A DNA stretch of 64,000 nucleotides from Histomonas meleagridis (Eukaryota > Parabasalia > Tritrichomonadida > Dientamoebidae): positions 417,983 to 481,982 of the forward strand of contig WSYJ01000033.1 of NCBI GenBank assembly GCA_020186115.1, written 5' to 3'. Of this stretch, positions 1-64,000 are shown one piece after another. Every line of letters starts with the position of its first letter. The stretch's first letter is position 1. A program made the position numbers and the translations under genes. The notes under the pieces were generated by a model that had not been told where the DNA came from, ran no database searches, and saw only the letters and a program-made list of their open reading frames with translations.

Positions 1-582
1 TTAATTCCGCAATTAATACAAACTAAAGACACAGGTTTAAGGGGTTCTATTTCATTCTTTATGTTATTATTACTTAAGAAATATCCTTCGTTTTATGAAA
101 GTTTTAAAGCTTTAATTCCAATATTATTAAATTGGTTTAAAGAATCAATTATAAACTTCACTAGTAATTCCGATAATTCCGATAATGGATATCTAACATC
201 AAATCTTTCTTCTCTTTTCTTAGAAGTTGCATGTATCGATAGGCAATTCCCGAACGAAGTCGTGCTGCAAGCTTTAAGGTTTTTCCCGCCGAAAGATCAC
301 TTTGAAACTGATAATATGGCTAAGTGTATATTGACTTTGTTCTCTAATATACAAAATGTTGAGCCAATAATCTTGAAAAATGTCGCTCTGGCAATAGCAA
401 AGTTTATCGCTCTCCCAAATAATAAATTGGAAAAATGTAAAGTCGATCCTGTAACATCGCAAAATTTGATTATGCTATTTAAGACAATAGTTGGAAATTA
501 TCCAGACATTTTAAGCGCTGTGTTTGAGGAACTCAAAGAAAAACAATCAAATGTAAAAAGAATTATGAATGTGCTTCAATAA
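1..582 (+). CDS. importin-beta family protein, C-terminal part (partial)
   Basis: The frame is already open at base 1 and ends with TAA at 580-582, so only the C-terminal 193 residues are present. They are alpha-helical and HEAT-like. A segment near window position 270 (FFPPKDHFETDNMAKCIL) resembles the helix pair with prolines and an acidic turn seen near the C-terminus of importin-4/importin-5 type karyopherins. Such proteins carry cargo through nuclear pores with Ran. What is seen is a helical repeat tail; the importin call is inference from pattern, and another HEAT protein is possible. The upstream part lies outside the window. Confidence 0.45.
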   Translation, partial: LIPQLIQTKDTGLRGSISFFMLLLLKKYPSFYESFKALIPILLNWFKESIINFTSNSDNSDNGYLTSNLSSLFLEVACIDRQFPNEVVLQALRFFPPKDHFETDNMAKCILTLFSNIQNVEPIILKNVALAIAKFIALPNNKLEKCKVDPVTSQNLIMLFKTIVGNYPDILSAVFEELKEKQSNVKRIMNVLQ

Positions 583-1506
583 ATATGATTTTAGAGATAT
601 TGTAATAATAGAAATACATTAAATTTTTTCGATTTCATGAGGAAATAACTCAACGCCATCGAACCACTAAAATTATCTAAAGAAATACTTTTAAAGAAAC
701 CAAAAATGTTACAAAATGAATTCACTAATTAAAAAGAAGATTAAATGACCATTTTTTGGTATTCTAAGTCATTAGAAGTGCATTTATCCTACATATTCCC
801 TAAATTTAAAGAAAAAACTATCCACAAACAATGTTATCGAGCAACTCCAAACCTTCGTCATTTGGTTGGTCACATTGTTTTTTGCATTTGACCAAGTTTT
901 CGTTGAAAATGGTATTTTATATCCACTTTTTAATATTCATATCAAAAAGTTTATCACAATAAAGATTAAAACCAAAAAAATGTAAAAATTGGAATTTTTT
1001 TACGTAGTCATATTTTTCCATGTCTCGTGAAAACCATATGGCTTATATATGCTAATTATATAAAAAATACAAAAATTTTATTAATTATTTCATATTAAAA
1101 ATAACAATAAAAAACAAAAAACTTTCCGAGCCTATATTCGCAAATTCGATCTTAGATGATAATTTATAAATTTCATCCTTTGAAATCAAGCATTAATGAA
1201 AAAAAAACCATTTTGTCGTATCCGAAGTAAAGTTTTCAAAATAAATTCTGGCAAATGTCCTATCTCAATTTAGGCGGTGTTTTATTTGCCAGGCCAAATA
1301 ACCTCATAAAATTGATAAAAACTTTTTTCCATTTTTGTCAGAAAATATGCGACTTTTGTTTGCGTGTTTACGTATCGTTTATCCAATGGATGTGTTATCA
1401 CAATAAAAAATTTTGGTTTTACATAATGTATAAACACAAAACACACTGTGCAATTTGCTCCTTGTTTCACATAAACAAAAGATATTTAATCATGTTTATT
1501 TCCTTG
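583..1506. other. intergenic, no gene recognised
   Basis: About 920 bp of AT-rich DNA between the importin tail and the 3' end of the ENTH gene. Short frames on both strands (for example 1255-1515) have no recognisable domain and overlap each other. I see no RNA gene or repeat here. Confidence 0.6.
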
Positions 1507-2340
1507 TCAAAATGACTCGATTGAGAAGTCATATTGTGGCCTCATTATTGTTTGGAGCTTGGATACTTCTACGAGTGATTCGTGTGGTTCTAACATGACT
1601 CCAGCATCTTCTTCTTCCTGAGGCTCTGGTTGTTTCGGTTCAGGTTCAGGTTCAGGCTCAGGTAACTTAACAACCTCAGGTTCAATTGGCATTGGCACTG
1701 GCGCTCTTTGTTTTGGTGGTGGTGGTCGAAATACTTTTGGTTCAAATGGGATATCCATATCATCTTCACTATCATCTTCAGGTTCTTCGGGCTTTATTAC
1801 AGCATTAGAATCGCTCTTGAAAAGTTTTGGTTGGATTTGAGATTTAGAATCAACTGGTGGTGGTGGAAGATGAAGTTTAACGCTGGTGTTCATATTGCGT
1901 TCAATCTCGCTGATATCTGGGAGAGCAGCGTCGTACATAAGGAAGTAATATATTGAAGTAGCCATGAGATGGATTTGATCTCGGAATAACACTCTCTTTT
2001 CGCCAAAAGATAAATAAAGAATGGTTTGGATTTCAGGTACGAGAGCACGAGCTACGGGAACGAATGTGCTTCTTCCGCTCTTTAATAACATAAGAAGAAT
2101 AGATAAGGCACGATAAACTGGGATGGGGTGTGAACCGAATTCATCAAAAACACGCAAAAGGCTAGTGATAATTACAGCACAGTTAACGGTAGATGTTCCA
2201 AGATCATTGATTTGAGAAATTATATGTGGAGGGACACGATACTGACTCCCAGAGGTGGCCTTCTTAACAGCTTCTGTGATAGAATTGTTTTTAAGTTCGG
2301 GTATATCAAGAGCTGACTTGTATTTGAAGAGCTTCTTCAT
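1507..2340 (-). CDS. ENTH/ANTH-domain clathrin-adaptor-like protein (epsin-like)
   Basis: A 277-residue protein starting at the ATG whose complement is at 2338-2340; the frame continues upstream only to a GTG, so this ATG is chosen. Residues 1-150 fit the helical ENTH/VHS superfamily: an unstable polar N-terminus, then HPIPVYRALSILLMLLKSG, which matches the epsin helix with the Y-K/R-A-L-x-L-L-x-L-L-x-x-G pattern. The remainder is low complexity: a proline run (PPPP) near residue 160, an acidic EDDSEDDMD block, PPPPKQ, repeated PEPEPEP, and an acidic tail. ENTH proteins bind phosphoinositides and recruit coat and cargo proteins at the plasma membrane or Golgi; the tail looks like the disordered partner-binding arm of that family. 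It is divergently arranged with Pcc1, with 112 bp between starts. No UIM or NPF motif is seen, so the exact epsin subtype is open. Confidence 0.7.
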   Translation of the reverse strand: MKKLFKYKSALDIPELKNNSITEAVKKATSGSQYRVPPHIISQINDLGTSTVNCAVIITSLLRVFDEFGSHPIPVYRALSILLMLLKSGRSTFVPVARALVPEIQTILYLSFGEKRVLFRDQIHLMATSIYYFLMYDAALPDISEIERNMNTSVKLHLPPPPVDSKSQIQPKLFKSDSNAVIKPEEPEDDSEDDMDIPFEPKVFRPPPPKQRAPVPMPIEPEVVKLPEPEPEPEPKQPEPQEEEDAGVMLEPHESLVEVSKLQTIMRPQYDFSIESF

Positions 2341-2423
2341 TTTGACTTCTGGCACCTTTTGAGAGACTACTCAAAAGTTCACAAAAACAGTTTATGATAT
2401 TTCACAAACTTGACTTCAAACAC

Positions 2424-2436
2424 GGCGACCGTTTAC
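2424..2436. promoter_or_regulatory. GGCGACCGTTTAC motif in a divergent promoter
   Basis: This 13-mer lies between the divergent ENTH and Pcc1 genes. Its exact reverse complement occurs at 16195-16207. It contains the core AACGGT (complement ACCGTT), a pattern that fits Myb-type sites and recurs close to several gene starts here. Function is inference. Confidence 0.3.
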
Positions 2437-2452
2437 TTTCACCTTTTTTTGG

Positions 2453-2713
2453 ATGCAGGACTTTCCTTACAAAGAAACTCTTGAATTCGAATTCAAAAAA
2501 CCTGAATATGCAAGAATAGCAGCAAGGTCATTAAGTGTAGATGATGATTTAAAGCCTCAAGAATCAAGCTCACAATTTTATTCTTTTGGTACTTCATTAA
2601 TAATGTCTGTTCAAGCAATCTCAGAAAAGCACTTAAAAAAGGCAATAAATACTACAACTCCATCTATTAAGTTCATACAAGAAATAATTGATACTTTCGC
2701 ATTAGATAACTAA
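2453..2713 (+). CDS. PCC1: Pcc1-like subunit of the KEOPS/EKC complex
   Basis: An 86-residue protein, the usual size of Pcc1/LAGE3. It shows the family pattern throughout: an N-terminal strand (LEFEFKKPEYARIAARSL) followed by SVDDDLKP, matching the conserved L-S-V-D-x-E-L-x-P motif, then a second strand and the helix ISEKHLKKAINTTTPSIKFI. Pcc1 is the dimerising subunit of KEOPS, which with Kae1, Bud32 and Cgi121 makes the t6A modification at position 37 of ANN-decoding tRNAs. The ATG at 2453 gives exactly the family N-terminus. The other KEOPS subunits are not in the window. The short divergent spacer to the ENTH gene suggests a shared promoter region. Confidence 0.85.
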   Translation: MQDFPYKETLEFEFKKPEYARIAARSLSVDDDLKPQESSSQFYSFGTSLIMSVQAISEKHLKKAINTTTPSIKFIQEIIDTFALDN

Positions 2714-2865
2714 AAAAAATATTTGTTTGTATTTTTGTTTTTTGATTAACTAAAATGTCAAATGTTTTTTGGACTTTAGCTTAGAAAAAAAAATACATTC
2801 AAGAAGGTAATTTAATCATGTGCAAATTAATGAGATGATCATTTAAATTCATTGAGCCGAATTTC

Positions 2866-3420
2866 TTAGCAAGAGCATCCACCGTCTGTTTTAGTATTGG
2901 TCTGGTTAAAATCAACTTTTTCAGGCATTTCAAAAGAAGCATCCTTCAAAGAATTAGCAATAGAATTTAATAATTCGTTGGTACCAAAATTTGTTTTTGC
3001 AGATACTTCTGAATATGGAATGCCTTTTTCCTCGCAATATTGTGTTATTTCATCATTAGTAACAACATGCTGAAGATCTGACTTATTACCAACAATAAAC
3101 ATCTTTGTGCTCGTTGGAGAAATTGAGTTTGTAAGGATTTCATACCATGATTCAAGATTATCAAAAGTTGACTTATCATTAAGTGCAAAGACAAAAACAA
3201 CGGCTTTAGCTCCATGAGCATATTGTGGCGCAACTGCTTGGAACGCGTCTTGTCCAGCAGTATCCCAAATGTTTAAATCAACGTCTTGGTCATCTGTTTT
3301 AACAGAAAGGTTAATAGATGATGCACTAATCGTTGGTTCAACTGCTTTTGGAGATGATTGAAATGAATTAATTATAGTTGTTTTTCCAACACCAGAATCA
3401 CCGAAAAAAACAACTTTCAT
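2866..3420 (-). CDS. Rab-family small GTPase
   Basis: A 184-residue Ras-superfamily GTPase. The motifs are in order: G1 GDSGVGKTT (residues 8-16), a threonine in the effector loop near PTIS (G2), G3 WDTAGQDAF with the catalytic glutamine present, G4 GNKSD and G5 VSAK. The C-terminus CSC fits double geranylgeranylation as in Rabs. Such proteins act as membrane-bound switches in vesicle traffic. Trichomonads have very large Rab families and the subtype cannot be set from this sequence; the F/Y-rich switch region resembles the Rab5/Rab21 group only loosely. Confidence 0.85.
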   Translation of the reverse strand: MKVVFFGDSGVGKTTIINSFQSSPKAVEPTISASSINLSVKTDDQDVDLNIWDTAGQDAFQAVAPQYAHGAKAVVFVFALNDKSTFDNLESWYEILTNSISPTSTKMFIVGNKSDLQHVVTNDEITQYCEEKGIPYSEVSAKTNFGTNELLNSIANSLKDASFEMPEKVDFNQTNTKTDGGCSC

Positions 3421-3588
3421 CTTAAATTTGTTGGCCTTAATAATGTAAAACTTTCAAACAATAAAATTTGTCGACGGTTTCGGATCAACGACAAGATAAA
3501 CCAAAGAAAAAAACTGCTTTTGGTTTGGTGGGGCTACATAACAAGAAAAAGCTCCAAAATAAAAATTAATTCGAACTACCACAAAAGT

Positions 3589-4488
3589 TTACATCATACT
3601 TTCTTTGTTACTTTCAACTATTTCTTTATACTTAAAAACAATTGCCATATAAGAAATAGAGAAATCATTTGATGACACCAACTGTGCCAACTCTCCTCTC
3701 TCAATCATTTTTGCTGTATACCCTTCACAGAACATATGCAAAATTAAATAAATTGCATAACATCCGCAAATTGACCCATTAATTTTTTCAATGAAAGTCT
3801 TAAACATACTGTAATCAAAGTTAGAAATGAGATTCATTGCTTCCATATCAAAAAGTTGAAGTTGGTATGTAATACTTATCCTTGTATTTGCATATAATGT
3901 AAACTTAAATATTTCCCCCCAGTGTATAAAGTCACTCGAAATAATAAAGAGCGTCCTATCAGATTTGATTATTGGCTGAAGAATAGAGTTCACTTTTTCT
4001 TCGCGACTTTCATTAAGTGAACCAACCAAAATTGGCACAACTTTAATGGGGCGATCGCCAAAAACATATTTAATAAGTGGGTATTGCATTTCATGAGAGT
4101 GCTCTGCTTCATCTATTTTCTTTTCCATAGGAGAAAACATAGGATCTGCAATTAACTGATTACACAATTCTGTATCAACTTGTATAGGACCAAAAGGTGT
4201 GATAACATCACTAGCAGTACTCACAAGACAATTTGGAAGAGCTATATGATGACATGGACCAAGCAAGATAATTTTATCATACTTAGTGGGATCAATCAAT
4301 GAATAGCTTTTAGCTGCGATTTTTAAGCAAACACTGTAGCAAGAATGTGGTGATATGATACCAACAACTCCTTCTTTATCTTGAGGAGTAGTTGGCGCAT
4401 AATAAAATGAAGCTTTCAGCATTTTTTCAAGTTCTTCTCCAACAGGGTACCATTCTCCGCTATGTGTCATAGCTCGAGAATAGCACAT
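3589..4488 (-). CDS. MEMO1/Mho1 family protein (AMMECR-associated Memo)
   Basis: A 299-residue protein, the usual length for Memo. N-terminal RAMTHSGEWYP matches the family R-x-A-x-H-x-G-x-W-Y signature. GIISPHSCY holds the first metal-type histidine, ILLGPCHH the next histidine pair, HSHEMQYPL the conserved E/H-S-x-E-x-Q motif, and ICGCYAI the conserved cysteine region near the C-terminus. Memo proteins share the fold of extradiol dioxygenases. In animals MEMO1 acts in receptor signalling and copper or iron handling; the role in protists is unknown. The ATG complemented at 4486-4488 is preferred because it places the WY motif near residue 13, as in orthologues. About 95 bp separates its start from divergent SmD3. 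Confidence 0.85.
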   Translation of the reverse strand: MCYSRAMTHSGEWYPVGEELEKMLKASFYYAPTTPQDKEGVVGIISPHSCYSVCLKIAAKSYSLIDPTKYDKIILLGPCHHIALPNCLVSTASDVITPFGPIQVDTELCNQLIADPMFSPMEKKIDEAEHSHEMQYPLIKYVFGDRPIKVVPILVGSLNESREEKVNSILQPIIKSDRTLFIISSDFIHWGEIFKFTLYANTRISITYQLQLFDMEAMNLISNFDYSMFKTFIEKINGSICGCYAIYLILHMFCEGYTAKMIERGELAQLVSSNDFSISYMAIVFKYKEIVESNKESMM

Positions 4489-4585
4489 TTAAAAAAACGT
4501 TTTTTTATATAAAAGTGTCATTAATGTCATTTTTAACGTCACTTTTGTGAAAATATAAAGTATTTAATTTCGAAGCTTTGGCTAC

Positions 4586-4927
4586 ATGTCTCTCGGGATC
4601 CCAGTTAAGCTTTTGCATGAAGCAACAGGTTTTGTTGTTACAGTGGAGCTTGTATCAGGTGACATTTATCGTGGTACTCTCCAATACGTTGAAGATAACA
4701 TGAATTGTTGGGTTCATGACGTTATTCACACAGCTCCAAATGGAGAGTCAATTAAAGCAGACTCTGCATATCTAAGAGGATCCAACATTTTATATGTTAA
4801 TGTTCCTGAAATGTTTTCCAATGCGAAATTATTCCAAACAGGTGAACTCGAAAACAAACCCACTAAGAGAACCAAGAAACTCAAGAGAACACACTCAACA
4901 GTTAAGATCAGAAAACAATCACATTAA
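4586..4927 (+). CDS. SNRPD3: small nuclear ribonucleoprotein SmD3
   Basis: A 113-residue Sm protein. It opens with the D3-specific start GIPVKLLHEATGFVVTVEL. Sm1 follows with GDIYRGTLQYVEDNMNCWV, where the EDNMN residues sit at the RNA-contacting turn. Sm2 is YLRGSNILYVNVPEMF, with the RGS signature. The C-terminal tail is basic (KRTKKLKRTHS), as in D3. SmD3 forms part of the heptameric ring on U1, U2, U4 and U5 snRNAs. This makes sense with PHF5A elsewhere in the window and shows the organism has a functional spliceosome even though few introns are visible. Confidence 0.92.
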   Translation: MSLGIPVKLLHEATGFVVTVELVSGDIYRGTLQYVEDNMNCWVHDVIHTAPNGESIKADSAYLRGSNILYVNVPEMFSNAKLFQTGELENKPTKRTKKLKRTHSTVKIRKQSH

Positions 4928-5808
4928 ATTGTTAATATCGATTTTCCGTTTTTTTTAAATAAGAACATAAGGCATGTATTTTTTATAGTTACTTTAAATT
5001 TTGTTTTTTAGGCTGAACTTTCTTTTTTGAAATAAAATTCTTGAACATATTCATCAATAAAAAATAATGAAATATATTAAACAAGTATTTATAAAAAAGT
5101 AACATCTAGTTATTTTATTTCCGACCGTGGGACTTACTGGTTTGTAAGCCTTATATTTTTAAATTTGTTGATTGAGAATATGTTTGAATAAATAAACACT
5201 TCAAATACCGACACAAATCACACTTTTTTGGGTCATATATGCATATATAAGTTAAGCTATATATTAACTGAGGGCTCAAGAAAAATCTGATGGACAATTT
5301 TGAGATACCAAAAGGTGAATTAACCTTCTTCATTCCATTAACGGTCGCATAAGATTTGCGGTTTTATATCGAAATTCAAACACACTTTCTTAAATACATT
5401 TTGAATTTCTTTTTCATTTTCTGTTTTCGTTATTTCCAAATAACTATAGATTAAAGACATTGAAAATATTTTGGAAAAATGGAACATTGTGTCGGTACGT
5501 CATTCGGTATTTTTGTTTGTTTAACATAGCAATTTTATATCTTCATAACTACACATTCTCATTGGGTGTGACTTGGCTAAGCATATTCTCCTCCGAAATA
5601 TATGGCAAATCGTATAATTTTTATGTTAAAATTGAGTGAAATCATGATTTTTTCAAAGATTTAAATTTTATTTTTTTAAAAATAAATTCCTTTGATAATT
5701 TATCTTTATTATCTCTACCGTATAGAGATTAAATTTTTTATTAAGACTAAAAATTTCGAAAACTATTTTTTTGACAAGATATTTTCATTTTTTTGTGAGT
5801 TTCACCAC
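4928..5808. other. intergenic, no gene recognised
   Basis: AT-rich spacer between SmD3 and the 3' end of the ankyrin gene, with A and T runs. A TTAACGGTCGC sequence at 5338-5347 resembles the motif at 2424 and 16195. No coding or RNA gene is supported. Confidence 0.55.
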
Positions 5809-8800
5809 CTATATTTGATCTGGTGATATCAATTTAACTATTTCATTAGATCCATTTTTAGATGCCATCATAAGTGCTGTATCAAATATTTTAAGTAATT
5901 TCCAAATATTATAATGAAGCATACAATCAGTGAAACAAAAACTAAATAAAATAATTAAATATCTTTCAAATTAATATCAATTTCTTTTTGGTCAAGAAAT
6001 AGTTTTACTAATTCGATAAAACCATTTTCACATGATTTCATAAGTACTGTTTTAAACAATTTGAATAATTCCCAAATAAAATTTTGAAACTAAAAATCAT
6101 TTAAATGAATTTTAATAAAAACAAATAAATATTTTGATTATTAATATCTATATCTTTTTGTTCAAGAAGTAATTTAACTACCCCTATATTATGTTTATAA
6201 GTTGCTTTCATAAGTGCTGTATCAAATATTTATAATAATTTCCAAAAATTATTAAGAAATATAAAACATTTTTAAAAAAATTCAAATAAAACAAACAAAA
6301 ATTTTTTGTATTAATATCAATTCCTCCTATTCCAAGAATAAACTTCACTGCATCTATACTTCCTTCGTATGATGCTATCATAAGTGCTGTATCAAATAAT
6401 ATAAGTAATTTCCATTAACAATTTTCAAACAAAAAATTATATAAATAAAATTCGAATAAAACATTTATATATTTTTAGCAGTGATATCAATTCCTTCATA
6501 CTCAAGAAATACTTTCATAATTTCTACGCGATCATTTATAACAGCATTTATAAAGGCAGTATTAAGTTTTTGGAATAATTCCCAAATATTATCATAAAAT
6601 TTCGAATTATTAAAATAAAGCCAAAATAAAACACATAAATATCTTTCAAATTAATATCTATTCCTTTTTGCTCAAGAAGTAATTTAACAACATCAATATG
6701 ATTATTTTCAGTTGCATAAATAAGTGGTGTTTTAAACAATTTCAATAATTTCCAAATTGTATTTAAAAACTTTAATTTATTGAAACAAGTTTTATTTAAA
6801 ATAAGTGAATATCTTTCATATTAATATCAATTCCTTTTTGTTCAATAAATAGTTTAATGATTTCAATGTTATTGTTGTTAATTGCACAAATAAATGCTGA
6901 AAGAATTAATTCAAATAATCTCCAAATATCGTTTAGAAACATTAAATTATTAAAAATTATATTAAATAAAACAAATAAATATCTTTAGCATTAATATCAA
7001 TTCCTTTTTGTTCAAGAAGTAACTTAACTATTTCAGTATGACCATTTTTAGATGCATACATAAGTGCTGTATAAAATAACTTAAATAATTTCCAAATATT
7101 ATTTTGAAATATTCCAAAATTATTAAAATAAAATATAAACAAAAGAAATAAATATCTTTAGCATTAACATCAATTCCTTCTTGTTCAAGAAGCAATTTAA
7201 CAATTTCAGTATGACCATTTTTAGATGCATACATAAGTGCTGTATAAAATAATTTAAATAATTTCCAAACATTACTTTGAAATAAAAAATAATTAAAATA
7301 AATTTCATATAAAACAAATAAATATCTTTAGTATTAACATCAATTCCTTCTTTTTCAAGAAGTAATTTAACTATTTTTGTATAACCATTTTCAGCTGCAT
7401 ATAATAAAGCTGTTTTAAATAATTTAAATAATTTTCAAATACAAATAATTTTTAAGTATTATTTTGTGATATTAAATCATTAAAATATATCCAAAATGAA
7501 ATAAATAAATATCTTTAGCATTAACATTAATTTTTTCTTTTTGAAGAAGCATTTTAACTATTTTTATAAAGTCATTTTCAGCAGCAACAAACAATGAATG
7601 AAATAATTCAAACAAATATCAAATATTATTTGGAAACATAAAATAAAAAAAATTTGCATACTTACATATAAATAATCATATAGAGGATTTGATTCAGTTT
7701 CTTCTTCAAGAAGATATTTAACAAGTTCACAATTTCCTGATTGTAAAGAAAATAATAAAATATGAGTTGGAAATTTTCTTCCTTTCATAAAATTCTTAAC
7801 GAAAAATAAATTTCCGATTTTGGCTGATTCTAATATAATATCATCATTGACATTCATTCCTTCTTTTTGCAAAAATGTAAAAAGTTCATAATTATGATAT
7901 CTAACGCATATTACTCCTAAATTTTCTAGAATTACATTTTTTTCGATTTTCTTATCATAAAGATAATAAAAGATATCATTTCGATGAAATTCAATTGCTG
8001 CTTCATATGCATCTTTAAATGATGAATGATTTTGTTCACATAAATGAATTATCTCTGAATTTCCACCAGCAACTGCATATTTTCCTGTATTAAATACTTT
8101 TGTATCATTCATAAGTAAATATTTAAAACATTTAACTGCAGAAAAAAATGCTGCATAATCAATTAATGAAACATTGTTTTGATTGATAAATGAATAGCTT
8201 TCATAAAGTGATGGTAAAATATATTGATTAAAATCAAATTTGTTTTGTGATGATATTTCTTGAAGTTTTTCGATTTCATCATTTCGAATTATTTTTGCAA
8301 TTTCATTTGTGTTAACTCCTTCTTCAATAAATTTCTTATGAAGTTCCCAATTATTCTTTGAAAGTTCTTCATAATTATCAACTATTTGTTTCTTAAAATT
8401 ATTGGATTTTAATGTAGATAATTCTTTTTCAGACATAAAATGTACAAAATATGGAATTTTTTTAAAGAGAGTTTTTTTGAATATATCAAGTAAGTGGTTA
8501 GATTTTTTACCAAGAAAATTATGTTCAATCAATTTATCTAGAAGATAATCCAATTCTTGAGTCTGGTTCAGAAGAAAAAGAGCGAAAACATCAAAAATTT
8601 TGGATTTTATATTGTTGTTTTCTTCAAGCATTTCAATTTCATTTAAAAAATTCAAATATATATTAAAATCATTCATTTTCATAGCAAACATTAAACATAT
8701 CATCTGAATTATAATTATATTGCATGTAATTGGATGAATTTCATCAATTTTATTTATTATTAAATTTGCTGATTGAGAAATATTATGATTATTTAAATTA

Positions 8801-8892
8801 AGAATTATTTTATTGATTGATAACAAAGTTTCCCATTCATTATGGTTTACATTATTTTGCTTTACCCAATTGATATTCTTCACAGGTATCAT
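5809..8892 (-). CDS. DUF3447-type ankyrin-repeat protein with 170-bp repeat ladder (interrupted frame)
   Basis: The gene starts at the ATG complemented at 8890-8892. A continuous frame runs to about 7650, covering an N-terminal helical region and a DUF3447-like block (SLIDYAAFFSAVKCFKYLL, then GKYAVAGGNSEIIHLCEQ). After that the protein continues only as single ankyrin repeats of the TALMYASKNGHTEIVKLLLE type. These are separated by conserved AT-rich spacers that change the frame, and eleven such units run down to a TAG at 5809-5811. Trichomonads carry hundreds of DUF3447/ankyrin genes, presumably scaffold proteins, of unknown function. Joining the units needs either splicing at unusual sites, a -1 shift per unit, or the gene is decaying. 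At least two spacers carry TGA where other copies have TGG. I treat the 5' frame as real coding sequence and the ladder as unresolved. Confidence 0.6.
5869..7599 (-). repeat. ankyrin unit array with 170-bp period
   Basis: The same landmark (complement of ACAGCACTTATG, encoding T-A-L-M) begins at 5869, 6039, 6209, 6379, 6549, 6719, 6889, 7059, 7232, 7402 and 7588. The spacings are 170 bp seven times in a row, then 173, 170 and 186. Each unit is about 90 nt of ankyrin coding sequence plus about 80 nt of spacer containing conserved TTTTAATAATT and AATATTTGGAAATTATTT blocks. Because 170 is not a multiple of 3, neighbouring units lie in different frames. Confidence 0.85.
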
Positions 8893-9124
8893 CAAGTAAC
8901 AATGAAATGTTTCCCAACGACAAATGAATGAAAAATCATCGTACTAATATTCAAAATCTCAAAGGGACATTAGTCGTCACTTTTTACATAAAAACAGATG
9001 GAAAAGTGAACGTTAATTCGAAACAAAAGAATTCGAAAATGAAAACACTAAACAACATTAAACATTCCATATATTCATACACCGAGAAATTAAAAATCAC
9101 AAATAACTTCAGAATATTTTCGTT

Positions 9125-10042
9125 TTAAAAAGATGAATTTGTGACATGTAATCGTGCAAGAAGTGCAGCCTCATGTGCAGACATACTATCGGCATTTTCC
9201 TTTATAAACTGTTTCGGATCTACCTTTCCGACGTGCCTTAGTTCATAGTCTGATTTCTTCATTGTTGCTTCCTCTAAGATACTTTTTCTATAGTTTTCGG
9301 CGGTTGCGGTTAAATTCTTCAGAATTTCCAAATTCTTCTTATCGTTCTTCTGGAATGATGGGATTTCAAACCCTGTTGACCACGTTGGTCTGTGGAGCGA
9401 CTGGAGCATATGTTGTTCATGTTCGTTCATTTTGAAAACAATTGGCATTTCATAGAAAGTGAGATTGAGACCACATTTCTGCGTTTTCGCAGATGGAGTA
9501 ACTGTATGGCCAATAAATGATGTCTTTTCTCGCGGATCTTGTATTTTAATCGGCTTGTTGCTGAGAAGTTCAAGTGGATTTCGTGGTATATTACGAAATG
9601 CTCCAATAACAACTTTGCCTCGAACACTTAAAACTGGATCAACAACAACTGCAACAGCTCTTTGATCTAATTTTTCTTGTGAATCTTGATTTGCACAATC
9701 AACATCTGAAAGCCAAACATCAAAACCAGGATGAGAGTGATACCAACCAACAGAAACCAAGTTGTCATAACCACATTGTTCTAAAAGTTTCATCATAGAA
9801 TATTGGAATTTTTCATCTGTGGTTTCAACACTAATTCCTGTGGCTATTTGAGGAGTTGGGAATACATCAAATATTTCGATTGTAAATTCATCGATTTTGT
9901 GACCAAGCATGATTCCAATTACTTCTAAAGGAATTCCTGCTTTTCCATGCTTGAGCATTTTAAGAAGAGAAATACCATTGATGAGAATTTTTTCGGATGT
10001 ATCACATTTTCGAGGAGGTCTTTGCGCCATTCCAAAATTCAT
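9125..10042 (-). CDS. RPN11: 26S proteasome lid deubiquitinase Rpn11 (PSMD14)
   Basis: About 305 residues from the ATG complemented at 10040-10042; another ATG at 10028-10030 is also possible, and the frame further upstream has only TTG. The MPN+ domain is intact: LLKMLKHGKAGIPLEVIGIMLG, then the JAMM zinc motif in VGWYHSHPGFDVWLSDVD (H-x-H, S and D, with the catalytic glutamate in the IPLEVIGIMLG segment), then AVAVVVDPVLSVRGKVV. The C-terminal helices match the Rpn11/Rpn8 bundle. Rpn11 removes ubiquitin chains from substrates as they enter the proteasome. The lid subunit shares this window with the beta7 core subunit but the two are not linked as an operon. Confidence 0.93.
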   Translation of the reverse strand: MNFGMAQRPPRKCDTSEKILINGISLLKMLKHGKAGIPLEVIGIMLGHKIDEFTIEIFDVFPTPQIATGISVETTDEKFQYSMMKLLEQCGYDNLVSVGWYHSHPGFDVWLSDVDCANQDSQEKLDQRAVAVVVDPVLSVRGKVVIGAFRNIPRNPLELLSNKPIKIQDPREKTSFIGHTVTPSAKTQKCGLNLTFYEMPIVFKMNEHEQHMLQSLHRPTWSTGFEIPSFQKNDKKNLEILKNLTATAENYRKSILEEATMKKSDYELRHVGKVDPKQFIKENADSMSAHEAALLARLHVTNSSF

Positions 10043-10844
10043 TTTTAAACAAATAAGTAAAGTACTCAAAGCAAATCAAATTAATTATCTGGCCAACTAT
10101 GAACCGATCATTTCTAATTCAAAAACAAAAATTTTGAAAATGATTTGATCATCCTGTTTCAACCAACTTAAGAGAGTTTCATCTTGTTATTCTGTTGTTG
10201 ATTACTAACCATTTAAGGTTTAATCATAAGTTAAATATACATTAATTAATAATTATACTTGCTACTATTAAAAATATCATTATCAATGATCAATGATCGA
10301 GAATTACCACAACACCTTTTTAAATTTATATTTTAAAATTTCCAATTATATAGATGAAAATATCATATAAGCAAAAAAAATTCTAAAAATGTAACATATA
10401 TTTGTTATTATCATATCATTAAAATTTATATCGCTTCTTTATTAATTTTGACTTTCATCGATATATAAAATGTGAAGTGAAATAATAATTTCTTACAGCG
10501 CAATTTCCAATGTTTCCTCGAACTTGAATTCATAATTTTGGGTTAATATCAGCGATATTAATAGGTTTTCCCATTTCTGGAGTTTGGTCGAAATTTGTTT
10601 TGATAAACAGAAAATAATCACAATGAAAGTTATAAGTTAAATTTGATGTAAAATTTAAGTTTTTTGGCCTTAACGTAAATTTTGTTTTCTAATTCACATA
10701 TTTTTCACTAATTAACATAAAAATTGCTATATATAACTTTTTTTTGCGATCACAATGTTTTAAATTTTAAAAATTCTTTCCATATATTATTTTGAAATTT
10801 TAAATTTAAGATTAAAATAAATATTAAATATAACATTAAATATT
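10043..10844. other. intergenic, no gene recognised
   Basis: Very AT-rich spacer of about 800 bp between Rpn11 and an ankyrin remnant. No domain-like frame, RNA gene or repeat could be supported. Confidence 0.55.
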
Positions 10845-11115
10845 TTCAGCATTAATATCAATTCCTTCATGTTCAAGAAGTAATTTAACTATTTTTGTTG
10901 TGACATTATCAGATACTCTCATTTGTGCTTTATCAAATAATTTAAATAATTTCCAAATATTATTTAGAATTTCTAAGTTATTTAAATAAATATTAAATAA
11001 AACAAATAAATATCTTTAGTATTAACATCAATTCCTTCCTTCTCAAGAAGTAATCTAATTATTTGTTCATAACCTTTTTTAGATGCGAATAAGTTCTGTT
11101 TTAAGGGGTATTATT
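10845..11115 (-). pseudogene. two-unit ankyrin remnant
   Basis: The complement encodes two ankyrin pieces ending in KIVKLLLE-like and IIRLLLE-like helices and GIDINAE/GIDVNTKD turns. The matching landmarks (ATTAATATCA and ATTAACATCA) start at 10851 and 11021, exactly 170 bp apart, as in the 5.8-7.6 kb array. There is no start, no head domain and no continuous frame, so this is a detached relic of the same family. Confidence 0.7.
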
Positions 11116-11243
11116 TTGACAATTATTTAGAAATATTAAATATCATAAAAAATCTATGTTAACCTATTGCCCTCCCATGGTGCACCATTCAAAAAGTCGA
11201 CATCACCAAAAATGACAATACACTTTTTTAGGGTTGACGATTC

Positions 11244-12575
11244 ATGATTAATGAAGATATTCCATTGATTAAGAACATTACTTTGATGGGTCCTATTCCC
11301 GATGGGTTTCTCTACAAGGAAGGAAATTACATAAAGCCAGGAAATGTCTGGATTTGGGGTCATCCATCCACATATCTTGGAGTAAAAGGCGACTCAGAGA
11401 AAGACGTATGTTATCCAGTACAAATTACATCATTAAAAAACATTGTTTATTGTGATTGTAGCTCAACTGAAACAGGAGTTGTTACAAAAGAAGGATTTCT
11501 GTACACATGGGGATCTAATTACAAGCATAGATTGCTTCAAGATATTGACGACACTATTTACAGCTCACCAACCAAAGTTTCTTCACTTTCAAATGTTTCC
11601 ATATTTCATATATCCGAAACTCATTCTTGTGTTATTTTAAATGATGGGACATGTCTTTTATGGGGGTCAACTCTTCACGGAGCCCTTGGAAATGGAGAAG
11701 ATGGTATTAATGTTATTCGAAAACCAATTCCTGCGGTTTATAATGGCGAAATAATTAAAGTATCACAAGCATGTCTTTCATACTGTTCAACAATGCTTCT
11801 TAGTTACGAAGGAGAAATTTTTGTTTCCGGTTCGAATGAATATGGAAAAATTGGTCTTGGAAAATCCATTGAAAAAACAACACACTTTACCAAACTCCCA
11901 TTCCCTCCATGCCGCTACATATCAATGGGCTCACTTTACACATTAATTATTACATTTGATAATGAAGTTTTAGGATTTGGAATTGGCAAAAACGGGAATT
12001 TAGGAATTGGGAAGAGGGTAAATATACAGTACGAACCAATTCGAATTACTTTTCCTACAACTGCCCCAATAATTAAAGTATGTGCATCAATTGAAGAAAA
12101 TACCCCAACAACAATTCCAATATCTCAAATTGATGGGAATGAAGGCCCGACAAGTTTTGCATGTGATTTGGAAGGGAGAATTTATGGGTTTGGCTCATCG
12201 CATAAAGGGAAACTCGGAAATTTTGAAAATAAAGTATTGAATCCGCGTAACGGCGATGAACTTTCACCGTTTTTGATCGGAAGCATCACACGGGACACAA
12301 AGAGGAAAAATTGTTATTTCCAAGGCGAAGAAGTTATTCAAGTAATTTCTTGTCATATACATTCAGCTGCTTTGACGAAAAGTGGTAAACTTTACACTTG
12401 GGGATGTGGAAGCGGAGGAAGGATTGGACAGGACGGGTTTATATTTAAGGGAAGAAAAAGAAGACTGAAGTTTTACCAAAGCAAACCAACGGCTATTGAG
12501 ACATTTGCAAGAAATAAAACTTTTGTTTGTTTTGCTGCATCAGCAAGAAGCCACATGATTTGCATCGGGAAATAG
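11244..12575 (+). CDS. RCC1-repeat protein
   Basis: A 443-residue protein made of RCC1-type blades: WIWGHPSTYLG, LYTWGSNYKHRLL, LLWGSTLHGALGNG, IFVSGSNEYGKIGLG, VLGFGIGKNGNLGIG, IYGFGSSHKGKLGN and LYTWGCGSGGRIGQ. The repeats suggest a seven-bladed propeller. True RCC1 is the chromatin-bound Ran exchange factor, but many RCC1-repeat proteins do other jobs. The long loop between blades five and six and the degenerate blade signatures argue for a RCC1-like protein rather than RCC1 itself. It has no extra domain and no signal peptide. Confidence 0.8.
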   Translation: MINEDIPLIKNITLMGPIPDGFLYKEGNYIKPGNVWIWGHPSTYLGVKGDSEKDVCYPVQITSLKNIVYCDCSSTETGVVTKEGFLYTWGSNYKHRLLQDIDDTIYSSPTKVSSLSNVSIFHISETHSCVILNDGTCLLWGSTLHGALGNGEDGINVIRKPIPAVYNGEIIKVSQACLSYCSTMLLSYEGEIFVSGSNEYGKIGLGKSIEKTTHFTKLPFPPCRYISMGSLYTLIITFDNEVLGFGIGKNGNLGIGKRVNIQYEPIRITFPTTAPIIKVCASIEENTPTTIPISQIDGNEGPTSFACDLEGRIYGFGSSHKGKLGNFENKVLNPRNGDELSPFLIGSITRDTKRKNCYFQGEEVIQVISCHIHSAALTKSGKLYTWGCGSGGRIGQDGFIFKGRKRRLKFYQSKPTAIETFARNKTFVCFAASARSHMICIGK

Positions 12576-12938
12576 AGACGAACTTAAATGGTAAAATTTA
12601 ACTTGTGCGGATAAATTAATTTAAACATTCTTTTTGAAATTTCATATTTGAGTTTCCAAACACCGCTTACTAATAAGTGCCTTTGATAGATCATTGCATG
12701 TTCATGTGAATAGTTAGGAATGAACAATTGTTAATAAATTAATTTCTTTATGTGAAATGATTTTATTGATTCGATTAATAAGCTTAGATATTAAAGGGTG
12801 AACTTGTGTGTTGGCTCAAGGATGTTCTTCTTTTAAAAGAAGAACAATATTGTTTTTTGTTACTTCTAAGCATTGAGCGATTTTTGGGCCACCCTGAAAA
12901 AAACGTTGGAAAAATAGAACGATAGTATCAGACAACCA
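12576..12938. other. intergenic spacer
   Basis: About 360 bp between the RCC1-like gene and the Rab-like gene, both on the plus strand. An AAACGTT sequence lies at 12902-12908, 30 bp ahead of the next start. Nothing else is recognised. Confidence 0.5.
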
Positions 12939-13502
12939 ATGGATGAATGCAAGAAGATTATCGTTGTTGGAGAGGCATCAGTTGGGAAAACATCCATTCT
13001 AAATAGGTGGCTTCACGATTGTTTTTCGTTTGAAACCGCCCCAACAATTGGTGCTGGAATGTCTCCTATGGAAATTAATGTCGACGGAAACCCTCAATTA
13101 TTCCACGTATGGGATACAGCAGGGACTCCGCAATTTCGATCAGTTGTACCTATGTATTGCCGGCAAGCTGCAATTGCTATCATAGTGTTTGATATAACAA
13201 AGCGAAACACGTTTGAAAAAATACCGGAATGGGTGTCTTTTGTTCGGGAAAATGCAAGTCCGGTTTTTGTTCTTGTTGGAAATAAAATTGATTTAGAAGA
13301 TGAAAGAGATGTTCAAAAAGCAGAAGAAGAACAAACAGCAGAATCCATAGGGTGTAAATGCGTTGAAGTTAGTGCATGTACAAACGAAGGAATGAAACTT
13401 TTTATTGAAGAAATGGAAAATGCTGCCCGAGATTCTCTAAGAACTTTCGTAAAATCGCAAAGCAAACAAATAGAAATAAGCAAGCCGGGGTGTAATTGCT
13501 AA
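12939..13502 (+). CDS. Rab-like small GTPase with altered G3 motif
   Basis: A 187-residue protein. G1 is GEASVGKTS (residues 11-19), the effector threonine sits in APTIGAG, G4 is GNKID, G5 is VSAC, and the C-terminus GCNC fits prenylation. The G3 motif reads WDTAGTPQF: the position normally held by the catalytic glutamine (DTAGQE) is threonine, and the following residue is proline. In Ras-family proteins loss of this glutamine greatly lowers intrinsic hydrolysis, so this Rab may be slow-cycling or rely on an unusual GAP. The rest of the fold is complete, so the change is unlikely to mean decay. The subtype is not assigned. Confidence 0.85.
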   Translation: MDECKKIIVVGEASVGKTSILNRWLHDCFSFETAPTIGAGMSPMEINVDGNPQLFHVWDTAGTPQFRSVVPMYCRQAAIAIIVFDITKRNTFEKIPEWVSFVRENASPVFVLVGNKIDLEDERDVQKAEEEQTAESIGCKCVEVSACTNEGMKLFIEEMENAARDSLRTFVKSQSKQIEISKPGCNC

Positions 13503-13665
13503 TGATTTCGGTAAGAAATTATTCATTTTTTTAATATCAGAAAATATTATGTAATCTAGAATACAATAGAGTAAAATATTAAACAACTCAAAAGTATTTG
13601 TTGAAAATTGTGTTTTCGATGATTTGGAAAAATTGGAAGATTTCAAATGAACTTTTAAGAACATA

Positions 13666-14112
13666 TTACAACTGAGTGTATTGAGAGTGCATGGACAAGA
13701 ATTTGTCTTTAAGCTTGTCCCATCCGGATTGTGATTGTTGTGGATTAAGAATAGGAATATCTTCACTTTCTGGTAAATCAGATGAAATTGAAGGATCAGT
13801 TCCAAGGGGGACTAAGTCAGCTTCTGTCTGTAATGGAGTAAAATTATCCAAATTTGCTTGAACTTTTTCCCATTTAATACCTTTTGGCCAACGGAGAAAA
13901 TCATCCGGAAATATATGATCTTGCGATCTATGTGGCTTCGTGTTAGTAGTGCTTTTTTGAGTTGGAACGCTTGGTTGAGGTGCTGGGATCCTAAGAAGTT
14001 TATTAACTGCAGATTCAACTACACCACGGCATTCTCTGAGGACCCTCCTAATTGTTTCAGGAGAGTGGTTTGGGAACATTTCTTGAAGGGAGCGAAGAGC
14101 GCTCGAAGACAT
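13666..14112 (-). CDS. CUE-domain protein
   Basis: A 148-residue protein. Residues 5-42 form a CUE domain: SLQEMFPNHSPETIRRVL followed by VVESAVNKLL, with the MFP and LL residues that contact ubiquitin. The rest is polar and serine/proline rich with WPKGIKWEKV and a C-terminal WDKLKDKFLSMHS helix. CUE domains bind mono-ubiquitin and occur in ERAD and endosomal adaptors. There is no transmembrane segment. The start is clear, with no longer in-frame ATG. Nearby Rpn11 and proteasome beta7 also belong to ubiquitin biology but are independent units. Confidence 0.75.
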   Translation of the reverse strand: MSSSALRSLQEMFPNHSPETIRRVLRECRGVVESAVNKLLRIPAPQPSVPTQKSTTNTKPHRSQDHIFPDDFLRWPKGIKWEKVQANLDNFTPLQTEADLVPLGTDPSISSDLPESEDIPILNPQQSQSGWDKLKDKFLSMHSQYTQL

Positions 14113-14125
14113 AATATTTTATGCG

Positions 14126-14144
14126 AACGTTTACTGTTAACGTT
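14126..14144. promoter_or_regulatory. paired AACGTT motifs upstream of the CUE gene
   Basis: AACGTTTACTGTTAACGTT lies 14-32 bp upstream of the CUE start on the reverse strand. It contains two AACGTT cores in a near-palindromic arrangement. It belongs to the AACG-type motifs seen near other starts. A regulatory role is inference. Confidence 0.3.
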
Positions 14145-14291
14145 CTCATTTGTAATAAAAAATTAAAAATTAAAAATTAAAAAAAGATTATCTGAATTAC
14201 ATTTATTCATAAAAACACCGGCGCCCGCTGAGAAAATAAAAAAAAATAAATTAAAATATTAAAATGCAGTAAATAATATCATATATACATA

Positions 14292-14639
14292 TTAATATGA
14301 TGTTTCAAAAAATCCAAACAGCCAGTTTGAGATAGAATGTACAAAGCTTATTATAAACCTTGAAGTTTTTCGAATGGTTGTTTCTTTTTGTGGTGAAATA
14401 TGATAAATACTTTGGGCAGAAATTCTTGTTGAATCAGCTAAGAGCTGGCACTTTGTGGAGAGCTTGCTAATATTATCCATACACTCGAAAATATCATAGG
14501 TACTCTGTTCAATATCGAATAGATTTTGGTCAATACAAGCTGAAAAAAAGCCAACTTCTTTAGATTTCCCTTCTACCTCCTGCATGTTATTTTCATCAAT
14601 CTTTTTCTTAAATTCATCAATCCAATCATTAATTTCCAT
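14292..14639 (-). CDS. small protein with C-terminal hydrophobic segment, unknown
   Basis: A 115-residue protein with a charged N-terminus (WIDEFKKKIDENN), a central helical region with several cysteines, and a hydrophobic C-terminal stretch FIISFVHSISNWLFGFF six residues from the end of that helix. The layout is that of a tail-anchored or amphipathic-tail protein, such as a divergent SNARE or a small organelle-membrane factor, but no heptad zero-layer residue can be placed with confidence. It lies 135 bp from the divergent beta7 gene. I do not recognise the family. Confidence 0.5.
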   Translation of the reverse strand: MEINDWIDEFKKKIDENNMQEVEGKSKEVGFFSACIDQNLFDIEQSTYDIFECMDNISKLSTKCQLLADSTRISAQSIYHISPQKETTIRKTSRFIISFVHSISNWLFGFFETSY

Positions 14640-14774
14640 TTGATTTTATTGTGGAATTAATCCGACATGTGATGTAAAATAATTAAACATACAAAAAGAT
14701 TTAACGTGCGTTTCTTTTCGACCCGCCCAATTTTTTTTTTGTGAAATTGACAAGGTATGTTCGAACAATTTTAA

Positions 14775-15443
14775 ATGAGTCAACCAATTCAAGATGTTCA
14801 AAACCCAATCACCTCAGCGAGCTCTATAGTCGGAATAAAGTATGACAATGGTATCCTTTTAGCATCAGACAAAGCAGTTTCATATGGAAGTTGCTTTAAA
14901 TTTGCAAATGTATCACATTTTCATCAACTTACTCCATATCTCATTATTGGTTGCTCAGGCGAAATGGCTGATTTTCAAGAACTTATTGATTCTCTTACTA
15001 GTATTGTTCGTAAATATGAATGTGCACATAATGGAGAAGATCTGACACCATCCGAAGTTAGCAACTATATCAAAAGACTTATGTACCAAAAGAGATCAAA
15101 ATTAAATCCTTTAGTTATGAGGTGTATTCTTGCTGGTGTTAATCCAGATGGCTCTTTTTATTTGACATCTACTGATTTATATGGATCACAATGGGAAGAT
15201 GATTATGTTGCCTCTGGATATGCAGCTCACATCCAAGGCTTACAACTTCAGAATGCGGTCAAAAAAACACGTGAAGAGGTCTACGAAGCTATCAAACAAA
15301 TATTTGTCGGGTTAACTGCTCGTCACTCAGTTATGGCTGGGCCAATAGAGTTCATTGATGTTACAACGAATGGCATACATTTTGAGGATCCAGTTGAGAT
15401 TCAACCAAATTGGGAAATTATTGATGCTACTTGGGATGAGTAA
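14775..15443 (+). CDS. PSMB4: 20S proteasome subunit beta7 (PSMB4-like)
   Basis: A 222-residue Ntn-hydrolase fold protein. It opens with NPITSASSIVGIKYDNGILLASD, as in beta7 (NPITTGTS pattern), then SYGSCFKFANVSHF, LIIGCSGEMADFQEL, the RSKLNPLVMRCILAG segment typical of beta7, and ASGYAAH. Position 1 of the mature chain is not a catalytic threonine of an active subunit. The beta7 subunit is non-catalytic, sits in the inner rings and helps join half-proteasomes through its C-terminal tail, here WEIIDATWDE. The ATG at 14775 gives the short pro-segment expected. Confidence 0.9.
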   Translation: MSQPIQDVQNPITSASSIVGIKYDNGILLASDKAVSYGSCFKFANVSHFHQLTPYLIIGCSGEMADFQELIDSLTSIVRKYECAHNGEDLTPSEVSNYIKRLMYQKRSKLNPLVMRCILAGVNPDGSFYLTSTDLYGSQWEDDYVASGYAAHIQGLQLQNAVKKTREEVYEAIKQIFVGLTARHSVMAGPIEFIDVTTNGIHFEDPVEIQPNWEIIDATWDE

Positions 15444-15523
15444 ATAATTCATTTTTTTGCAATTAATTGGTTTCGTGTAAATTTTGGATAAATATGAAAA
15501 TGGAAATATATCATTTTATAGAT

Positions 15524-15907
15524 TTAAAATTCGACACTGACAACGGTCTTGTCGGGATTTGGTTGGAATAGACGTGGGAATATCCAGACCCAAAACACCA
15601 GTGCTGCAACAGCAATGATTCCAACACATACGCCGACGATAATTTTTGTTGTTGTGGGAAAACTAAGTGATGAAAGGTCCTTACACTGGGTAGTACCATT
15701 TGGAATCCAAAGAACACAATTTGAGCCATACGGTCCTGCAAAATCTCCAGGAAGACATGCTTGGTTATCATTGCACCATCCACAACTAAAATTGGCGTCT
15801 TCTGCCTGGCTAATGCAATTCATACAATCAGTTCCATTTAATGCCATGCAATATTCTTCAACTGTAATTATTGATGAAGCAAAAGAGAAGAGCGCAAAAA
15901 ACCACAT
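15524..15907 (-). CDS. small type I membrane protein with cysteine-rich PSI-like domain
   Basis: A 127-residue protein with an N-terminal signal peptide (FFALFSFASSIITV), a cysteine-rich ectodomain (CMALNGTDCMNCISQ, CGWCNDNQACLPG, a later C-V-L-W and C-K-D) and one membrane span (IIVGVCVGIIAVAALVFWVW). A short tail ends in SVEF. The C-x5-C-x2-C and C-G-W-C spacing resembles PSI/plexin repeats. Two N-glycosylation sequons (NGT, NFS) support an extracellular location. Function is unknown. Confidence 0.65.
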   Translation of the reverse strand: MWFFALFSFASSIITVEEYCMALNGTDCMNCISQAEDANFSCGWCNDNQACLPGDFAGPYGSNCVLWIPNGTTQCKDLSSLSFPTTTKIIVGVCVGIIAVAALVFWVWIFPRLFQPNPDKTVVSVEF

Positions 15908-16606
15908 TAAACGATAGCCTCAAAATTGAACCGAAAGAGCACTTTTTGTATTGTTATATTTGTGGTTAACCGTTCAACTATAGGGCAAAACAGTTAACTT
16001 TTTCTATTTTAAAGAATTATTCAAGTTGGCATTCAGGCATCAATATGAAGATTTTCATGAATAATTAATAAAACATAATTTTGTCTTGATTCTTGTATTG
16101 AAAATTTTTATGAGTACAAAATGATATTGGATAAATTTTCTTATGAAAGTCGCACTCCAGTAAATTGAATAAAAAACGATTAAATCCAGTACATGTAAAC
16201 GGTCGCCACCGAAAAAATATCATTTTGTTATTAATAAATCAATGCATATTAATAATTTTAATTTGTAAACTCACAAAATATTTTTATTAATGCTCTTTGT
16301 TAATTACTTGATTATCTTAATTCTTTTGATCAATTTCAATTTGAATTAAAAAGTTAAGATATTTCTTCGTTACATTTTTTAGAATTATATAATCTTTCTA
16401 AATTTTCCATTAATTTTGATTCATATTCAGTTAATATTGATTAATTATCATAATAACATGATAATTAATTCAAATTGATGCCAAACACGCATAATTAATT
16501 TTATTTATAGTGGGGACGTAAAAAGTCCCATCCATCCAAATTTTTTTATTCGGTTAACTATATATTTAAATTTAAAATGATTATGAATAAAAATTAAGAT
16601 TAATTG
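15908..16606. other. intergenic, with shared GTAAACGGTCGCC motif
   Basis: About 700 bp of AT-rich DNA up to the edge of the mobile unit at 16607. The 13-mer GTAAACGGTCGCC at 16195-16207 is the reverse complement of 2424-2436. TTAACCGTTCAA lies at 15966-15977, about 60 bp upstream of the membrane-protein start. No gene is recognised. Confidence 0.5.
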
Positions 16607-17960
16607 TGGAAATATATCTATCAACCTCATCAATTTCGTCATTCCTTAGTGATGCATAATGAAGCGATGGATTTAATCCAAGTGCTAATTATAAATCCAG
16701 ACGATATTTTTCACAGGTCATTTCCCACCTTAATATCATCGATTGATCGAATGCTTTCACTGCATCCCTCCATTCAGGATGAATATTCAGCTGATGAACA
16801 AGATCACTGATGAATCGAAAAGATTGTATCACGAATGATCTCGATCCAAAACAATCTCTTTCTAAGTTTAATGATACTTCTTTGAATTTCTATAGTACAC
16901 TTAGTAGTGCTTTTGTTTTATCCCAGAAATCATCTGGAGGAGGTGCTGTACCATTACTTGTGAGAAATTGTATTATTAATGGTTGCAAAGCATTAACTGC
17001 TTTAACCATTGAATAAATACTATACCATCTAGTTTCTGTATAAGATGGAATAGATATTACATGAGATCCATTCATTATTTTACAGAACTGCCTAAACACT
17101 GTACTACTTCCAAGATCTCTTTGAATCTCTTTGATGTCATCAAATGCATTACCTGCAGCTGTAATAAAATCTTGTAATATAAGATTCAATATATGACAGT
17201 AACATGGTGACCATTTTATTTGAAGCATATCACTCGTAGCTTTCATCACAGGCGCTGAGTCACTAACCATATCTGCTATTTGATTATTTTCAATATTATA
17301 TTGGCTAAGGCATTCCTTTGTGATATTTGATAGTACTTGAGCTGTAGCATGCATTTCTTCAATTGGTACAAGATTCAAAGTATGAATGTTATAATTTCCT
17401 GGGAATTGACAGTGTACTTGAATACCTAGAAATTTTCTGCACATTTTGTCATTCCATTCATCCATTGAAAGACAGATTTTCTAAGCATGAGGTAATCTTG
17501 AGCCCATTATATTCCTGATTGTATCAGCTGTAGAAGAGCAGAATGATGCAAGATCTTTTCGTGTATGTATACCTGGAAACAGTTGTGCAATAATATCATT
17601 ATCTAAAATTCTGAACGGTAATCCAGATGTTAATATGAATAATCTGAATAATCGATTTCTTTCATTGTTAGATAGTTCTAATTGTTCTTCGATAAGTTCA
17701 TGGTGTTTATGTTTGATGTGATTGTTTAAGTTTCCAATTGTGGCATTCATTGAATGCCATGAATTGCACCGTGTACAATAGAAATGAAAAGTATCAATTG
17801 TTGGAGGGATCGTTTCTATGTTTGTAATTAAGACAATAATGAATAAATATTTTATATTTCTTGACCAACCATTTATAATAATCGAATGCGGATGATTTGT
17901 AATTTCTAGGTCAATTGATAGGTCTGCTGCTTGAGAGAAATGCTTATAACTATTTATCAT
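16607..17960 (-). pseudogene. hAT-like transposase, copy 1 (broken)
   Basis: The ATG is complemented at 17958-17960. The first part has a BED/C2H2-like zinc finger (FYCTRCNS, then HIKHKHHE). An in-frame TAG at 17481-17483 interrupts it, and the same frame resumes five codons later with MDEWND. The second part has the hAT signatures SDSAPVMKA, CYCHILNLIL and ETRWYSIYSM. Further stops follow at 16890 and in the C-terminal dimerisation part, where NDEIDEVDRYI is still readable. hAT transposases cut and paste DNA via an RNase-H-like core. Copy 1 keeps a CYCH segment lost from copies 2 and 3. It is cut off at 16607. Confidence 0.8.
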
Positions 17961-18166
17961 TAATAAAAGTGAGATCAATAAGGGCAATATTTATATTCTT
18001 CTTATCACAATTTCGATAACGATATCTTTGAATGATTTTTAATCGACCAGAACCGTTAATTTATCGATAAAATCAATTAATATCGATAAAAATAAACCGT
18101 TTTTATCGATGTTAAATCGAAAAAATCGTTTATCGAATTCAATTGATCAATCGAAAGCCGATTATA

Positions 18167-19640
18167 TTATTTTCACATCATGTTGATTATTTTCGGGGAA
18201 ATACGTTTCAATATGGCCGACCGTTTTCTATCGTAAATTTTGAAATATAAGATAAAAAAAACGAATTTTTTTTAAAGGAAGCATCCTTTAAATTCTATGT
18301 TGTAAAATGTTGTGTTCCAAGAAATATCGATATTTCTTATATGTACATTTTAATTTTTTTAATATAAAATAATATAAATAATTAAAAAGAGTATTTATTC
18401 AATTATGATTGGTATCATTTGAAATATCATAGGATAAAATTTGTATGAATTATTCAAATAATTTTGTACATTTTCCCTTGTAACATTTTGAATTGCATCA
18501 TTTATTGCTTCTTCAAGAACCTGAAACCGAACAACTCCATTTTTTCCCAAAAGGAAGATTAATCGTACCTAGAAGTATTTGATTTTTTGTCATGTAAATA
18601 TCTTTTTACATATGCTCTAATTTGACTTAAACATCTTTCAATTAAATTAAGATATGGGGAATATGGTGGTAGAAATAAAAGTACAAACTGAGCTTCTTGG
18701 CATAATTTAAGTAGTTCATATTGTCAATGAATTGAATAATTATCTAAAAATTAAGACAAATTTTTTGATTTGGTTATTTTGTTATTAAATCATTAATCAA
18801 ATTTTTTAAAATATTCTTCAAATTGAATTGCATCAACATTATTTGTTTCAGTTTCATGGTATACCCAACCATAATTTGGACTAACAGCTGCTAAAATATT
18901 GATTTTTCTACATCCATCGATTAATGATGATTGAACTGCTCTTCTTCCAAATTTAGATCTTCCCATATTTCTTCTTGTCAAAATTGTAAAATTTGATTCA
19001 TCAATGTAAATTTGTTGAATACTCTCTGATAAATTTGTCAATTGATTTAAATAATTTACTCGCTGTTGAATTATTTCTGGTGTATTTGCATTTGCAGAAA
19101 CATAGCGAAGCTTTTCATAAAAAAACAAAATTTCCATTCAAATGACAGTGAATTGTAGATAAAGATATTTGATCATTTGGTATTTCAAACTGTTCTAATA
19201 AAGCATTTTTGATTTCGAGAAGTGTTGATGCGCTGTTTTATCCCACATAATTTATAATAAATTCTTCCATTTCAGGAGTAACGATTTGATGATGAGAACA
19301 TCTTCTATTTAAAATTGGTGGACAATTAAAATTATTCTCCATAATTTGGTGAGTTCTTCTTCTAATTGTCCTTGAAGACATTCCAAGAGCTGATCCTACT
19401 ACATTAGGATCTTCACCATTCACAAATGTTTTTGTTAAAGCCTCTAAATCTTTGACACGAGGTATATATCTAGGCATACAAATTTTAAAATAATAAACAA
19501 ATACAACATTTTACAACATAGAATTTAAAAGATGCTTCACTCAAAAAAAATTCGGTTTTTTAATCTTGAATTTTTAGATTTATTATTAAAAACGGTTGGC
19601 CATTCTGAAACGGAAAATGGCCAACATGATGTGAAAATGG
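18167..19640 (-). mobile_element. Tc1/IS630-like DDE transposon, copy 1
   Basis: The element is flanked by TATA on both sides, as expected for TA target duplication. Its inverted repeats are about 140-150 bp and end in (TT/CC)ATTTTCACATCATG on one side and GATGTGAAAATGG on the other. Inside is a reverse-strand transposase in pieces: a helix-turn-helix part (19238-19477), a catalytic part with YIDESNFT (18793-19137), then LPPYSPYLNLIER around 18640. In-frame stops separate the pieces. It sits just upstream of the hAT-like coding region, in the same place as in copies 2 and 3. Confidence 0.85.
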
Positions 19641-20164
19641 TATAATCGAATATCGAACGATAATACGGTTATTTATCGATTTTTATCATTAAAAGCAAAC
19701 CGTTTCATCGATTTTTAACGATTCCCAACCCAGTGGCACTGGTTTAGTTGCCCGATGGTTTTTGGAAGTGACCATTTCATCAACAAAGATTTAAACAACA
19801 ATAATATTTCTCTTTACCCCCTTTTATAGATATTTTATACATTTTCGTTTTGAATTTCAACTTCCGATGCAGTTTGTTAAAAATTTTCCATGAATATAAA
19901 TTCTTCATTTAACGAACTCCGATATTTGACTACGTTTGTTGCCATATTTGATAGCTATCGTTGCTATATTTCAGTACATGGAAATGATCGGCGTTATTCA
20001 AATATAACAACAGACTTAGTTAAAACTGAACGATAAGATTTCCAATTGGAAATTGTTTGGTTTATTCTATAAAAAGTAGCACTTTTGTACTTCTAAGGAA
20101 TTATGATATGAAAAATAATCGTTGCAATATGGCACGATTTCCCCCGTTTGAAAGTGTCTAATTA

Positions 20165-20293
20165 AAATTAAACCAAATATTCTTCATGTCCAGATGTTTA
20201 GTAAATTTTTTTGATCCTAATTGTTATTTTATTATGACTTCATTTACAAGAGATCCTTCTAAAAGTGACACTTATTCAACTCCTATCGTTAGG
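20165..20293 (+). pseudogene. fragment of an unrecognised gene carried in the unit
   Basis: The frame beginning MSRCLVNFFDPNCYFI at 20186 and reaching STPIVR at 20290 is shared with the left arm (50402-50510 region, opposite strand) and the right arm (63898-64000). After STPIVR copy 1 diverges, while the left arm continues into a longer broken gene. It therefore looks like the head of a gene swept into the repeated segment. Function is unknown. Confidence 0.5.
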
Positions 20294-20640
20294 TGCGCCT
20301 TGCCCATTTTGTTCTATTTTTGCCAAAATAGAAAACACTATAAACTTTTTGATGAGATAAATATGATTTCGGATTGATATTTATTTTTTGATTTCAGCAG
20401 AATATAAATCCAAATATGGAAAAATTAATTATTTTGCTTTTGTATCTTCTTATAAAATTTTATTCGACTCTAGATAATCTTTTGGGGTTTGAGAAAGTTC
20501 AAACATCACTGAACTTAGAAATTTAGAATAAAAAAATATAATAAGTTATTAAATAAAATTATAACATTAGAATTCTACAAATTTATTCAAAAAAATATCT
20601 TTCATATAAAATTTTACAAAGAATTAAATCAAACTAATGA
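20294..20640. other. intergenic, nothing recognised
   Basis: AT-rich spacer between the end of the mobile unit and an ankyrin pseudogene. Short frames only. Confidence 0.5.
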
Positions 20641-21730
20641 ATATCTTTAGCATTAATATCAATTCCTTCTTGTTCAAGTAGTAATTTAACTATTTCTGTA
20701 TATAACCTTTTTCAGATGCTAATATAAGTGCTGTATTAAATAATCTAAATAATTTCCAAATATTATTTTGAAATATAAAATTATCAAAATAAAATTTATC
20801 TTCAGCATTAATATAAATTCCTTTTTGCTTTAAAATGTATGTAACAAGTTCAATATTTTCTGAAAATGAAGCAAAAACTAAAATATCTTCTGGAAGTTGA
20901 TTATTTTTAAGGAAATATTTTAAAAGAAAAATATTTCCAATTTTTGCTGCTTCATTAATGATATTTTCATTGATTTTCATTTTTTATTTTTCTAAATATG
21001 TAAAAATTTCATAATTAAAATATGAAACACATTTTTCTCCTAATTCTTTGAATTTATCAATATCTTCAATTTTATTTTCATATATGTATTTGAAAATATC
21101 ATTTCGATGAAATCCAATTGCAGTTTCATATGCATCTTTAAATGATAAATGATTTTGTTCACATAAATGAATAATTTTTTCATCTCCGCCTGCAACTGCA
21201 TATTTACCTGTGTTTTCTACATTTGCTCCATTCATAAGTAAATATTTAAAACAATCAATTGATCCAAAAAATGCTACAAAATCAATTAATGAAACATTTT
21301 CTTGATTAACAAAAGAACATCTTTCATAAAGTGATGGTTCAATTTTCTGGTTAAAATCGAAGTCATTTTGTGCTGATATTTCTTGAAGTTTTTCTATTTC
21401 ATCATTTCGAATTATTTTGGCAATTTCATTTGGGTTAACTCCTTCTTCAATATATTCCTTATGGAGTTCCCAATTATTCTTTGAAAGTTCTTCATAAGAA
21501 ATATTTTCCTGATCAAATAAAGATTTACATTCATCTAATTTATCTTGATTAATATGAACAAAAAATGGTTTACGTATATTTTGAATGATTTTTGATTCAA
21601 GTAAGTTATAATTAATCATGTAATTAAGTAAATAAAATGATTCTTGTGTGTTTTTCTTAAGAAGAAATTGAGTCAGAAAATTTATTATTTTTGTGTTGAT
21701 TTTCTGATTTTCTTCACTACATATAATCAA
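20641..21730 (-). pseudogene. DUF3447/ankyrin gene, broken
   Basis: The frame from 21730 lacks an ATG (it opens at TTG after a stop), so the 5' end is missing. It has the family head: SYEELSKNNWELHKEYIEEG, SLIDFVAFFGSIDCFKYLL, then GKYAVAGGDEKIIHLCEQ. A TAA at 20984-20986 interrupts it, and the same frame resumes at once with MKINENIINEAAKIGN, where the 7.6 kb paralogue has glutamate. It continues into an ankyrin unit with the spacer block IWKLFRLFNTAL and stops being readable near 20641. Loss of start plus an internal stop mark it as a pseudogene or truncated paralogue. Confidence 0.75.
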
Positions 21731-21887
21731 ATTAAACTAAAAAATTGTTATTAGGTCATATATTTATCTCTATTCAGGTCTGAACATTTGACGTTTTATG
21801 TAATTAAAAAAATTAATGAAATAATTATTTATTCATAAATTTCCCATGATTCAGTAATTGTGTTCTCACTTAGATGTTCCCAAGCAG

Positions 21888-22810
21888 CTAGTAAATATTG
21901 AACTGTTTTTCTTTGTTGAATTTAGTATTGGGATCATTTTGATATGATTTTTTGAATAGTCTTCTTGCTGTTGCCTTTAGGCTCCCAAACACCAATCGAT
22001 CCAATGGCTGTAACTCATCTGTTAAGCCTGCAGGGATGAATAATAATTCAATATTCAAATTATCAGCACACTCATGGATTTTTTGAGTTTGATGAGCCTT
22101 AAACTGATCAACAATCAAATATATCTTTTCGTCGTCATTTAAATTGTTTCGGAGAAACTTTAAATATTGCTCAAATGTTGATTCTGTTGTCCGATAATTG
22201 CTTGATCTAGTGGAATTGTGATATGAAATATCTCCTAAATTTTTTTCACTTCGCTCAGTTGTACACTTAGCAATAATTATAAGAGGTAGCTTTGTTCCAT
22301 CAGCCTTTATACTTGCCATTACACTGATACTTTGTTTGGAGTTAGCATTGACATAGGCTTTAACATTGTCTGATCCTGTTTCAGAACAAGTCAAAATTCC
22401 TCCAGGAAAACTTTTCCGATTGTTTCATCGAAATTAATAACTCTAGATCTATCAACTGTTGATAAAAGTTCCTGAATTTTTTGGATGAATTCATTTTTTT
22501 CTTCATCAAATATTGTTGGTCTTCTTTTCGAGTGAGGTTTCCTCGATGAAATTCTATTTCGTTTCTCGAAGTCATTGATAAATCCTCTGCTAATTAGAAA
22601 ATCTTTTTTGATCATTTTCTCATTAGTATATTTTTCGAGATAGGCTTGGTATGCAATGTCAATAAAATCTTCGTCATTTAAATATAAACCTTGAGATAAG
22701 AAATTCGCAACGATATAATCTTTAATTGCAGTTTCTTCTTCATTAATGAATATCCGATGACTGATGCCATGGTTGTTGTCCCATGGTCTCCATTTGTTGT
22801 TTAACTCCAT
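21888..22810 (-). pseudogene. pogo/Tigger-like DDE transposase, frameshifted
   Basis: The ATG is complemented at 22808-22810. The first frame ends at 22391 just after RVINFDETIGK, which carries the first DDE-type aspartate of the DDE_1 superfamily. The rest continues one base out of phase: SFPGGIL, then IYLIVDQFKAHQTQKIH (second aspartate) and LLFIPAGLTDELQPLDRL (the typical I-P-A-G-x-T-x-x-L-Q-P-L-D motif). The break fits loss of one A in an A run near 22420. The N-terminal part is helical and would bind DNA. Flanking inverted repeats were not found by eye. Confidence 0.8.
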
Positions 22811-23660
22811 TTTCTTTCTTCAATATTTCAACGTTGATTCTGGAATTTCTGATTTTTGAGATAATTTGTAAATTGATTCTGAACTATTTAGAATTTTGTC
22901 AATAACTATTTGTATTTTCTTTCTGACGTCTACCGACGCGTGTAATCATTGTGTGGTTTCCCACTGAATACAGGTCTAACTTGCATCTTTCAGATGTCGA
23001 TTCAATGCCATTTATTAATTATTTTGACTAGCATTTAAAATTTGAATACGGCGAATTGGAGCGACACCAGGGTATAATAGATATTATAATTTAAGCTCAA
23101 AATTATAAAAGATATTTTATTTGAAATTTGATTTGTAAATAGTCCTATTCATTAAATTTATACATTAAATTAATACAAAGTTGTGAACATAAACAAAAGT
23201 TTAATTTTGAGTAAACAAAGCTTAGTGTTTGATCCCAACTTCAATAATTTTTAATGATCGTTGGGACCAAAATATGTCTCGGTAAAACTGTAGTACTGAT
23301 TTGATTGAAACAATTGCGGCCAATTGTTTCGCCTGAATTTATAACAGAATAACTGAGGTTAAGGCTTGAAATTTTTATTAAAACATGAATTCAAAAAAAT
23401 TATTACAGTTTTGGAAAAGTAATAAAAAACATTTTCATTTGAAATAGCAAACTTCAAAATTGAATGGTATAATGTGACAGCACTTTTTGCAAACAATTGA
23501 GTTAATTTTTTGCCACTTGGTGGAAGGGACTTTTTCTGGCAGATGGGGGTTTTTCCATTCCTGTACCGAATTTTCTCCAATATTTCAATGCAAAATATGT
23601 GAGTTTTTATGAAAAATTTGAATACTGATATATCGGCTTTAACCGTAAAAATAATTCATA
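22811..23660. other. intergenic, nothing recognised
   Basis: About 850 bp between the pogo-like remnant and the next ankyrin gene. It may hold the terminal sequence of the transposon, but I could not define repeats. Short frames show no domain. Confidence 0.45.
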
Positions 23661-26470
23661 TTGATTTCAAACGAAACAACAAATATCAATATTGATCCTA
23701 ATATCCAATTACTTTCTCAACTCGAAAAAATAGTTTTTAATTTGACACATAAAAATTTTGGGTCATCAATTGAAAATACATTAAAATTAGTTGACTTAAA
23801 TTTTCCATTTTCATTTAATCTAATTATTAGTTATTTAGTCAATTCTACATCATATATGTCCAGTGATTTAAATGACTTATATTTAGAGTATTTAGAACAA
23901 ATTCAAATAAAAGAAGAAAACTTTAATAAAGATTCTCCAAACATTTTGAAAATATTTGGTGATTATATATCTGGAATTAACACACAAGAATCATATTATT
24001 TAATTGATAAAATGATTAAAAAAAATATCATTGATAAAAGTGTTATTCAAAGCATTAAAAATAAATATTTTGCACACTATAAAACAAAAAATGAAAATAA
24101 AACGAGATATCATGGAGGTATAACTGAAAAAATATTTTTTGATAATTATGAAGAACTATCAAAGAATAATTGGGAACTTCATAAGAATTTAATTAAAGAA
24201 GGACATAATCCAAATGAAATATCAAAAATAATTCGAAATGATGAAATAGAAAAACTTCAAGAATTATCATCACAAAATAATTTTGATTTTAATCAATATA
24301 TTTTACCATCACTTTATGAAAGATGCTCGTTTATTAATCAAGAAAATATTACATTAATTGATTATGCAGCATTTTTTTCATCTGTTAAATGTTTTAAATA
24401 TTTACTTATGAATGGTGCAAAATTAGAAAACACAGGTAAATATGCAGTTGCAGGTGGAAATGAAGAAATCATTCATTTGTGTGAACAAAACCATTCTTCA
24501 TTTAAAGATGCATATGAAACTGCAATTGAATTTCATCGAAATGATATCTTTAAATATCTTTATGAGAATAAAAATCTTTGTTTTAATGATTTAAACATTT
24601 GATCTCAGAAAATTTTGTGTTTTATACAATAATTATGAAATTTTATCATTTCTAGAAGAAGAAGAAGGTACGACAATTGATGAATCTATAATAAATGAAG
24701 CAGCAAATATTGGCAATATATATCTTGTTAAACATTTTCTACGAAATAATAATATTCCAAAACTCATATTAATTTTTGCTTCTAAATCAGGAAATATTGA
24801 ACTTGTTAAATATATTTATGAACATTATGAACATGACATTAATATTAATACTAAGGATAGTTAATAGATTTATTTCAATTTTATTTTGATAATTTAATTT
24901 TTAAAAAGATCTTTTGGAAATTATTTTAATTTTTTCAAATTGCGCTTTTAAGTGCAAAATATAAAGGAAATATGGAAATAGTTAAATTTCTTCTTGAAAA
25001 ACATAAATTTAATAAGTTTTTAGATATTTGATTGATTTATTTGAATTTTATTTTAATAATGTAATATTCTAAAACAATATTTGGAAATTACATAATTTAT
25101 TTAAAACATTATTTATGTATTTATCTAGATATTATCAAAAAGAAATGATTATGAATTTAATTTTTGAGCAAAAGATATTTGATGTCTATGCTAAAGATGT
25201 TTATTTAAATTATTTAAAATTTATATCAGCAATTTGATTTTTCAAAATAGTATTTGGGAATTATTTAAAATATTTCTTACAGAACTTATGTATGCATCTA
25301 TGGAAGGTTATACAGAAGTAGTTAAATTCTTTCTAGAACAAAATGGAATTGATATTAATGCTAAAGATGATTGTTTGTTTTATTTAAAATTTATTTTAAT
25401 AATTTTGGATTTCAAAAGAATATTTGGAAATTATTTAAATCATTTAGAACAGCACTTTTTTTAGCATCTGAAAATGGTTATATAGATATAGTTAAATTAC
25501 TTCTTGAACAAGATGGAATAATCGTTGATGAAAAATATATTTACATGAAATATTTATTTATTTTAATAATTTGATATTTTAAAATATTGTTTAATAATTT
25601 TTCTTATTTTATAAATTACTTGTTGTAGCATCTGAAAACGGTTATATTGACATTGTTAAGCTTCTTCTTGATAAAAATTTAATTTGTGGTTACTCGAATT
25701 TTATTTAATTTTTTTATTTGATATTTATTTTAATAATATTGTTTATTTGAAATACATTTGATGATGCATTCGTTGGTGCTGTTAAATGTGGTCAGACAAA
25801 AATTGTAAAATATTTTCTTAAAAATTATGATGTTGATGTAAATAATCCAGTTGATATTTATTTTAAAAAAATGAAATTTGTTTTAATAACTTTGGGTTTC
25901 AAGATAATTTTTGGGTTTTTTAAAAATTATTAAAAAAAATTTTAATTTATTCAATACAAGAAGAAAATACAGAAATAGTTAAATTACTTCTTGAACAAGA
26001 AGAAATTGATATTAATGTTAATATTCTTATAGAAGCAACATGTTTTAATGAAATAGTCGAAATATTGATAAACAAAGAAGGTATTGATATTAATGAGAAA
26101 AATATTTATTTGTTTTAAATAAAATATATTTTGATAAATTGACATTATACAATAATATTTGGAAATTATTTAACTTATTTGATACAGCACTTATAATCGC
26201 ATCCCTAAGAGGATATACAGAAATGGTTGAATTACTTCTTGGACATGAAGGAATTGATATTAATATTAAAGATACTTATTTGTTTTAAATAAAATATATT
26301 TTGATAAATTGACATTATACAATAATATTTGGAAAACATTTATTTTATTTAGAACAGCACTTATGATTGCATCTGAAAGAGGATATACAGACATTGTTAA
26401 ATTATTTCATAAATATGAAGGAATTTATATGGAATATGATATTTGTTTTAATAAATTTGATGTTTATTTC
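23661..26470 (+). pseudogene. DUF3447/ankyrin gene, plus strand, broken
   Basis: The frame from 23661 opens at TTG right after an in-frame stop, with no nearby ATG. The head domain is complete (NYEELSKNNWELHKNLIKEG, LIDYAAFFSSVKCFKYLL, GKYAVAGGNEEIIHLCEQ) and runs to a TGA at 24600-24602. One base out of phase the family sequence resumes (YNNYEILSFLEEEEG, IINEAANIGNIYLVKHFL). After 24860 single ankyrin units follow, with landmarks near 24938, 25107, 25279, 25449, 26184 and 26354. Most steps are 170 bp or close to it. The head frameshift and missing start indicate a pseudogene, though the ladder has the same form as at 5.8-7.6 kb. Confidence 0.7.
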
Positions 26471-26984
26471 TAATATTGGATACTTTTTAAATCAATGGTC
26501 AGATAGAAATAGTTGAATCAATCAAAAAAGAGGAATTATAATGATATGGATATGTTAAAGATTACACATATAAACATTTAACATTGATATTAAAATAAAT
26601 GTTAAGACCTGATTCTATGTTTTAGTGAAAAAGTAAAATATTTTTTGGAATTAAAACATGTAATGTTATTTACTTAATGATATAATAGTGATTTATTAAA
26701 GATCACTTTTTTGTGATTAGTTTCAATTATTTTTAATATTGATTTACATTTTTAAATGTTAGATGTATCACATTTTATAGTAAATTATGGTTGAAAGTTT
26801 ATATAATTTTTGTGCACAAATTAATAAAAATTTTTTTTGACTTGTTTTTTTTTATGAATTTGAATATTTTAATAAGAAAAACAAGAACAGGAAAAATATG
26901 AATATCAAATTAAGTAAATAATGTTAGTAAAAAAAAATTCTTTTCATTTAGACCAAATTTTGTTTACATAAAATTCTATAAATA
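26471..26984. other. intergenic, nothing recognised
   Basis: AT-rich 3' flanks of two convergent genes, the ankyrin remnant and PHF5A. No features are supported. Confidence 0.5.
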
Positions 26985-27329
26985 TTACAATGCATTCGCA
27001 TCAGGAATAACAGTAATTCTTTTTCTTTCGAAAGCTCTATCATTTCTACTAATTCCAACATTAATAATTCTTGGACATCCATCTCTATCTTTACCAAGAA
27101 GTATACAATCTCTACAACAATAGGCAACATGCTTTGCTTGAGCTCCGCATATGATACATCTTTCCTTAAGTTCTCCAAATGAACATTCTCCACATAAATG
27201 AAGCGGTTTTATTAAGTTTGCATGTGAGTCACAAATTGGACACCTACCTTCGCAAGCATCACATAGAAGAGCAATTTCTGGTCCAGGTCTTTTCCCACAT
27301 ATGAGTAAATCGGGTTGGTTTCGTGCCAT
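26985..27329 (-). CDS. PHF5A: splicing factor SF3b subunit PHF5A/Rds3
   Basis: A 114-residue protein of the family's usual length. It shows the knotted zinc-finger cysteine pattern: LICGKRPG, LCDACEGRCPICDSH, LCGECSFG, RCIICGAQA, YCCRDCILLGKDRDGCPRI. The KDRDGCP-x-I-x-N-x-G block is the strongest family signature. PHF5A sits in SF3b at the U2 snRNP, next to the branch-site adenosine pocket. With SmD3 it shows that introns are spliced in this organism. Its start is only 45 bp from the divergent HEAT gene, so the two must share a very compact promoter. Confidence 0.92.
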   Translation of the reverse strand: MARNQPDLLICGKRPGPEIALLCDACEGRCPICDSHANLIKPLHLCGECSFGELKERCIICGAQAKHVAYCCRDCILLGKDRDGCPRIINVGISRNDRAFERKRITVIPDANAL

Positions 27330-27374
27330 GATAACTGGTCAGCCAAATAAATTCAATGAAAATATTTCTGCCAA

Positions 27375-29849
27375 ATGAGAACAGCAAAATCTGTTGCTCA
27401 ATCTTTTGATATCCTAGTACAGAATCATACAAAACTTAAAGGGAGTAAAGAGGAATTTTTAGATATTGCTTGTGAAACTGTTTTAGAAAGTTTTTCAAAT
27501 GACGCATCTTCAATTCTTGGCCCAATTTGTGAACAAATCACAAGGACAACAAAAAAATCACGTAGAACCCCATACCTTAATATTGCACAATGGTTACATG
27601 AAAAATCACCATTAGCATTTGATCGTTATATCCAAAAATCGTTTGAACTCTTTCTTGAAAAGCCAGATCAAAAACGCCGTGCAATGGGAAGTAGTATTCT
27701 GATACGTTCGCTTGGTTTATCATCAAATGCTAAATCTCTTCTTCCATTATTTTCTCAAATTGTGTCAGCTTTTACCTCAGACCAGCCATCATTTTTCGAG
27801 ATGGAAATTTTCAACTCAGCACTATATTTATGTTCTGCATGTGGTGTTACAGATTCACATCTTCAAAAATTAGTCGAACGTTATTCAATTTGGATGTTAA
27901 TTTCACATCCCATTGCATCTGCTTCTTCCACAGAGCTTCTTAAATTACTCAAATCCGATCCATATGATCAAACAATATTATCATACATTCCACTTTTACG
28001 CACAGATATTCCACCATCCACCGACAAATGTCACGAATCATGGAACCAGATTGCTTCTTCACCATTTAACAAGCCACGATCATGGATTGAATTTGGATTA
28101 TCAATCGGCCGATTTTCTGATGAACTCATTCGGAGTGAAATCTCATCACTGTCATCCGACAAGTCACAATTCTCATCCATTATCACAGTATGCTTATCCG
28201 CACAGGATCAAACAATACAAAACATTTCGCGCGCACTTTTTAAGTTTGGTATTCACGGCCAAGAAACGGCAGCATTTGACCCATCATCGCTATCACAGAT
28301 TCTCGAAACAAGTGATGACTTATCTGGTATAGCCATCACGTTTTTATCTGAAATGGCATTAGCTAATGCATCTTCATGTGTACCACAATTGTTTCCATTG
28401 TTACATTCTGACAAGCCCGTAGCGCGTAAAAATTCACTCGAATTACTTTCGCGCATATTAAATGGACCTATTGATCAGCCGATTCGACAAATGATCGCAA
28501 GTAATTTATTGCCACTTGTGGGTGATGAGGCTATAACAGTACGTGTAGATATCCCAAAGCTTTTTGTTTCTGTGCCTCCTTCTTTTATTGTTCCTTCTTT
28601 AATACAATTGTTAGGAGATAAAGATGAAAGAAAAAGAGCTACCGCTTCTGCTTCTTTAAATGAAATTATGAAGAATACAAGTGAACCTGAACAATTACTA
28701 AAAACAATTTTGGATGCTGCAATTGTTGGAGTTTCAACTCCTCAATCTCCCGCAGCTATTCAAGCAGGCCCTTCAAAAGAAGCTGAAAAATCAGCTGAAA
28801 GAGTCATGAAATTGGTTGAAGATTGGGCTAACAAGGCAAATGGGACAATGCTATTAGACCCAACACCTGTTTTAGAGAGATTTTGGGCCGACCCAAAAAA
28901 CGGCATAATTGTAAGCTTTATGTCGAAATCTGCCACATTGTACGATAGCAGGCGGTTATTATCGGCATTGATCTCAAAACTACAGAAAAAGGAAACAGAC
29001 CTTTTCGACCGTTTAGCTCCGTTATTGATTTTAAGATCTCAGCCCTTATCTTTTTTCACCCAAAGAGAAACTGTTGCTTCCCCTTTGTTTGATTTACTGT
29101 TTATACCTGGAGAAGAAGAACAACAAGTAAGAAGAGTTAGAGGTGAAATCCTTGCAAGATTTCCTCCTAATTTTGTTATTCCCAAATTATTAGAATACGG
29201 ACTGTTCACAAAGTTCAGCTTATTCATCATTTGTATTGCAGGACAAATACATGGAAATTTGAATGAAGTATGTGATAAGTTTGAAGAGAACATATTAACT
29301 ATCGACAAAGAACTTTTCATACCTGTTTGTGATGCATTCTTTTTTGCTAACCAAGATCGTTTTATTGATTTTGGGATAAAACAAAATGGATCACATTTAG
29401 GTCTTATGATGTTAAATTCGGCATTTCGTAAGTTCCAAGATAGTGATTGTGTTCGTTTTATCAATCGCGGGTGTTTACAGAAAGTTTTGCAACTTCCATT
29501 TAATGATGATGATCAACGGTTAGCTGTTGAAATCTTATTTATTTTCGCATACAAATGTCGGGATATGGCATTGGATCAATATTGGGAGCCATTATTTGAT
29601 ATAGCATCACATTTTTCTGATAGTAAGAAATCATCAGTTCGATTCGAATCGTTGAAATTGTTGGGCGCGTTGGCATCACACGAGTGCGCGAAAATGCACC
29701 TGATTGCAAACGCTGAAAGATTTCAACATATCATCGAAATGATGGCGGACGACTCGGAGAGCGAAGACATACGGAAATTGGCTGCGGCGTTTTTGGGGGA
29801 TGACAAGAAACCGAAAATTACGGAATTAGAAAATGTGCAACTTGGGTAA
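27375..29849 (+). CDS. large HEAT-repeat protein
   Basis: An 824-residue helical-repeat protein. HEAT-like pairs are seen throughout, for example LFPLLHSDKPVARKNSLELL, LLPLVGDEAITVRVDIPKLF, and IVPSLIQLLGDKDERKRATA. An alanine- and serine-rich linker follows near residue 450, and the C-terminal part has SVRFESLKLLGALASHEC. The C-terminal third loosely recalls the proteasome assembly factor PSMD5/S5b, but the length and N-terminus do not fit well. Other options are GCN1- or maestro-type HEAT proteins. There is no signal peptide or membrane span. Function is not assigned. Confidence 0.6.
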   Translation: MRTAKSVAQSFDILVQNHTKLKGSKEEFLDIACETVLESFSNDASSILGPICEQITRTTKKSRRTPYLNIAQWLHEKSPLAFDRYIQKSFELFLEKPDQKRRAMGSSILIRSLGLSSNAKSLLPLFSQIVSAFTSDQPSFFEMEIFNSALYLCSACGVTDSHLQKLVERYSIWMLISHPIASASSTELLKLLKSDPYDQTILSYIPLLRTDIPPSTDKCHESWNQIASSPFNKPRSWIEFGLSIGRFSDELIRSEISSLSSDKSQFSSIITVCLSAQDQTIQNISRALFKFGIHGQETAAFDPSSLSQILETSDDLSGIAITFLSEMALANASSCVPQLFPLLHSDKPVARKNSLELLSRILNGPIDQPIRQMIASNLLPLVGDEAITVRVDIPKLFVSVPPSFIVPSLIQLLGDKDERKRATASASLNEIMKNTSEPEQLLKTILDAAIVGVSTPQSPAAIQAGPSKEAEKSAERVMKLVEDWANKANGTMLLDPTPVLERFWADPKNGIIVSFMSKSATLYDSRRLLSALISKLQKKETDLFDRLAPLLILRSQPLSFFTQRETVASPLFDLLFIPGEEEQQVRRVRGEILARFPPNFVIPKLLEYGLFTKFSLFIICIAGQIHGNLNEVCDKFEENILTIDKELFIPVCDAFFFANQDRFIDFGIKQNGSHLGLMMLNSAFRKFQDSDCVRFINRGCLQKVLQLPFNDDDQRLAVEILFIFAYKCRDMALDQYWEPLFDIASHFSDSKKSSVRFESLKLLGALASHECAKMHLIANAERFQHIIEMMADDSESEDIRKLAAAFLGDDKKPKITELENVQLG

Positions 29850-30364
29850 CACATAGAAAAAGTGTTAATAAACTTAATAATATTAATAATATAAACTTTA
29901 TGTTTATTTGCTGAAATTGATTCTAGCTGATTAAAACATGTGATCATCATAAGGATCGATAATTGTTAGTTGGAATATATCGTTTTAGTTATCTTTCAAA
30001 GAGATAAAGTTTTCTTATTAAATGCACTTTCACAGTTATTTGATTTTTTATCTTCTTATAATAAATGTATTGAAGATTATATCAATTTCCAAATGCTGAA
30101 CCTCCAATTTCTCTTATTGAAAATATAAGTGTTGATATTCTTAAATTATAACATAAATTATAATTATAACATGATATATATGCTGAAATTCTAATTGTTA
30201 CAACTGTGTTTGAAAATGTAATGTTTTTAATTGATATGAACTTGATGATTCACCAATCGTTGTAACATTTTCTCCAAAAATAATCGTTTCTAAATTAAAA
30301 CATGATAATTTACTAAAAAACATGGAATTGAAATCATTAAAGATTATTACATTATAAAAGGAGA
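29850..30364. other. intergenic
   Basis: About 500 bp. The reverse strand near 30240-30340 still encodes BspA-like fragments (LETIIFGENVTTIG-like), out of frame, so part of this stretch may be a decayed leucine-rich-repeat relic. Nothing else is seen. Confidence 0.35.
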
Positions 30365-32243
30365 TCAAATTCTCACTTTATTATCTTCATTAAAATCATC
30401 AGCAAATGGATCTTCTTCAATTTTCGAAAGAGAAATACCAGAAGTCAAACTGTTGCATGTGTCTGCTATTGGATGTTCGAAACTTTCTGATTTTGCTTCA
30501 TCTTCGTCCAATTTCTTCTTTCTAAATCTTATTAACAACAAAATTAGTAACGTAATTATTATCACAACACCAATTACTACTCCTATGATAATGTATATAT
30601 TAGTTTTGTTATCACTATTTATAAATAAGTTTTCATCCACAACCAAATAGAAACCAGAATAAGCACTAAAATATGTTGTATAAAACACAATACTATATTG
30701 ATAATAAATAAATTTTACTTCAGTAAATGTATAAGTTGAATCAATTAAAGTTATTGATATTGTATTAGTTGTGAATGAATTGTCAATAAAATATGATTTT
30801 GTAAATGAAATAAAATAAGTTAATAAAAATGTGTGAGTATAACTATCATTGATATCTGAAAATTCTTTTGATTTTGTATATGTATCCGAATTGGTAAATG
30901 TATTTGACTTAGTAAAAGTACTTGATTTGGTGAATGTATTTGACTTAGTAAAAGTGTCTGATTTAGTAAATGTGTATGGATTAGTAAATAAATTGGATTT
31001 GGTGAAAGTATTCGATTTAGTGAATGTTTGCGTTGGGGGAAGGCATTCATCGAGCGTTTCTTCAACTGCATTTAGTTCACTAAATTTATCACTTGGATAT
31101 GTACTTACAGTCATTACAGATGTTGTTACACCATCAAAAGATGTAGTTTGAACTGTAGGCACTGTGTCACCATAATAATATATACATTTTAGACCAGTAC
31201 ATCTTTGAAAAGCATAAGCTCCAATATCATTTATATTAGCTTCAAAATTAATTGTTTCTAAATGTGTACAATAAGTAAATGCATAATTATAAATAGTAGT
31301 TACAGTTGCTGGAATTTCGAATGATTTTGTTTGGTTTCCAGTTGGATAAGCATAAATTTTAGTAATACTTTTGTCATACAGAACTCCGTCATCATTATAA
31401 TTAGAATAAACTTGATTATCATTTGAAACTTTGATATATTGAAGAATTCTGCAACCAACAAAAGGATTAGTTGTTGAAATGGATGAAACTGAGCTTGGAA
31501 TTGTTATACAATTAAGTTTATAACAATTATTAAATACTAATGCACTAATTGTTGCAAAATTTACGATAATAACTGTTTCCAAATATATTCAAGAAAGAAA
31601 ACAGAACATATCAATAGAAGTAACAGAATATGGAATTGTGATATATTTTAAATTACAACAATAAGAAAATGCATCTCGATCTCGTGAAGTAACTGTACTT
31701 GGAATTTCAAACGTTTCATTTTGCTGGACAACAAATGATTTGAGAAATAGATTTAGTACAAAGTATAAGTGAATTTCCTAAGTTATAATAATATGAATTT
31801 TCATTTGATACTATAATAAAATTAAGACTTGCACAAGCACCAAAAGCAGAATTTTCAATCGAAGTGACCGATTTTGGAATTGTGATATTTAATAAAGCTT
31901 TACATGATACAAATACATTATCTTTAATTGTAACTACATTTTCACCAATAATTGCTGTTTTTAAATTAGGACATAGTCCAAAACCATATGATCCAATTGT
32001 TAAAACTGAATCACAAATTACAACTGAAATAATAGAATTCCAATCTTTAAATGCATTCGCTGGAATCTCAGTTACAATACCTTCAATTATGATATGTGTT
32101 ACATCTGTTTGTTCTGTTGATGGAAATTCATCAGAAGAAGAAATTGTTAATGTTGTCTCAGCAGTGTTTATAAAAAATAATAAAAATATTGAAATAGCCG
32201 TAAAAATTTTTACGACGTTTTCTATTTGAAAAAATATTACCAA
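30365..32243 (-). pseudogene. BspA-like leucine-rich-repeat surface protein, interrupted
   Basis: The 5' part (32243-31716) has a signal-peptide-like stretch (AISIFLLFFINTAET) and TpLRR repeats (NAFKDWNSIISVVI, SVTSIENSAFGACASLNFI). The frame lacks an ATG and ends at 31716. The repeats resume one base out of phase (NETFEIPSTVTS) and meet a TGA after MFCFLS, then a long frame of 405 codons begins near 31582. That part has more LRRs, a Thr/Ser/Lys/Phe hexapeptide stalk, one membrane span (IIIGVVIGVVIIITLLILLL) and an acidic tail. BspA-like proteins are abundant trichomonad surface proteins thought to bind host or bacterial partners. Missing start, frameshift and stop point to a pseudogene, unless these are sequence errors. 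Confidence 0.75.
30858..31030 (-). repeat. 18-bp tandem repeat coding a T-K-S-N-T-F hexapeptide stalk
   Basis: About nine near-identical hexapeptides (consensus T-K-S-N/D/S-T-F) lie between the LRRs and the membrane span of the BspA-like protein. At the DNA level the unit is 18 bp. Serine and threonine density suggests an extended, possibly O-glycosylated stalk. Confidence 0.8.
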
Positions 32244-33377
32244 AAAATGAACAAATTTGATATAAGCTATAAAAAATGATGCGCACCATCAGGCATAAAA
32301 TAAAAATATAAGTAATATTTTCTTGTGAAATTGAAAAAAAAATCTTTTAATTTTAACTTCGAATAATTCTGGAATTGATATAAATTTATGCAGAATTTCT
32401 GTGAAACTGAAAACAAAGCTTGTATGAAATTATAATAATATGAAATTTGATAAAATTGAAATGACGCTCAAACAATGAAAATAAACCACACAAAAATTTG
32501 AGAATCGTAAAATTTTCGATTTTGGAACTTTCTGAGATCAGAAACAACAGCTTTTGATAAATGCTATCGAACCATTAATTTGTCAATTTTAAATTACAAT
32601 AATATCATCTTATATATTTACCAATTCATATGTTCCTGATCCATTAAAATCGGACATTCGAACTTATATAGATAATTTTTTTTGGATAATTGGAACTTTT
32701 AGTTGTATTTTAACGTTCTTCGAAGAAAAGTAAATATTCACAAAAAGTGAAATAAATTTTATCTTGCACAAAACAACAGTGCTTGTCAAAAGCTGGCTAA
32801 TTTAATAATCAATGACTTTTATTCTCCTAAAAATTGCACTTCATTCAACAATTAAAAAAATGTCAAAACATATGCTAGCATATATGTGTTAACTGATAAA
32901 TTGCTTTATATTCAGTAATAATCACCATTTGTCTGTTGAAGAACATTTCTTCACAAATTTGAAAATAATTTAAACGGTCAATAAGTCAGGCTTTTCTTGA
33001 TGGAGGTTATTTAGCGTTAAAACATAGCAATGAAAATAAAATCCAGGATTTCACTTATAAGACCATATTTATTTTTGTAAGTTTCGTTGTCTTTGTGTTA
33101 AATTCTCTGGATAAGATTTCAGAACAAAAAGAGAAGAAGTGTATACACACCACATTTACCAGAACCGTAGAGTTGGCCGGTAAATTGAAAAGTTTATGTT
33201 TATTGCATTGAAATTACTGCGCATCGTTTAACACACAGCGGTTTCGCGACCACGCACCATTTAAAATTGGAAACAAATTCGTTTAAAGTAAAATTTCCAT
33301 TGGAAAACAACATTCCCATACTCACAAAAAATAAACTTTTTGAGGAAAAATTACGGTTTCAGATGTGAATAATTTGA
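32244..33377. other. intergenic, nothing recognised
   Basis: About 1.1 kb of AT-rich DNA between the BspA-like gene and the ubiquitin-like gene. No domain-like frame or RNA gene is supported. Confidence 0.5.
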
Positions 33378-34103
33378 ATGGATACAATCTCTCCCTCTGA
33401 AAGAAATATACAATTATTCTTGATGCACAACTCACGTTGCTGTAGTCTTCCCCAACATCCAATAAATATGATGATACCAACACAAGTAAAACCAATTGAT
33501 AGTGCACAAAACATCACGATACATTTGATTGGTGCATATAATTCTACAATAACTATGTCTTCATTTGACTCAGTTAATGATATAGCAAATGTAGTTAATG
33601 CACAAGACTCTTTTTATATTAGTAATGGCCGAATTTTATCTCCAGCCTTTTCTCTTTCATTCCAAGGAATCAAAGATGGAGATACTATTCACGTCTTAAA
33701 AAAGAAGACTAAACCTGAAAAGATGTACGTAGTTAGAGAAAATTATCAATTGGAAAATGACGTTATTTCCAAATTGAGAGAAAGATTTGATAAAGGATGG
33801 GCTCACAAGTTTAAAGACCCTGATGCAGTCTTCGAACAGTTACGAGACGCATCAAATCCAACAACAGCAGGAGAATCATCAAGACTATCAGATTTATTTA
33901 AAACAAGGATTGAAACAAACCCAGCTGCATACAAAAAGGTATGCATGCGATATCGTAAAGAACTCGAAGGGGACCCGAAAATACAAAGTTCTCTCCCTAC
34001 AGTTTTACCATTAAAATCAAATTCACCATCTATCCAAATGCTCCCAACGAATTGGTCGAAATCGCCATTGGCGAATTCACCTCAAGAAACCTCCACACGG
34101 TGA
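33378..34103 (+). CDS. ubiquitin-like-fold protein, unknown function
   Basis: A 241-residue protein. Residues about 45-107 look like a ubiquitin-like domain: ITIHLIGAYNSTITMSS for the first hairpin, a helix region DIANVVN, then SLSFQGIKDGDTIHVLKKK, which matches the L-x-F-x-G-x-x-L-x-D-x-x-T-I closing pattern. The central part is helical and charged (VISKLRERFDKGWAHKFKDP). The C-terminus is serine/proline rich and disordered. The role could be ubiquitin-proteasome or scaffold; no enzyme motif is visible. Confidence 0.55.
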   Translation: MDTISPSERNIQLFLMHNSRCCSLPQHPINMMIPTQVKPIDSAQNITIHLIGAYNSTITMSSFDSVNDIANVVNAQDSFYISNGRILSPAFSLSFQGIKDGDTIHVLKKKTKPEKMYVVRENYQLENDVISKLRERFDKGWAHKFKDPDAVFEQLRDASNPTTAGESSRLSDLFKTRIETNPAAYKKVCMRYRKELEGDPKIQSSLPTVLPLKSNSPSIQMLPTNWSKSPLANSPQETSTR

Positions 34104-34767
34104 TTGTATGATTAAATATAAAAACATACCATACTGTTTTTTTTGGCATTGAACATCCACAGTCAAAAAGTTCAACTTTTGCACTAAATTTGGTGCGATA
34201 TCCTTTGAAATTACTTTTGATATGTTTACGAATTTATTTTATATAGCATAACCGGTTTATGAACGAAAATTCAATGCTTTCAAATTTGACTATCGTATTC
34301 TTCACAATTTCCTCGTTGTAAAAATACGATAACTATTCAATCTGGCCAGACAATAAAGATCATGAAAAAATGGTTGAAATATAATTTACGAAAATAAATC
34401 ATTTTTGGTATCTTTTAAGTATCATTCGAATTTCAGAACCATAAAAAAACAGAATGAATACAAAGAAAAAGATATACAATTATAAAATACAATAAAATTT
34501 TAGCACATTCTAAGGAAAATTAGTATTAATATATAAAGTTTGTTTAACAAAAACAGTGTTGAATTTTTGGCATCGAATGGTGATAAATTTGCTTTATTTT
34601 ATTTGGTAGTTATTCATATTTCTTTCAAGATTAGAAAATGAATCATTGTAAAATTCAAGAAATATATAAAATCTTTTTTCCTTTATTTAATATGCTGCAT
34701 TAGATAGTTTCTGAATAATATCCCAAAATATCAAACTAGTAAATTATATTTCAAAATCACTAATATA
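34104..34767. other. intergenic, nothing recognised
   Basis: AT-rich 3' flank shared by the ubiquitin-like gene and the ankyrin remnant. No feature is supported. Confidence 0.5.
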
Positions 34768-35400
34768 TTATTTATAAAATAATAAATAAAACAAATAAAT
34801 ATTTCCAGTATTATCATTTCGATGAAATTGAATTGCAATTTTAAAAGTTAATTCGAACGATGAATGATTTTGTTCACATAATTGAATGATTTCAACATTT
34901 CCACCAGCAAATGCATATTTACCTGTGTTAATTACTTTTGCATCATTCATAAGTAAATATTTAAAACATTTAACTGATCCAAAAAATGCTGCATATTCAA
35001 TTAATGTAACATTGTTTTGATTAATAAATGAACATCTTCCATAAAGTGATGGTTCGGTTGTTTTGTTTAAATCAAAATTTGGCTGTGATGATATTTCTTG
35101 AAGTTTTTCTATTTCATCATTTCGAATTATTTTCGAAATTTCATTTGGATTAACTCCTTCTTTAATCAATTTCTTATGAAGTTCCCAATCATTCTTTGAT
35201 AATTCTTCATAATTATCTATAAAATCTTGATATTTCCATTTATTATTTAATAGTTCATGATAATTTTCTATAACATCATCGATTTTTTTAATTTCATTGA
35301 ATGAATTTTCTTTTTTATAATGTGCAAAATATTCCGATTTAATAGTTTTAGTAATATTTATATCTATTAGATTTTATTCAATCATTTTTTCTATTAAATA
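34768..35400 (-). pseudogene. DUF3447 head fragment, truncated
   Basis: The complement encodes the family head only: NYEELSKNDWELHKKLIKEG, ISKIIRNDEIEKLQEIS, LIEYAAFFGSVKCFKYLL and GKYAFAGGNVEIIQLCEQ. It then ends after FHRNDNTGNIYLFYL, which joins the head directly to the spacer sequence of an ankyrin unit. The part between the head and the ladder seen in paralogues is missing. There is no ATG. It looks like a deletion-derived remnant. Confidence 0.7.
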
Positions 35401-35541
35401 ATATTATATTACATGAAAGGTTCCCTCCATTTGTGTCGGTTTTGGTAAACGTTTTTTTTAAACAAGAATTCACAACAGCTGTTAAATTTTTAAGTATGAA
35501 GAAAATTGAGGGAGTTCGTTTGGTCTGCCTTTATCCCTTCA

Positions 35542-35952
35542 ATGAAGACAAACCCATTTGTTTCATCACAAGCACGCAAGGTTCGCAAGGCATTTTTCAA
35601 CGCTACTAAAGAAGAAAAGCATATTGCTATGAGCGCTCCTCTTAGCAAGGATCTTCAAAAACAATACGGAATCAAGCGTCTTCCAATCCGTCGTGATGAT
35701 GAAGTTGAAGTCGTTCGTGGTCAAATGAAGAAGCGTACAGGTCGTGTTGTTGCTGTCAAACTCTCAACAATGCGTATCAACGTTGAATCTGTTACTAAAC
35801 AGAAGATCAGCAATGAAACAGTTTTCATCCCAATCCACCCATCAAATGTCGTTATCACAAAAATCAAGATGGATAAATATCGCAAGAATCTCATTGAAAA
35901 GAAACGCCAAAATCGTGAAAAGGCACTTCAAAAGCTTGGTCGTGCAAAGTAA
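35542..35952 (+). CDS. RPL26: 60S ribosomal protein L26 (uL24)
   Basis: 136 residues from the ATG at 35542. The frame extends upstream to a TTG, but the family start M-K-x-N-P-F-V-x-S fits 35542 exactly. Conserved parts include MSAPLSKDLQKQYGIKRLPI, RRDDEVEVVRGQMKKRTGRV (KOW motif) and IHPSNVVITKIKMDKYRKN. It sits at the exit-tunnel side of the large subunit. Codon use is more GC-rich and regular than neighbours, as expected of a highly expressed gene. A GTAAACGTTTTT stretch lies about 95 bp upstream. Confidence 0.93.
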   Translation: MKTNPFVSSQARKVRKAFFNATKEEKHIAMSAPLSKDLQKQYGIKRLPIRRDDEVEVVRGQMKKRTGRVVAVKLSTMRINVESVTKQKISNETVFIPIHPSNVVITKIKMDKYRKNLIEKKRQNREKALQKLGRAK

Positions 35953-36241
35953 ATAAATAATTTAATAATTATATTTATGTTAATTTTGAATTTATTTTGT
36001 TTTTAAATTTTTATAAAAGATAATTTTTCATTAATGTTACATTCTTTTTTAACTTATCCCAATTTTTTTACATAATATTATACACAATGTATTGGCCTGA
36101 TTTATGCAGTAAAAAGTATTAATAAAAGTGTTTTGATTTCGAATGTTTTTTGAATTTGAAAAATGTTAACATATCAATTTGCCAAAAAAAATTGCAATTT
36201 TCATATAAATTAAGAATACCAAAGTGATAGTGATAGACTGT

Positions 36242-37123
36242 TTATTTTTTTTCTCTTGCAAATAAGGCAGCTCCAATTGCACCAACGTAATGATGATAAT
36301 CTGGTACCACCAAAGTTACTTTTGGTTGGAACAAATTTACTGATCTTCTCAGATTATTTGCTATCATTCCTTCTTTGTCTAGAAATCCGCTAATAAAAAT
36401 GCATGTATCGATTCCTTCAGATCCGCATATTGAGGATACATGTGTCCCAATAGCAAAGGAAACAGTAGCAATAAGAGAGGATGCAATGTCAGCGTCGGAT
36501 GGCCGCTCTTTACTAAATGCAGCTTTGGCCATTGAAGATGCAACTGTTCCGGTAACAAGTGTAGGACCATAATCTTCCCCAACCAAATCTTCTATCATTA
36601 AATCGACGTTTTCTGGTTTACCTTTGGATGCAAGTTGATAAAGTTCATCAAAATTTGTTACGCCAAGAAGAAGTTTGGAAAGAGCCATTAATGTTCCACC
36701 ACCAATTGGGGAGCTGCCAATATGTTTAGTTTCGTTTCCATAATTTAATGTAAAAGAAACGCCTGTTCCCATTGATGCAATTATATATCTGTCTGATATT
36801 TTTCCTACACCGCCATGGATATGAAGTCTATTTTTATCTTGTAATAGGTATGCTACACCTTTGGCATTTGCACGCATTTCATCCTCAAAAATCGGAGATG
36901 GAATATGTAAAGTTTGAATAAAATTACGAAATTTATATGATCCTGCACCAACAGCACACCAGTTTTTGAAGTCTTCTGCATGAATAATTCTTTCATCGTG
37001 ATGTGATGTAAAATATTCTTTGATTTCTTCGAAATTGGAATGAAATTTTTGGCATAAAATTTCTCCATTGTCTTTAAGCAATGCTACTTTGACAAAGGTA
37101 CTGCCAAAATCAACACCGATCAT
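36242..37123 (-). CDS. PANK: type II (eukaryotic) pantothenate kinase
   Basis: A 293-residue ASKHA-fold kinase. N-terminal IGVDFGSTFVKVAL is the phosphate-1 loop. IIASMGTGVSFTL and HIGSSPIGGGTLMALSKLLLG are the hallmark fumble/PanK II motifs, and HHYVGAIGAALFA is the C-terminal adenosine-side motif. The enzyme phosphorylates pantothenate, the first step of coenzyme A synthesis. The length fits a single catalytic domain without the regulatory N-terminal extension of animal PanKs. The start is unambiguous. Confidence 0.9.
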   Translation of the reverse strand: MIGVDFGSTFVKVALLKDNGEILCQKFHSNFEEIKEYFTSHHDERIIHAEDFKNWCAVGAGSYKFRNFIQTLHIPSPIFEDEMRANAKGVAYLLQDKNRLHIHGGVGKISDRYIIASMGTGVSFTLNYGNETKHIGSSPIGGGTLMALSKLLLGVTNFDELYQLASKGKPENVDLMIEDLVGEDYGPTLVTGTVASSMAKAAFSKERPSDADIASSLIATVSFAIGTHVSSICGSEGIDTCIFISGFLDKEGMIANNLRRSVNLFQPKVTLVVPDYHHYVGAIGAALFAREKK

Positions 37124-37432
37124 GGGATGCTTTTGGTTTTCTTGTTTGGTTGAATGGTCTGGAATTGAATTGATAATAATCGTTTTGATGAACGTTTGTT
37201 ATTGAGCACAATAATCTCAAATATAAAAAGTTGGCTGTAAGGGGAAAATTTAACTCAACTTAAGCACATTGGAAATGAACTTTGTTCAAACCTATTAAGC
37301 GAATTTGGAATATTTATATTTATTAAAGATCTATATATCATTTAACGGGAAACCATTTAAGCTTAACTCTGAAGACATATAATAAAAAAAAAAAAAAAGA
37401 AAATCATAAAGAAAATTTTATTTTTACATTAC

Positions 37433-40400
37433 CTAATCAGATTTATTGATAAATATTTGTTCTGCATAAGATATTAACTCATCCGCTTCAAAAGGCAAAA
37501 TAAATTTCTGAGATATATTTAAGAAGCACGAAATAAGTTTTATCAATGCCAATGTTTGGTTATTACTTTTAAGCGAATTGAAGATCATTCTAAATTGGAA
37601 TGAACTTTGAGCTCTTGCAAGAATAGAATCAAACAGCAAAGCATCAACATATAAGTGAGCATCGCCACGTTCTATAATTGCATCAATAGCTTGATCTGGA
37701 AGTGTTTTAATTTTTTGTGACAACACAATATCATTACTTTCTATAATAACAGACTTATATTTTGATGTAAGGCCAAATCCTACATCATTAGTTTCTTGAA
37801 GTATTTCCATTTCTGTTTCTTCATCCAAAACTGAATTCCAAAATTCTCTATCTTTGTTTAAATTTCCTTTGAATAATTTCAATGCAAATTCCTTTGAAAT
37901 TTTTGGGTTCAAAACGTTTAACTCCATCCAAATTTTGAGAATGTCGATAACTGTTTTTGAGTAGTTTACAGAATCCGGGTTATTCAAAATTAGACTTGAA
38001 AATTCTTCGATTTTTGTTTCATTCTTCACTTTAATATTCATTTTTTCTAACATTTCTATAGTATAAACCTTTAATTTAGTATTAGTATCAGTTGTGTAAT
38101 TTTGTTTTTCGACTTTTTTAATGATTTGCCTTTGATTGTCTAAAGGTAATTTCGATAAATATGACATTATTTTGTTATAATAATCATTGAATTCGTTTTC
38201 ATTAATGAATTCTTTTATTTTATGTATAAACAAAAAATTCGATTCTAAATCCTCATTTTTATCTAAATAAGAGTATATAATGTCGAATCTTTTCTTTGGA
38301 TCTATTAACGAAAACGCAAAGTGAAATATCGTTTTGTTATTTGTTGAAGTTATTAACTTTAAAATTTTATCATTTTCATTCATTGGCTTTAAGATTTCAT
38401 TTTGTAAAACATCGATGTAAAATGGTAAATAATCTTTTGAACAAATTTTAATTTCATTTTTACATAATTCGATTTTTTTCTTTTTGTTCTTTTCCATTTT
38501 TGCATATTTCATTTTAATTGATTCATTTGAATCATCTAAAAATTGATAACCGAATTCCAATTTATTATTTTCCAAACAAATTTTTGCTAATTCTTCATTT
38601 ATTACTTTTTGATTTATATCTTTTAATTGTTTACATAATAATTGAACACTTTTAATAAACCGTTCAATATCATTTATAATAATATTTTTGTTTAATATTA
38701 ATTTCACTAAAGAAGTCGAATTATTTTCTTTATCGATTTCATTTGGAGTAATCTTTGGATTAATTTCACTAATTTCATTATATTTTTGGAACTTTTTAAT
38801 ATATTCTTCAACATTATCATTGATTAAATTCTTCGGTATGAAACTTAAGAATCGATGTGCATTACTTAAATAATTATCAGATGAAATTTTACAAGAATTC
38901 GCACGTTGACAATATTCTTTAATTATTGTTAATGTTATATCTCTTTCTTTTTCTGTTTGGATATCATAATCTTGATTATTATGTAATTTAGTAACTAAAT
39001 CAATTTCTTTTATTTGTTCAAGAAATTGTTTGTCTTTAAATATTGTTTCATTCGCTTCATATAATATTTCGACAAATCCATTCCATGAGTCTGAATGTTT
39101 TTGTGATATTTCTTTCGAAAACTTCAATATATTTTGTGTCGTGATTTCTTTTAATGAGATATTATCAATGTTAACATTTGTAAGAATTGCGATTTTAATT
39201 ATTCCTAAAAGTAACGAATCTTTTTTCGTTAAATAATCTCGAAAATAATCCAATAAATATGTCGAATCAACCAATGTCATTTTATCGATAATGTTTCCAA
39301 TGAATTCTTTGATTGTTTCTTCATTTTGTGTTTTTAATGAATTCCTTATTTCCCGAATTCGATCTTTCATATTATAATTATAAAAGAATTTGGGATTTTC
39401 ATAAAGAATTGGTGTACTTAATACATTTATTAATGATTCGGGACTTCTTAAAATGATTGTTTTTGCATCGCTATTAAATATTTTACAAAGTTCTTCGCCT
39501 GTTTTGACGTTAGTGCAAAATAATAATATTCGTTCATCATCATTTAAATCATTTACATATTTTTGATATCGCATAGTTATGCTTGATTCTTCATTAGCAA
39601 AATTTGTAATATAATTATCAAATTCAATTGCTAATTCTGAATCTTTTATTAAGCTTGGAAAACGTTTAGAGCCTAATTTTAGTAAATCAACAATTAGATT
39701 TGTTTCACCAGTAAACATATCAATCTTATTGGCACGTTCTCGGAAGGTATCGGCTTCTTGAATTATATTGATATATTCATTAGGATCAGCAAAAGGTGAT
39801 ATTGAATTAACAACAAAATCCTTCTTTTCATCGGCGTTTAATTCGCTCGAATTTTTGAATACAACCGAAATTTTGTGAAAAAGCGACCGTTTACCCCATA
39901 AAGTTAATTGCTTTTTCAGATCACAATTCCTAAATTTTTGCCATTCTTTGCCGTTAAAACCGTCTCTATTCATTTTTGTGAATATTTTTAAACGTTCATT
40001 ATATCGTAACATTGTTTCATCATTTGGTTTGATTTCAAGACCTGTACGTATTAATTCTGAATTAATATCAGGCGTTTCTCCAATTGATTCCTTACAAAAA
40101 TCAAAAACAAAATTTTTGTCTTTGATTAATTTTAAATAATCATTAATTAATTGTATTGTTAATTCATTTTGTTTAACATATGCTTTATAGTATATATCTT
40201 TATCAAAATCAAAAGTTCGTAAAAGGACTAATGCATCACCAAAAAATCCTTGCTCACAATTACGCTGATATAACTCAAATGGAGTGACAGAAATATAATG
40301 AACAAGATTAAAATGTGTTGATTCCCCAATTTGTTCTTGTGGTTCAAGAACTAATAATCCTTGTTGGGTATTAAACATAAATGAATCGGCTTTGACGGTT

Positions 40401-41212
40401 ATTTGTTCAAAATGTTTTTGATCGTTTTCAATTGAATAAATTCCAATTGAACCAAATTCATCAAGCGTAGCAAAATGTAAATTATCCCATGATGCAAGAT
40501 AAAGTGAAGGAACTTCAATGACGTTAGTTTCTTTGACATTCTTTTCAAGTGAAAAAATAATGACTTTGTTAAATGAATCTAATACAAAAAAATGATTGAA
40601 ATCATTAGAAAATACACAATCTTTTGGATCATCAAAGATGTAGGAAGGAGTAAGTTGTGAGCAATCTTCGTTGATAATCGTTAAGGTTTTGGTAATAAGC
40701 GCAATGAATTTGGTGCATGAAGCTGAAATTTGTGGTTTTGGAATATTGGTATGGATGACATTATTTGAATTTAATGAAACAAGAGAATTTGAGGTCAGTC
40801 CATAAACATCATTTGCAAATGGAAGTAATTTGAAAAAGTTTGAATTAGAATTTTGTCCGATTTTTTTTAAGTCATAAGAATACACGAAAATAGCTGTTTT
40901 GGTAAGTAATAAAATTTCTTTTTTTGCTGGATGAAAAGCTGATGATAAAAAATTAGTATCTGATTTTGAGTATATAATTGAATTTGCAATAAAATTTATG
41001 AAATAAACAGATGATCCGATCGAAAGTGTTGCATATTTGCCATCATTTGAAAAACTAAAGCGAAATGAATTTGTGATTGATTTATTTGTATTTGATTGAA
41101 AAAAAGATACAAAATAGTTAACTATAGAAACATGACCGTAAAGTTCTTCGTCTGTGAAAGATGCAAAATCTTTTTGTATTAGTTGGGTATCATAATAAAC
41201 CCTATTTAGCAT
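37433..41212 (-). CDS. NBAS/Sec39-like vesicle-tethering protein
   Basis: A 1259-residue protein. The first 300 residues form short beta-strands of a propeller type (FRFSFSNDGKYATLSI, FSNDFNHFFVLDSFNKVIIF). The rest is helical. At about residue 325, TPFELYQRNCEQGFFGDALVLLRTF matches the E-L-Y-x-x-x-x-x-x-x-Y-G-x-A-L pattern at the start of the Sec39 region in NBAS. NBAS/Sec39 is part of the Dsl1/NRZ complex, which tethers Golgi-derived COPI vesicles at the ER. The KNTC1/Rod kinetochore protein has the same architecture and cannot be excluded. No partner subunits (Dsl1/ZW10, Tip20/RINT1) are in the window. Confidence 0.6.
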   Translation of the reverse strand: MLNRVYYDTQLIQKDFASFTDEELYGHVSIVNYFVSFFQSNTNKSITNSFRFSFSNDGKYATLSIGSSVYFINFIANSIIYSKSDTNFLSSAFHPAKKEILLLTKTAIFVYSYDLKKIGQNSNSNFFKLLPFANDVYGLTSNSLVSLNSNNVIHTNIPKPQISASCTKFIALITKTLTIINEDCSQLTPSYIFDDPKDCVFSNDFNHFFVLDSFNKVIIFSLEKNVKETNVIEVPSLYLASWDNLHFATLDEFGSIGIYSIENDQKHFEQITVKADSFMFNTQQGLLVLEPQEQIGESTHFNLVHYISVTPFELYQRNCEQGFFGDALVLLRTFDFDKDIYYKAYVKQNELTIQLINDYLKLIKDKNFVFDFCKESIGETPDINSELIRTGLEIKPNDETMLRYNERLKIFTKMNRDGFNGKEWQKFRNCDLKKQLTLWGKRSLFHKISVVFKNSSELNADEKKDFVVNSISPFADPNEYINIIQEADTFRERANKIDMFTGETNLIVDLLKLGSKRFPSLIKDSELAIEFDNYITNFANEESSITMRYQKYVNDLNDDERILLFCTNVKTGEELCKIFNSDAKTIILRSPESLINVLSTPILYENPKFFYNYNMKDRIREIRNSLKTQNEETIKEFIGNIIDKMTLVDSTYLLDYFRDYLTKKDSLLLGIIKIAILTNVNIDNISLKEITTQNILKFSKEISQKHSDSWNGFVEILYEANETIFKDKQFLEQIKEIDLVTKLHNNQDYDIQTEKERDITLTIIKEYCQRANSCKISSDNYLSNAHRFLSFIPKNLINDNVEEYIKKFQKYNEISEINPKITPNEIDKENNSTSLVKLILNKNIIINDIERFIKSVQLLCKQLKDINQKVINEELAKICLENNKLEFGYQFLDDSNESIKMKYAKMEKNKKKKIELCKNEIKICSKDYLPFYIDVLQNEILKPMNENDKILKLITSTNNKTIFHFAFSLIDPKKRFDIIYSYLDKNEDLESNFLFIHKIKEFINENEFNDYYNKIMSYLSKLPLDNQRQIIKKVEKQNYTTDTNTKLKVYTIEMLEKMNIKVKNETKIEEFSSLILNNPDSVNYSKTVIDILKIWMELNVLNPKISKEFALKLFKGNLNKDREFWNSVLDEETEMEILQETNDVGFGLTSKYKSVIIESNDIVLSQKIKTLPDQAIDAIIERGDAHLYVDALLFDSILARAQSSFQFRMIFNSLKSNNQTLALIKLISCFLNISQKFILPFEADELISYAEQIFINKSD

Positions 41213-43163
41213 TTTTTATTTAACGGTCTCTGTATTTCGCTTGAAGCAAAAGACGTTAAAATGATTTCACGTTTCTTCGTTGAAAGATTCAACTGGAAAG
41301 ACATAAGAAAAGTTATGTCGAATGTTTATGTTTTTTTGTTTTGCCCGAAAGAATATCATTCATGTCTAAATCTTTATCTTATTAAGTCAATTATGAACTT
41401 TGAATTCATGATATTCATATGAACAAGTTATTTGTGTGCCATATAATTGAAGAAAATATGGTAAAATATAATTAGATCAAATTAATCATAAGTACATCTA
41501 TCATGGAACTTGAATCAAAAGTTTAATTTGATAAAAAAATATATTCGTTAATTTTAATATCTCTAAATGAGTTTATTAATTTTTGGATATTGCTTTAAGC
41601 ATTATCATTACTTTCAGATTCATTTGTAATTTTATAGCCGCAAAGAATTTGAAACATATATGGAATTGCTTTTCTGAGGAAGCAAGTCCTCTCATTCCTT
41701 GAATTAATGCTGAACTGATTAATCATCAATTTTTTCATTTATTTTCATTCATTTCAATTTCATATTCAAGGACACCAAGAAAATGCAATAAAGCTAAAAA
41801 TGTCTCCCGAAATTCAATAAATCGTCAAAGGAAAAAACATAACTAGAAAACTATAGAGAGCAACGATCGTTTTAGGCTTAGAAGTACAATGTAAAATTCA
41901 AGTGAAGAAAGATCAAATTTATAATTTGGTTAACGAGTTGACATTACTATTACGAAACTTCAAACCGTAACTACACTTACTGTTGTAAAAAATCAGTTAT
42001 AAAAACGATTAAAATAAACTCATTTTCAAAGAACCATAACCGGTAAATATTTTCAGTGCTCACAATTTTGAATGATTATTTTGACAACTTTTGCGATGGG
42101 TTGAGCGGTTGCAGACAGTTCAACTCAATGAAGCAGGATAAACGACAGTCCTCATTTGGGCATTGAAATTAAGCTCAAAGGCTCACGCCTCTCAGAAAGA
42201 AAGCCAGGTTGATACGGATAATACATGTGAAGTGCAATGGATAAATTGAAATTTTTCAATGAGATTTGGGTAATTCAATCGGTACCGATCCCATTTTTCA
42301 GATAATTTTGACGTTTTATTAGTTCTCGTAGCGGTTTTTTGATAGTTCACCTTTTATTATATATTTCTTTCTAAAATCTCAATGAAAACATCATATAATA
42401 TAGATACATTACGAGCAATTGAATGCGATCTTAATGAAATTGTTTTTTCAATCACTTTTTTTGGTTTTTCAAAATTATTAAATTTCAATAATATTCTCGA
42501 ATAAATATATAATCAACACCAAGACATCATAAAAACATAAACATTATTATTTTTTAATTATGGGACTGATTACAAAAAAAGCCTCGATGATTATATAAAT
42601 ATATAAATATATCATTCACTTAGTCACATATTTTAATTTGTATTCGAAAACAAAATATGGACTACGATCTGGTATAATTTCATTTTCTACAGGTAATATA
42701 AAAATATAGATAAATTTTCAGTAGTATTGGATTCTAATCGATCTAATAATATTTATTTATTCATCAAAGCGATATATATGAGATTCCGCACTTACTAAAA
42801 GAAGACTGAAATAATTTCAAAATATAATAAAATAATATTACAAGCAATTTTGTTTATAAATAATTATAGTATTAAAAATAAATGCATTAATGGCATAAAA
42901 TCATTTGCAAACAATAATTCCAATAATATATTTTTATTTATATATTATCATGTACAAACAAATAAAAATATCTTGAATTAAACTTGATGGAATTAAAGAT
43001 GATAAGAAGGTTATTTTGCAGTCAAAAAAAAATTTAAAGATAAAGCATATTTATATGAATAAAAATGACTCTATAGTATTTGAGCAATAAAATGAATTTG
43101 AAATTTTTTTTACATAATCCTTTGAAGTTGGAGATAAAGTCTTAATTGTCCTATGGTCTTTGA
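41213..43163. other. long intergenic region
   Basis: Nearly 2 kb without a supportable gene. TAACGGTCTC at 41221-41230 lies 9 bp upstream of the NBAS-like start. A patch around 42095-42300 is richer in GC than its surroundings and lacks long frames; it could hold a small RNA, but I recognise no snRNA, SRP or RNase P motif in it. The rest is AT-rich spacer. Confidence 0.4.
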
Positions 43164-43550
43164 TCAAAATAAATCACCATCAATTTCAACATCGCAAAAA
43201 TCCCATTCGAACGTGCTTGGCGAACTTTCTTTTTTGATTTCAGGATTCACGTCATTTACTTCTGGGCTAGTAGATTTGTAATCAGTATGGAAGATCGTAC
43301 AATATGAATATGAAAATTGATATGGATTTTTGTTTGGATCAATAAATGAACTATCATCAAAGTCAGAAATTTCATCCGTAGTTTCAGCAGCCGTATTTAT
43401 CCTATTTTCTGAAATCTCGGCCATTTCTTCCAATATCATTAGTGATTCTTTTGTGAATCCTTTTTTTGTAAATTCTAAAATATAATCTAATCCATCAGGC
43501 TTGAAAATGATTTGATGTTTTGGCTTGTGGTTCTTCTCGTGTCGTCCCAT
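43164..43550 (-). CDS. acidic unknown protein
   Basis: A 128-residue protein with a basic N-terminus (GRHEKNHKPKHQ), a short helical stretch (GLDYILEFTKKGFTKESLMILEEMAEI) and a disordered acidic C-terminus ending in WDFCDVEIDGDLF. The frame is clean, starts with ATG, and its base composition is higher in GC than the spacers on both sides. No family is recognised. Confidence 0.5.
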   Translation of the reverse strand: MGRHEKNHKPKHQIIFKPDGLDYILEFTKKGFTKESLMILEEMAEISENRINTAAETTDEISDFDDSSFIDPNKNPYQFSYSYCTIFHTDYKSTSPEVNDVNPEIKKESSPSTFEWDFCDVEIDGDLF

Positions 43551-45243
43551 GAAGAGCTATGTTGTTTTTTGAACGAAAAATAGAAATTTGTTTGAAAAAG
43601 TTTTCAAATTAGGGTTAACCCTTCTCAAAAAAGATATTTCGACAAAGAAACCAATTCATTGATTTTTTCAATAATAGAGTGCGGTTTTTTCAATTGATTT
43701 TGACTCGCTTTTTGAAGTCAATAAATGAGCACAATGACTTGGGAAAAAATAAACCTGCTTGAAATTTTTTGGTTAAATTGTAAGGAAACCATGACAATTA
43801 GTATCGGAATATAAGCAATTAATTTCCTTGAACATTTATGATATTTGAGTTTTTAATTTTCAATCATTCGATTATTCAGAATTATTTATTATTATAACAT
43901 AAACGCACTCACGCTGAGTGCTCCATTTTAAATTAAACAAAATATAACATCTTCATTCAGACAAAGATAAAATTATATTATGATATATGCTAAAATTCTG
44001 AAAAAAATCGATAAATATTGTTTTTTTCGAATATAAATGAAACTATTTATCATGGGATTGATCTTAACAATGATTTTTGTTATGAATTTTGTTATATTTT
44101 CTTTTCGGATAAGACTAATAACATTTGTTATTACACAAAATTTAAGGAAATTAAAAAAATTATAATGAATTCATATATTAGAATACATCGTTCAAAAAAA
44201 AATACGTAATAAGAATAAGAATAAAATCTTTAAGATTTTAAAAATTTAGAATCTGAAAAATCATTATTATTTTCAAGATTTCTTCGAGAAATAAAATATA
44301 TTTGAAAAACACTGCAGATATATAATTGATTACTTAAAATTTCGAGAATTTAACTAGGTTGAACTTTAAGTTTGCTTTAACGGTCTTTCGGCCAACTAAT
44401 ATCACTTTTATATAATCCTATGAAATTAATATTACACATCATACAATCAGGGTGCTGTGGACTGTTCTCTCAACGAAGAGAACATCACATTCGAAATCGT
44501 GCATTTGTAGCTTTTGTTTTCATTTAATCATTTCACGCTTTTTTTGCCGATCCATTTGGTTCAATTTTGAATGAGTGTAAAAATATTTCTATGAATATTT
44601 GAATGTCTGAAACACAGTCATATCTAAACGGTCAGTTTGAAAACCCAATTTTATCGTCTTTTTATAACGAAAGTTTGCGCAAACTTTTTTTTTTTTGAAT
44701 GAATTGAAAAGTTTTGATTGATGCATTCAATCAACACGTAATATTACGTCGTAGACTCCGATTTCATCATAGCATAAGGCATCGTCTTACATGTGCCGAA
44801 ATAGCTGAAGAGCTGCTTCATAAGGCTCTCGGCCTTGTCTGCCGAACCATTTTGAAATGCACATAGAATACTAATAATCTTGGAATGAATTCCAAGAATC
44901 TCGCACCGCCCCAAAAAACTGATGATGACGGTTTATACCTTTCAAAATGGAATTAGCCATTCAATCCGTTGATAGTAAAATTTCAGTTTTTTGAACGTAT
45001 TAATTGTAACCGATCGAAAAGTGCTGCTTACTTTTCACAACATATAATGTTGAAAGGAGTCATATAAAAGGAGATTTGTCCATGATATGCAATGCTCATG
45101 TGAGGTAGAAAACGAAGAAATATTGATTCGATATTTTTCTTCCTGTTATTTCTAATCTTGTAAAAAAGTGACGATGACATTTTTTGGAGCACCCCAACTC
45201 GATTTTGAAATTCAGAGTGTGTACGTTTATATTTTAGGATTTA
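43551..45243. other. long intergenic region with structured patches
   Basis: A perfect 7-bp hairpin (GTTCTCT, loop CAACGA, AGAGAAC) lies at 44464-44483 and a 9-bp inverted repeat (TCTTGGAAT GA ATTCCAAGA) at 44878-44897. The reverse strand from about 44935 to 44744 is open for about 60 codons without an early ATG, is GC-richer than its surroundings and is not recognised. TAACGGTC occurs at 44378 and TAAACGGTC at 44624. This could be a small RNA locus or the relic of a gene. Confidence 0.35.
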
Positions 45244-47805
45244 ATGGGAGAGGTAGTTGAAACCGAAAAGATACTTTCATATTCATTTCCAATTGATGAA
45301 AAAATAACAGAAGAAATGAGACTCTCTGGGATTAATTTAAGAAATAAATTGATGAGTTCTTTGGAAGGGTTATCATGGTTTATTACCAATTTCAATAGTT
45401 TCACACTACAAACTTCATACTACTGTTCATTTATATGTGCCATAAGGCGTCTTGTGCATCATTCATATGAAATAACAAATGATCATTATCCCATAATTCA
45501 GACTTTTTTATTCGTAACAGCGACTCAAAATATCTCAAAATATTCACCAGAAACTCTTGAACAGTTATCCATTGCACAAGCAAATTTTGCTATCTTAACT
45601 TTTCCACAACAATGGAATGGATTTTTTGAAGCTGTAAATCAGTTTCCTGATATTCTTAAAGTGAAAACTCTTATGCATTTTTTCAAGCTTCTTGTCATTC
45701 CCACTCCTCATCTTCTTTCTCAAAACAAACTGATCAAGAATTTCCTAATTCAATCACAAATACTTCCCAACATTTATCAATTAGCAATAAATGGCATTAC
45801 AAATGGCTTTTCAGATTCTTATTTGATTCTTGCTTATTTATGTCGTTGGGCTGATATTTCATGGGTTCAAAATGTTTCCAATATTCAAACGATTTGTAAT
45901 TATGTTAATGATTCGAATAAAGCCATTGGACTTTTAAACATATATAGTTCATTGATGTATCGCTCAATACCACGTGAAGAAAAAGCTGTTTTAGCAACAC
46001 AACTCCAAATTATACCACTCATTACACAGATATGCCAAACATTTGGACAAGATCAAAATGTCCTTATTTATGGTGCACGAGCCACTCAAGCTGGTGGATA
46101 TTCATTTATAGGCACCGAGTTATCACAAGAATTCCTTAAACTTTCGCTTCTCTTTTTGCAAATGCCTAACGAAGAAGTTTCTCGATGCGTTTTAGGATTT
46201 ATATATACATTTGCATTAAATGTTCCCGAAAGTGTTAATGTAATTATGCCGAGTATATTACAACGAATAATGATAACATACAACACTACACAATATCAAC
46301 CAACAAGTAATTTTTTAAATCAACTTAATCGAATCATTTTAATTTATCTTGAACAAAACACAGAAATTGTCTTACAAATATTACTTGCGTTTTCACGACA
46401 AAGTAATATGCTCGAAGATACACTAAGAGCTTCAACATTTTTGGAAATATTATATGAAATATTACTAAAAAAAATTAATGTTCCATATTTCGCAGAATGT
46501 TTTGGCTTTTTTACTCCTTTATTTAATGTTCACCCACCAATTAATAATGAACAGTTTTATGTAATGTATAATTTCCTTAAATTAACTTTAGCATTTCAAG
46601 AAAAAGATCAACGATTTCAAAACCAATATAACAATGAAATATTTAACTCATTAATGGAATTTTCTTTGGCTGATCAAATACATGAAAATGCAAGAAAGTT
46701 ATTTGCGAATTTATTAAAGCAATTTGCAATTAGAAGAGCAAAAAGAATCGCCGTCAATGAAGAAATTATTAGCAGATTAATGTCCGTAATGAATAACAAC
46801 TATACAGTTATAGCAGCACGATTAACATACGGATTATATGAAGCAAAGCTAAAACCTGTGCTCTATGAATGCATTGATAATCTTGTAGCAAATATTCAAA
46901 ATGCAGATAATCATCAAAGTATTGAACTTTTACTCAATTTTATGTCCAACATTGATACTTCAGTTGTCGCTGATAAAGTTATTCCTTTGATTTCCCAATT
47001 AATTCCAAAATGTCAAAACGATGACGAATTGCTAAGTTTATTAATCAGATGTATAAACGTTTTTACGCCGAACGGTTTTCAGCTGTTTCTATCGGTAATT
47101 CAATTTATTTGTGGAAGGAATTCAATTTCGGCGGTTTGTGAAGTGGCAACAAAATTTATTTACATCTCAAAAAACAAAAAAGTGCCAAACTTTGAGTCAA
47201 ACTATGAATGGATTTTGAAATTACTCGAAGTTATTACAAACTTATTCTTTGTTTCTCTTGCAGAAACTATGTCTATGCCTTGTTCACAAGACATAGAAAT
47301 AGCCGAAGCAACAACAATGGTAAGATTTGTATATCAATTTTACATGCAGAGTGTGGAAATTTTTCAACATCAAATTGATTTGTTTATAAAAATTCTTGAA
47401 AATACAAAAGAGTTGTTGTTACGGAGATATGATAATCCAGATATTCTATATTATATATTTCTATTTTTACAGTGTTCATATATGCTAAATGCAGATTTAA
47501 TAATTCAGGAGTTTACACCAATTTCATTCAATTTTTTGCTATCGTCTGCTTTCGACCCAACAAAAGTAAAATATCAAAGATTGTTGGTAGCGGTAGCTAA
47601 TTTTCATATTCCTTTGTCAAAGAAAAATTATGGTTTATTTTCAAACTTGTTGTCTCAAACCTTACAATCTCTTGGAGCTTCAGAAGAATTTTGCTCAAAT
47701 TACCAAAAAGTTCTTGAGGCTGATGCACGAAATGTGCCAATACTTTTAAAAAATCTTTCGGCTGAATTGTTTGTAATAAGAAACGGAAATACGTGGATTG
47801 AATAA
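45244..47805 (+). CDS. exportin-T-like karyopherin
   Basis: An 853-residue helical-repeat protein. An Xpo1-type segment appears near residue 115 (ANFAILTFPQQWNGFFEAV, matching the F-P-x-x-W-x-x-F-F pattern of exportins). LILAYLCRWADISWV resembles the exportin-T region in which a conserved W-I/V follows the helix, and ELSQEFLKLSLLFLQMPNEEVS follows in the mid-part. Exportin-T (Los1) carries mature tRNA out of the nucleus with RanGTP. Length is close to that family, about 950 residues. Other exportins (XPO4 or XPO7 type) remain possible. Confidence 0.55.
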   Translation: MGEVVETEKILSYSFPIDEKITEEMRLSGINLRNKLMSSLEGLSWFITNFNSFTLQTSYYCSFICAIRRLVHHSYEITNDHYPIIQTFLFVTATQNISKYSPETLEQLSIAQANFAILTFPQQWNGFFEAVNQFPDILKVKTLMHFFKLLVIPTPHLLSQNKLIKNFLIQSQILPNIYQLAINGITNGFSDSYLILAYLCRWADISWVQNVSNIQTICNYVNDSNKAIGLLNIYSSLMYRSIPREEKAVLATQLQIIPLITQICQTFGQDQNVLIYGARATQAGGYSFIGTELSQEFLKLSLLFLQMPNEEVSRCVLGFIYTFALNVPESVNVIMPSILQRIMITYNTTQYQPTSNFLNQLNRIILIYLEQNTEIVLQILLAFSRQSNMLEDTLRASTFLEILYEILLKKINVPYFAECFGFFTPLFNVHPPINNEQFYVMYNFLKLTLAFQEKDQRFQNQYNNEIFNSLMEFSLADQIHENARKLFANLLKQFAIRRAKRIAVNEEIISRLMSVMNNNYTVIAARLTYGLYEAKLKPVLYECIDNLVANIQNADNHQSIELLLNFMSNIDTSVVADKVIPLISQLIPKCQNDDELLSLLIRCINVFTPNGFQLFLSVIQFICGRNSISAVCEVATKFIYISKNKKVPNFESNYEWILKLLEVITNLFFVSLAETMSMPCSQDIEIAEATTMVRFVYQFYMQSVEIFQHQIDLFIKILENTKELLLRRYDNPDILYYIFLFLQCSYMLNADLIIQEFTPISFNFLLSSAFDPTKVKYQRLLVAVANFHIPLSKKNYGLFSNLLSQTLQSLGASEEFCSNYQKVLEADARNVPILLKNLSAELFVIRNGNTWIE

Positions 47806-48859
47806 ACGTTTTGAATTGTCTTACATTTATGTCTAAAGAAGTTTTTATTTTATATGTACAAATAATTTTAGATATGTTTTGAGATTGTTTTGCGATATTT
47901 GGGAAAATTTGTGTTAACTATGAAAATTGTTTCCTAAGACAAATAAATGATATACTGCTTTTTGTGCAATTTTAGAATTTTGTGTTAAAAATGATCATTG
48001 TCATTAATAGGGAAATAATGCAAAAATAAATAAATATTGTTATTTTTAATTTGAATTCTTTTATTATAAAAATTATATTACATATGTAATATATTCTATT
48101 AATTTGATATTTTAATACAAAAAAACAATCTTTAAAATAGCAATTTATTGTTTTTAACGTTTTTCAAGTAATACTAATAAAAATAAGAAAAAAACCCTTA
48201 AATGTTACAATATTCACGAAAAAGATTGAAAAATCTTCATGATATATGAATATATTGAATACTAATCATCATAAAAAAATCAATTTATTTTTCATATTTT
48301 TATTTAGTGCAAATGCACTTTTTCTTATATCATTTATTTTATTTAAATATTCATAAAAATTAATAACTCAAACCTTGAATAAAACTATATGATAATCAAG
48401 ATATCTAATGATAAATTCGATTATTCCAAACCAATTTGTCAATAGGCCCAAAGCAAACTGTGATGTCACCGTTGCACTTTTCGATCGACCTTCACAGAAC
48501 TGTGTTCAAAAAGTGGAATCGCTACTGATTTTTTTTCGCCAGTTCACATTTTTTAACTTTCAAAAGTTCTTTTTTGAATTGATACTGATCGGAATTTTAA
48601 TATCTTACTAAACATCCATTGTGTGTAAATTATTTCAAAACACATAAACAACAAGACCTGGGGCTAGACCCAAAACCACATATCAATATTAAGCTAAAAA
48701 CTACATCACAAAAATTCAACTGGTAAAATATTTCACAATTTATATGGAAATTTATTTACAATATACATTGAATCAAATAATGAAATTTATGTAAAATATA
48801 CCAAATATCTTTGGCACACAGTTTATAAAATCACTTTATTTCCGTTAATTTTTTATATT
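47806..48859. other. intergenic, nothing recognised
   Basis: About 1.05 kb between the convergent 3' ends of the exportin-like and IQ-motif genes. AT-rich, with no supported features. Confidence 0.5.
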
Positions 48860-49504
48860 TTACTTATTTTGATTCAGATTTGGCACAACAATTTTTGCTT
48901 TGTTTACACTTCGTATGAAGTTTTCAATTGCTGGCATTGCATCAGCGTCTTTTGTGAACGATGGTGGTTGGAAAATTGATGGAATTGCAGCTGTTGATAC
49001 AAGATAATGCTGATGTAATGCGCTTGCTTCTTGTCTTTTCTTATCTCTTTCATATTTAGCTTGCTTTTGCTCTTCATTTGTACGAACATAATACGCGTCC
49101 AACTCGCGACGCATTTTTGAATTTGCTTCTGAAATGTTTTGAAGATATTTTTGTTGTTTGTAAAAATCAAATATATGTTTCCGGCTCTCATAGCCCCTCC
49201 AGCATCTTTGTATTTTTGTTGCCATTGTGTTAAAATACTTCATTCTTTCATCTCTATTCTTTTCAACAAGCAAACATTTAAATAATCTTTGTGCTTGATG
49301 CTTACGAAATGCGCATTGAATTATAGTTGCCATTTTATTTTGATATTTGATATTTTGTATATTTTCAAATCTTCTGAAACATCTCTGGATTTTTATTGAT
49401 GCTTCATACTCTTCTTCTCGATGTTTTTCTGCAGTTTCAATCATGTCAAAATATTTATCTGTAATGTTCTTCCTTTCGTTGTATATTTTCGCGAAAGAAG
49501 CCAT
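48860..49504 (-). CDS. SPATA17: SPATA17-like IQ-motif protein
   Basis: 214 residues from the ATG complemented at 49502-49504; the frame upstream opens only at GTG. Three IQ motifs are visible: IKIQRCFRRFENIQ, ATIIQCAFRKHQAQR and ATKIQRCWRGYESRKH. After these a charged helix leads to HYLVSTAAIPSIFQPP, which matches the H-Y-L-x-S-T-x-x-I-P-G-I-x-x-P segment that is specific to SPATA17. IQ motifs bind calmodulin-like proteins, and SPATA17 orthologues are axonemal. In a flagellated protist this is a likely flagellar protein. No other flagellar gene is adjacent. Confidence 0.8.
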   Translation of the reverse strand: MASFAKIYNERKNITDKYFDMIETAEKHREEEYEASIKIQRCFRRFENIQNIKYQNKMATIIQCAFRKHQAQRLFKCLLVEKNRDERMKYFNTMATKIQRCWRGYESRKHIFDFYKQQKYLQNISEANSKMRRELDAYYVRTNEEQKQAKYERDKKRQEASALHQHYLVSTAAIPSIFQPPSFTKDADAMPAIENFIRSVNKAKIVVPNLNQNK

Positions 49505-49788
49505 TGAGTTGAAACGTTTCTTTGATTCAGCCACATTTCATAAATCACTCAAAAAATGAACATTCACACACAACAGAGAATTCAAATCATGCATGTAAAC
49601 TTATCAAATTTCGGATGTAATTGAATGATCATTCGGTTTAAAATTTTGATTCAACCAATTTTTACAACACAAAAGAGATACTTTTTCCGATCAAAAGAGC
49701 GATACAAAGAACAACGTCCAGACAAATAAACGGTTGCGTATAAACGCAGAAACAAGAAAATATACTCAAAAGAAAAATGAAAATCATT

Positions 49789-50560
49789 TCAAATGACCAG
49801 AATGTTTATGCAATGTCTGTACTTGACTTTCAACGGCTGCAGGTGATTTTTTGTTTTCGAGTTGATCAACTTACTGATAATCAGCAACAATATTTGAGGT
49901 TGGATGTACGGTGACTTCGCTGGTGATACGCAGGATGAGTTTCCTGGAGAAGCATATGGGGAAAGTTGTTCTTGATTATTATTTTGAATTTCTGCTTCAA
50001 TGGCCAAAAAAATGTGTCATAACAATAATCAACTTTCAAAACAAAATCAACTGGATAAAATGGATGTAAACTCGTATAATTAGGAAACATTTGACTTAAA
50101 ACTAATAAGTTTCGAAATCCTCTTTTTTCATCATCTGTAAGTTTAGTAATTTCTTTGTTAGAAGCATTTCTGGTTGAGACATTGAAATTTCGTTAATGAT
50201 ATTTTGGAAATCTATGTAAGAATTTGTGTACTTTATCAATAGCTGAATAAATTCATTTTCTCTATTAGGATCTTGATTGGCTATGGGTCCACAAAGCATT
50301 GATATAGTTTTTACTATTTCTTCAATTTATTTTTTAATTTCTTCATCTTGAATCAAATTTTGAGGATTAGATTGCGGTAACAGTTTTTGATATAGTTAAC
50401 CCCTAACGATAGGAGTTGAATAAGTGTCACTTTTAGAAGGATCTCTTGTAAATGAAGTCATAATAAAATAACAATTAGGATCAAAAAAATTTACTAAACA
50501 TCTGGACATGAAGAATATTTGGTTTAATTTTAATTAGACACTTTCAAACGGGGGAAATCG
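49789..50560 (-). pseudogene. unrecognised gene, broken, adjoining the palindrome
   Basis: The reverse strand reads MSRCLVNFFDPNCYFI, STPIVRG, TAA, LYQKLLPQSNPQN, DEEIKK, TAA, IEEIVKTISMLCGPIA in one frame. It then shifts phase to TDDEKRGFRNLLVLSQMFPN and HPFYPVDFVLKVDYC, and shifts again near 50000 to a polar tail (SPYASPGNSSCVSPAKS). The amino-acid quality on both sides of each break is good, so this was one protein. I do not recognise it. Its first 36 codons are shared with copy 1 and the right arm. Confidence 0.55.
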
Positions 50561-50952
50561 TGCCATATTGCAACGATTATTTTTCATATCATAATTCCTT
50601 AGAAGTACAAAAGTGCTACTTTTTATAGAATAAACCAAACAATTTCCAATTGGAAATCTTATCGTTCAGTTTTAACTAAGTCTGTTGTTATATTTGAATA
50701 ACGCCGATCATTTCCATGTACTGAAATATAGCAACGATAGCTATCAAATATGGCAACAAACGTAGTCAAATATCGGAGTTCGTTAAATGAAGAATTTATA
50801 TTCATGGAAAATTTTTAACAAACTGCATCGGAAGTTGAAATTCAAAACGAAAATGTATAAAATATCTATAAAAGGGGTAAAGAGAAATATTATTGTTGTT
50901 TAAATCTTTGTTGATGAAATGGTCACTTCCAAAAACCATCGGGCAACTAAAC

Positions 50953-50963
50953 CAGTGCCACTG
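50953..50963. other. CAGTGCCACTG, candidate hAT terminus
   Basis: This short palindrome begins CAGTGCCACTGGGTTGGG and is present in all copies, for example its complement near 19722-19732. hAT elements commonly begin CAGTG or CAGGG, so it may be the outer end of the hAT-like element. The other terminus is not visible because the coding region is interrupted at 54171. Confidence 0.3.
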
Positions 50964-51054
50964 GGTTGGGAATCGTTAAAAATCGATGAAACGGTTTGCT
51001 TTTAATGATAAAAAATCGATAAATAACCGTATTATCGTTCGATATTCGATTATA

Positions 51055-52514
51055 CCATTTTTCACATCATGTTGGCCATTTTCCGTGTCAGAATGGCCAA
51101 CCGTTTTCTATCATAAATCTTAAAATTCAAGATTTAAGAAACCGAATTTTTTTTTGAGTGAAGCATCTTTTAAATTCTATGTTGTAAAATGTTGTATTTG
51201 TTTATTATTTTAAGATGTGTATGCCTAGATATATACCTCGTGTCAAAGATTTAGAGGCTTTAACAAAAACAATTGTGAATGGTGAAGATCTTAATGTAGT
51301 AGGATCAGCTCTTGGAATGTCTTCAAGGACAATTAGAAGAAGAACTCACCAAATTATGGAGAATAATTTTAATTGTCCACCAATTTTAAATAGAAGATGT
51401 TCTCATCATCAAATCGTTACTCCTGAAATGGAAGAATTTATTATAAATTATGTGGGATAAAACAGCGCATCAACACTTCTCGAAATCAAAAATGCTTTAT
51501 TAGAACAGTTTGAAATACCAAATGATCAAATATCTTTATCTATAATTCACTGTCATTTGAATGGAAATTTTGTTTTTTTATGAAAAGCTTCGCTATGTTT
51601 CTGCAAATGCAAATACACCAGAAATAATTCAACAGCGAGTAAATTATTTAAATCAATTGACAAATTTATCAGAGAGTATTCAACAAATTTACATTGATGA
51701 ATCAAATTTTACAATTTTGACAAGAAGAAATATGGGAAGATCTAAATTTGGAAGAAGAGCAGTTCAATCATCATTAATCGATGGATGTAGAAAAATCAAT
51801 ATTTTAGCAGCTGTTAGTCCAAATTATGGTTGGGTATACCATGAAACTGAAACAAATAATGTTGATGCAATTCAATTTGAAGAATATTTTAAAAATTTGA
51901 TTAATGATTTAATAACAAAATAACCAAATCAAAAATTTGTCTTAATTTTAGATAATTATTCAATTCATTGACAATATGAACTACTTAAATTATGCCAAGA
52001 AGCTCAGTTTGTACTTTTATTTCTACCACCATATTCCCCATATCTTAATTTAATTGAAAGATGTTTAAGTCAAATTAGAGCATATGTAAAAAGATATTTA
52101 CATGACAAAAATCAAATACTTCTAGGTACGATTAATCTTCCTTTTGGGAAAAATGGAGTTGTTCGGTTTCAGGTTCTTGAAGAAGCAATAAATGATGCAA
52201 TTCAAAATGTTACAAGGGAAAATGTACAAAATTATTTGAATAATTCATACAAATTTTATCCTATGATATTTCAAATGATACCAATCATAATTGAATAAAT
52301 ACTCTTTTTAATTATTTATATTATTTTATATTAAAAAAATTAAAATGTACATATAAGAAATATCGATATTTTATGGAACACAACATTTTACAACATAAAA
52401 TTTGAAAGATGCTTCACTCAAAAAAAATTCGGTTTAATCTTGAATTTTAAGATTCACCATTAGAAACGGTTGGCCATATTGAAACGGAAAATGGCCAACA
52501 TGATGTGAAAATGG
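51055..52514 (+). mobile_element. Tc1/IS630-like DDE transposon, copy 2
   Basis: Flanked by TATA on each side. Inverted repeats of about 140 bp start CCATTTTTCACATCATGTTG and end with the complement. The transposase runs 51215-52298 with the same frame broken by TAA at 51458-51460, a frameshift near 51565, a TAA at 51921-51923 and a TGA after DNYSIH. Motifs are a helix-turn-helix (SALGMSSRTIRRR), YIDESNFT, LILDNYSIH and LPPYSPYLNLIER. The second aspartate and the glutamate are 34 residues apart (DD34E), the Tc1 spacing. Confidence 0.88.
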
Positions 52515-52718
52515 TATAATCGGCTTTCGATTAATCGATCAAATTCAATAAACGGTTTTTTCGATTTAACATCAATAAAAACCGTTTATTTAACGATATC
52601 AATCGATCTTATCGATAAATTAACGGTTCTGGTCGATTAAAAATCATTCAAAGATCTCGTTTTCGAAATTGTGATAAGAAGAATATAAATATTGCCCTTA
52701 TTGATCTCACTTTTATCA

Positions 52719-54170
52719 ATGATAAATAGTTATAAGCATTTCTCTCAAGCAGCAGACCTATCAATTGACCTAGAAATTACAAATCATCCGCATTCGATTA
52801 TTATAAATGGTTGGTCAAGAAACCTAAAATATCCATTCATTATTGTTCCAATCACAAACATAGAAACGATCCCTTTAACAATTGATACTTCTTATTTTTA
52901 TTGTACACGGTGCAATTCATGGTATTCAATGAATGCCACAATTGGAAACTTAAACAATCACATCAAACATAAACACCATGAACTTATCGAAGAACAATTA
53001 GAACTATCTAACAATGAAAGAAATCGATTATTCAGATTATTCATATTAACATCTGGATTACCGTTCAGAATTTTAGATAATGATATTATTGCACAACTGT
53101 TTCCAGGTATACATACACGAAAAGATCTTGCATCATTCTGCTCTTCTACAGCTGATACAATCAGGAATATAATGGGCTCAAGATTACCTCATGCTTAGAA
53201 AATCTGTCTTTCAATGGATGAATGGAATGACAAAATGTGCAAAAAATTTCTAGGTATTCAAGTACACTGTCGATTCCCAGGAAATTATAACATTTATACT
53301 TTGAATCTTGTACCAATTGAAGAAATGCATGCTACAGCTCAAGTACTATCAAATATCACAAAGGAATGCCTTAGCCAATATAATATTGAAAATGATCAAA
53401 TAGCAGATATGGTTAGTGACTCAGCGCCTGAGATGAAAGCTACGAGTGATATGCTTCAACTGTCATATATTGAATCTTATATTACAAGATTTTATTACAG
53501 CTGCAGGTAATGCATTTGATGACATCAAAGAGATGCAAAGAGATCTTGGAAGTAGTACAGTGTTTAGGGCAGTTCTGTAAAATAATGAATGGATCTCATG
53601 TAATATCTATTCCATCTTATACAGAAACTAGATGGTATAGTATTTATTCAATGGTTAAAGCAGTTAATACTATGCAACCATTAATAATACAATTTCTCAC
53701 AAGTAATGGTACAGCACCTCCTCCAGATGATTTCTGGGATAAAACAAAAGCACTACTAAGTGTACTATAGGGATTCGAAAAAGTATCATTAAACTTAGAA
53801 AGAGATTGTTATGGATCGAGATCATTCGTGATACAATCTTTTCGATTCATCAGTGATCTTGTTCATCAGCTGAATATTCATCCTGAATGGAGGGATGCAG
53901 TGAAAGCATTCGATCAATCGATGATATTATAGTGGGAAATGACCTATGAAAAATATCGTCTGGATTTATAATTAGCACTTGGATTAAATCCATCGCTTCA
54001 TTATGCATCACTAAGGAATGACGAAATTGATGAGGTTGATAGATATATTAGATCTAAGATAAATAGCTCAACCAATCGGCCGATTCAAAAAAATGAAAAT
54101 CAAAATGTATTTACTTATAACTTTAGCACTTGGCAATCAATGAACATTCCAGGAAATGAACAGAACCAAG
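52719..54170 (+). pseudogene. hAT-like transposase, copy 2, interrupted by helicase element
   Basis: The ATG is at 52719. The zinc finger (FYCTRCNS ... HIKHKHHE) and hAT motifs (SDSAPEMKA, ETRWYSIYSM) are readable. The same TAG as in copy 1 ends the first part at 53196-53198. A 20-bp deletion near 53460 removes the CYCH motif and shifts the frame; an extra G near 53571 shifts it again. More in-frame stops follow (TAG at 53768-53770, then TAG and TAA). Coding similarity ends at about 54170, where an (AC)n tract and the 45-nt hairpin begin, inside the frame of NEQNQD. Confidence 0.8.
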
Positions 54171-54184
54171 ACACACACACACAC

Positions 54185-54229
54185 AGCGCTATGTGAGCTT
54201 CGTGCTACGCACTCGCTCCCACTCGCGCT
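54185..54229. repeat. GC-rich 45-nt hairpin, copy H1
   Basis: AGCGC pairs with GCGCT at the ends, GTGAGC with GCTC-C-CAC, and GTGC with GCAC around a TAC loop. It is preceded by an (AC)7 tract at 54171-54184 and followed by ACATAAA. It is one of the most GC-rich spots in the window and marks the left boundary of the helicase element. Confidence 0.85.
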
Positions 54230-54350
54230 ACATAAACTAAAGGATGAACGGCTAAAATCGATTGAATTCTCATAAATCGGTTGGTTTTGATTGAAAGTAA
54301 TAAAATATATTTAAATTCATGATGACATTTATATTTAAAATGTGTGAGGC

Positions 54351-56085
54351 ATGACAAACTAACTAACTAACTAACTAACTAAAAAAGTTATTAGCTAAAG
54401 GAAATTCGGAAAAGCTGAATGAGTTTCTCCATTTTAGTGATTTGACGTGAATATTGCATGTTTACTGGAGCTGATGATGATAACGGATGAGTTGTTGTTA
54501 ATGCTATGTGGAAAGTTGTGTTTTCATTATTTTTTTTCACGACAAACTAACTAACTAACTAACTAACTAAAAAAGAAACTAGCTAAAGGAAATTCGGAAA
54601 AGCTGAATGAGTTTCTCCATTTTAGTGATTTGACGTGAATATTGCATGTTTACTGGAGCTGATGAAAAAATAAAGCTTGCATTTTACTGTTTCTTTGTGT
54701 AATATGTGGTTCTTTTTCCTTTTCTTAAAAATCGATCTTTTATCAAAGTGATTTTTTAGTGTTATTCATCATTGAAAAGCTCCTTGTTGAAACGTTAGTG
54801 TTGAAGTAATTGTTAAACATAGAACACAATTCAGAAACTTCAATTTCTTCATTCGGAATAGTTTTTAAGAAATTCTCAAAAGTTGGTTTTGAATCTTGAA
54901 TTACAATTATTGAATCACTCTCTACATCTTCATCTACTTCCTCAACTAAAGGATCGGTAGATTTTTCAACATTGTCGTATTTTAACACTCCAGCAAATGA
55001 TTTAGTTGCTATTAAATCTTCTTTTAGATAATTAACTCTTTCTGTAAATTCTTCATTCAAAAGTTCAGGAAGTGTATCAGTCAATGATTCATTCAAACGA
55101 AACATTAAAGTTTCAGCATAAGTTTTCACAAGTTTTGAATTTGACATCGCATGAGCGTCAGGAATAATATTTATTTGTTTTTTGATGAAATTCGATATAA
55201 ACAGATACATAATATCAATTAATCTATTAAATTTATTCTTAAATGTTGTTTCAATTAACATAAATTCAGAAGTTTTATTATTCTTGACCGAAAGAGTTAT
55301 TGTAGTTAAAGCATTAATTAATCTTTGCGAAAATTTATCAAGAATTTGCATCGCTCGCTTACCGTTTTTATTTAAATATACGCTTTCAATTGTTTTAGAA
55401 TAATCTTTATCTTTCGGACAAATGTTTTTGACTTTATTCACGAACAATTCGAAATACTCATCAATTAAATCTTGATGGTAATAATTAACGGTTTGATTTA
55501 TGTATTCTGTCAAATTATCAATTACATTTTGATTACACCGAGGATATTTTTTCTAGTTTTTTTCTTTCTTGAATTAAAAATTTCTGAAAATTTTCTGCTT
55601 TCTTCATATCTGATTCAATTAATTCAATTTCATTTTTGCAATTAGATATATATTGATCTTTGAGCATATCAGATGTTATAAATTCATTTTTAGATTTAAA
55701 TATTTCACCCGGTATGTGTTGAATGTTATAATAAATTTGATTTATCATCTTTTCATATTCTTCTTTAGTATATTCTTTATGAAGATAATAATTTCTTTTG
55801 ATTTCTTGCTGATGTTCAACAACAAGTTTATTGATTTTGCTGTTAATGTATTTATTAATTTGTTCTTCTGATGTAAAATTAACAATCGCCATTTAGCTCT
55901 TTATATACAAAAAAAAAAATCAAAAAACTACTTTAAAATTAAACTTAATTTCATTTGTGAGTTTAGTCGAGTAAATCATCAATTTTCAAGTGATTTCACA
56001 TGAATGGAGAAACTCACGGAACAATTTTGAATTTCCTTTAGCTAGTTTCTTTTTTAGTTAGTTAGTTAGTTAGTTTGTCATGTAT
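54351..56085. repeat. sub-element bounded by inverted CATGACAAACTAACT repeats
   Basis: CATGACAAACT followed by (AACT)n occurs at 54350-54381. A second forward copy starts CGACAAACT at 54540, followed by about 100 bp shared with the first. An inverted copy ends TTTGTCATG at 56073-56082. The forward copies share GCTAAAGGAAATTC and TGAGTTTCTCCATT blocks, also found inverted near 56010-56050. They bracket the coiled unknown gene. The set is mirrored in the right arm at 58320-60060. Confidence 0.7.
54743..55892 (-). CDS. coiled charged protein of the helicase element (left-arm copy, frameshifted)
   Basis: The ATG is complemented at 55890-55892. The first frame runs to 55533 and the second continues one base out of phase from 55513 to 54743. 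The break lies at an A-rich stretch near 55545. The protein (about 375 residues) is lysine/glutamate rich and helical, with YINQTVNYYHQDLIDEYF, ALTTITLSVKNNKTSEF, then an acidic block EEVDEDVESDS. A C-terminal segment (VSELCSMFNNYFNT) has a shape like the winged-helix tail of D5-type primases, but this is weak. Function is unknown; it may be a second replication or structural protein of the element. Confidence 0.5.
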
Positions 56086-56102
56086 AAAAATAAATATTAA
56101 TA

Positions 56103-56285
56103 TCATTTATGTTTAGCAAAAAATTCTCTTTCAATTTCTGATTGTTTATGAGGAGTATTACCGCGGAGAAATGAAGCAGGAATTTCATCTTGATATGAAC
56201 GTTGCCCAGGAACGGTAAAAAGTACTTTATACTTATTTGTTTTAGGATTAAATGATAAAATTTTCTCAACAGAACACACACACAC
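56103..56285 (-). CDS. fragment with chromo/integrase-tail-like sequence (left arm)
   Basis: About 55 residues ending TAA: SVEKILSFNPKTNKYKVLFT, then DEIPASFLRGNTPHKQSEI. The pattern V-E-K-I-L followed by Y-x-V-x-F recalls chromodomains and integrase C-terminal domains. The frame runs upstream into the (AC)n tract as alternating V-C codons, with no ATG, so it is truncated exactly at the hairpin copy H2. An integrase tail is a guess. Confidence 0.35.
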   Translation of the reverse strand: MCVCSVEKILSFNPKTNKYKVLFTVPGQRSYQDEIPASFLRGNTPHKQSEIEREFFAKHK

Positions 56286-56289
56286 ACAC

Positions 56290-56334
56290 AGCGCTATGTG
56301 AGCTTCGTGCTACGCACTCGCTCCCACTCGCGCT
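56290..56334. repeat. GC-rich 45-nt hairpin, copy H2
   Basis: Identical in sequence and orientation to H1, preceded by an (AC)n tract at 56274-56289. H1 and H2 are direct repeats 2.1 kb apart that enclose the AACT-bounded sub-element. Confidence 0.85.
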
Positions 56335-56582
56335 ACATAAAAGAAAGCATTAACGATAGAGGATGATTGAAAATTAGGATTAACGGTCGAGTTTAAAATA
56401 AGCATGTGCGAAAAATCTAACTATAACTTGTAACGTAACGTTACCTGTAACTTTGACATTTTGGAAAAAAAGAAGAAGAATAAAGAACATGAGATGCAAA
56501 AACCAAGGTTACGTTACGTTACAGGTTATAAATTAAGTCTAGTTTTAAAGTAGTAATTTGATTTTTTAATGCAACTAAAAAG

Positions 56583-56820
56583 ATGTCAGAAGTCACAATC
56601 GACATAAACGACAAATTCTGTTTAATGGACATTAGAAAAAATAAAAACTATGATTTAAACGGAGATGAAGCAATAAATGATTTAAAGAAATGTTTTTTTA
56701 GTATGTGATTCAACACCTGAAGTATTTATGTTTAAAGATTATGACGCAGTGAATGATTATGTTAAAAGTAAGTTATACATCAGAAAACGTTGCGAAACAA
56801 AAGCTAAAGAAAATAATTAT
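56583..56820 (+). pseudogene. N-terminal piece of the primase-helicase (left arm)
   Basis: Starts with MSEVTIDINDKFCLMDI and is related to the complement of 57818-57580. A 7-T run at about 56694-56700, one T longer than in the right arm, shifts the frame. An extra A near 56766 shifts it again. The copy then joins the helicase domain at about 56823, skipping the middle of the protein. Confidence 0.65.
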
Positions 56821-56823
56821 TGG

Positions 56824-57335
56824 AAGCTTTAGTTATATTAGGAAATCAAGGAACAGGAAAAAATACATTCTTTACAGATGTAATTTGCAAATTAATGGCA
56901 AGATACGCAAATGAAAATGTTACGAATATAGAATCAGTAGTCGGTAAATTTAATGCAACATTAGAAAACAAAAAATTACTGGTTTTAAATGAATTACAAA
57001 GTATTGATACTAATAAATTTTTAAATTCCGATGCATTAAAATCTATTATAACAGATAAAACAATAAATATAAATCAAAAAAATGAACCGATGAGAGAAAC
57101 AGAAAATGTTGCGAATTTTATAATGGTATCGAATAATGATGTTCCAATAAAGATTGAAAGTTATGATAGAAGATATGTTGTAACAAAAACAAGTGATAAG
57201 CATTTACAAGATTTTGATTATTTCTCAAAACTTGCTGATTCATTCACGCCTGAATTTTATGAAAATTTATTTACATTCTTTATGTTAATGGATGTGTCGA
57301 AAAGTAAATTTAGAAGAATTCGAACCAGTAGCTTA
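56824..57335 (+). pseudogene. SF3/D5-type helicase domain, separated from its N-terminus
   Basis: The domain has Walker A GNQGTGKNTFF, Walker B-like KLLVLNEL with the N-E pair, and SF3 motif C in FIMVSNNDVPIKI followed by SYDRRYVV. This is the DUF5906/D5-type superfamily 3 helicase, found in large DNA viruses, virophages, phages and eukaryotic elements, where a hexamer unwinds DNA at the origin. It lies entirely inside the 756-bp palindrome centre, so it exists once. After FRRIRTSS the plus-strand frame becomes antisense of the N-terminal half. Confidence 0.8.
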
Positions 57336-57818
57336 AAGAAAATATCTATCAATTTCTTCATTACCATTTGCTATTACTTCTCTGACGTGATCTAAAAACG
57401 GTTGTATAATTTCTGTTTTTACTTTATCAAGCTTTTTATAATCATGACCTCTAAAGTAAGAAAAAATTTGAGGGTCTTCGGAATAAAATTTTAATGCTTT
57501 TACCGTAAATATTTCTGTATTTTCTAAATATAAATTTCAAGCGGAAACGTTTTTTGTTTTATTTCCTTCGGTCCTTCTCCCAATAATTATTTTCTTTAGC
57601 TTTTGTTTTGCAACGTTTTCTGATGTATAACTTACTTTAACATAATCATTCACTGCGTCATAATCTTTAAACATAAATACTTCAGGTGTTGAATCACATA
57701 CTAAAAAACATTTCTTTAAATCATTTATTGCTTCATCTCCGTTTAAATCATAGTTTTTATTTTTTTTTTTTTTTTTTAAACAGAATTTGTCGTTTATGTC
57801 GATTGTGACTTCTGACAT
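57333..57818 (-). pseudogene. N-terminal half of the primase-helicase (right arm)
   Basis: The ATG is complemented at 57816-57818. The frame reads MSEVTIDINDKFCL, a lysine run from a T stretch, then NYDLNGDEAINDLKKCF, and stops at TGA (57537). It continues past that TGA with LKFYSEDPQIFSYFRGHDYK and IIQPFLDHVREVIANG, the D5_N-type region that normally precedes the Walker A motif. A TAA at 57333-57335 ends it at the junction. The TGA sits where tryptophan is common in the family. Confidence 0.7.
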
Positions 57819-58064
57819 CTTTTTAGTTGCATTAAAAAATCAAATTACTACTTTAAAACTAGACTTAATTTATAACCTGTAACGTAACGTAACCTTGGTT
57901 TTTGCATCTCATGTTCTTTATTCTTCTTCTTTTTTCCAAAATGTCAAAGTTACAGGTAACGTTACGTTACAAGTTATAGTTAGATTTTTCGCACATGCTT
58001 ATTTTAAACTCGACCGTTAATCCTAATTTTCAATCATCCTCTATCGTTAATGCTTTCTTTATGT

Positions 58065-58109
58065 AGCGCGAGTGGGAGCGAGTGCGTAGCACGAAGCTCA
58101 CATAGCGCT
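58065..58109. repeat. GC-rich 45-nt hairpin, copy H3
   Basis: Mirror image of H2 in the right arm, followed by a (TG)n tract. Sequence is the exact complement of H1 and H2. Confidence 0.85.
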
Positions 58110-58113
58110 GTGT

Positions 58114-58296
58114 GTGTGTGTGTGTTCTGTTGAGAAAATTTTATCATTTAATCCTAAAACAAATAAGTATAAAGTACTTTTTACCGTTCCTGGGCAACGT
58201 TCATATCAAGATGAAATTCCTGCTTCATTTCTCCGAGGCAATACTCCTCATAAACAATCAGAAATTGAAAAAGAATTTTTTGCTAAACATAAATGA
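58114..58296 (+). CDS. fragment with chromo/integrase-tail-like sequence (right arm)
   Basis: Mirror copy of 56103-56285, differing by one residue (EIEKEFF instead of EIEREFF). It opens inside the (TG)n tract and has no ATG. Confidence 0.35.
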   Translation: MCVCSVEKILSFNPKTNKYKVLFTVPGQRSYQDEIPASFLRGNTPHKQSEIEKEFFAKHK

Positions 58297-58510
58297 TATT
58301 AATATTTATTTTTATACATGACAAACTAACTAACTAACTAACTAACTAAAAAAGAAACTAGCTAAAGGAAATTCAAAATTGTTCCGTGAGTTTCTCCATT
58401 CATGTGAAATCACTTGAAAATTGATGATTTACTCGACTAAACTCACAAATGAAATTAAGTTTAATTTTAAAGTAGTTTTTTTTTTTTTTAATTTGTATAT
58501 AAAGAGCTAA

Positions 58511-59690
58511 ATGGCGATTGTTAATTTTACATCAGAAGAACAAATTAATAAATACATTAACAGCAAAATCAATAAACTTGTTGTTGAACATCAGAAAAAA
58601 AAAAAAAAAAATTATTATCTTCATAAAGAATATACTAAAGAAGAATATGAAAAGATGATAAATCAAATTTATTATAACATTCAACACATACCGGGTGAAA
58701 TATTTAAATCTAAAAATGAATTTATAACATCTGATATGCTCAAAGATCAATATATATCTAATTGCAAAAATGAAATTGAATTAATTGAATCAGATATGAA
58801 GAAAGCAGAAAATTTTCAGAAATTTTTAATTCAAGAAAGAAAAAAAAAAAAAAAATATCCTCGGTGTAATCAAAATGTAATTGATAATTTGACAGAATAC
58901 ATAAATCAAACCGTTAATTATTACCATCAAGATTTAATTGATGAGTATTTCGAATTGTTCGTGAATAAAGTCAAAAACATTTGTCCGAAAGATAAAGATT
59001 ATTCTAAAACAATTGAAAGCGTATATTTAAATAAAAACGGTAAGCGAGCGATGCAAATTCTTGATAAATTTTCGCAAAGATTAATTAATGCTTTAACTAC
59101 AATAACTCTTTCGGTCAAGAATAATAAAACTTCTGAATTTATGTTAATTGAAACAACATTTAAGAATAAATTTAATAGATTAATTGATATTATGTATCTG
59201 TTTATATCGAATTTCATCAAAAAAACAAATAAATATTATTCCTGACGCTCATGCGATGTCAAATTCAAAACTTGTGAAAACTTATGCTGAAACTTTAATG
59301 TTTCGTTTGAATGAATCATTGACTGATACACTTCCTGAACTTTTGAATGAAGAATTTACAGAAAGAGTTAATTATCTAAAAGAAGATTTAATAGCAACTA
59401 AATCATTTGCTGGAGTGTTAAAATAAAAAAAAAAAAAAAAATCTACCGATCCTTTAGTTGAGGAAGTAGATGAAGATGTAGAGAGTGATTCAATAATTGT
59501 AATTCAAGATTCAAAACCAACTTTTGAGAATTTCTTAAAAACTATTCCGAATGAAGAAATTGAAGTTTCTGAATTGTGTTCTATGTTTAACAATTACTTC
59601 AACACTAACGTTTCAACAAGGAGCTTTTCAATGATGAATAACACTAAAAATCACTTTGATAAAAGATCGATTTTTAAGAAAAGGAAAAAG
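58511..59690 (+). pseudogene. coiled charged protein of the helicase element (right-arm copy)
   Basis: Same ATG as the left-arm copy. It reads through the point where the left copy is frameshifted, but breaks at 59243-59245 because of one extra A near 59220. Three stretches are replaced by A runs (58595-58611, 58840-58855, 59413-59430), the last creating a TAA. The left arm has ordinary sequence of the same or nearly the same length at each spot. Confidence 0.6.
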
Positions 59691-60173
59691 AACCACATAT
59701 TACACAAAGAAACAGTAAAATGCAAGCTTTATTTTTTCATCAGCTCCAGTAAACATGCAATATTCACGTCAAATCACTAAAATGGAGAAACTCATTCAGC
59801 TTTTTCCGAATTTCCTTTAGCTAGTTTCTTTTTTAGTTAGTTAGTTAGTTAGTTAGTTTGTCGTGTTAAAAAATAATGAAAACACAACTTTCCACATAGC
59901 ATTAACAACAACTCATCCGTTATCATCATCAGCTCCAGTAAACATGCAATATTCACGTCAAATCACTAAAATGGAGAAACTCATTCAGCTTTTCCGAATT
60001 TCCTTTAGCTAATAACTTTTTTAGTTAGTTAGTTAGTTAGTTAGTTTGTCATGCCTCACACATTTTAAATATAAATGTCATCATGAATTTAAATATATTT
60101 TATTACTTTCAATCAAAACCAACCGATTTATGATAATTCAATCGATTTTAGCCGTTCATCCTTTAGTTTATGT

Positions 60174-60218
60174 AGCGCGAGTGGGAGCGAGTGCGTAGCA
60201 CGAAGCTCACATAGCGCT
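60174..60218. repeat. GC-rich 45-nt hairpin, copy H4
   Basis: Mirror image of H1. It marks the right boundary of the helicase element, after which hAT coding sequence resumes on the reverse strand. Confidence 0.85.
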
Positions 60219-60232
60219 GTGTGTGTGTGTGT

Positions 60233-61683
60233 CTTGGTTCTGTTCATTTCCTGGAATGTTCATTGATTGCCAAGTGCTAAAGTTATAAGTAAATACATTT
60301 TGATTTTCATTTTTTTGAATCGGCCGATTGGTTGAGCTATTTATCTTAGATCTAATATATCTATCAACCTCATCAATTTCGTCATTCCTTAGTGATGCAT
60401 AATGAAGCGATGGATTTAATCCAAGTGCTAATTATAAATCCAGACGATATTTTTCATAGGTCATTTCCCACTATAATATCATCGATTGATCGAATGCTTT
60501 CACTGCATCCCTCCATTCAGGATGAATATTCAGCTGATGAACAAGATCACTGATGAATCGAAAAGATTGTATCACGAATGATCTCGATCCATAACAATCT
60601 CTTTCTAAGTTTAATGATACTTTTTCGAATCCCTATAGTACACTTAGTAGTGCTTTTGTTTTATCCCAGAAATCATCTGGAGGAGGTGCTGTACCATTAC
60701 TTGTGAGAAATTGTATTATTAATGGTTGCATAGTATTAACTGCTTTAACCATTGAATAAATACTATACCATCTAGTTTCTGTATAAGATGGAATAGATAT
60801 TACATGAGATCCATTCATTATTTTACAGAACTGCCTAAACACTGTACTACTTCCAAGATCTCTTTGCATCTCTTTGATGTCATCAAATGCATTACCTGCA
60901 GCTGTAATAAAATCTTGTAATATAAGATTCAATATATGACAGTTGAAGCATATCACTCGTAGCTTTCATCTCAGGCGCTGAGTCACTAACCATATCTGCT
61001 ATTTGATCATTTTCAATATTATATTGGCTAAGGCATTCCTTTGTGATATTTGATAGTACTTGAGCTGTAGCATGCATTTCTTCAATTGGTACAAGATTCA
61101 AAGTATAAATGTTATAATTTCCTGGGAATCGACAGTGTACTTGAATACCTAGAAATTTTTTGCACATTTTGTCATTCCATTCATCCATTGAAAGACAGAT
61201 TTTCTAAGCATGAGGTAATCTTGAGCCCATTATATTCCTGATTGTATCAGCTGTAGAAGAGCAGAATGATGCAAGATCTTTTCGTGTATGTATACCTGGA
61301 AACAGTTGTGCAATAATATCATTATCTAAAATTCTGAACGGTAATCCAGATGTTAATATGAATAATCTGAATAATCGATTTCTTTCATTGTTAGATAGTT
61401 CTAATTGTTCTTCGATAAGTTCATGGTGTTTATGTTTGATGTGATTGTTTAAGTTTCCAATTGTGGCATTCATTGAATACCATGAATTGCACCGTGTACA
61501 ATAAAAATTAGAAGTATCAATTGTTAAAGGGATCGTTTCTATGTTTGTGATTGGAACAATAATGAATGGATATTTTAGGTTTCTTGACCAACCATTTATA
61601 ATAATCGAATGCGGATGATTTGTAATTTCTAGGTCAATTGATAGGTCTGCTGCTTGAGAGAAATGCTTATAACTATTTATCAT
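60233..61683 (-). pseudogene. hAT-like transposase, copy 3
   Basis: Mirror copy of 52719-54170. It shares the TAG at 61204-61206, the deletion of the CYCH motif and the later stops with copy 2, but lacks the extra G of copy 2, so GSSTVFRQFCKIM is intact here. The C-terminal end stops at the (TG)n/hairpin boundary. Confidence 0.8.
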
Positions 61684-61891
61684 TGATAAAAGTGAGACTC
61701 AATAAGGGCAATATTTATATTCTTCTTATCACAATTTCGAAAACGAGATCTTTGAATGATTTTTTTAATCGACCAGAACCGTTAATTTATCGATAAGATC
61801 GATTGATATCGATTAAAATAAACGGTTTTTATTGATGTTAAATCGAAAAACCGTTTATTGAATTTGATCGATTAATCGAAAGCCGATTATA

Positions 61892-63354
61892 CCATTTTCA
61901 CATCATGTTGGCCATTTTCGTCCGTTTCAATATGGCCAACCGTTTTCTAATGGTGAATCTTAAAATTCAAGATTAAACCGAATTTTTTTTGAGTGAAGCA
62001 TCTTTCAAATTTTATGTTGTAAAATGTTGTGTTCCATAAAATATCGATATTTCTTATATGTACATTTTAATTTTTTTAATATAAAATAATATAAATAATT
62101 AAAAAAAGTATTTATTCAATTATGATTGGTATCATTTGAAATATCATAGGATAAAATTTGTATGAATTATTCAAATAATTTTGTACATTTTCCCTTGTAA
62201 CATTTTTGAATTGCATCATTTATTGCTTCTTCAAGAACCTGAAACCGAACAACTCCATTTTTTCCCAAAAGGAAGATTAATCGTACCTAGAAGTATTTGA
62301 TTTTTGTCATGTAAATATCTTTTTTCATATTCTCTAATTTGACTTAAACATCTTTCAATTAAATTAAGATATGGGGAATATAGTGGTAGAAATAAAAAGT
62401 ACAAACTGAGCTTCTTGGCATAATTTAAGTAGTTCATATTGTCAATGAATTGAATAATTATCTAAAATTAAGACAAATTTTTGATTTGGTTATTTTGTTA
62501 TTAAATCATTAATCAAATTTTTAAAATATTCTTCAAATTGAATTGCATCAACATTATTTGTTTCAGTTTCATGGTATACCCAACCATAATTTGGACTAAC
62601 AGCTGCTAAAATATTGATTTTTCTACATCCATCGATTAATGATGATTGAACTGCTCTTCTTCCAAATTTAGATCTTCCCATATTTCTTCTTGTCAAAATT
62701 GTAAAATTTGATTCATCAATGTAAATTTGTTGAATACTCTCTGATAAATTTGTCAATTGATTTAAATAATTTACTCGCTGTTGAATTATTTCTGGTGTAT
62801 TTGCATTTGCAGAAACATAGCGAAGCTTTTCATAAAAAACAAAATTTCCATCCAAATGACAGTGAATCGTAGATAAAGATATTTGATCATTTGGTATTTC
62901 AAACTGTTCTAATAAAGCATTTTTTTTTTTTTTTTGTGTTGATGCGCTGTTTTATCCCACATAATTTATAATAAATTCTTCCATTTCAGGAGTAACGATT
63001 TGATGATGAGAACATCTTCTATTTAAAATTGGTGGACAATTAAAATTATTCTCCATAATTTGGTGAGTTCTTCTTCTAATTGTCCTTGAAGACATTCCAA
63101 GAGCTGATCCTACTACATTAAGATCTTCACCATTCACAATTGTTTTTGTTAAAGCCTCTAAATCTTTGACACGAGGTATATATCTAGGCATACACATCTT
63201 AAAATAATAAACAAATACAACATTTTACAACATAGAATTTAAAAGATGCTTCACTCAAAAAAAATTCGGTTTTTTAATCTTGAATTTTTAGATTTATTAT
63301 TAAAAACGGTTGGCCATTCTGAAACGGAAAATGGCCAACATGATGTGAAAATGG
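61892..63354 (-). mobile_element. Tc1/IS630-like DDE transposon, copy 3
   Basis: Flanked by TATA, with the same long inverted repeats. The transposase is on the reverse strand (helix-turn-helix part 62952-63197, catalytic part 62490-62855, then an LPLYSPYLNLIER segment). A T run at about 62921-62935 replaces sequence that copies 1 and 2 both have. The stops shared by copies 1 and 2 are present. Confidence 0.85.
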
Positions 63355-64000
63355 TATAATCGAATATCGAACGATAATACGGTTATTTATCGATTTTTAT
63401 CATTAAAAGCAAACCGTTTCATCGATTTTTAACGATTCCCAACCCAGTGGCACTGGTTTAGTTGCGCGATGGTTTTTGGAAGTGACCATTTCATCAACAA
63501 AGATTTAAACAACAATAATATTTCTCTTTCCCCCTTTTATAGATATTTTATACATTTTCGTTTTGAATTTCAACTTCCGATGCAGTTTGTTAAAAATTTT
63601 CCATGAATATAAATTCTTCATTTAACGAACTCCGATATTTGACTACGTTTGTTGCCATATTTGATAGCTATCGTTGCTATATTTCAGTACATGGAAAATG
63701 ATCGGCGTTATTCAAATATAACAACAGACTTAGTTAAAACTGAACGATAAGATTTCCAATTGGAAATTGTTTGGTTTATTCTATAAAAAGTAACTCTTTG
63801 TACTTCTAAGGAATTATGATATGAAAAATAATCGTTGCAATATGGCACGATTTCCTGTTTGAAAGTGTCTAATTAAAATTAAACCAAATATTCTTCATGT
63901 CCAGATGTTTAGTAAATTTTTTGATCCTAATTGTTATTTTATTATGACTTCATTTACAAGAGATCCTTCTAAAAGTGACACTTATTCAACCTCTATCGTT

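Follow-up and report, generated by a model that had tools for sequence, protein, structure and literature searches.

The long inverted mirror that closes contig C27 is probably, with a likelihood of about 0.6, a fold-back at the contig end and not chromosomal sequence. Its outer, second arm would most likely be a second reading of the first, appended to the end of the contig by fold-back. This reading is favoured by the position at a contig end, the poorer quality of the second arm, the single garbled join between the arms and the example of another contig, C88. From these we infer both that the second arm is absent from the chromosome and by what route it may have arisen.

The window, meaning the whole 64,000-nucleotide stretch of DNA analysed here, comes from the poultry parasite Histomonas meleagridis and spans positions 417983–481982 of C27, at the right end of that contig. 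Aligned with itself by blastn, its positions 50405–56826 (arm 1, forward strand) mirror positions 64000–57577 (arm 2, 57577–64000 on the reverse strand) at 98.45% identity over 6441 columns with 64 mismatches and 28 gap openings. Judged by the length of this match, chance can be taken as excluded as its source. The inverted arms of more than 6.4 kb described by the first-pass annotation are thus borne out. An unmirrored centre is also present between them, but it measures 750 bp (56827–57576) and not the 756 bp given.

Base 64000 is the final base of the contig (481,982 bp), which was overlooked in that annotation, and the mirror runs to it without any different right flank. Its end in arm 2 is the counterpart of 50405, and at 50402 lies a composite boundary common to a third copy of the outer repeat. 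C27 thus terminates at a repeat end, within a few bases of the transition from the mirror to unique DNA, where several flanks compete. Stopping at such a place fits a repeat-graph assembler.

To the left, the mirror is preceded by 480 kb of ordinary contig. The left flank at 48800–50400 is a single exact copy in the assembly, as a search of all 43,276,120 bases in 121 contigs found no second one and its sole other match was of 84% over about 600 bp in C92. A gene there had been labelled SPATA17-like, which the family search did not confirm, showing IQ motifs only. Neither a tRNA nor an Rfam family was found in the window, with the tRNA scan run under the bacterial code.

From the outside to the centre, each arm consists of a hAT-like composite with a nested IS630-like element, a 2.1-kb repeat and the start of a DUF5906 helicase element. 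In arm 1, all on the forward strand, the composite spans 50402–54168 (with 50402–54049 common to the third copy) and encloses the IS630-like element at 51039–52530, which has inverted ends of about 160 bp and its arm 2 counterpart at 61876–63370. The 2.1-kb repeat follows at 54171–56275 (counterpart about 58130–60233), and the first ~550 bp of the helicase element at 56276–56826 (counterpart 57577–58129), so that half of a helicase element per arm was a roughly fair earlier description. The copy at the end of contig C62 has a 318-aa open stretch that scores 79.9 bits for DUF5906 (cut-off 27.6) and 30.2 for a VapE-like family (cut-off 25).

The earlier naming of the nested element as Tc1/IS630-like fits an arm 2 ORF at 62493–62951, which matches DDE_3 exactly at the Pfam cut-off (28.6 bits). 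The hAT-like label is weaker: the arm 1 ORF at 52689–53195 has no family match, and the near miss is DUF659, just under its cut-off (32.0 vs 34.7 bits), on an ORF of the third copy (16893–17480) that aligns to the arms at about 96.5%. This third copy, also overlooked before, lies at 16611–20293 on the reverse strand, covers the outer 3.65 kb at 96.6% and 96.2% identity to the two arms and lacks the final ~120 bp of the composite.

Among the best 40 of 72 candidates, three near-full-length composites are present, and each of them lies in C27. For the 2.1-kb repeat, the matches listed include nearly complete copies on seven other contigs, and the helicase element is repeated many times in the assembly. 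Among the best 40 of 140 candidates, only the two arms carry the junctions that link the composite, the 2.1-kb repeat and the helicase start. Hence, as far as the matches listed go, either one nested block has been duplicated or it has been read a second time.

Each arm has its closest relative in the other, as would be expected of a fold-back. With the long A/T runs masked, they differ by 6/2028, 26/3609 and 2/529 substitutions, a lower rate than separates them from any of the other copies compared, while the margin is small in the helicase part (next best copy 3/440). Many of their differences come in blocks, where arm 2 has a single-base run and arm 1 has mixed sequence. Arm 2 holds six A/T runs of 14–18 nt, one of them an extension of an 11-nt run in arm 1, whereas arm 1 holds one of at least 10 nt and the remaining 50.4 kb of the window three. 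Elsewhere, the other repeat loci (L010–L026, 149.1 kb) have 14 A/T runs of at least 12 nt, many in repeats. The C62 arms have none of 9 nt or longer, and the sampled stretches of C88 (L037 and L038) just one of 9 and one of 10.

Arm 2 is also the more deviant when other copies are the judge. By the third copy, 34 private columns fall in arm 2 and 22 in arm 1, or 32 and 5 when the terminal-repeat tracts are excluded; by three copies of the 2.1-kb repeat, the counts are 16 and 10. At 7 columns of this repeat, both arm states occur in other copies, each arm matching a different one. One terminal-repeat tract is likewise split between the arms, with arm 1 close to a copy in C99 and arm 2 like the third copy. 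Short-read cross-polishing of arm 1 or gene conversion could explain this arm-specific tract.

The centre is itself another copy of the DUF5906 helicase gene. In other copies, the gene runs in the order of piece A, piece a (about 240 bp), about 50 bp and piece B. Here, B (56826 to about 57345) follows directly on A in arm 1. The sequence then turns, over some 7–9 shared bases, into a (about 57337–57576) and A in reverse complement. The centre is thereby asymmetric, since a is in arm 2 but not arm 1 and B in arm 1 but not arm 2. The join was seen at no other locus of the assembly with 31 of 31 candidates scored, and by eye the adjoining bases (57320–57351) resemble a garbled form of the usual sequence. 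Piece B lies within 2.5 kb of a contig end in 11 of its 19 other close copies, so this repeat tends to break the assembly, which also counts towards the fold-back.

Two routes could produce the fold-back. Fold-back Nanopore reads may have led the assembler back along the opposite strand, or overlaps passing through inverted copies of the helicase repeat may have done the same. The assembler's path would go from arm 1 into the helicase gene and return on the opposite strand, and assembly would halt at the end of the composite repeat with its several competing flanks. According to PMC8529796, the virulent-strain assembly, almost certainly the one examined here, was built from Nanopore reads by Flye (--meta) and then went through three rounds of racon refinement with Illumina reads.

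In PMC12870357, fold-back reads make up 0.55–0.6% of Nanopore genomic reads, and those with more than 11 bp unmatched between the halves are typically under half of the artefact reads. Such reads resemble C27 in that one locus is mirrored on the opposite strand in Nanopore data. A fold-back should turn symmetrically with little intervening sequence, however, and the mirror at the end of C27 differs in turning through 750 asymmetric bp; since most artefact reads of that source have little between the halves, this centre is not typical of them. Besides the asymmetric centre, we counted against the fold-back the arm-specific tract, the 7 two-state columns and the A/T runs of the other repeat loci. 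Also counted against it were the lack of long A/T runs in the C62 arms and nearly so in the sampled C88 arms, the 0/13 mirrored ends among other contigs and the presence of palindromes inside contigs.

Contig C88 offers such an example. Its self-mirror is centred at about 446.7 kb with 99.1% identity over 3020 columns near the centre, and continues farther out, where the search gives rounded identities of 100% and 99%, up to the last 135 bases of the contig. These final 135 bases were unmatched in the search but resemble a garbled mirror by eye. The mirrored coordinates drift by about 580 bp from the centre to the end, meaning that sequence was lost or gained in one arm. C88 would be a palindromic element joined to a mirrored flank beyond it, as expected of an assembler when reads do not span a true palindrome.

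Mirroring is not a general property of contig ends. A self-contig mirror was found at 0/13 other ends among the best 40 of 202 candidates, a survey weaker for multi-copy pieces, and the idea that all contig ends fold back is not supported within that sample. The end of C62 has two helicase copies facing each other, which differ by 11/458, while the right copy differs from several others by 3–7/458. These copies are distinct, which makes them an inverted pair and not a single copy folded back. As they are not closest relatives, we rejected C62 as the same artefact as C27.

Palindromes also occur inside contigs of this assembly. One family has a centre of 596–597 bp and arms of about 8–10 kb and is present in C74, C61, C88 and C4. 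Among the best 40 of 130 candidates, the inner arm of C88 recurs with the same centre in C4 (4184–7192 / 7790–10797, 99%) and C74 (519165–522024 / 522621–525489, 93–94%), and partially in C61 (96176–98239 / 99245–101277). The outer-arm sequence is in both arms of all four, and is also single and partial at the starts of C38, C2 and C13. C4 (15,498 bp) is a palindrome across nearly its whole length.

In C74 (984,133 bp), the mirror holds at 100% for a piece at a distance of 8.0 kb from the centre, and a pair of 73% identity lies symmetrically at about 10.4 kb, while pieces 12, 14, 17, 20 and 30 kb out have no mirror (best 40 of 130 candidates). In C61, the mirror covers pieces at 6.9, 8.0 and (in part and at 89%) 8.7 kb from the centre but not those at 13.2 and 16.2 kb (best 40 of 51 candidates); an indel of about 1.8 kb distinguishes its arms. 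Both palindromes lie within long contigs with non-mirrored flanks and so are not whole-contig fold-backs. They appear genuine as far as the assembly can be trusted, and contradict the view that every palindrome in it is an artefact.

The sampled arm parts of this family encode an HNH_3 ORF (HNH endonuclease, L037) and a helicase-like 579-aa ORF (L012), with DUF5906 just below the cut-off (26.4 vs 27.6 bits). The latter has at least 27 relatives in a protein search (best 7994 candidates), of which 26 are unnamed and one is a 'hypothetical protein'. A Polinton-type polymerase (PF03175, DNA_pol_B_2) was considered for these elements and rejected, as 0/11 matches in the assembly lie within them and all 11 are elsewhere. 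Our literature search found no paper linking Trichomonas vaginalis to DUF5906, none on palindromic Mavericks in parabasalids and none of relevance on palindromes in Histomonas. Like C27, the family has two kilobase-scale arms round a centre of several hundred bp in the same genome. It has one common centre at several places, though, whereas the C27 centre is a different gene and single, and C27 is absent among the matches listed to the inner or outer arm of the family.

The choice put forward by the first-pass annotation lay between a real palindrome, with a cruciform, fold-back replication or a head-to-head dimer of a linear replicon in view, and a fold-back chimera; the evidence tilts it towards the chimera without proof. 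The real alternative is a recent inverted duplication of the nested transposon block, a possible but less probable origin. A broken or stalled end in the helicase gene might have folded at short homology and copied about 6.4 kb in reverse, later central deletions might have given the asymmetry, and the contig might stop because the outer repeat was unresolvable. This would suit the asymmetric centre with its 7–9 shared bases, the arm-specific tract and the columns with both states, and would have company in the 8–10 kb arms inside C74 and C61. Those elements are not copies of the C27 mirror as their common centre differs, however, and the assembly gives the mirror no right flank, the join is at no other locus and garbled to the eye, and arm 2 is rich in error-like differences. 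On the last point, PMC7229812 reports poor base calls past the junction of verified inverted duplications read by Nanopore, so arm quality alone is not decisive. The poorer second arm is a shared feature of those cases and C27, but their junctions were confirmed by short reads while that of C27 is known from the assembly alone.

Other origins fit less well. A head-to-head dimer or hairpin end of a linear replicon, proposed in the first pass, is very improbable and gains no positive support here. The contig-end position and the several helicase-element copies near contig ends would agree with it, but C27, C62 and C88 each fold at a different sequence, the left side continues into the ordinary 480 kb of the contig, and the folding of the 65-bp repeat with which the helicase element starts is not clearly better than that of its shuffles (z −1.45; 15/200 as well), which leaves no significant hairpin. 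An exact triple TTAGGG has no match in the assembly, although TTAGGG may not be the telomere repeat of this species. Independent insertion of each element twice, once in either orientation, is hardly likely either. The C62 helicase pair is such a case, its right copy being less similar to the left one than to several other loci. In C27, by contrast, the arms are mutually closest and share nested junctions in no other listed match (best 40 of 72 and best 40 of 140), and we rejected independent insertion on these junctions being in the two arms only among the matches listed. Foldback-type transposons are elements with long inverted repeats, and the C27 mirror is likewise mostly inverted repeat; it differs in arms built of other, separately known repeats.

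Should the fold-back reading hold, sequence is repeated in mirror image at a minimum of two contig ends, namely that of C27 and that of C88 beyond its palindromic element, and the copy counts of the nested elements are inflated. If it is wrong, C27 holds a very young 13.6-kb palindrome in a protist. It is doubtful, though conceivable, that the mirror is real, that it arose recently in vivo by inverted duplication and that the genome harbours it beside a family of giant palindromic mobile elements of about 16–21 kb. Were it real, palindromes might be generated through fold-back replication by the helicase-bearing elements of trichomonads, some as fixed elements and others, like C27, from copied neighbouring DNA.

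Either way, the analysis exposes palindromes of about 16–21 kb inside contigs of the same genome, and this family is of greater interest than the C27 mirror. Long palindromes tend to be unstable in cells, so their upkeep by a trichomonad becomes a question: how such long palindromes are kept, and whether their arms are rebuilt at each replication.

This assembly contains a family of palindromic elements, whose members share a centre of 596-597 bp among the matches listed. They lie at about 511.9-532.7 kb of contig C74, about 89.4-106.0 kb of C61 and about 435-458 kb of C88, and take up almost the entire contig C4. Their arms are about 8-10 kb long and carry an HNH_3 ORF and a 579-aa DUF5906-like ORF. 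The flanks are non-mirrored in two copies, both internal to long contigs. In C88 (423633-469307), the mirroring extends past the palindromic element and stops at most 135 bases from the contig end, and the final bases resemble a garbled mirror.

The DUF5906 helicase element is multi-copy, occurring at 56276-57345 of the window and at 19 further places. One of the contig ends, C62:185484-188506, holds two distinct copies oriented towards one another. Among the 124 proteins related to the element are a 724-member cluster from Trichomonas vaginalis and, in Tritrichomonas foetus, one that bears the name Poxvirus D5.

The helicase element and the 2.1-kb repeat of the first palindrome arm open with the same stretch of about 65 bp (window 56275-56340 and 54171-54236, respectively), which consists of (AC)n and then AGCGCTATGTGAGC...CTACATA. 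The opening 184 bp or so of the 2.1-kb repeat is also found by itself at several places among the matches listed. Elsewhere in the window, diverged repeats at 5830-8381, 20579-21497, 23990-26466 and 34812-35407 are 66-85% alike, and their ORFs look ankyrin-like by eye.

In a contig-end comparison in which 40 of the 202 candidates were scored, a 140-base piece from the C36 end had copies of 100% identity, among the matches listed, near the starts of C90, C89 and C17 and in C30 (near 1370.7 kb) and C61. This piece is a repeat at which contigs break.
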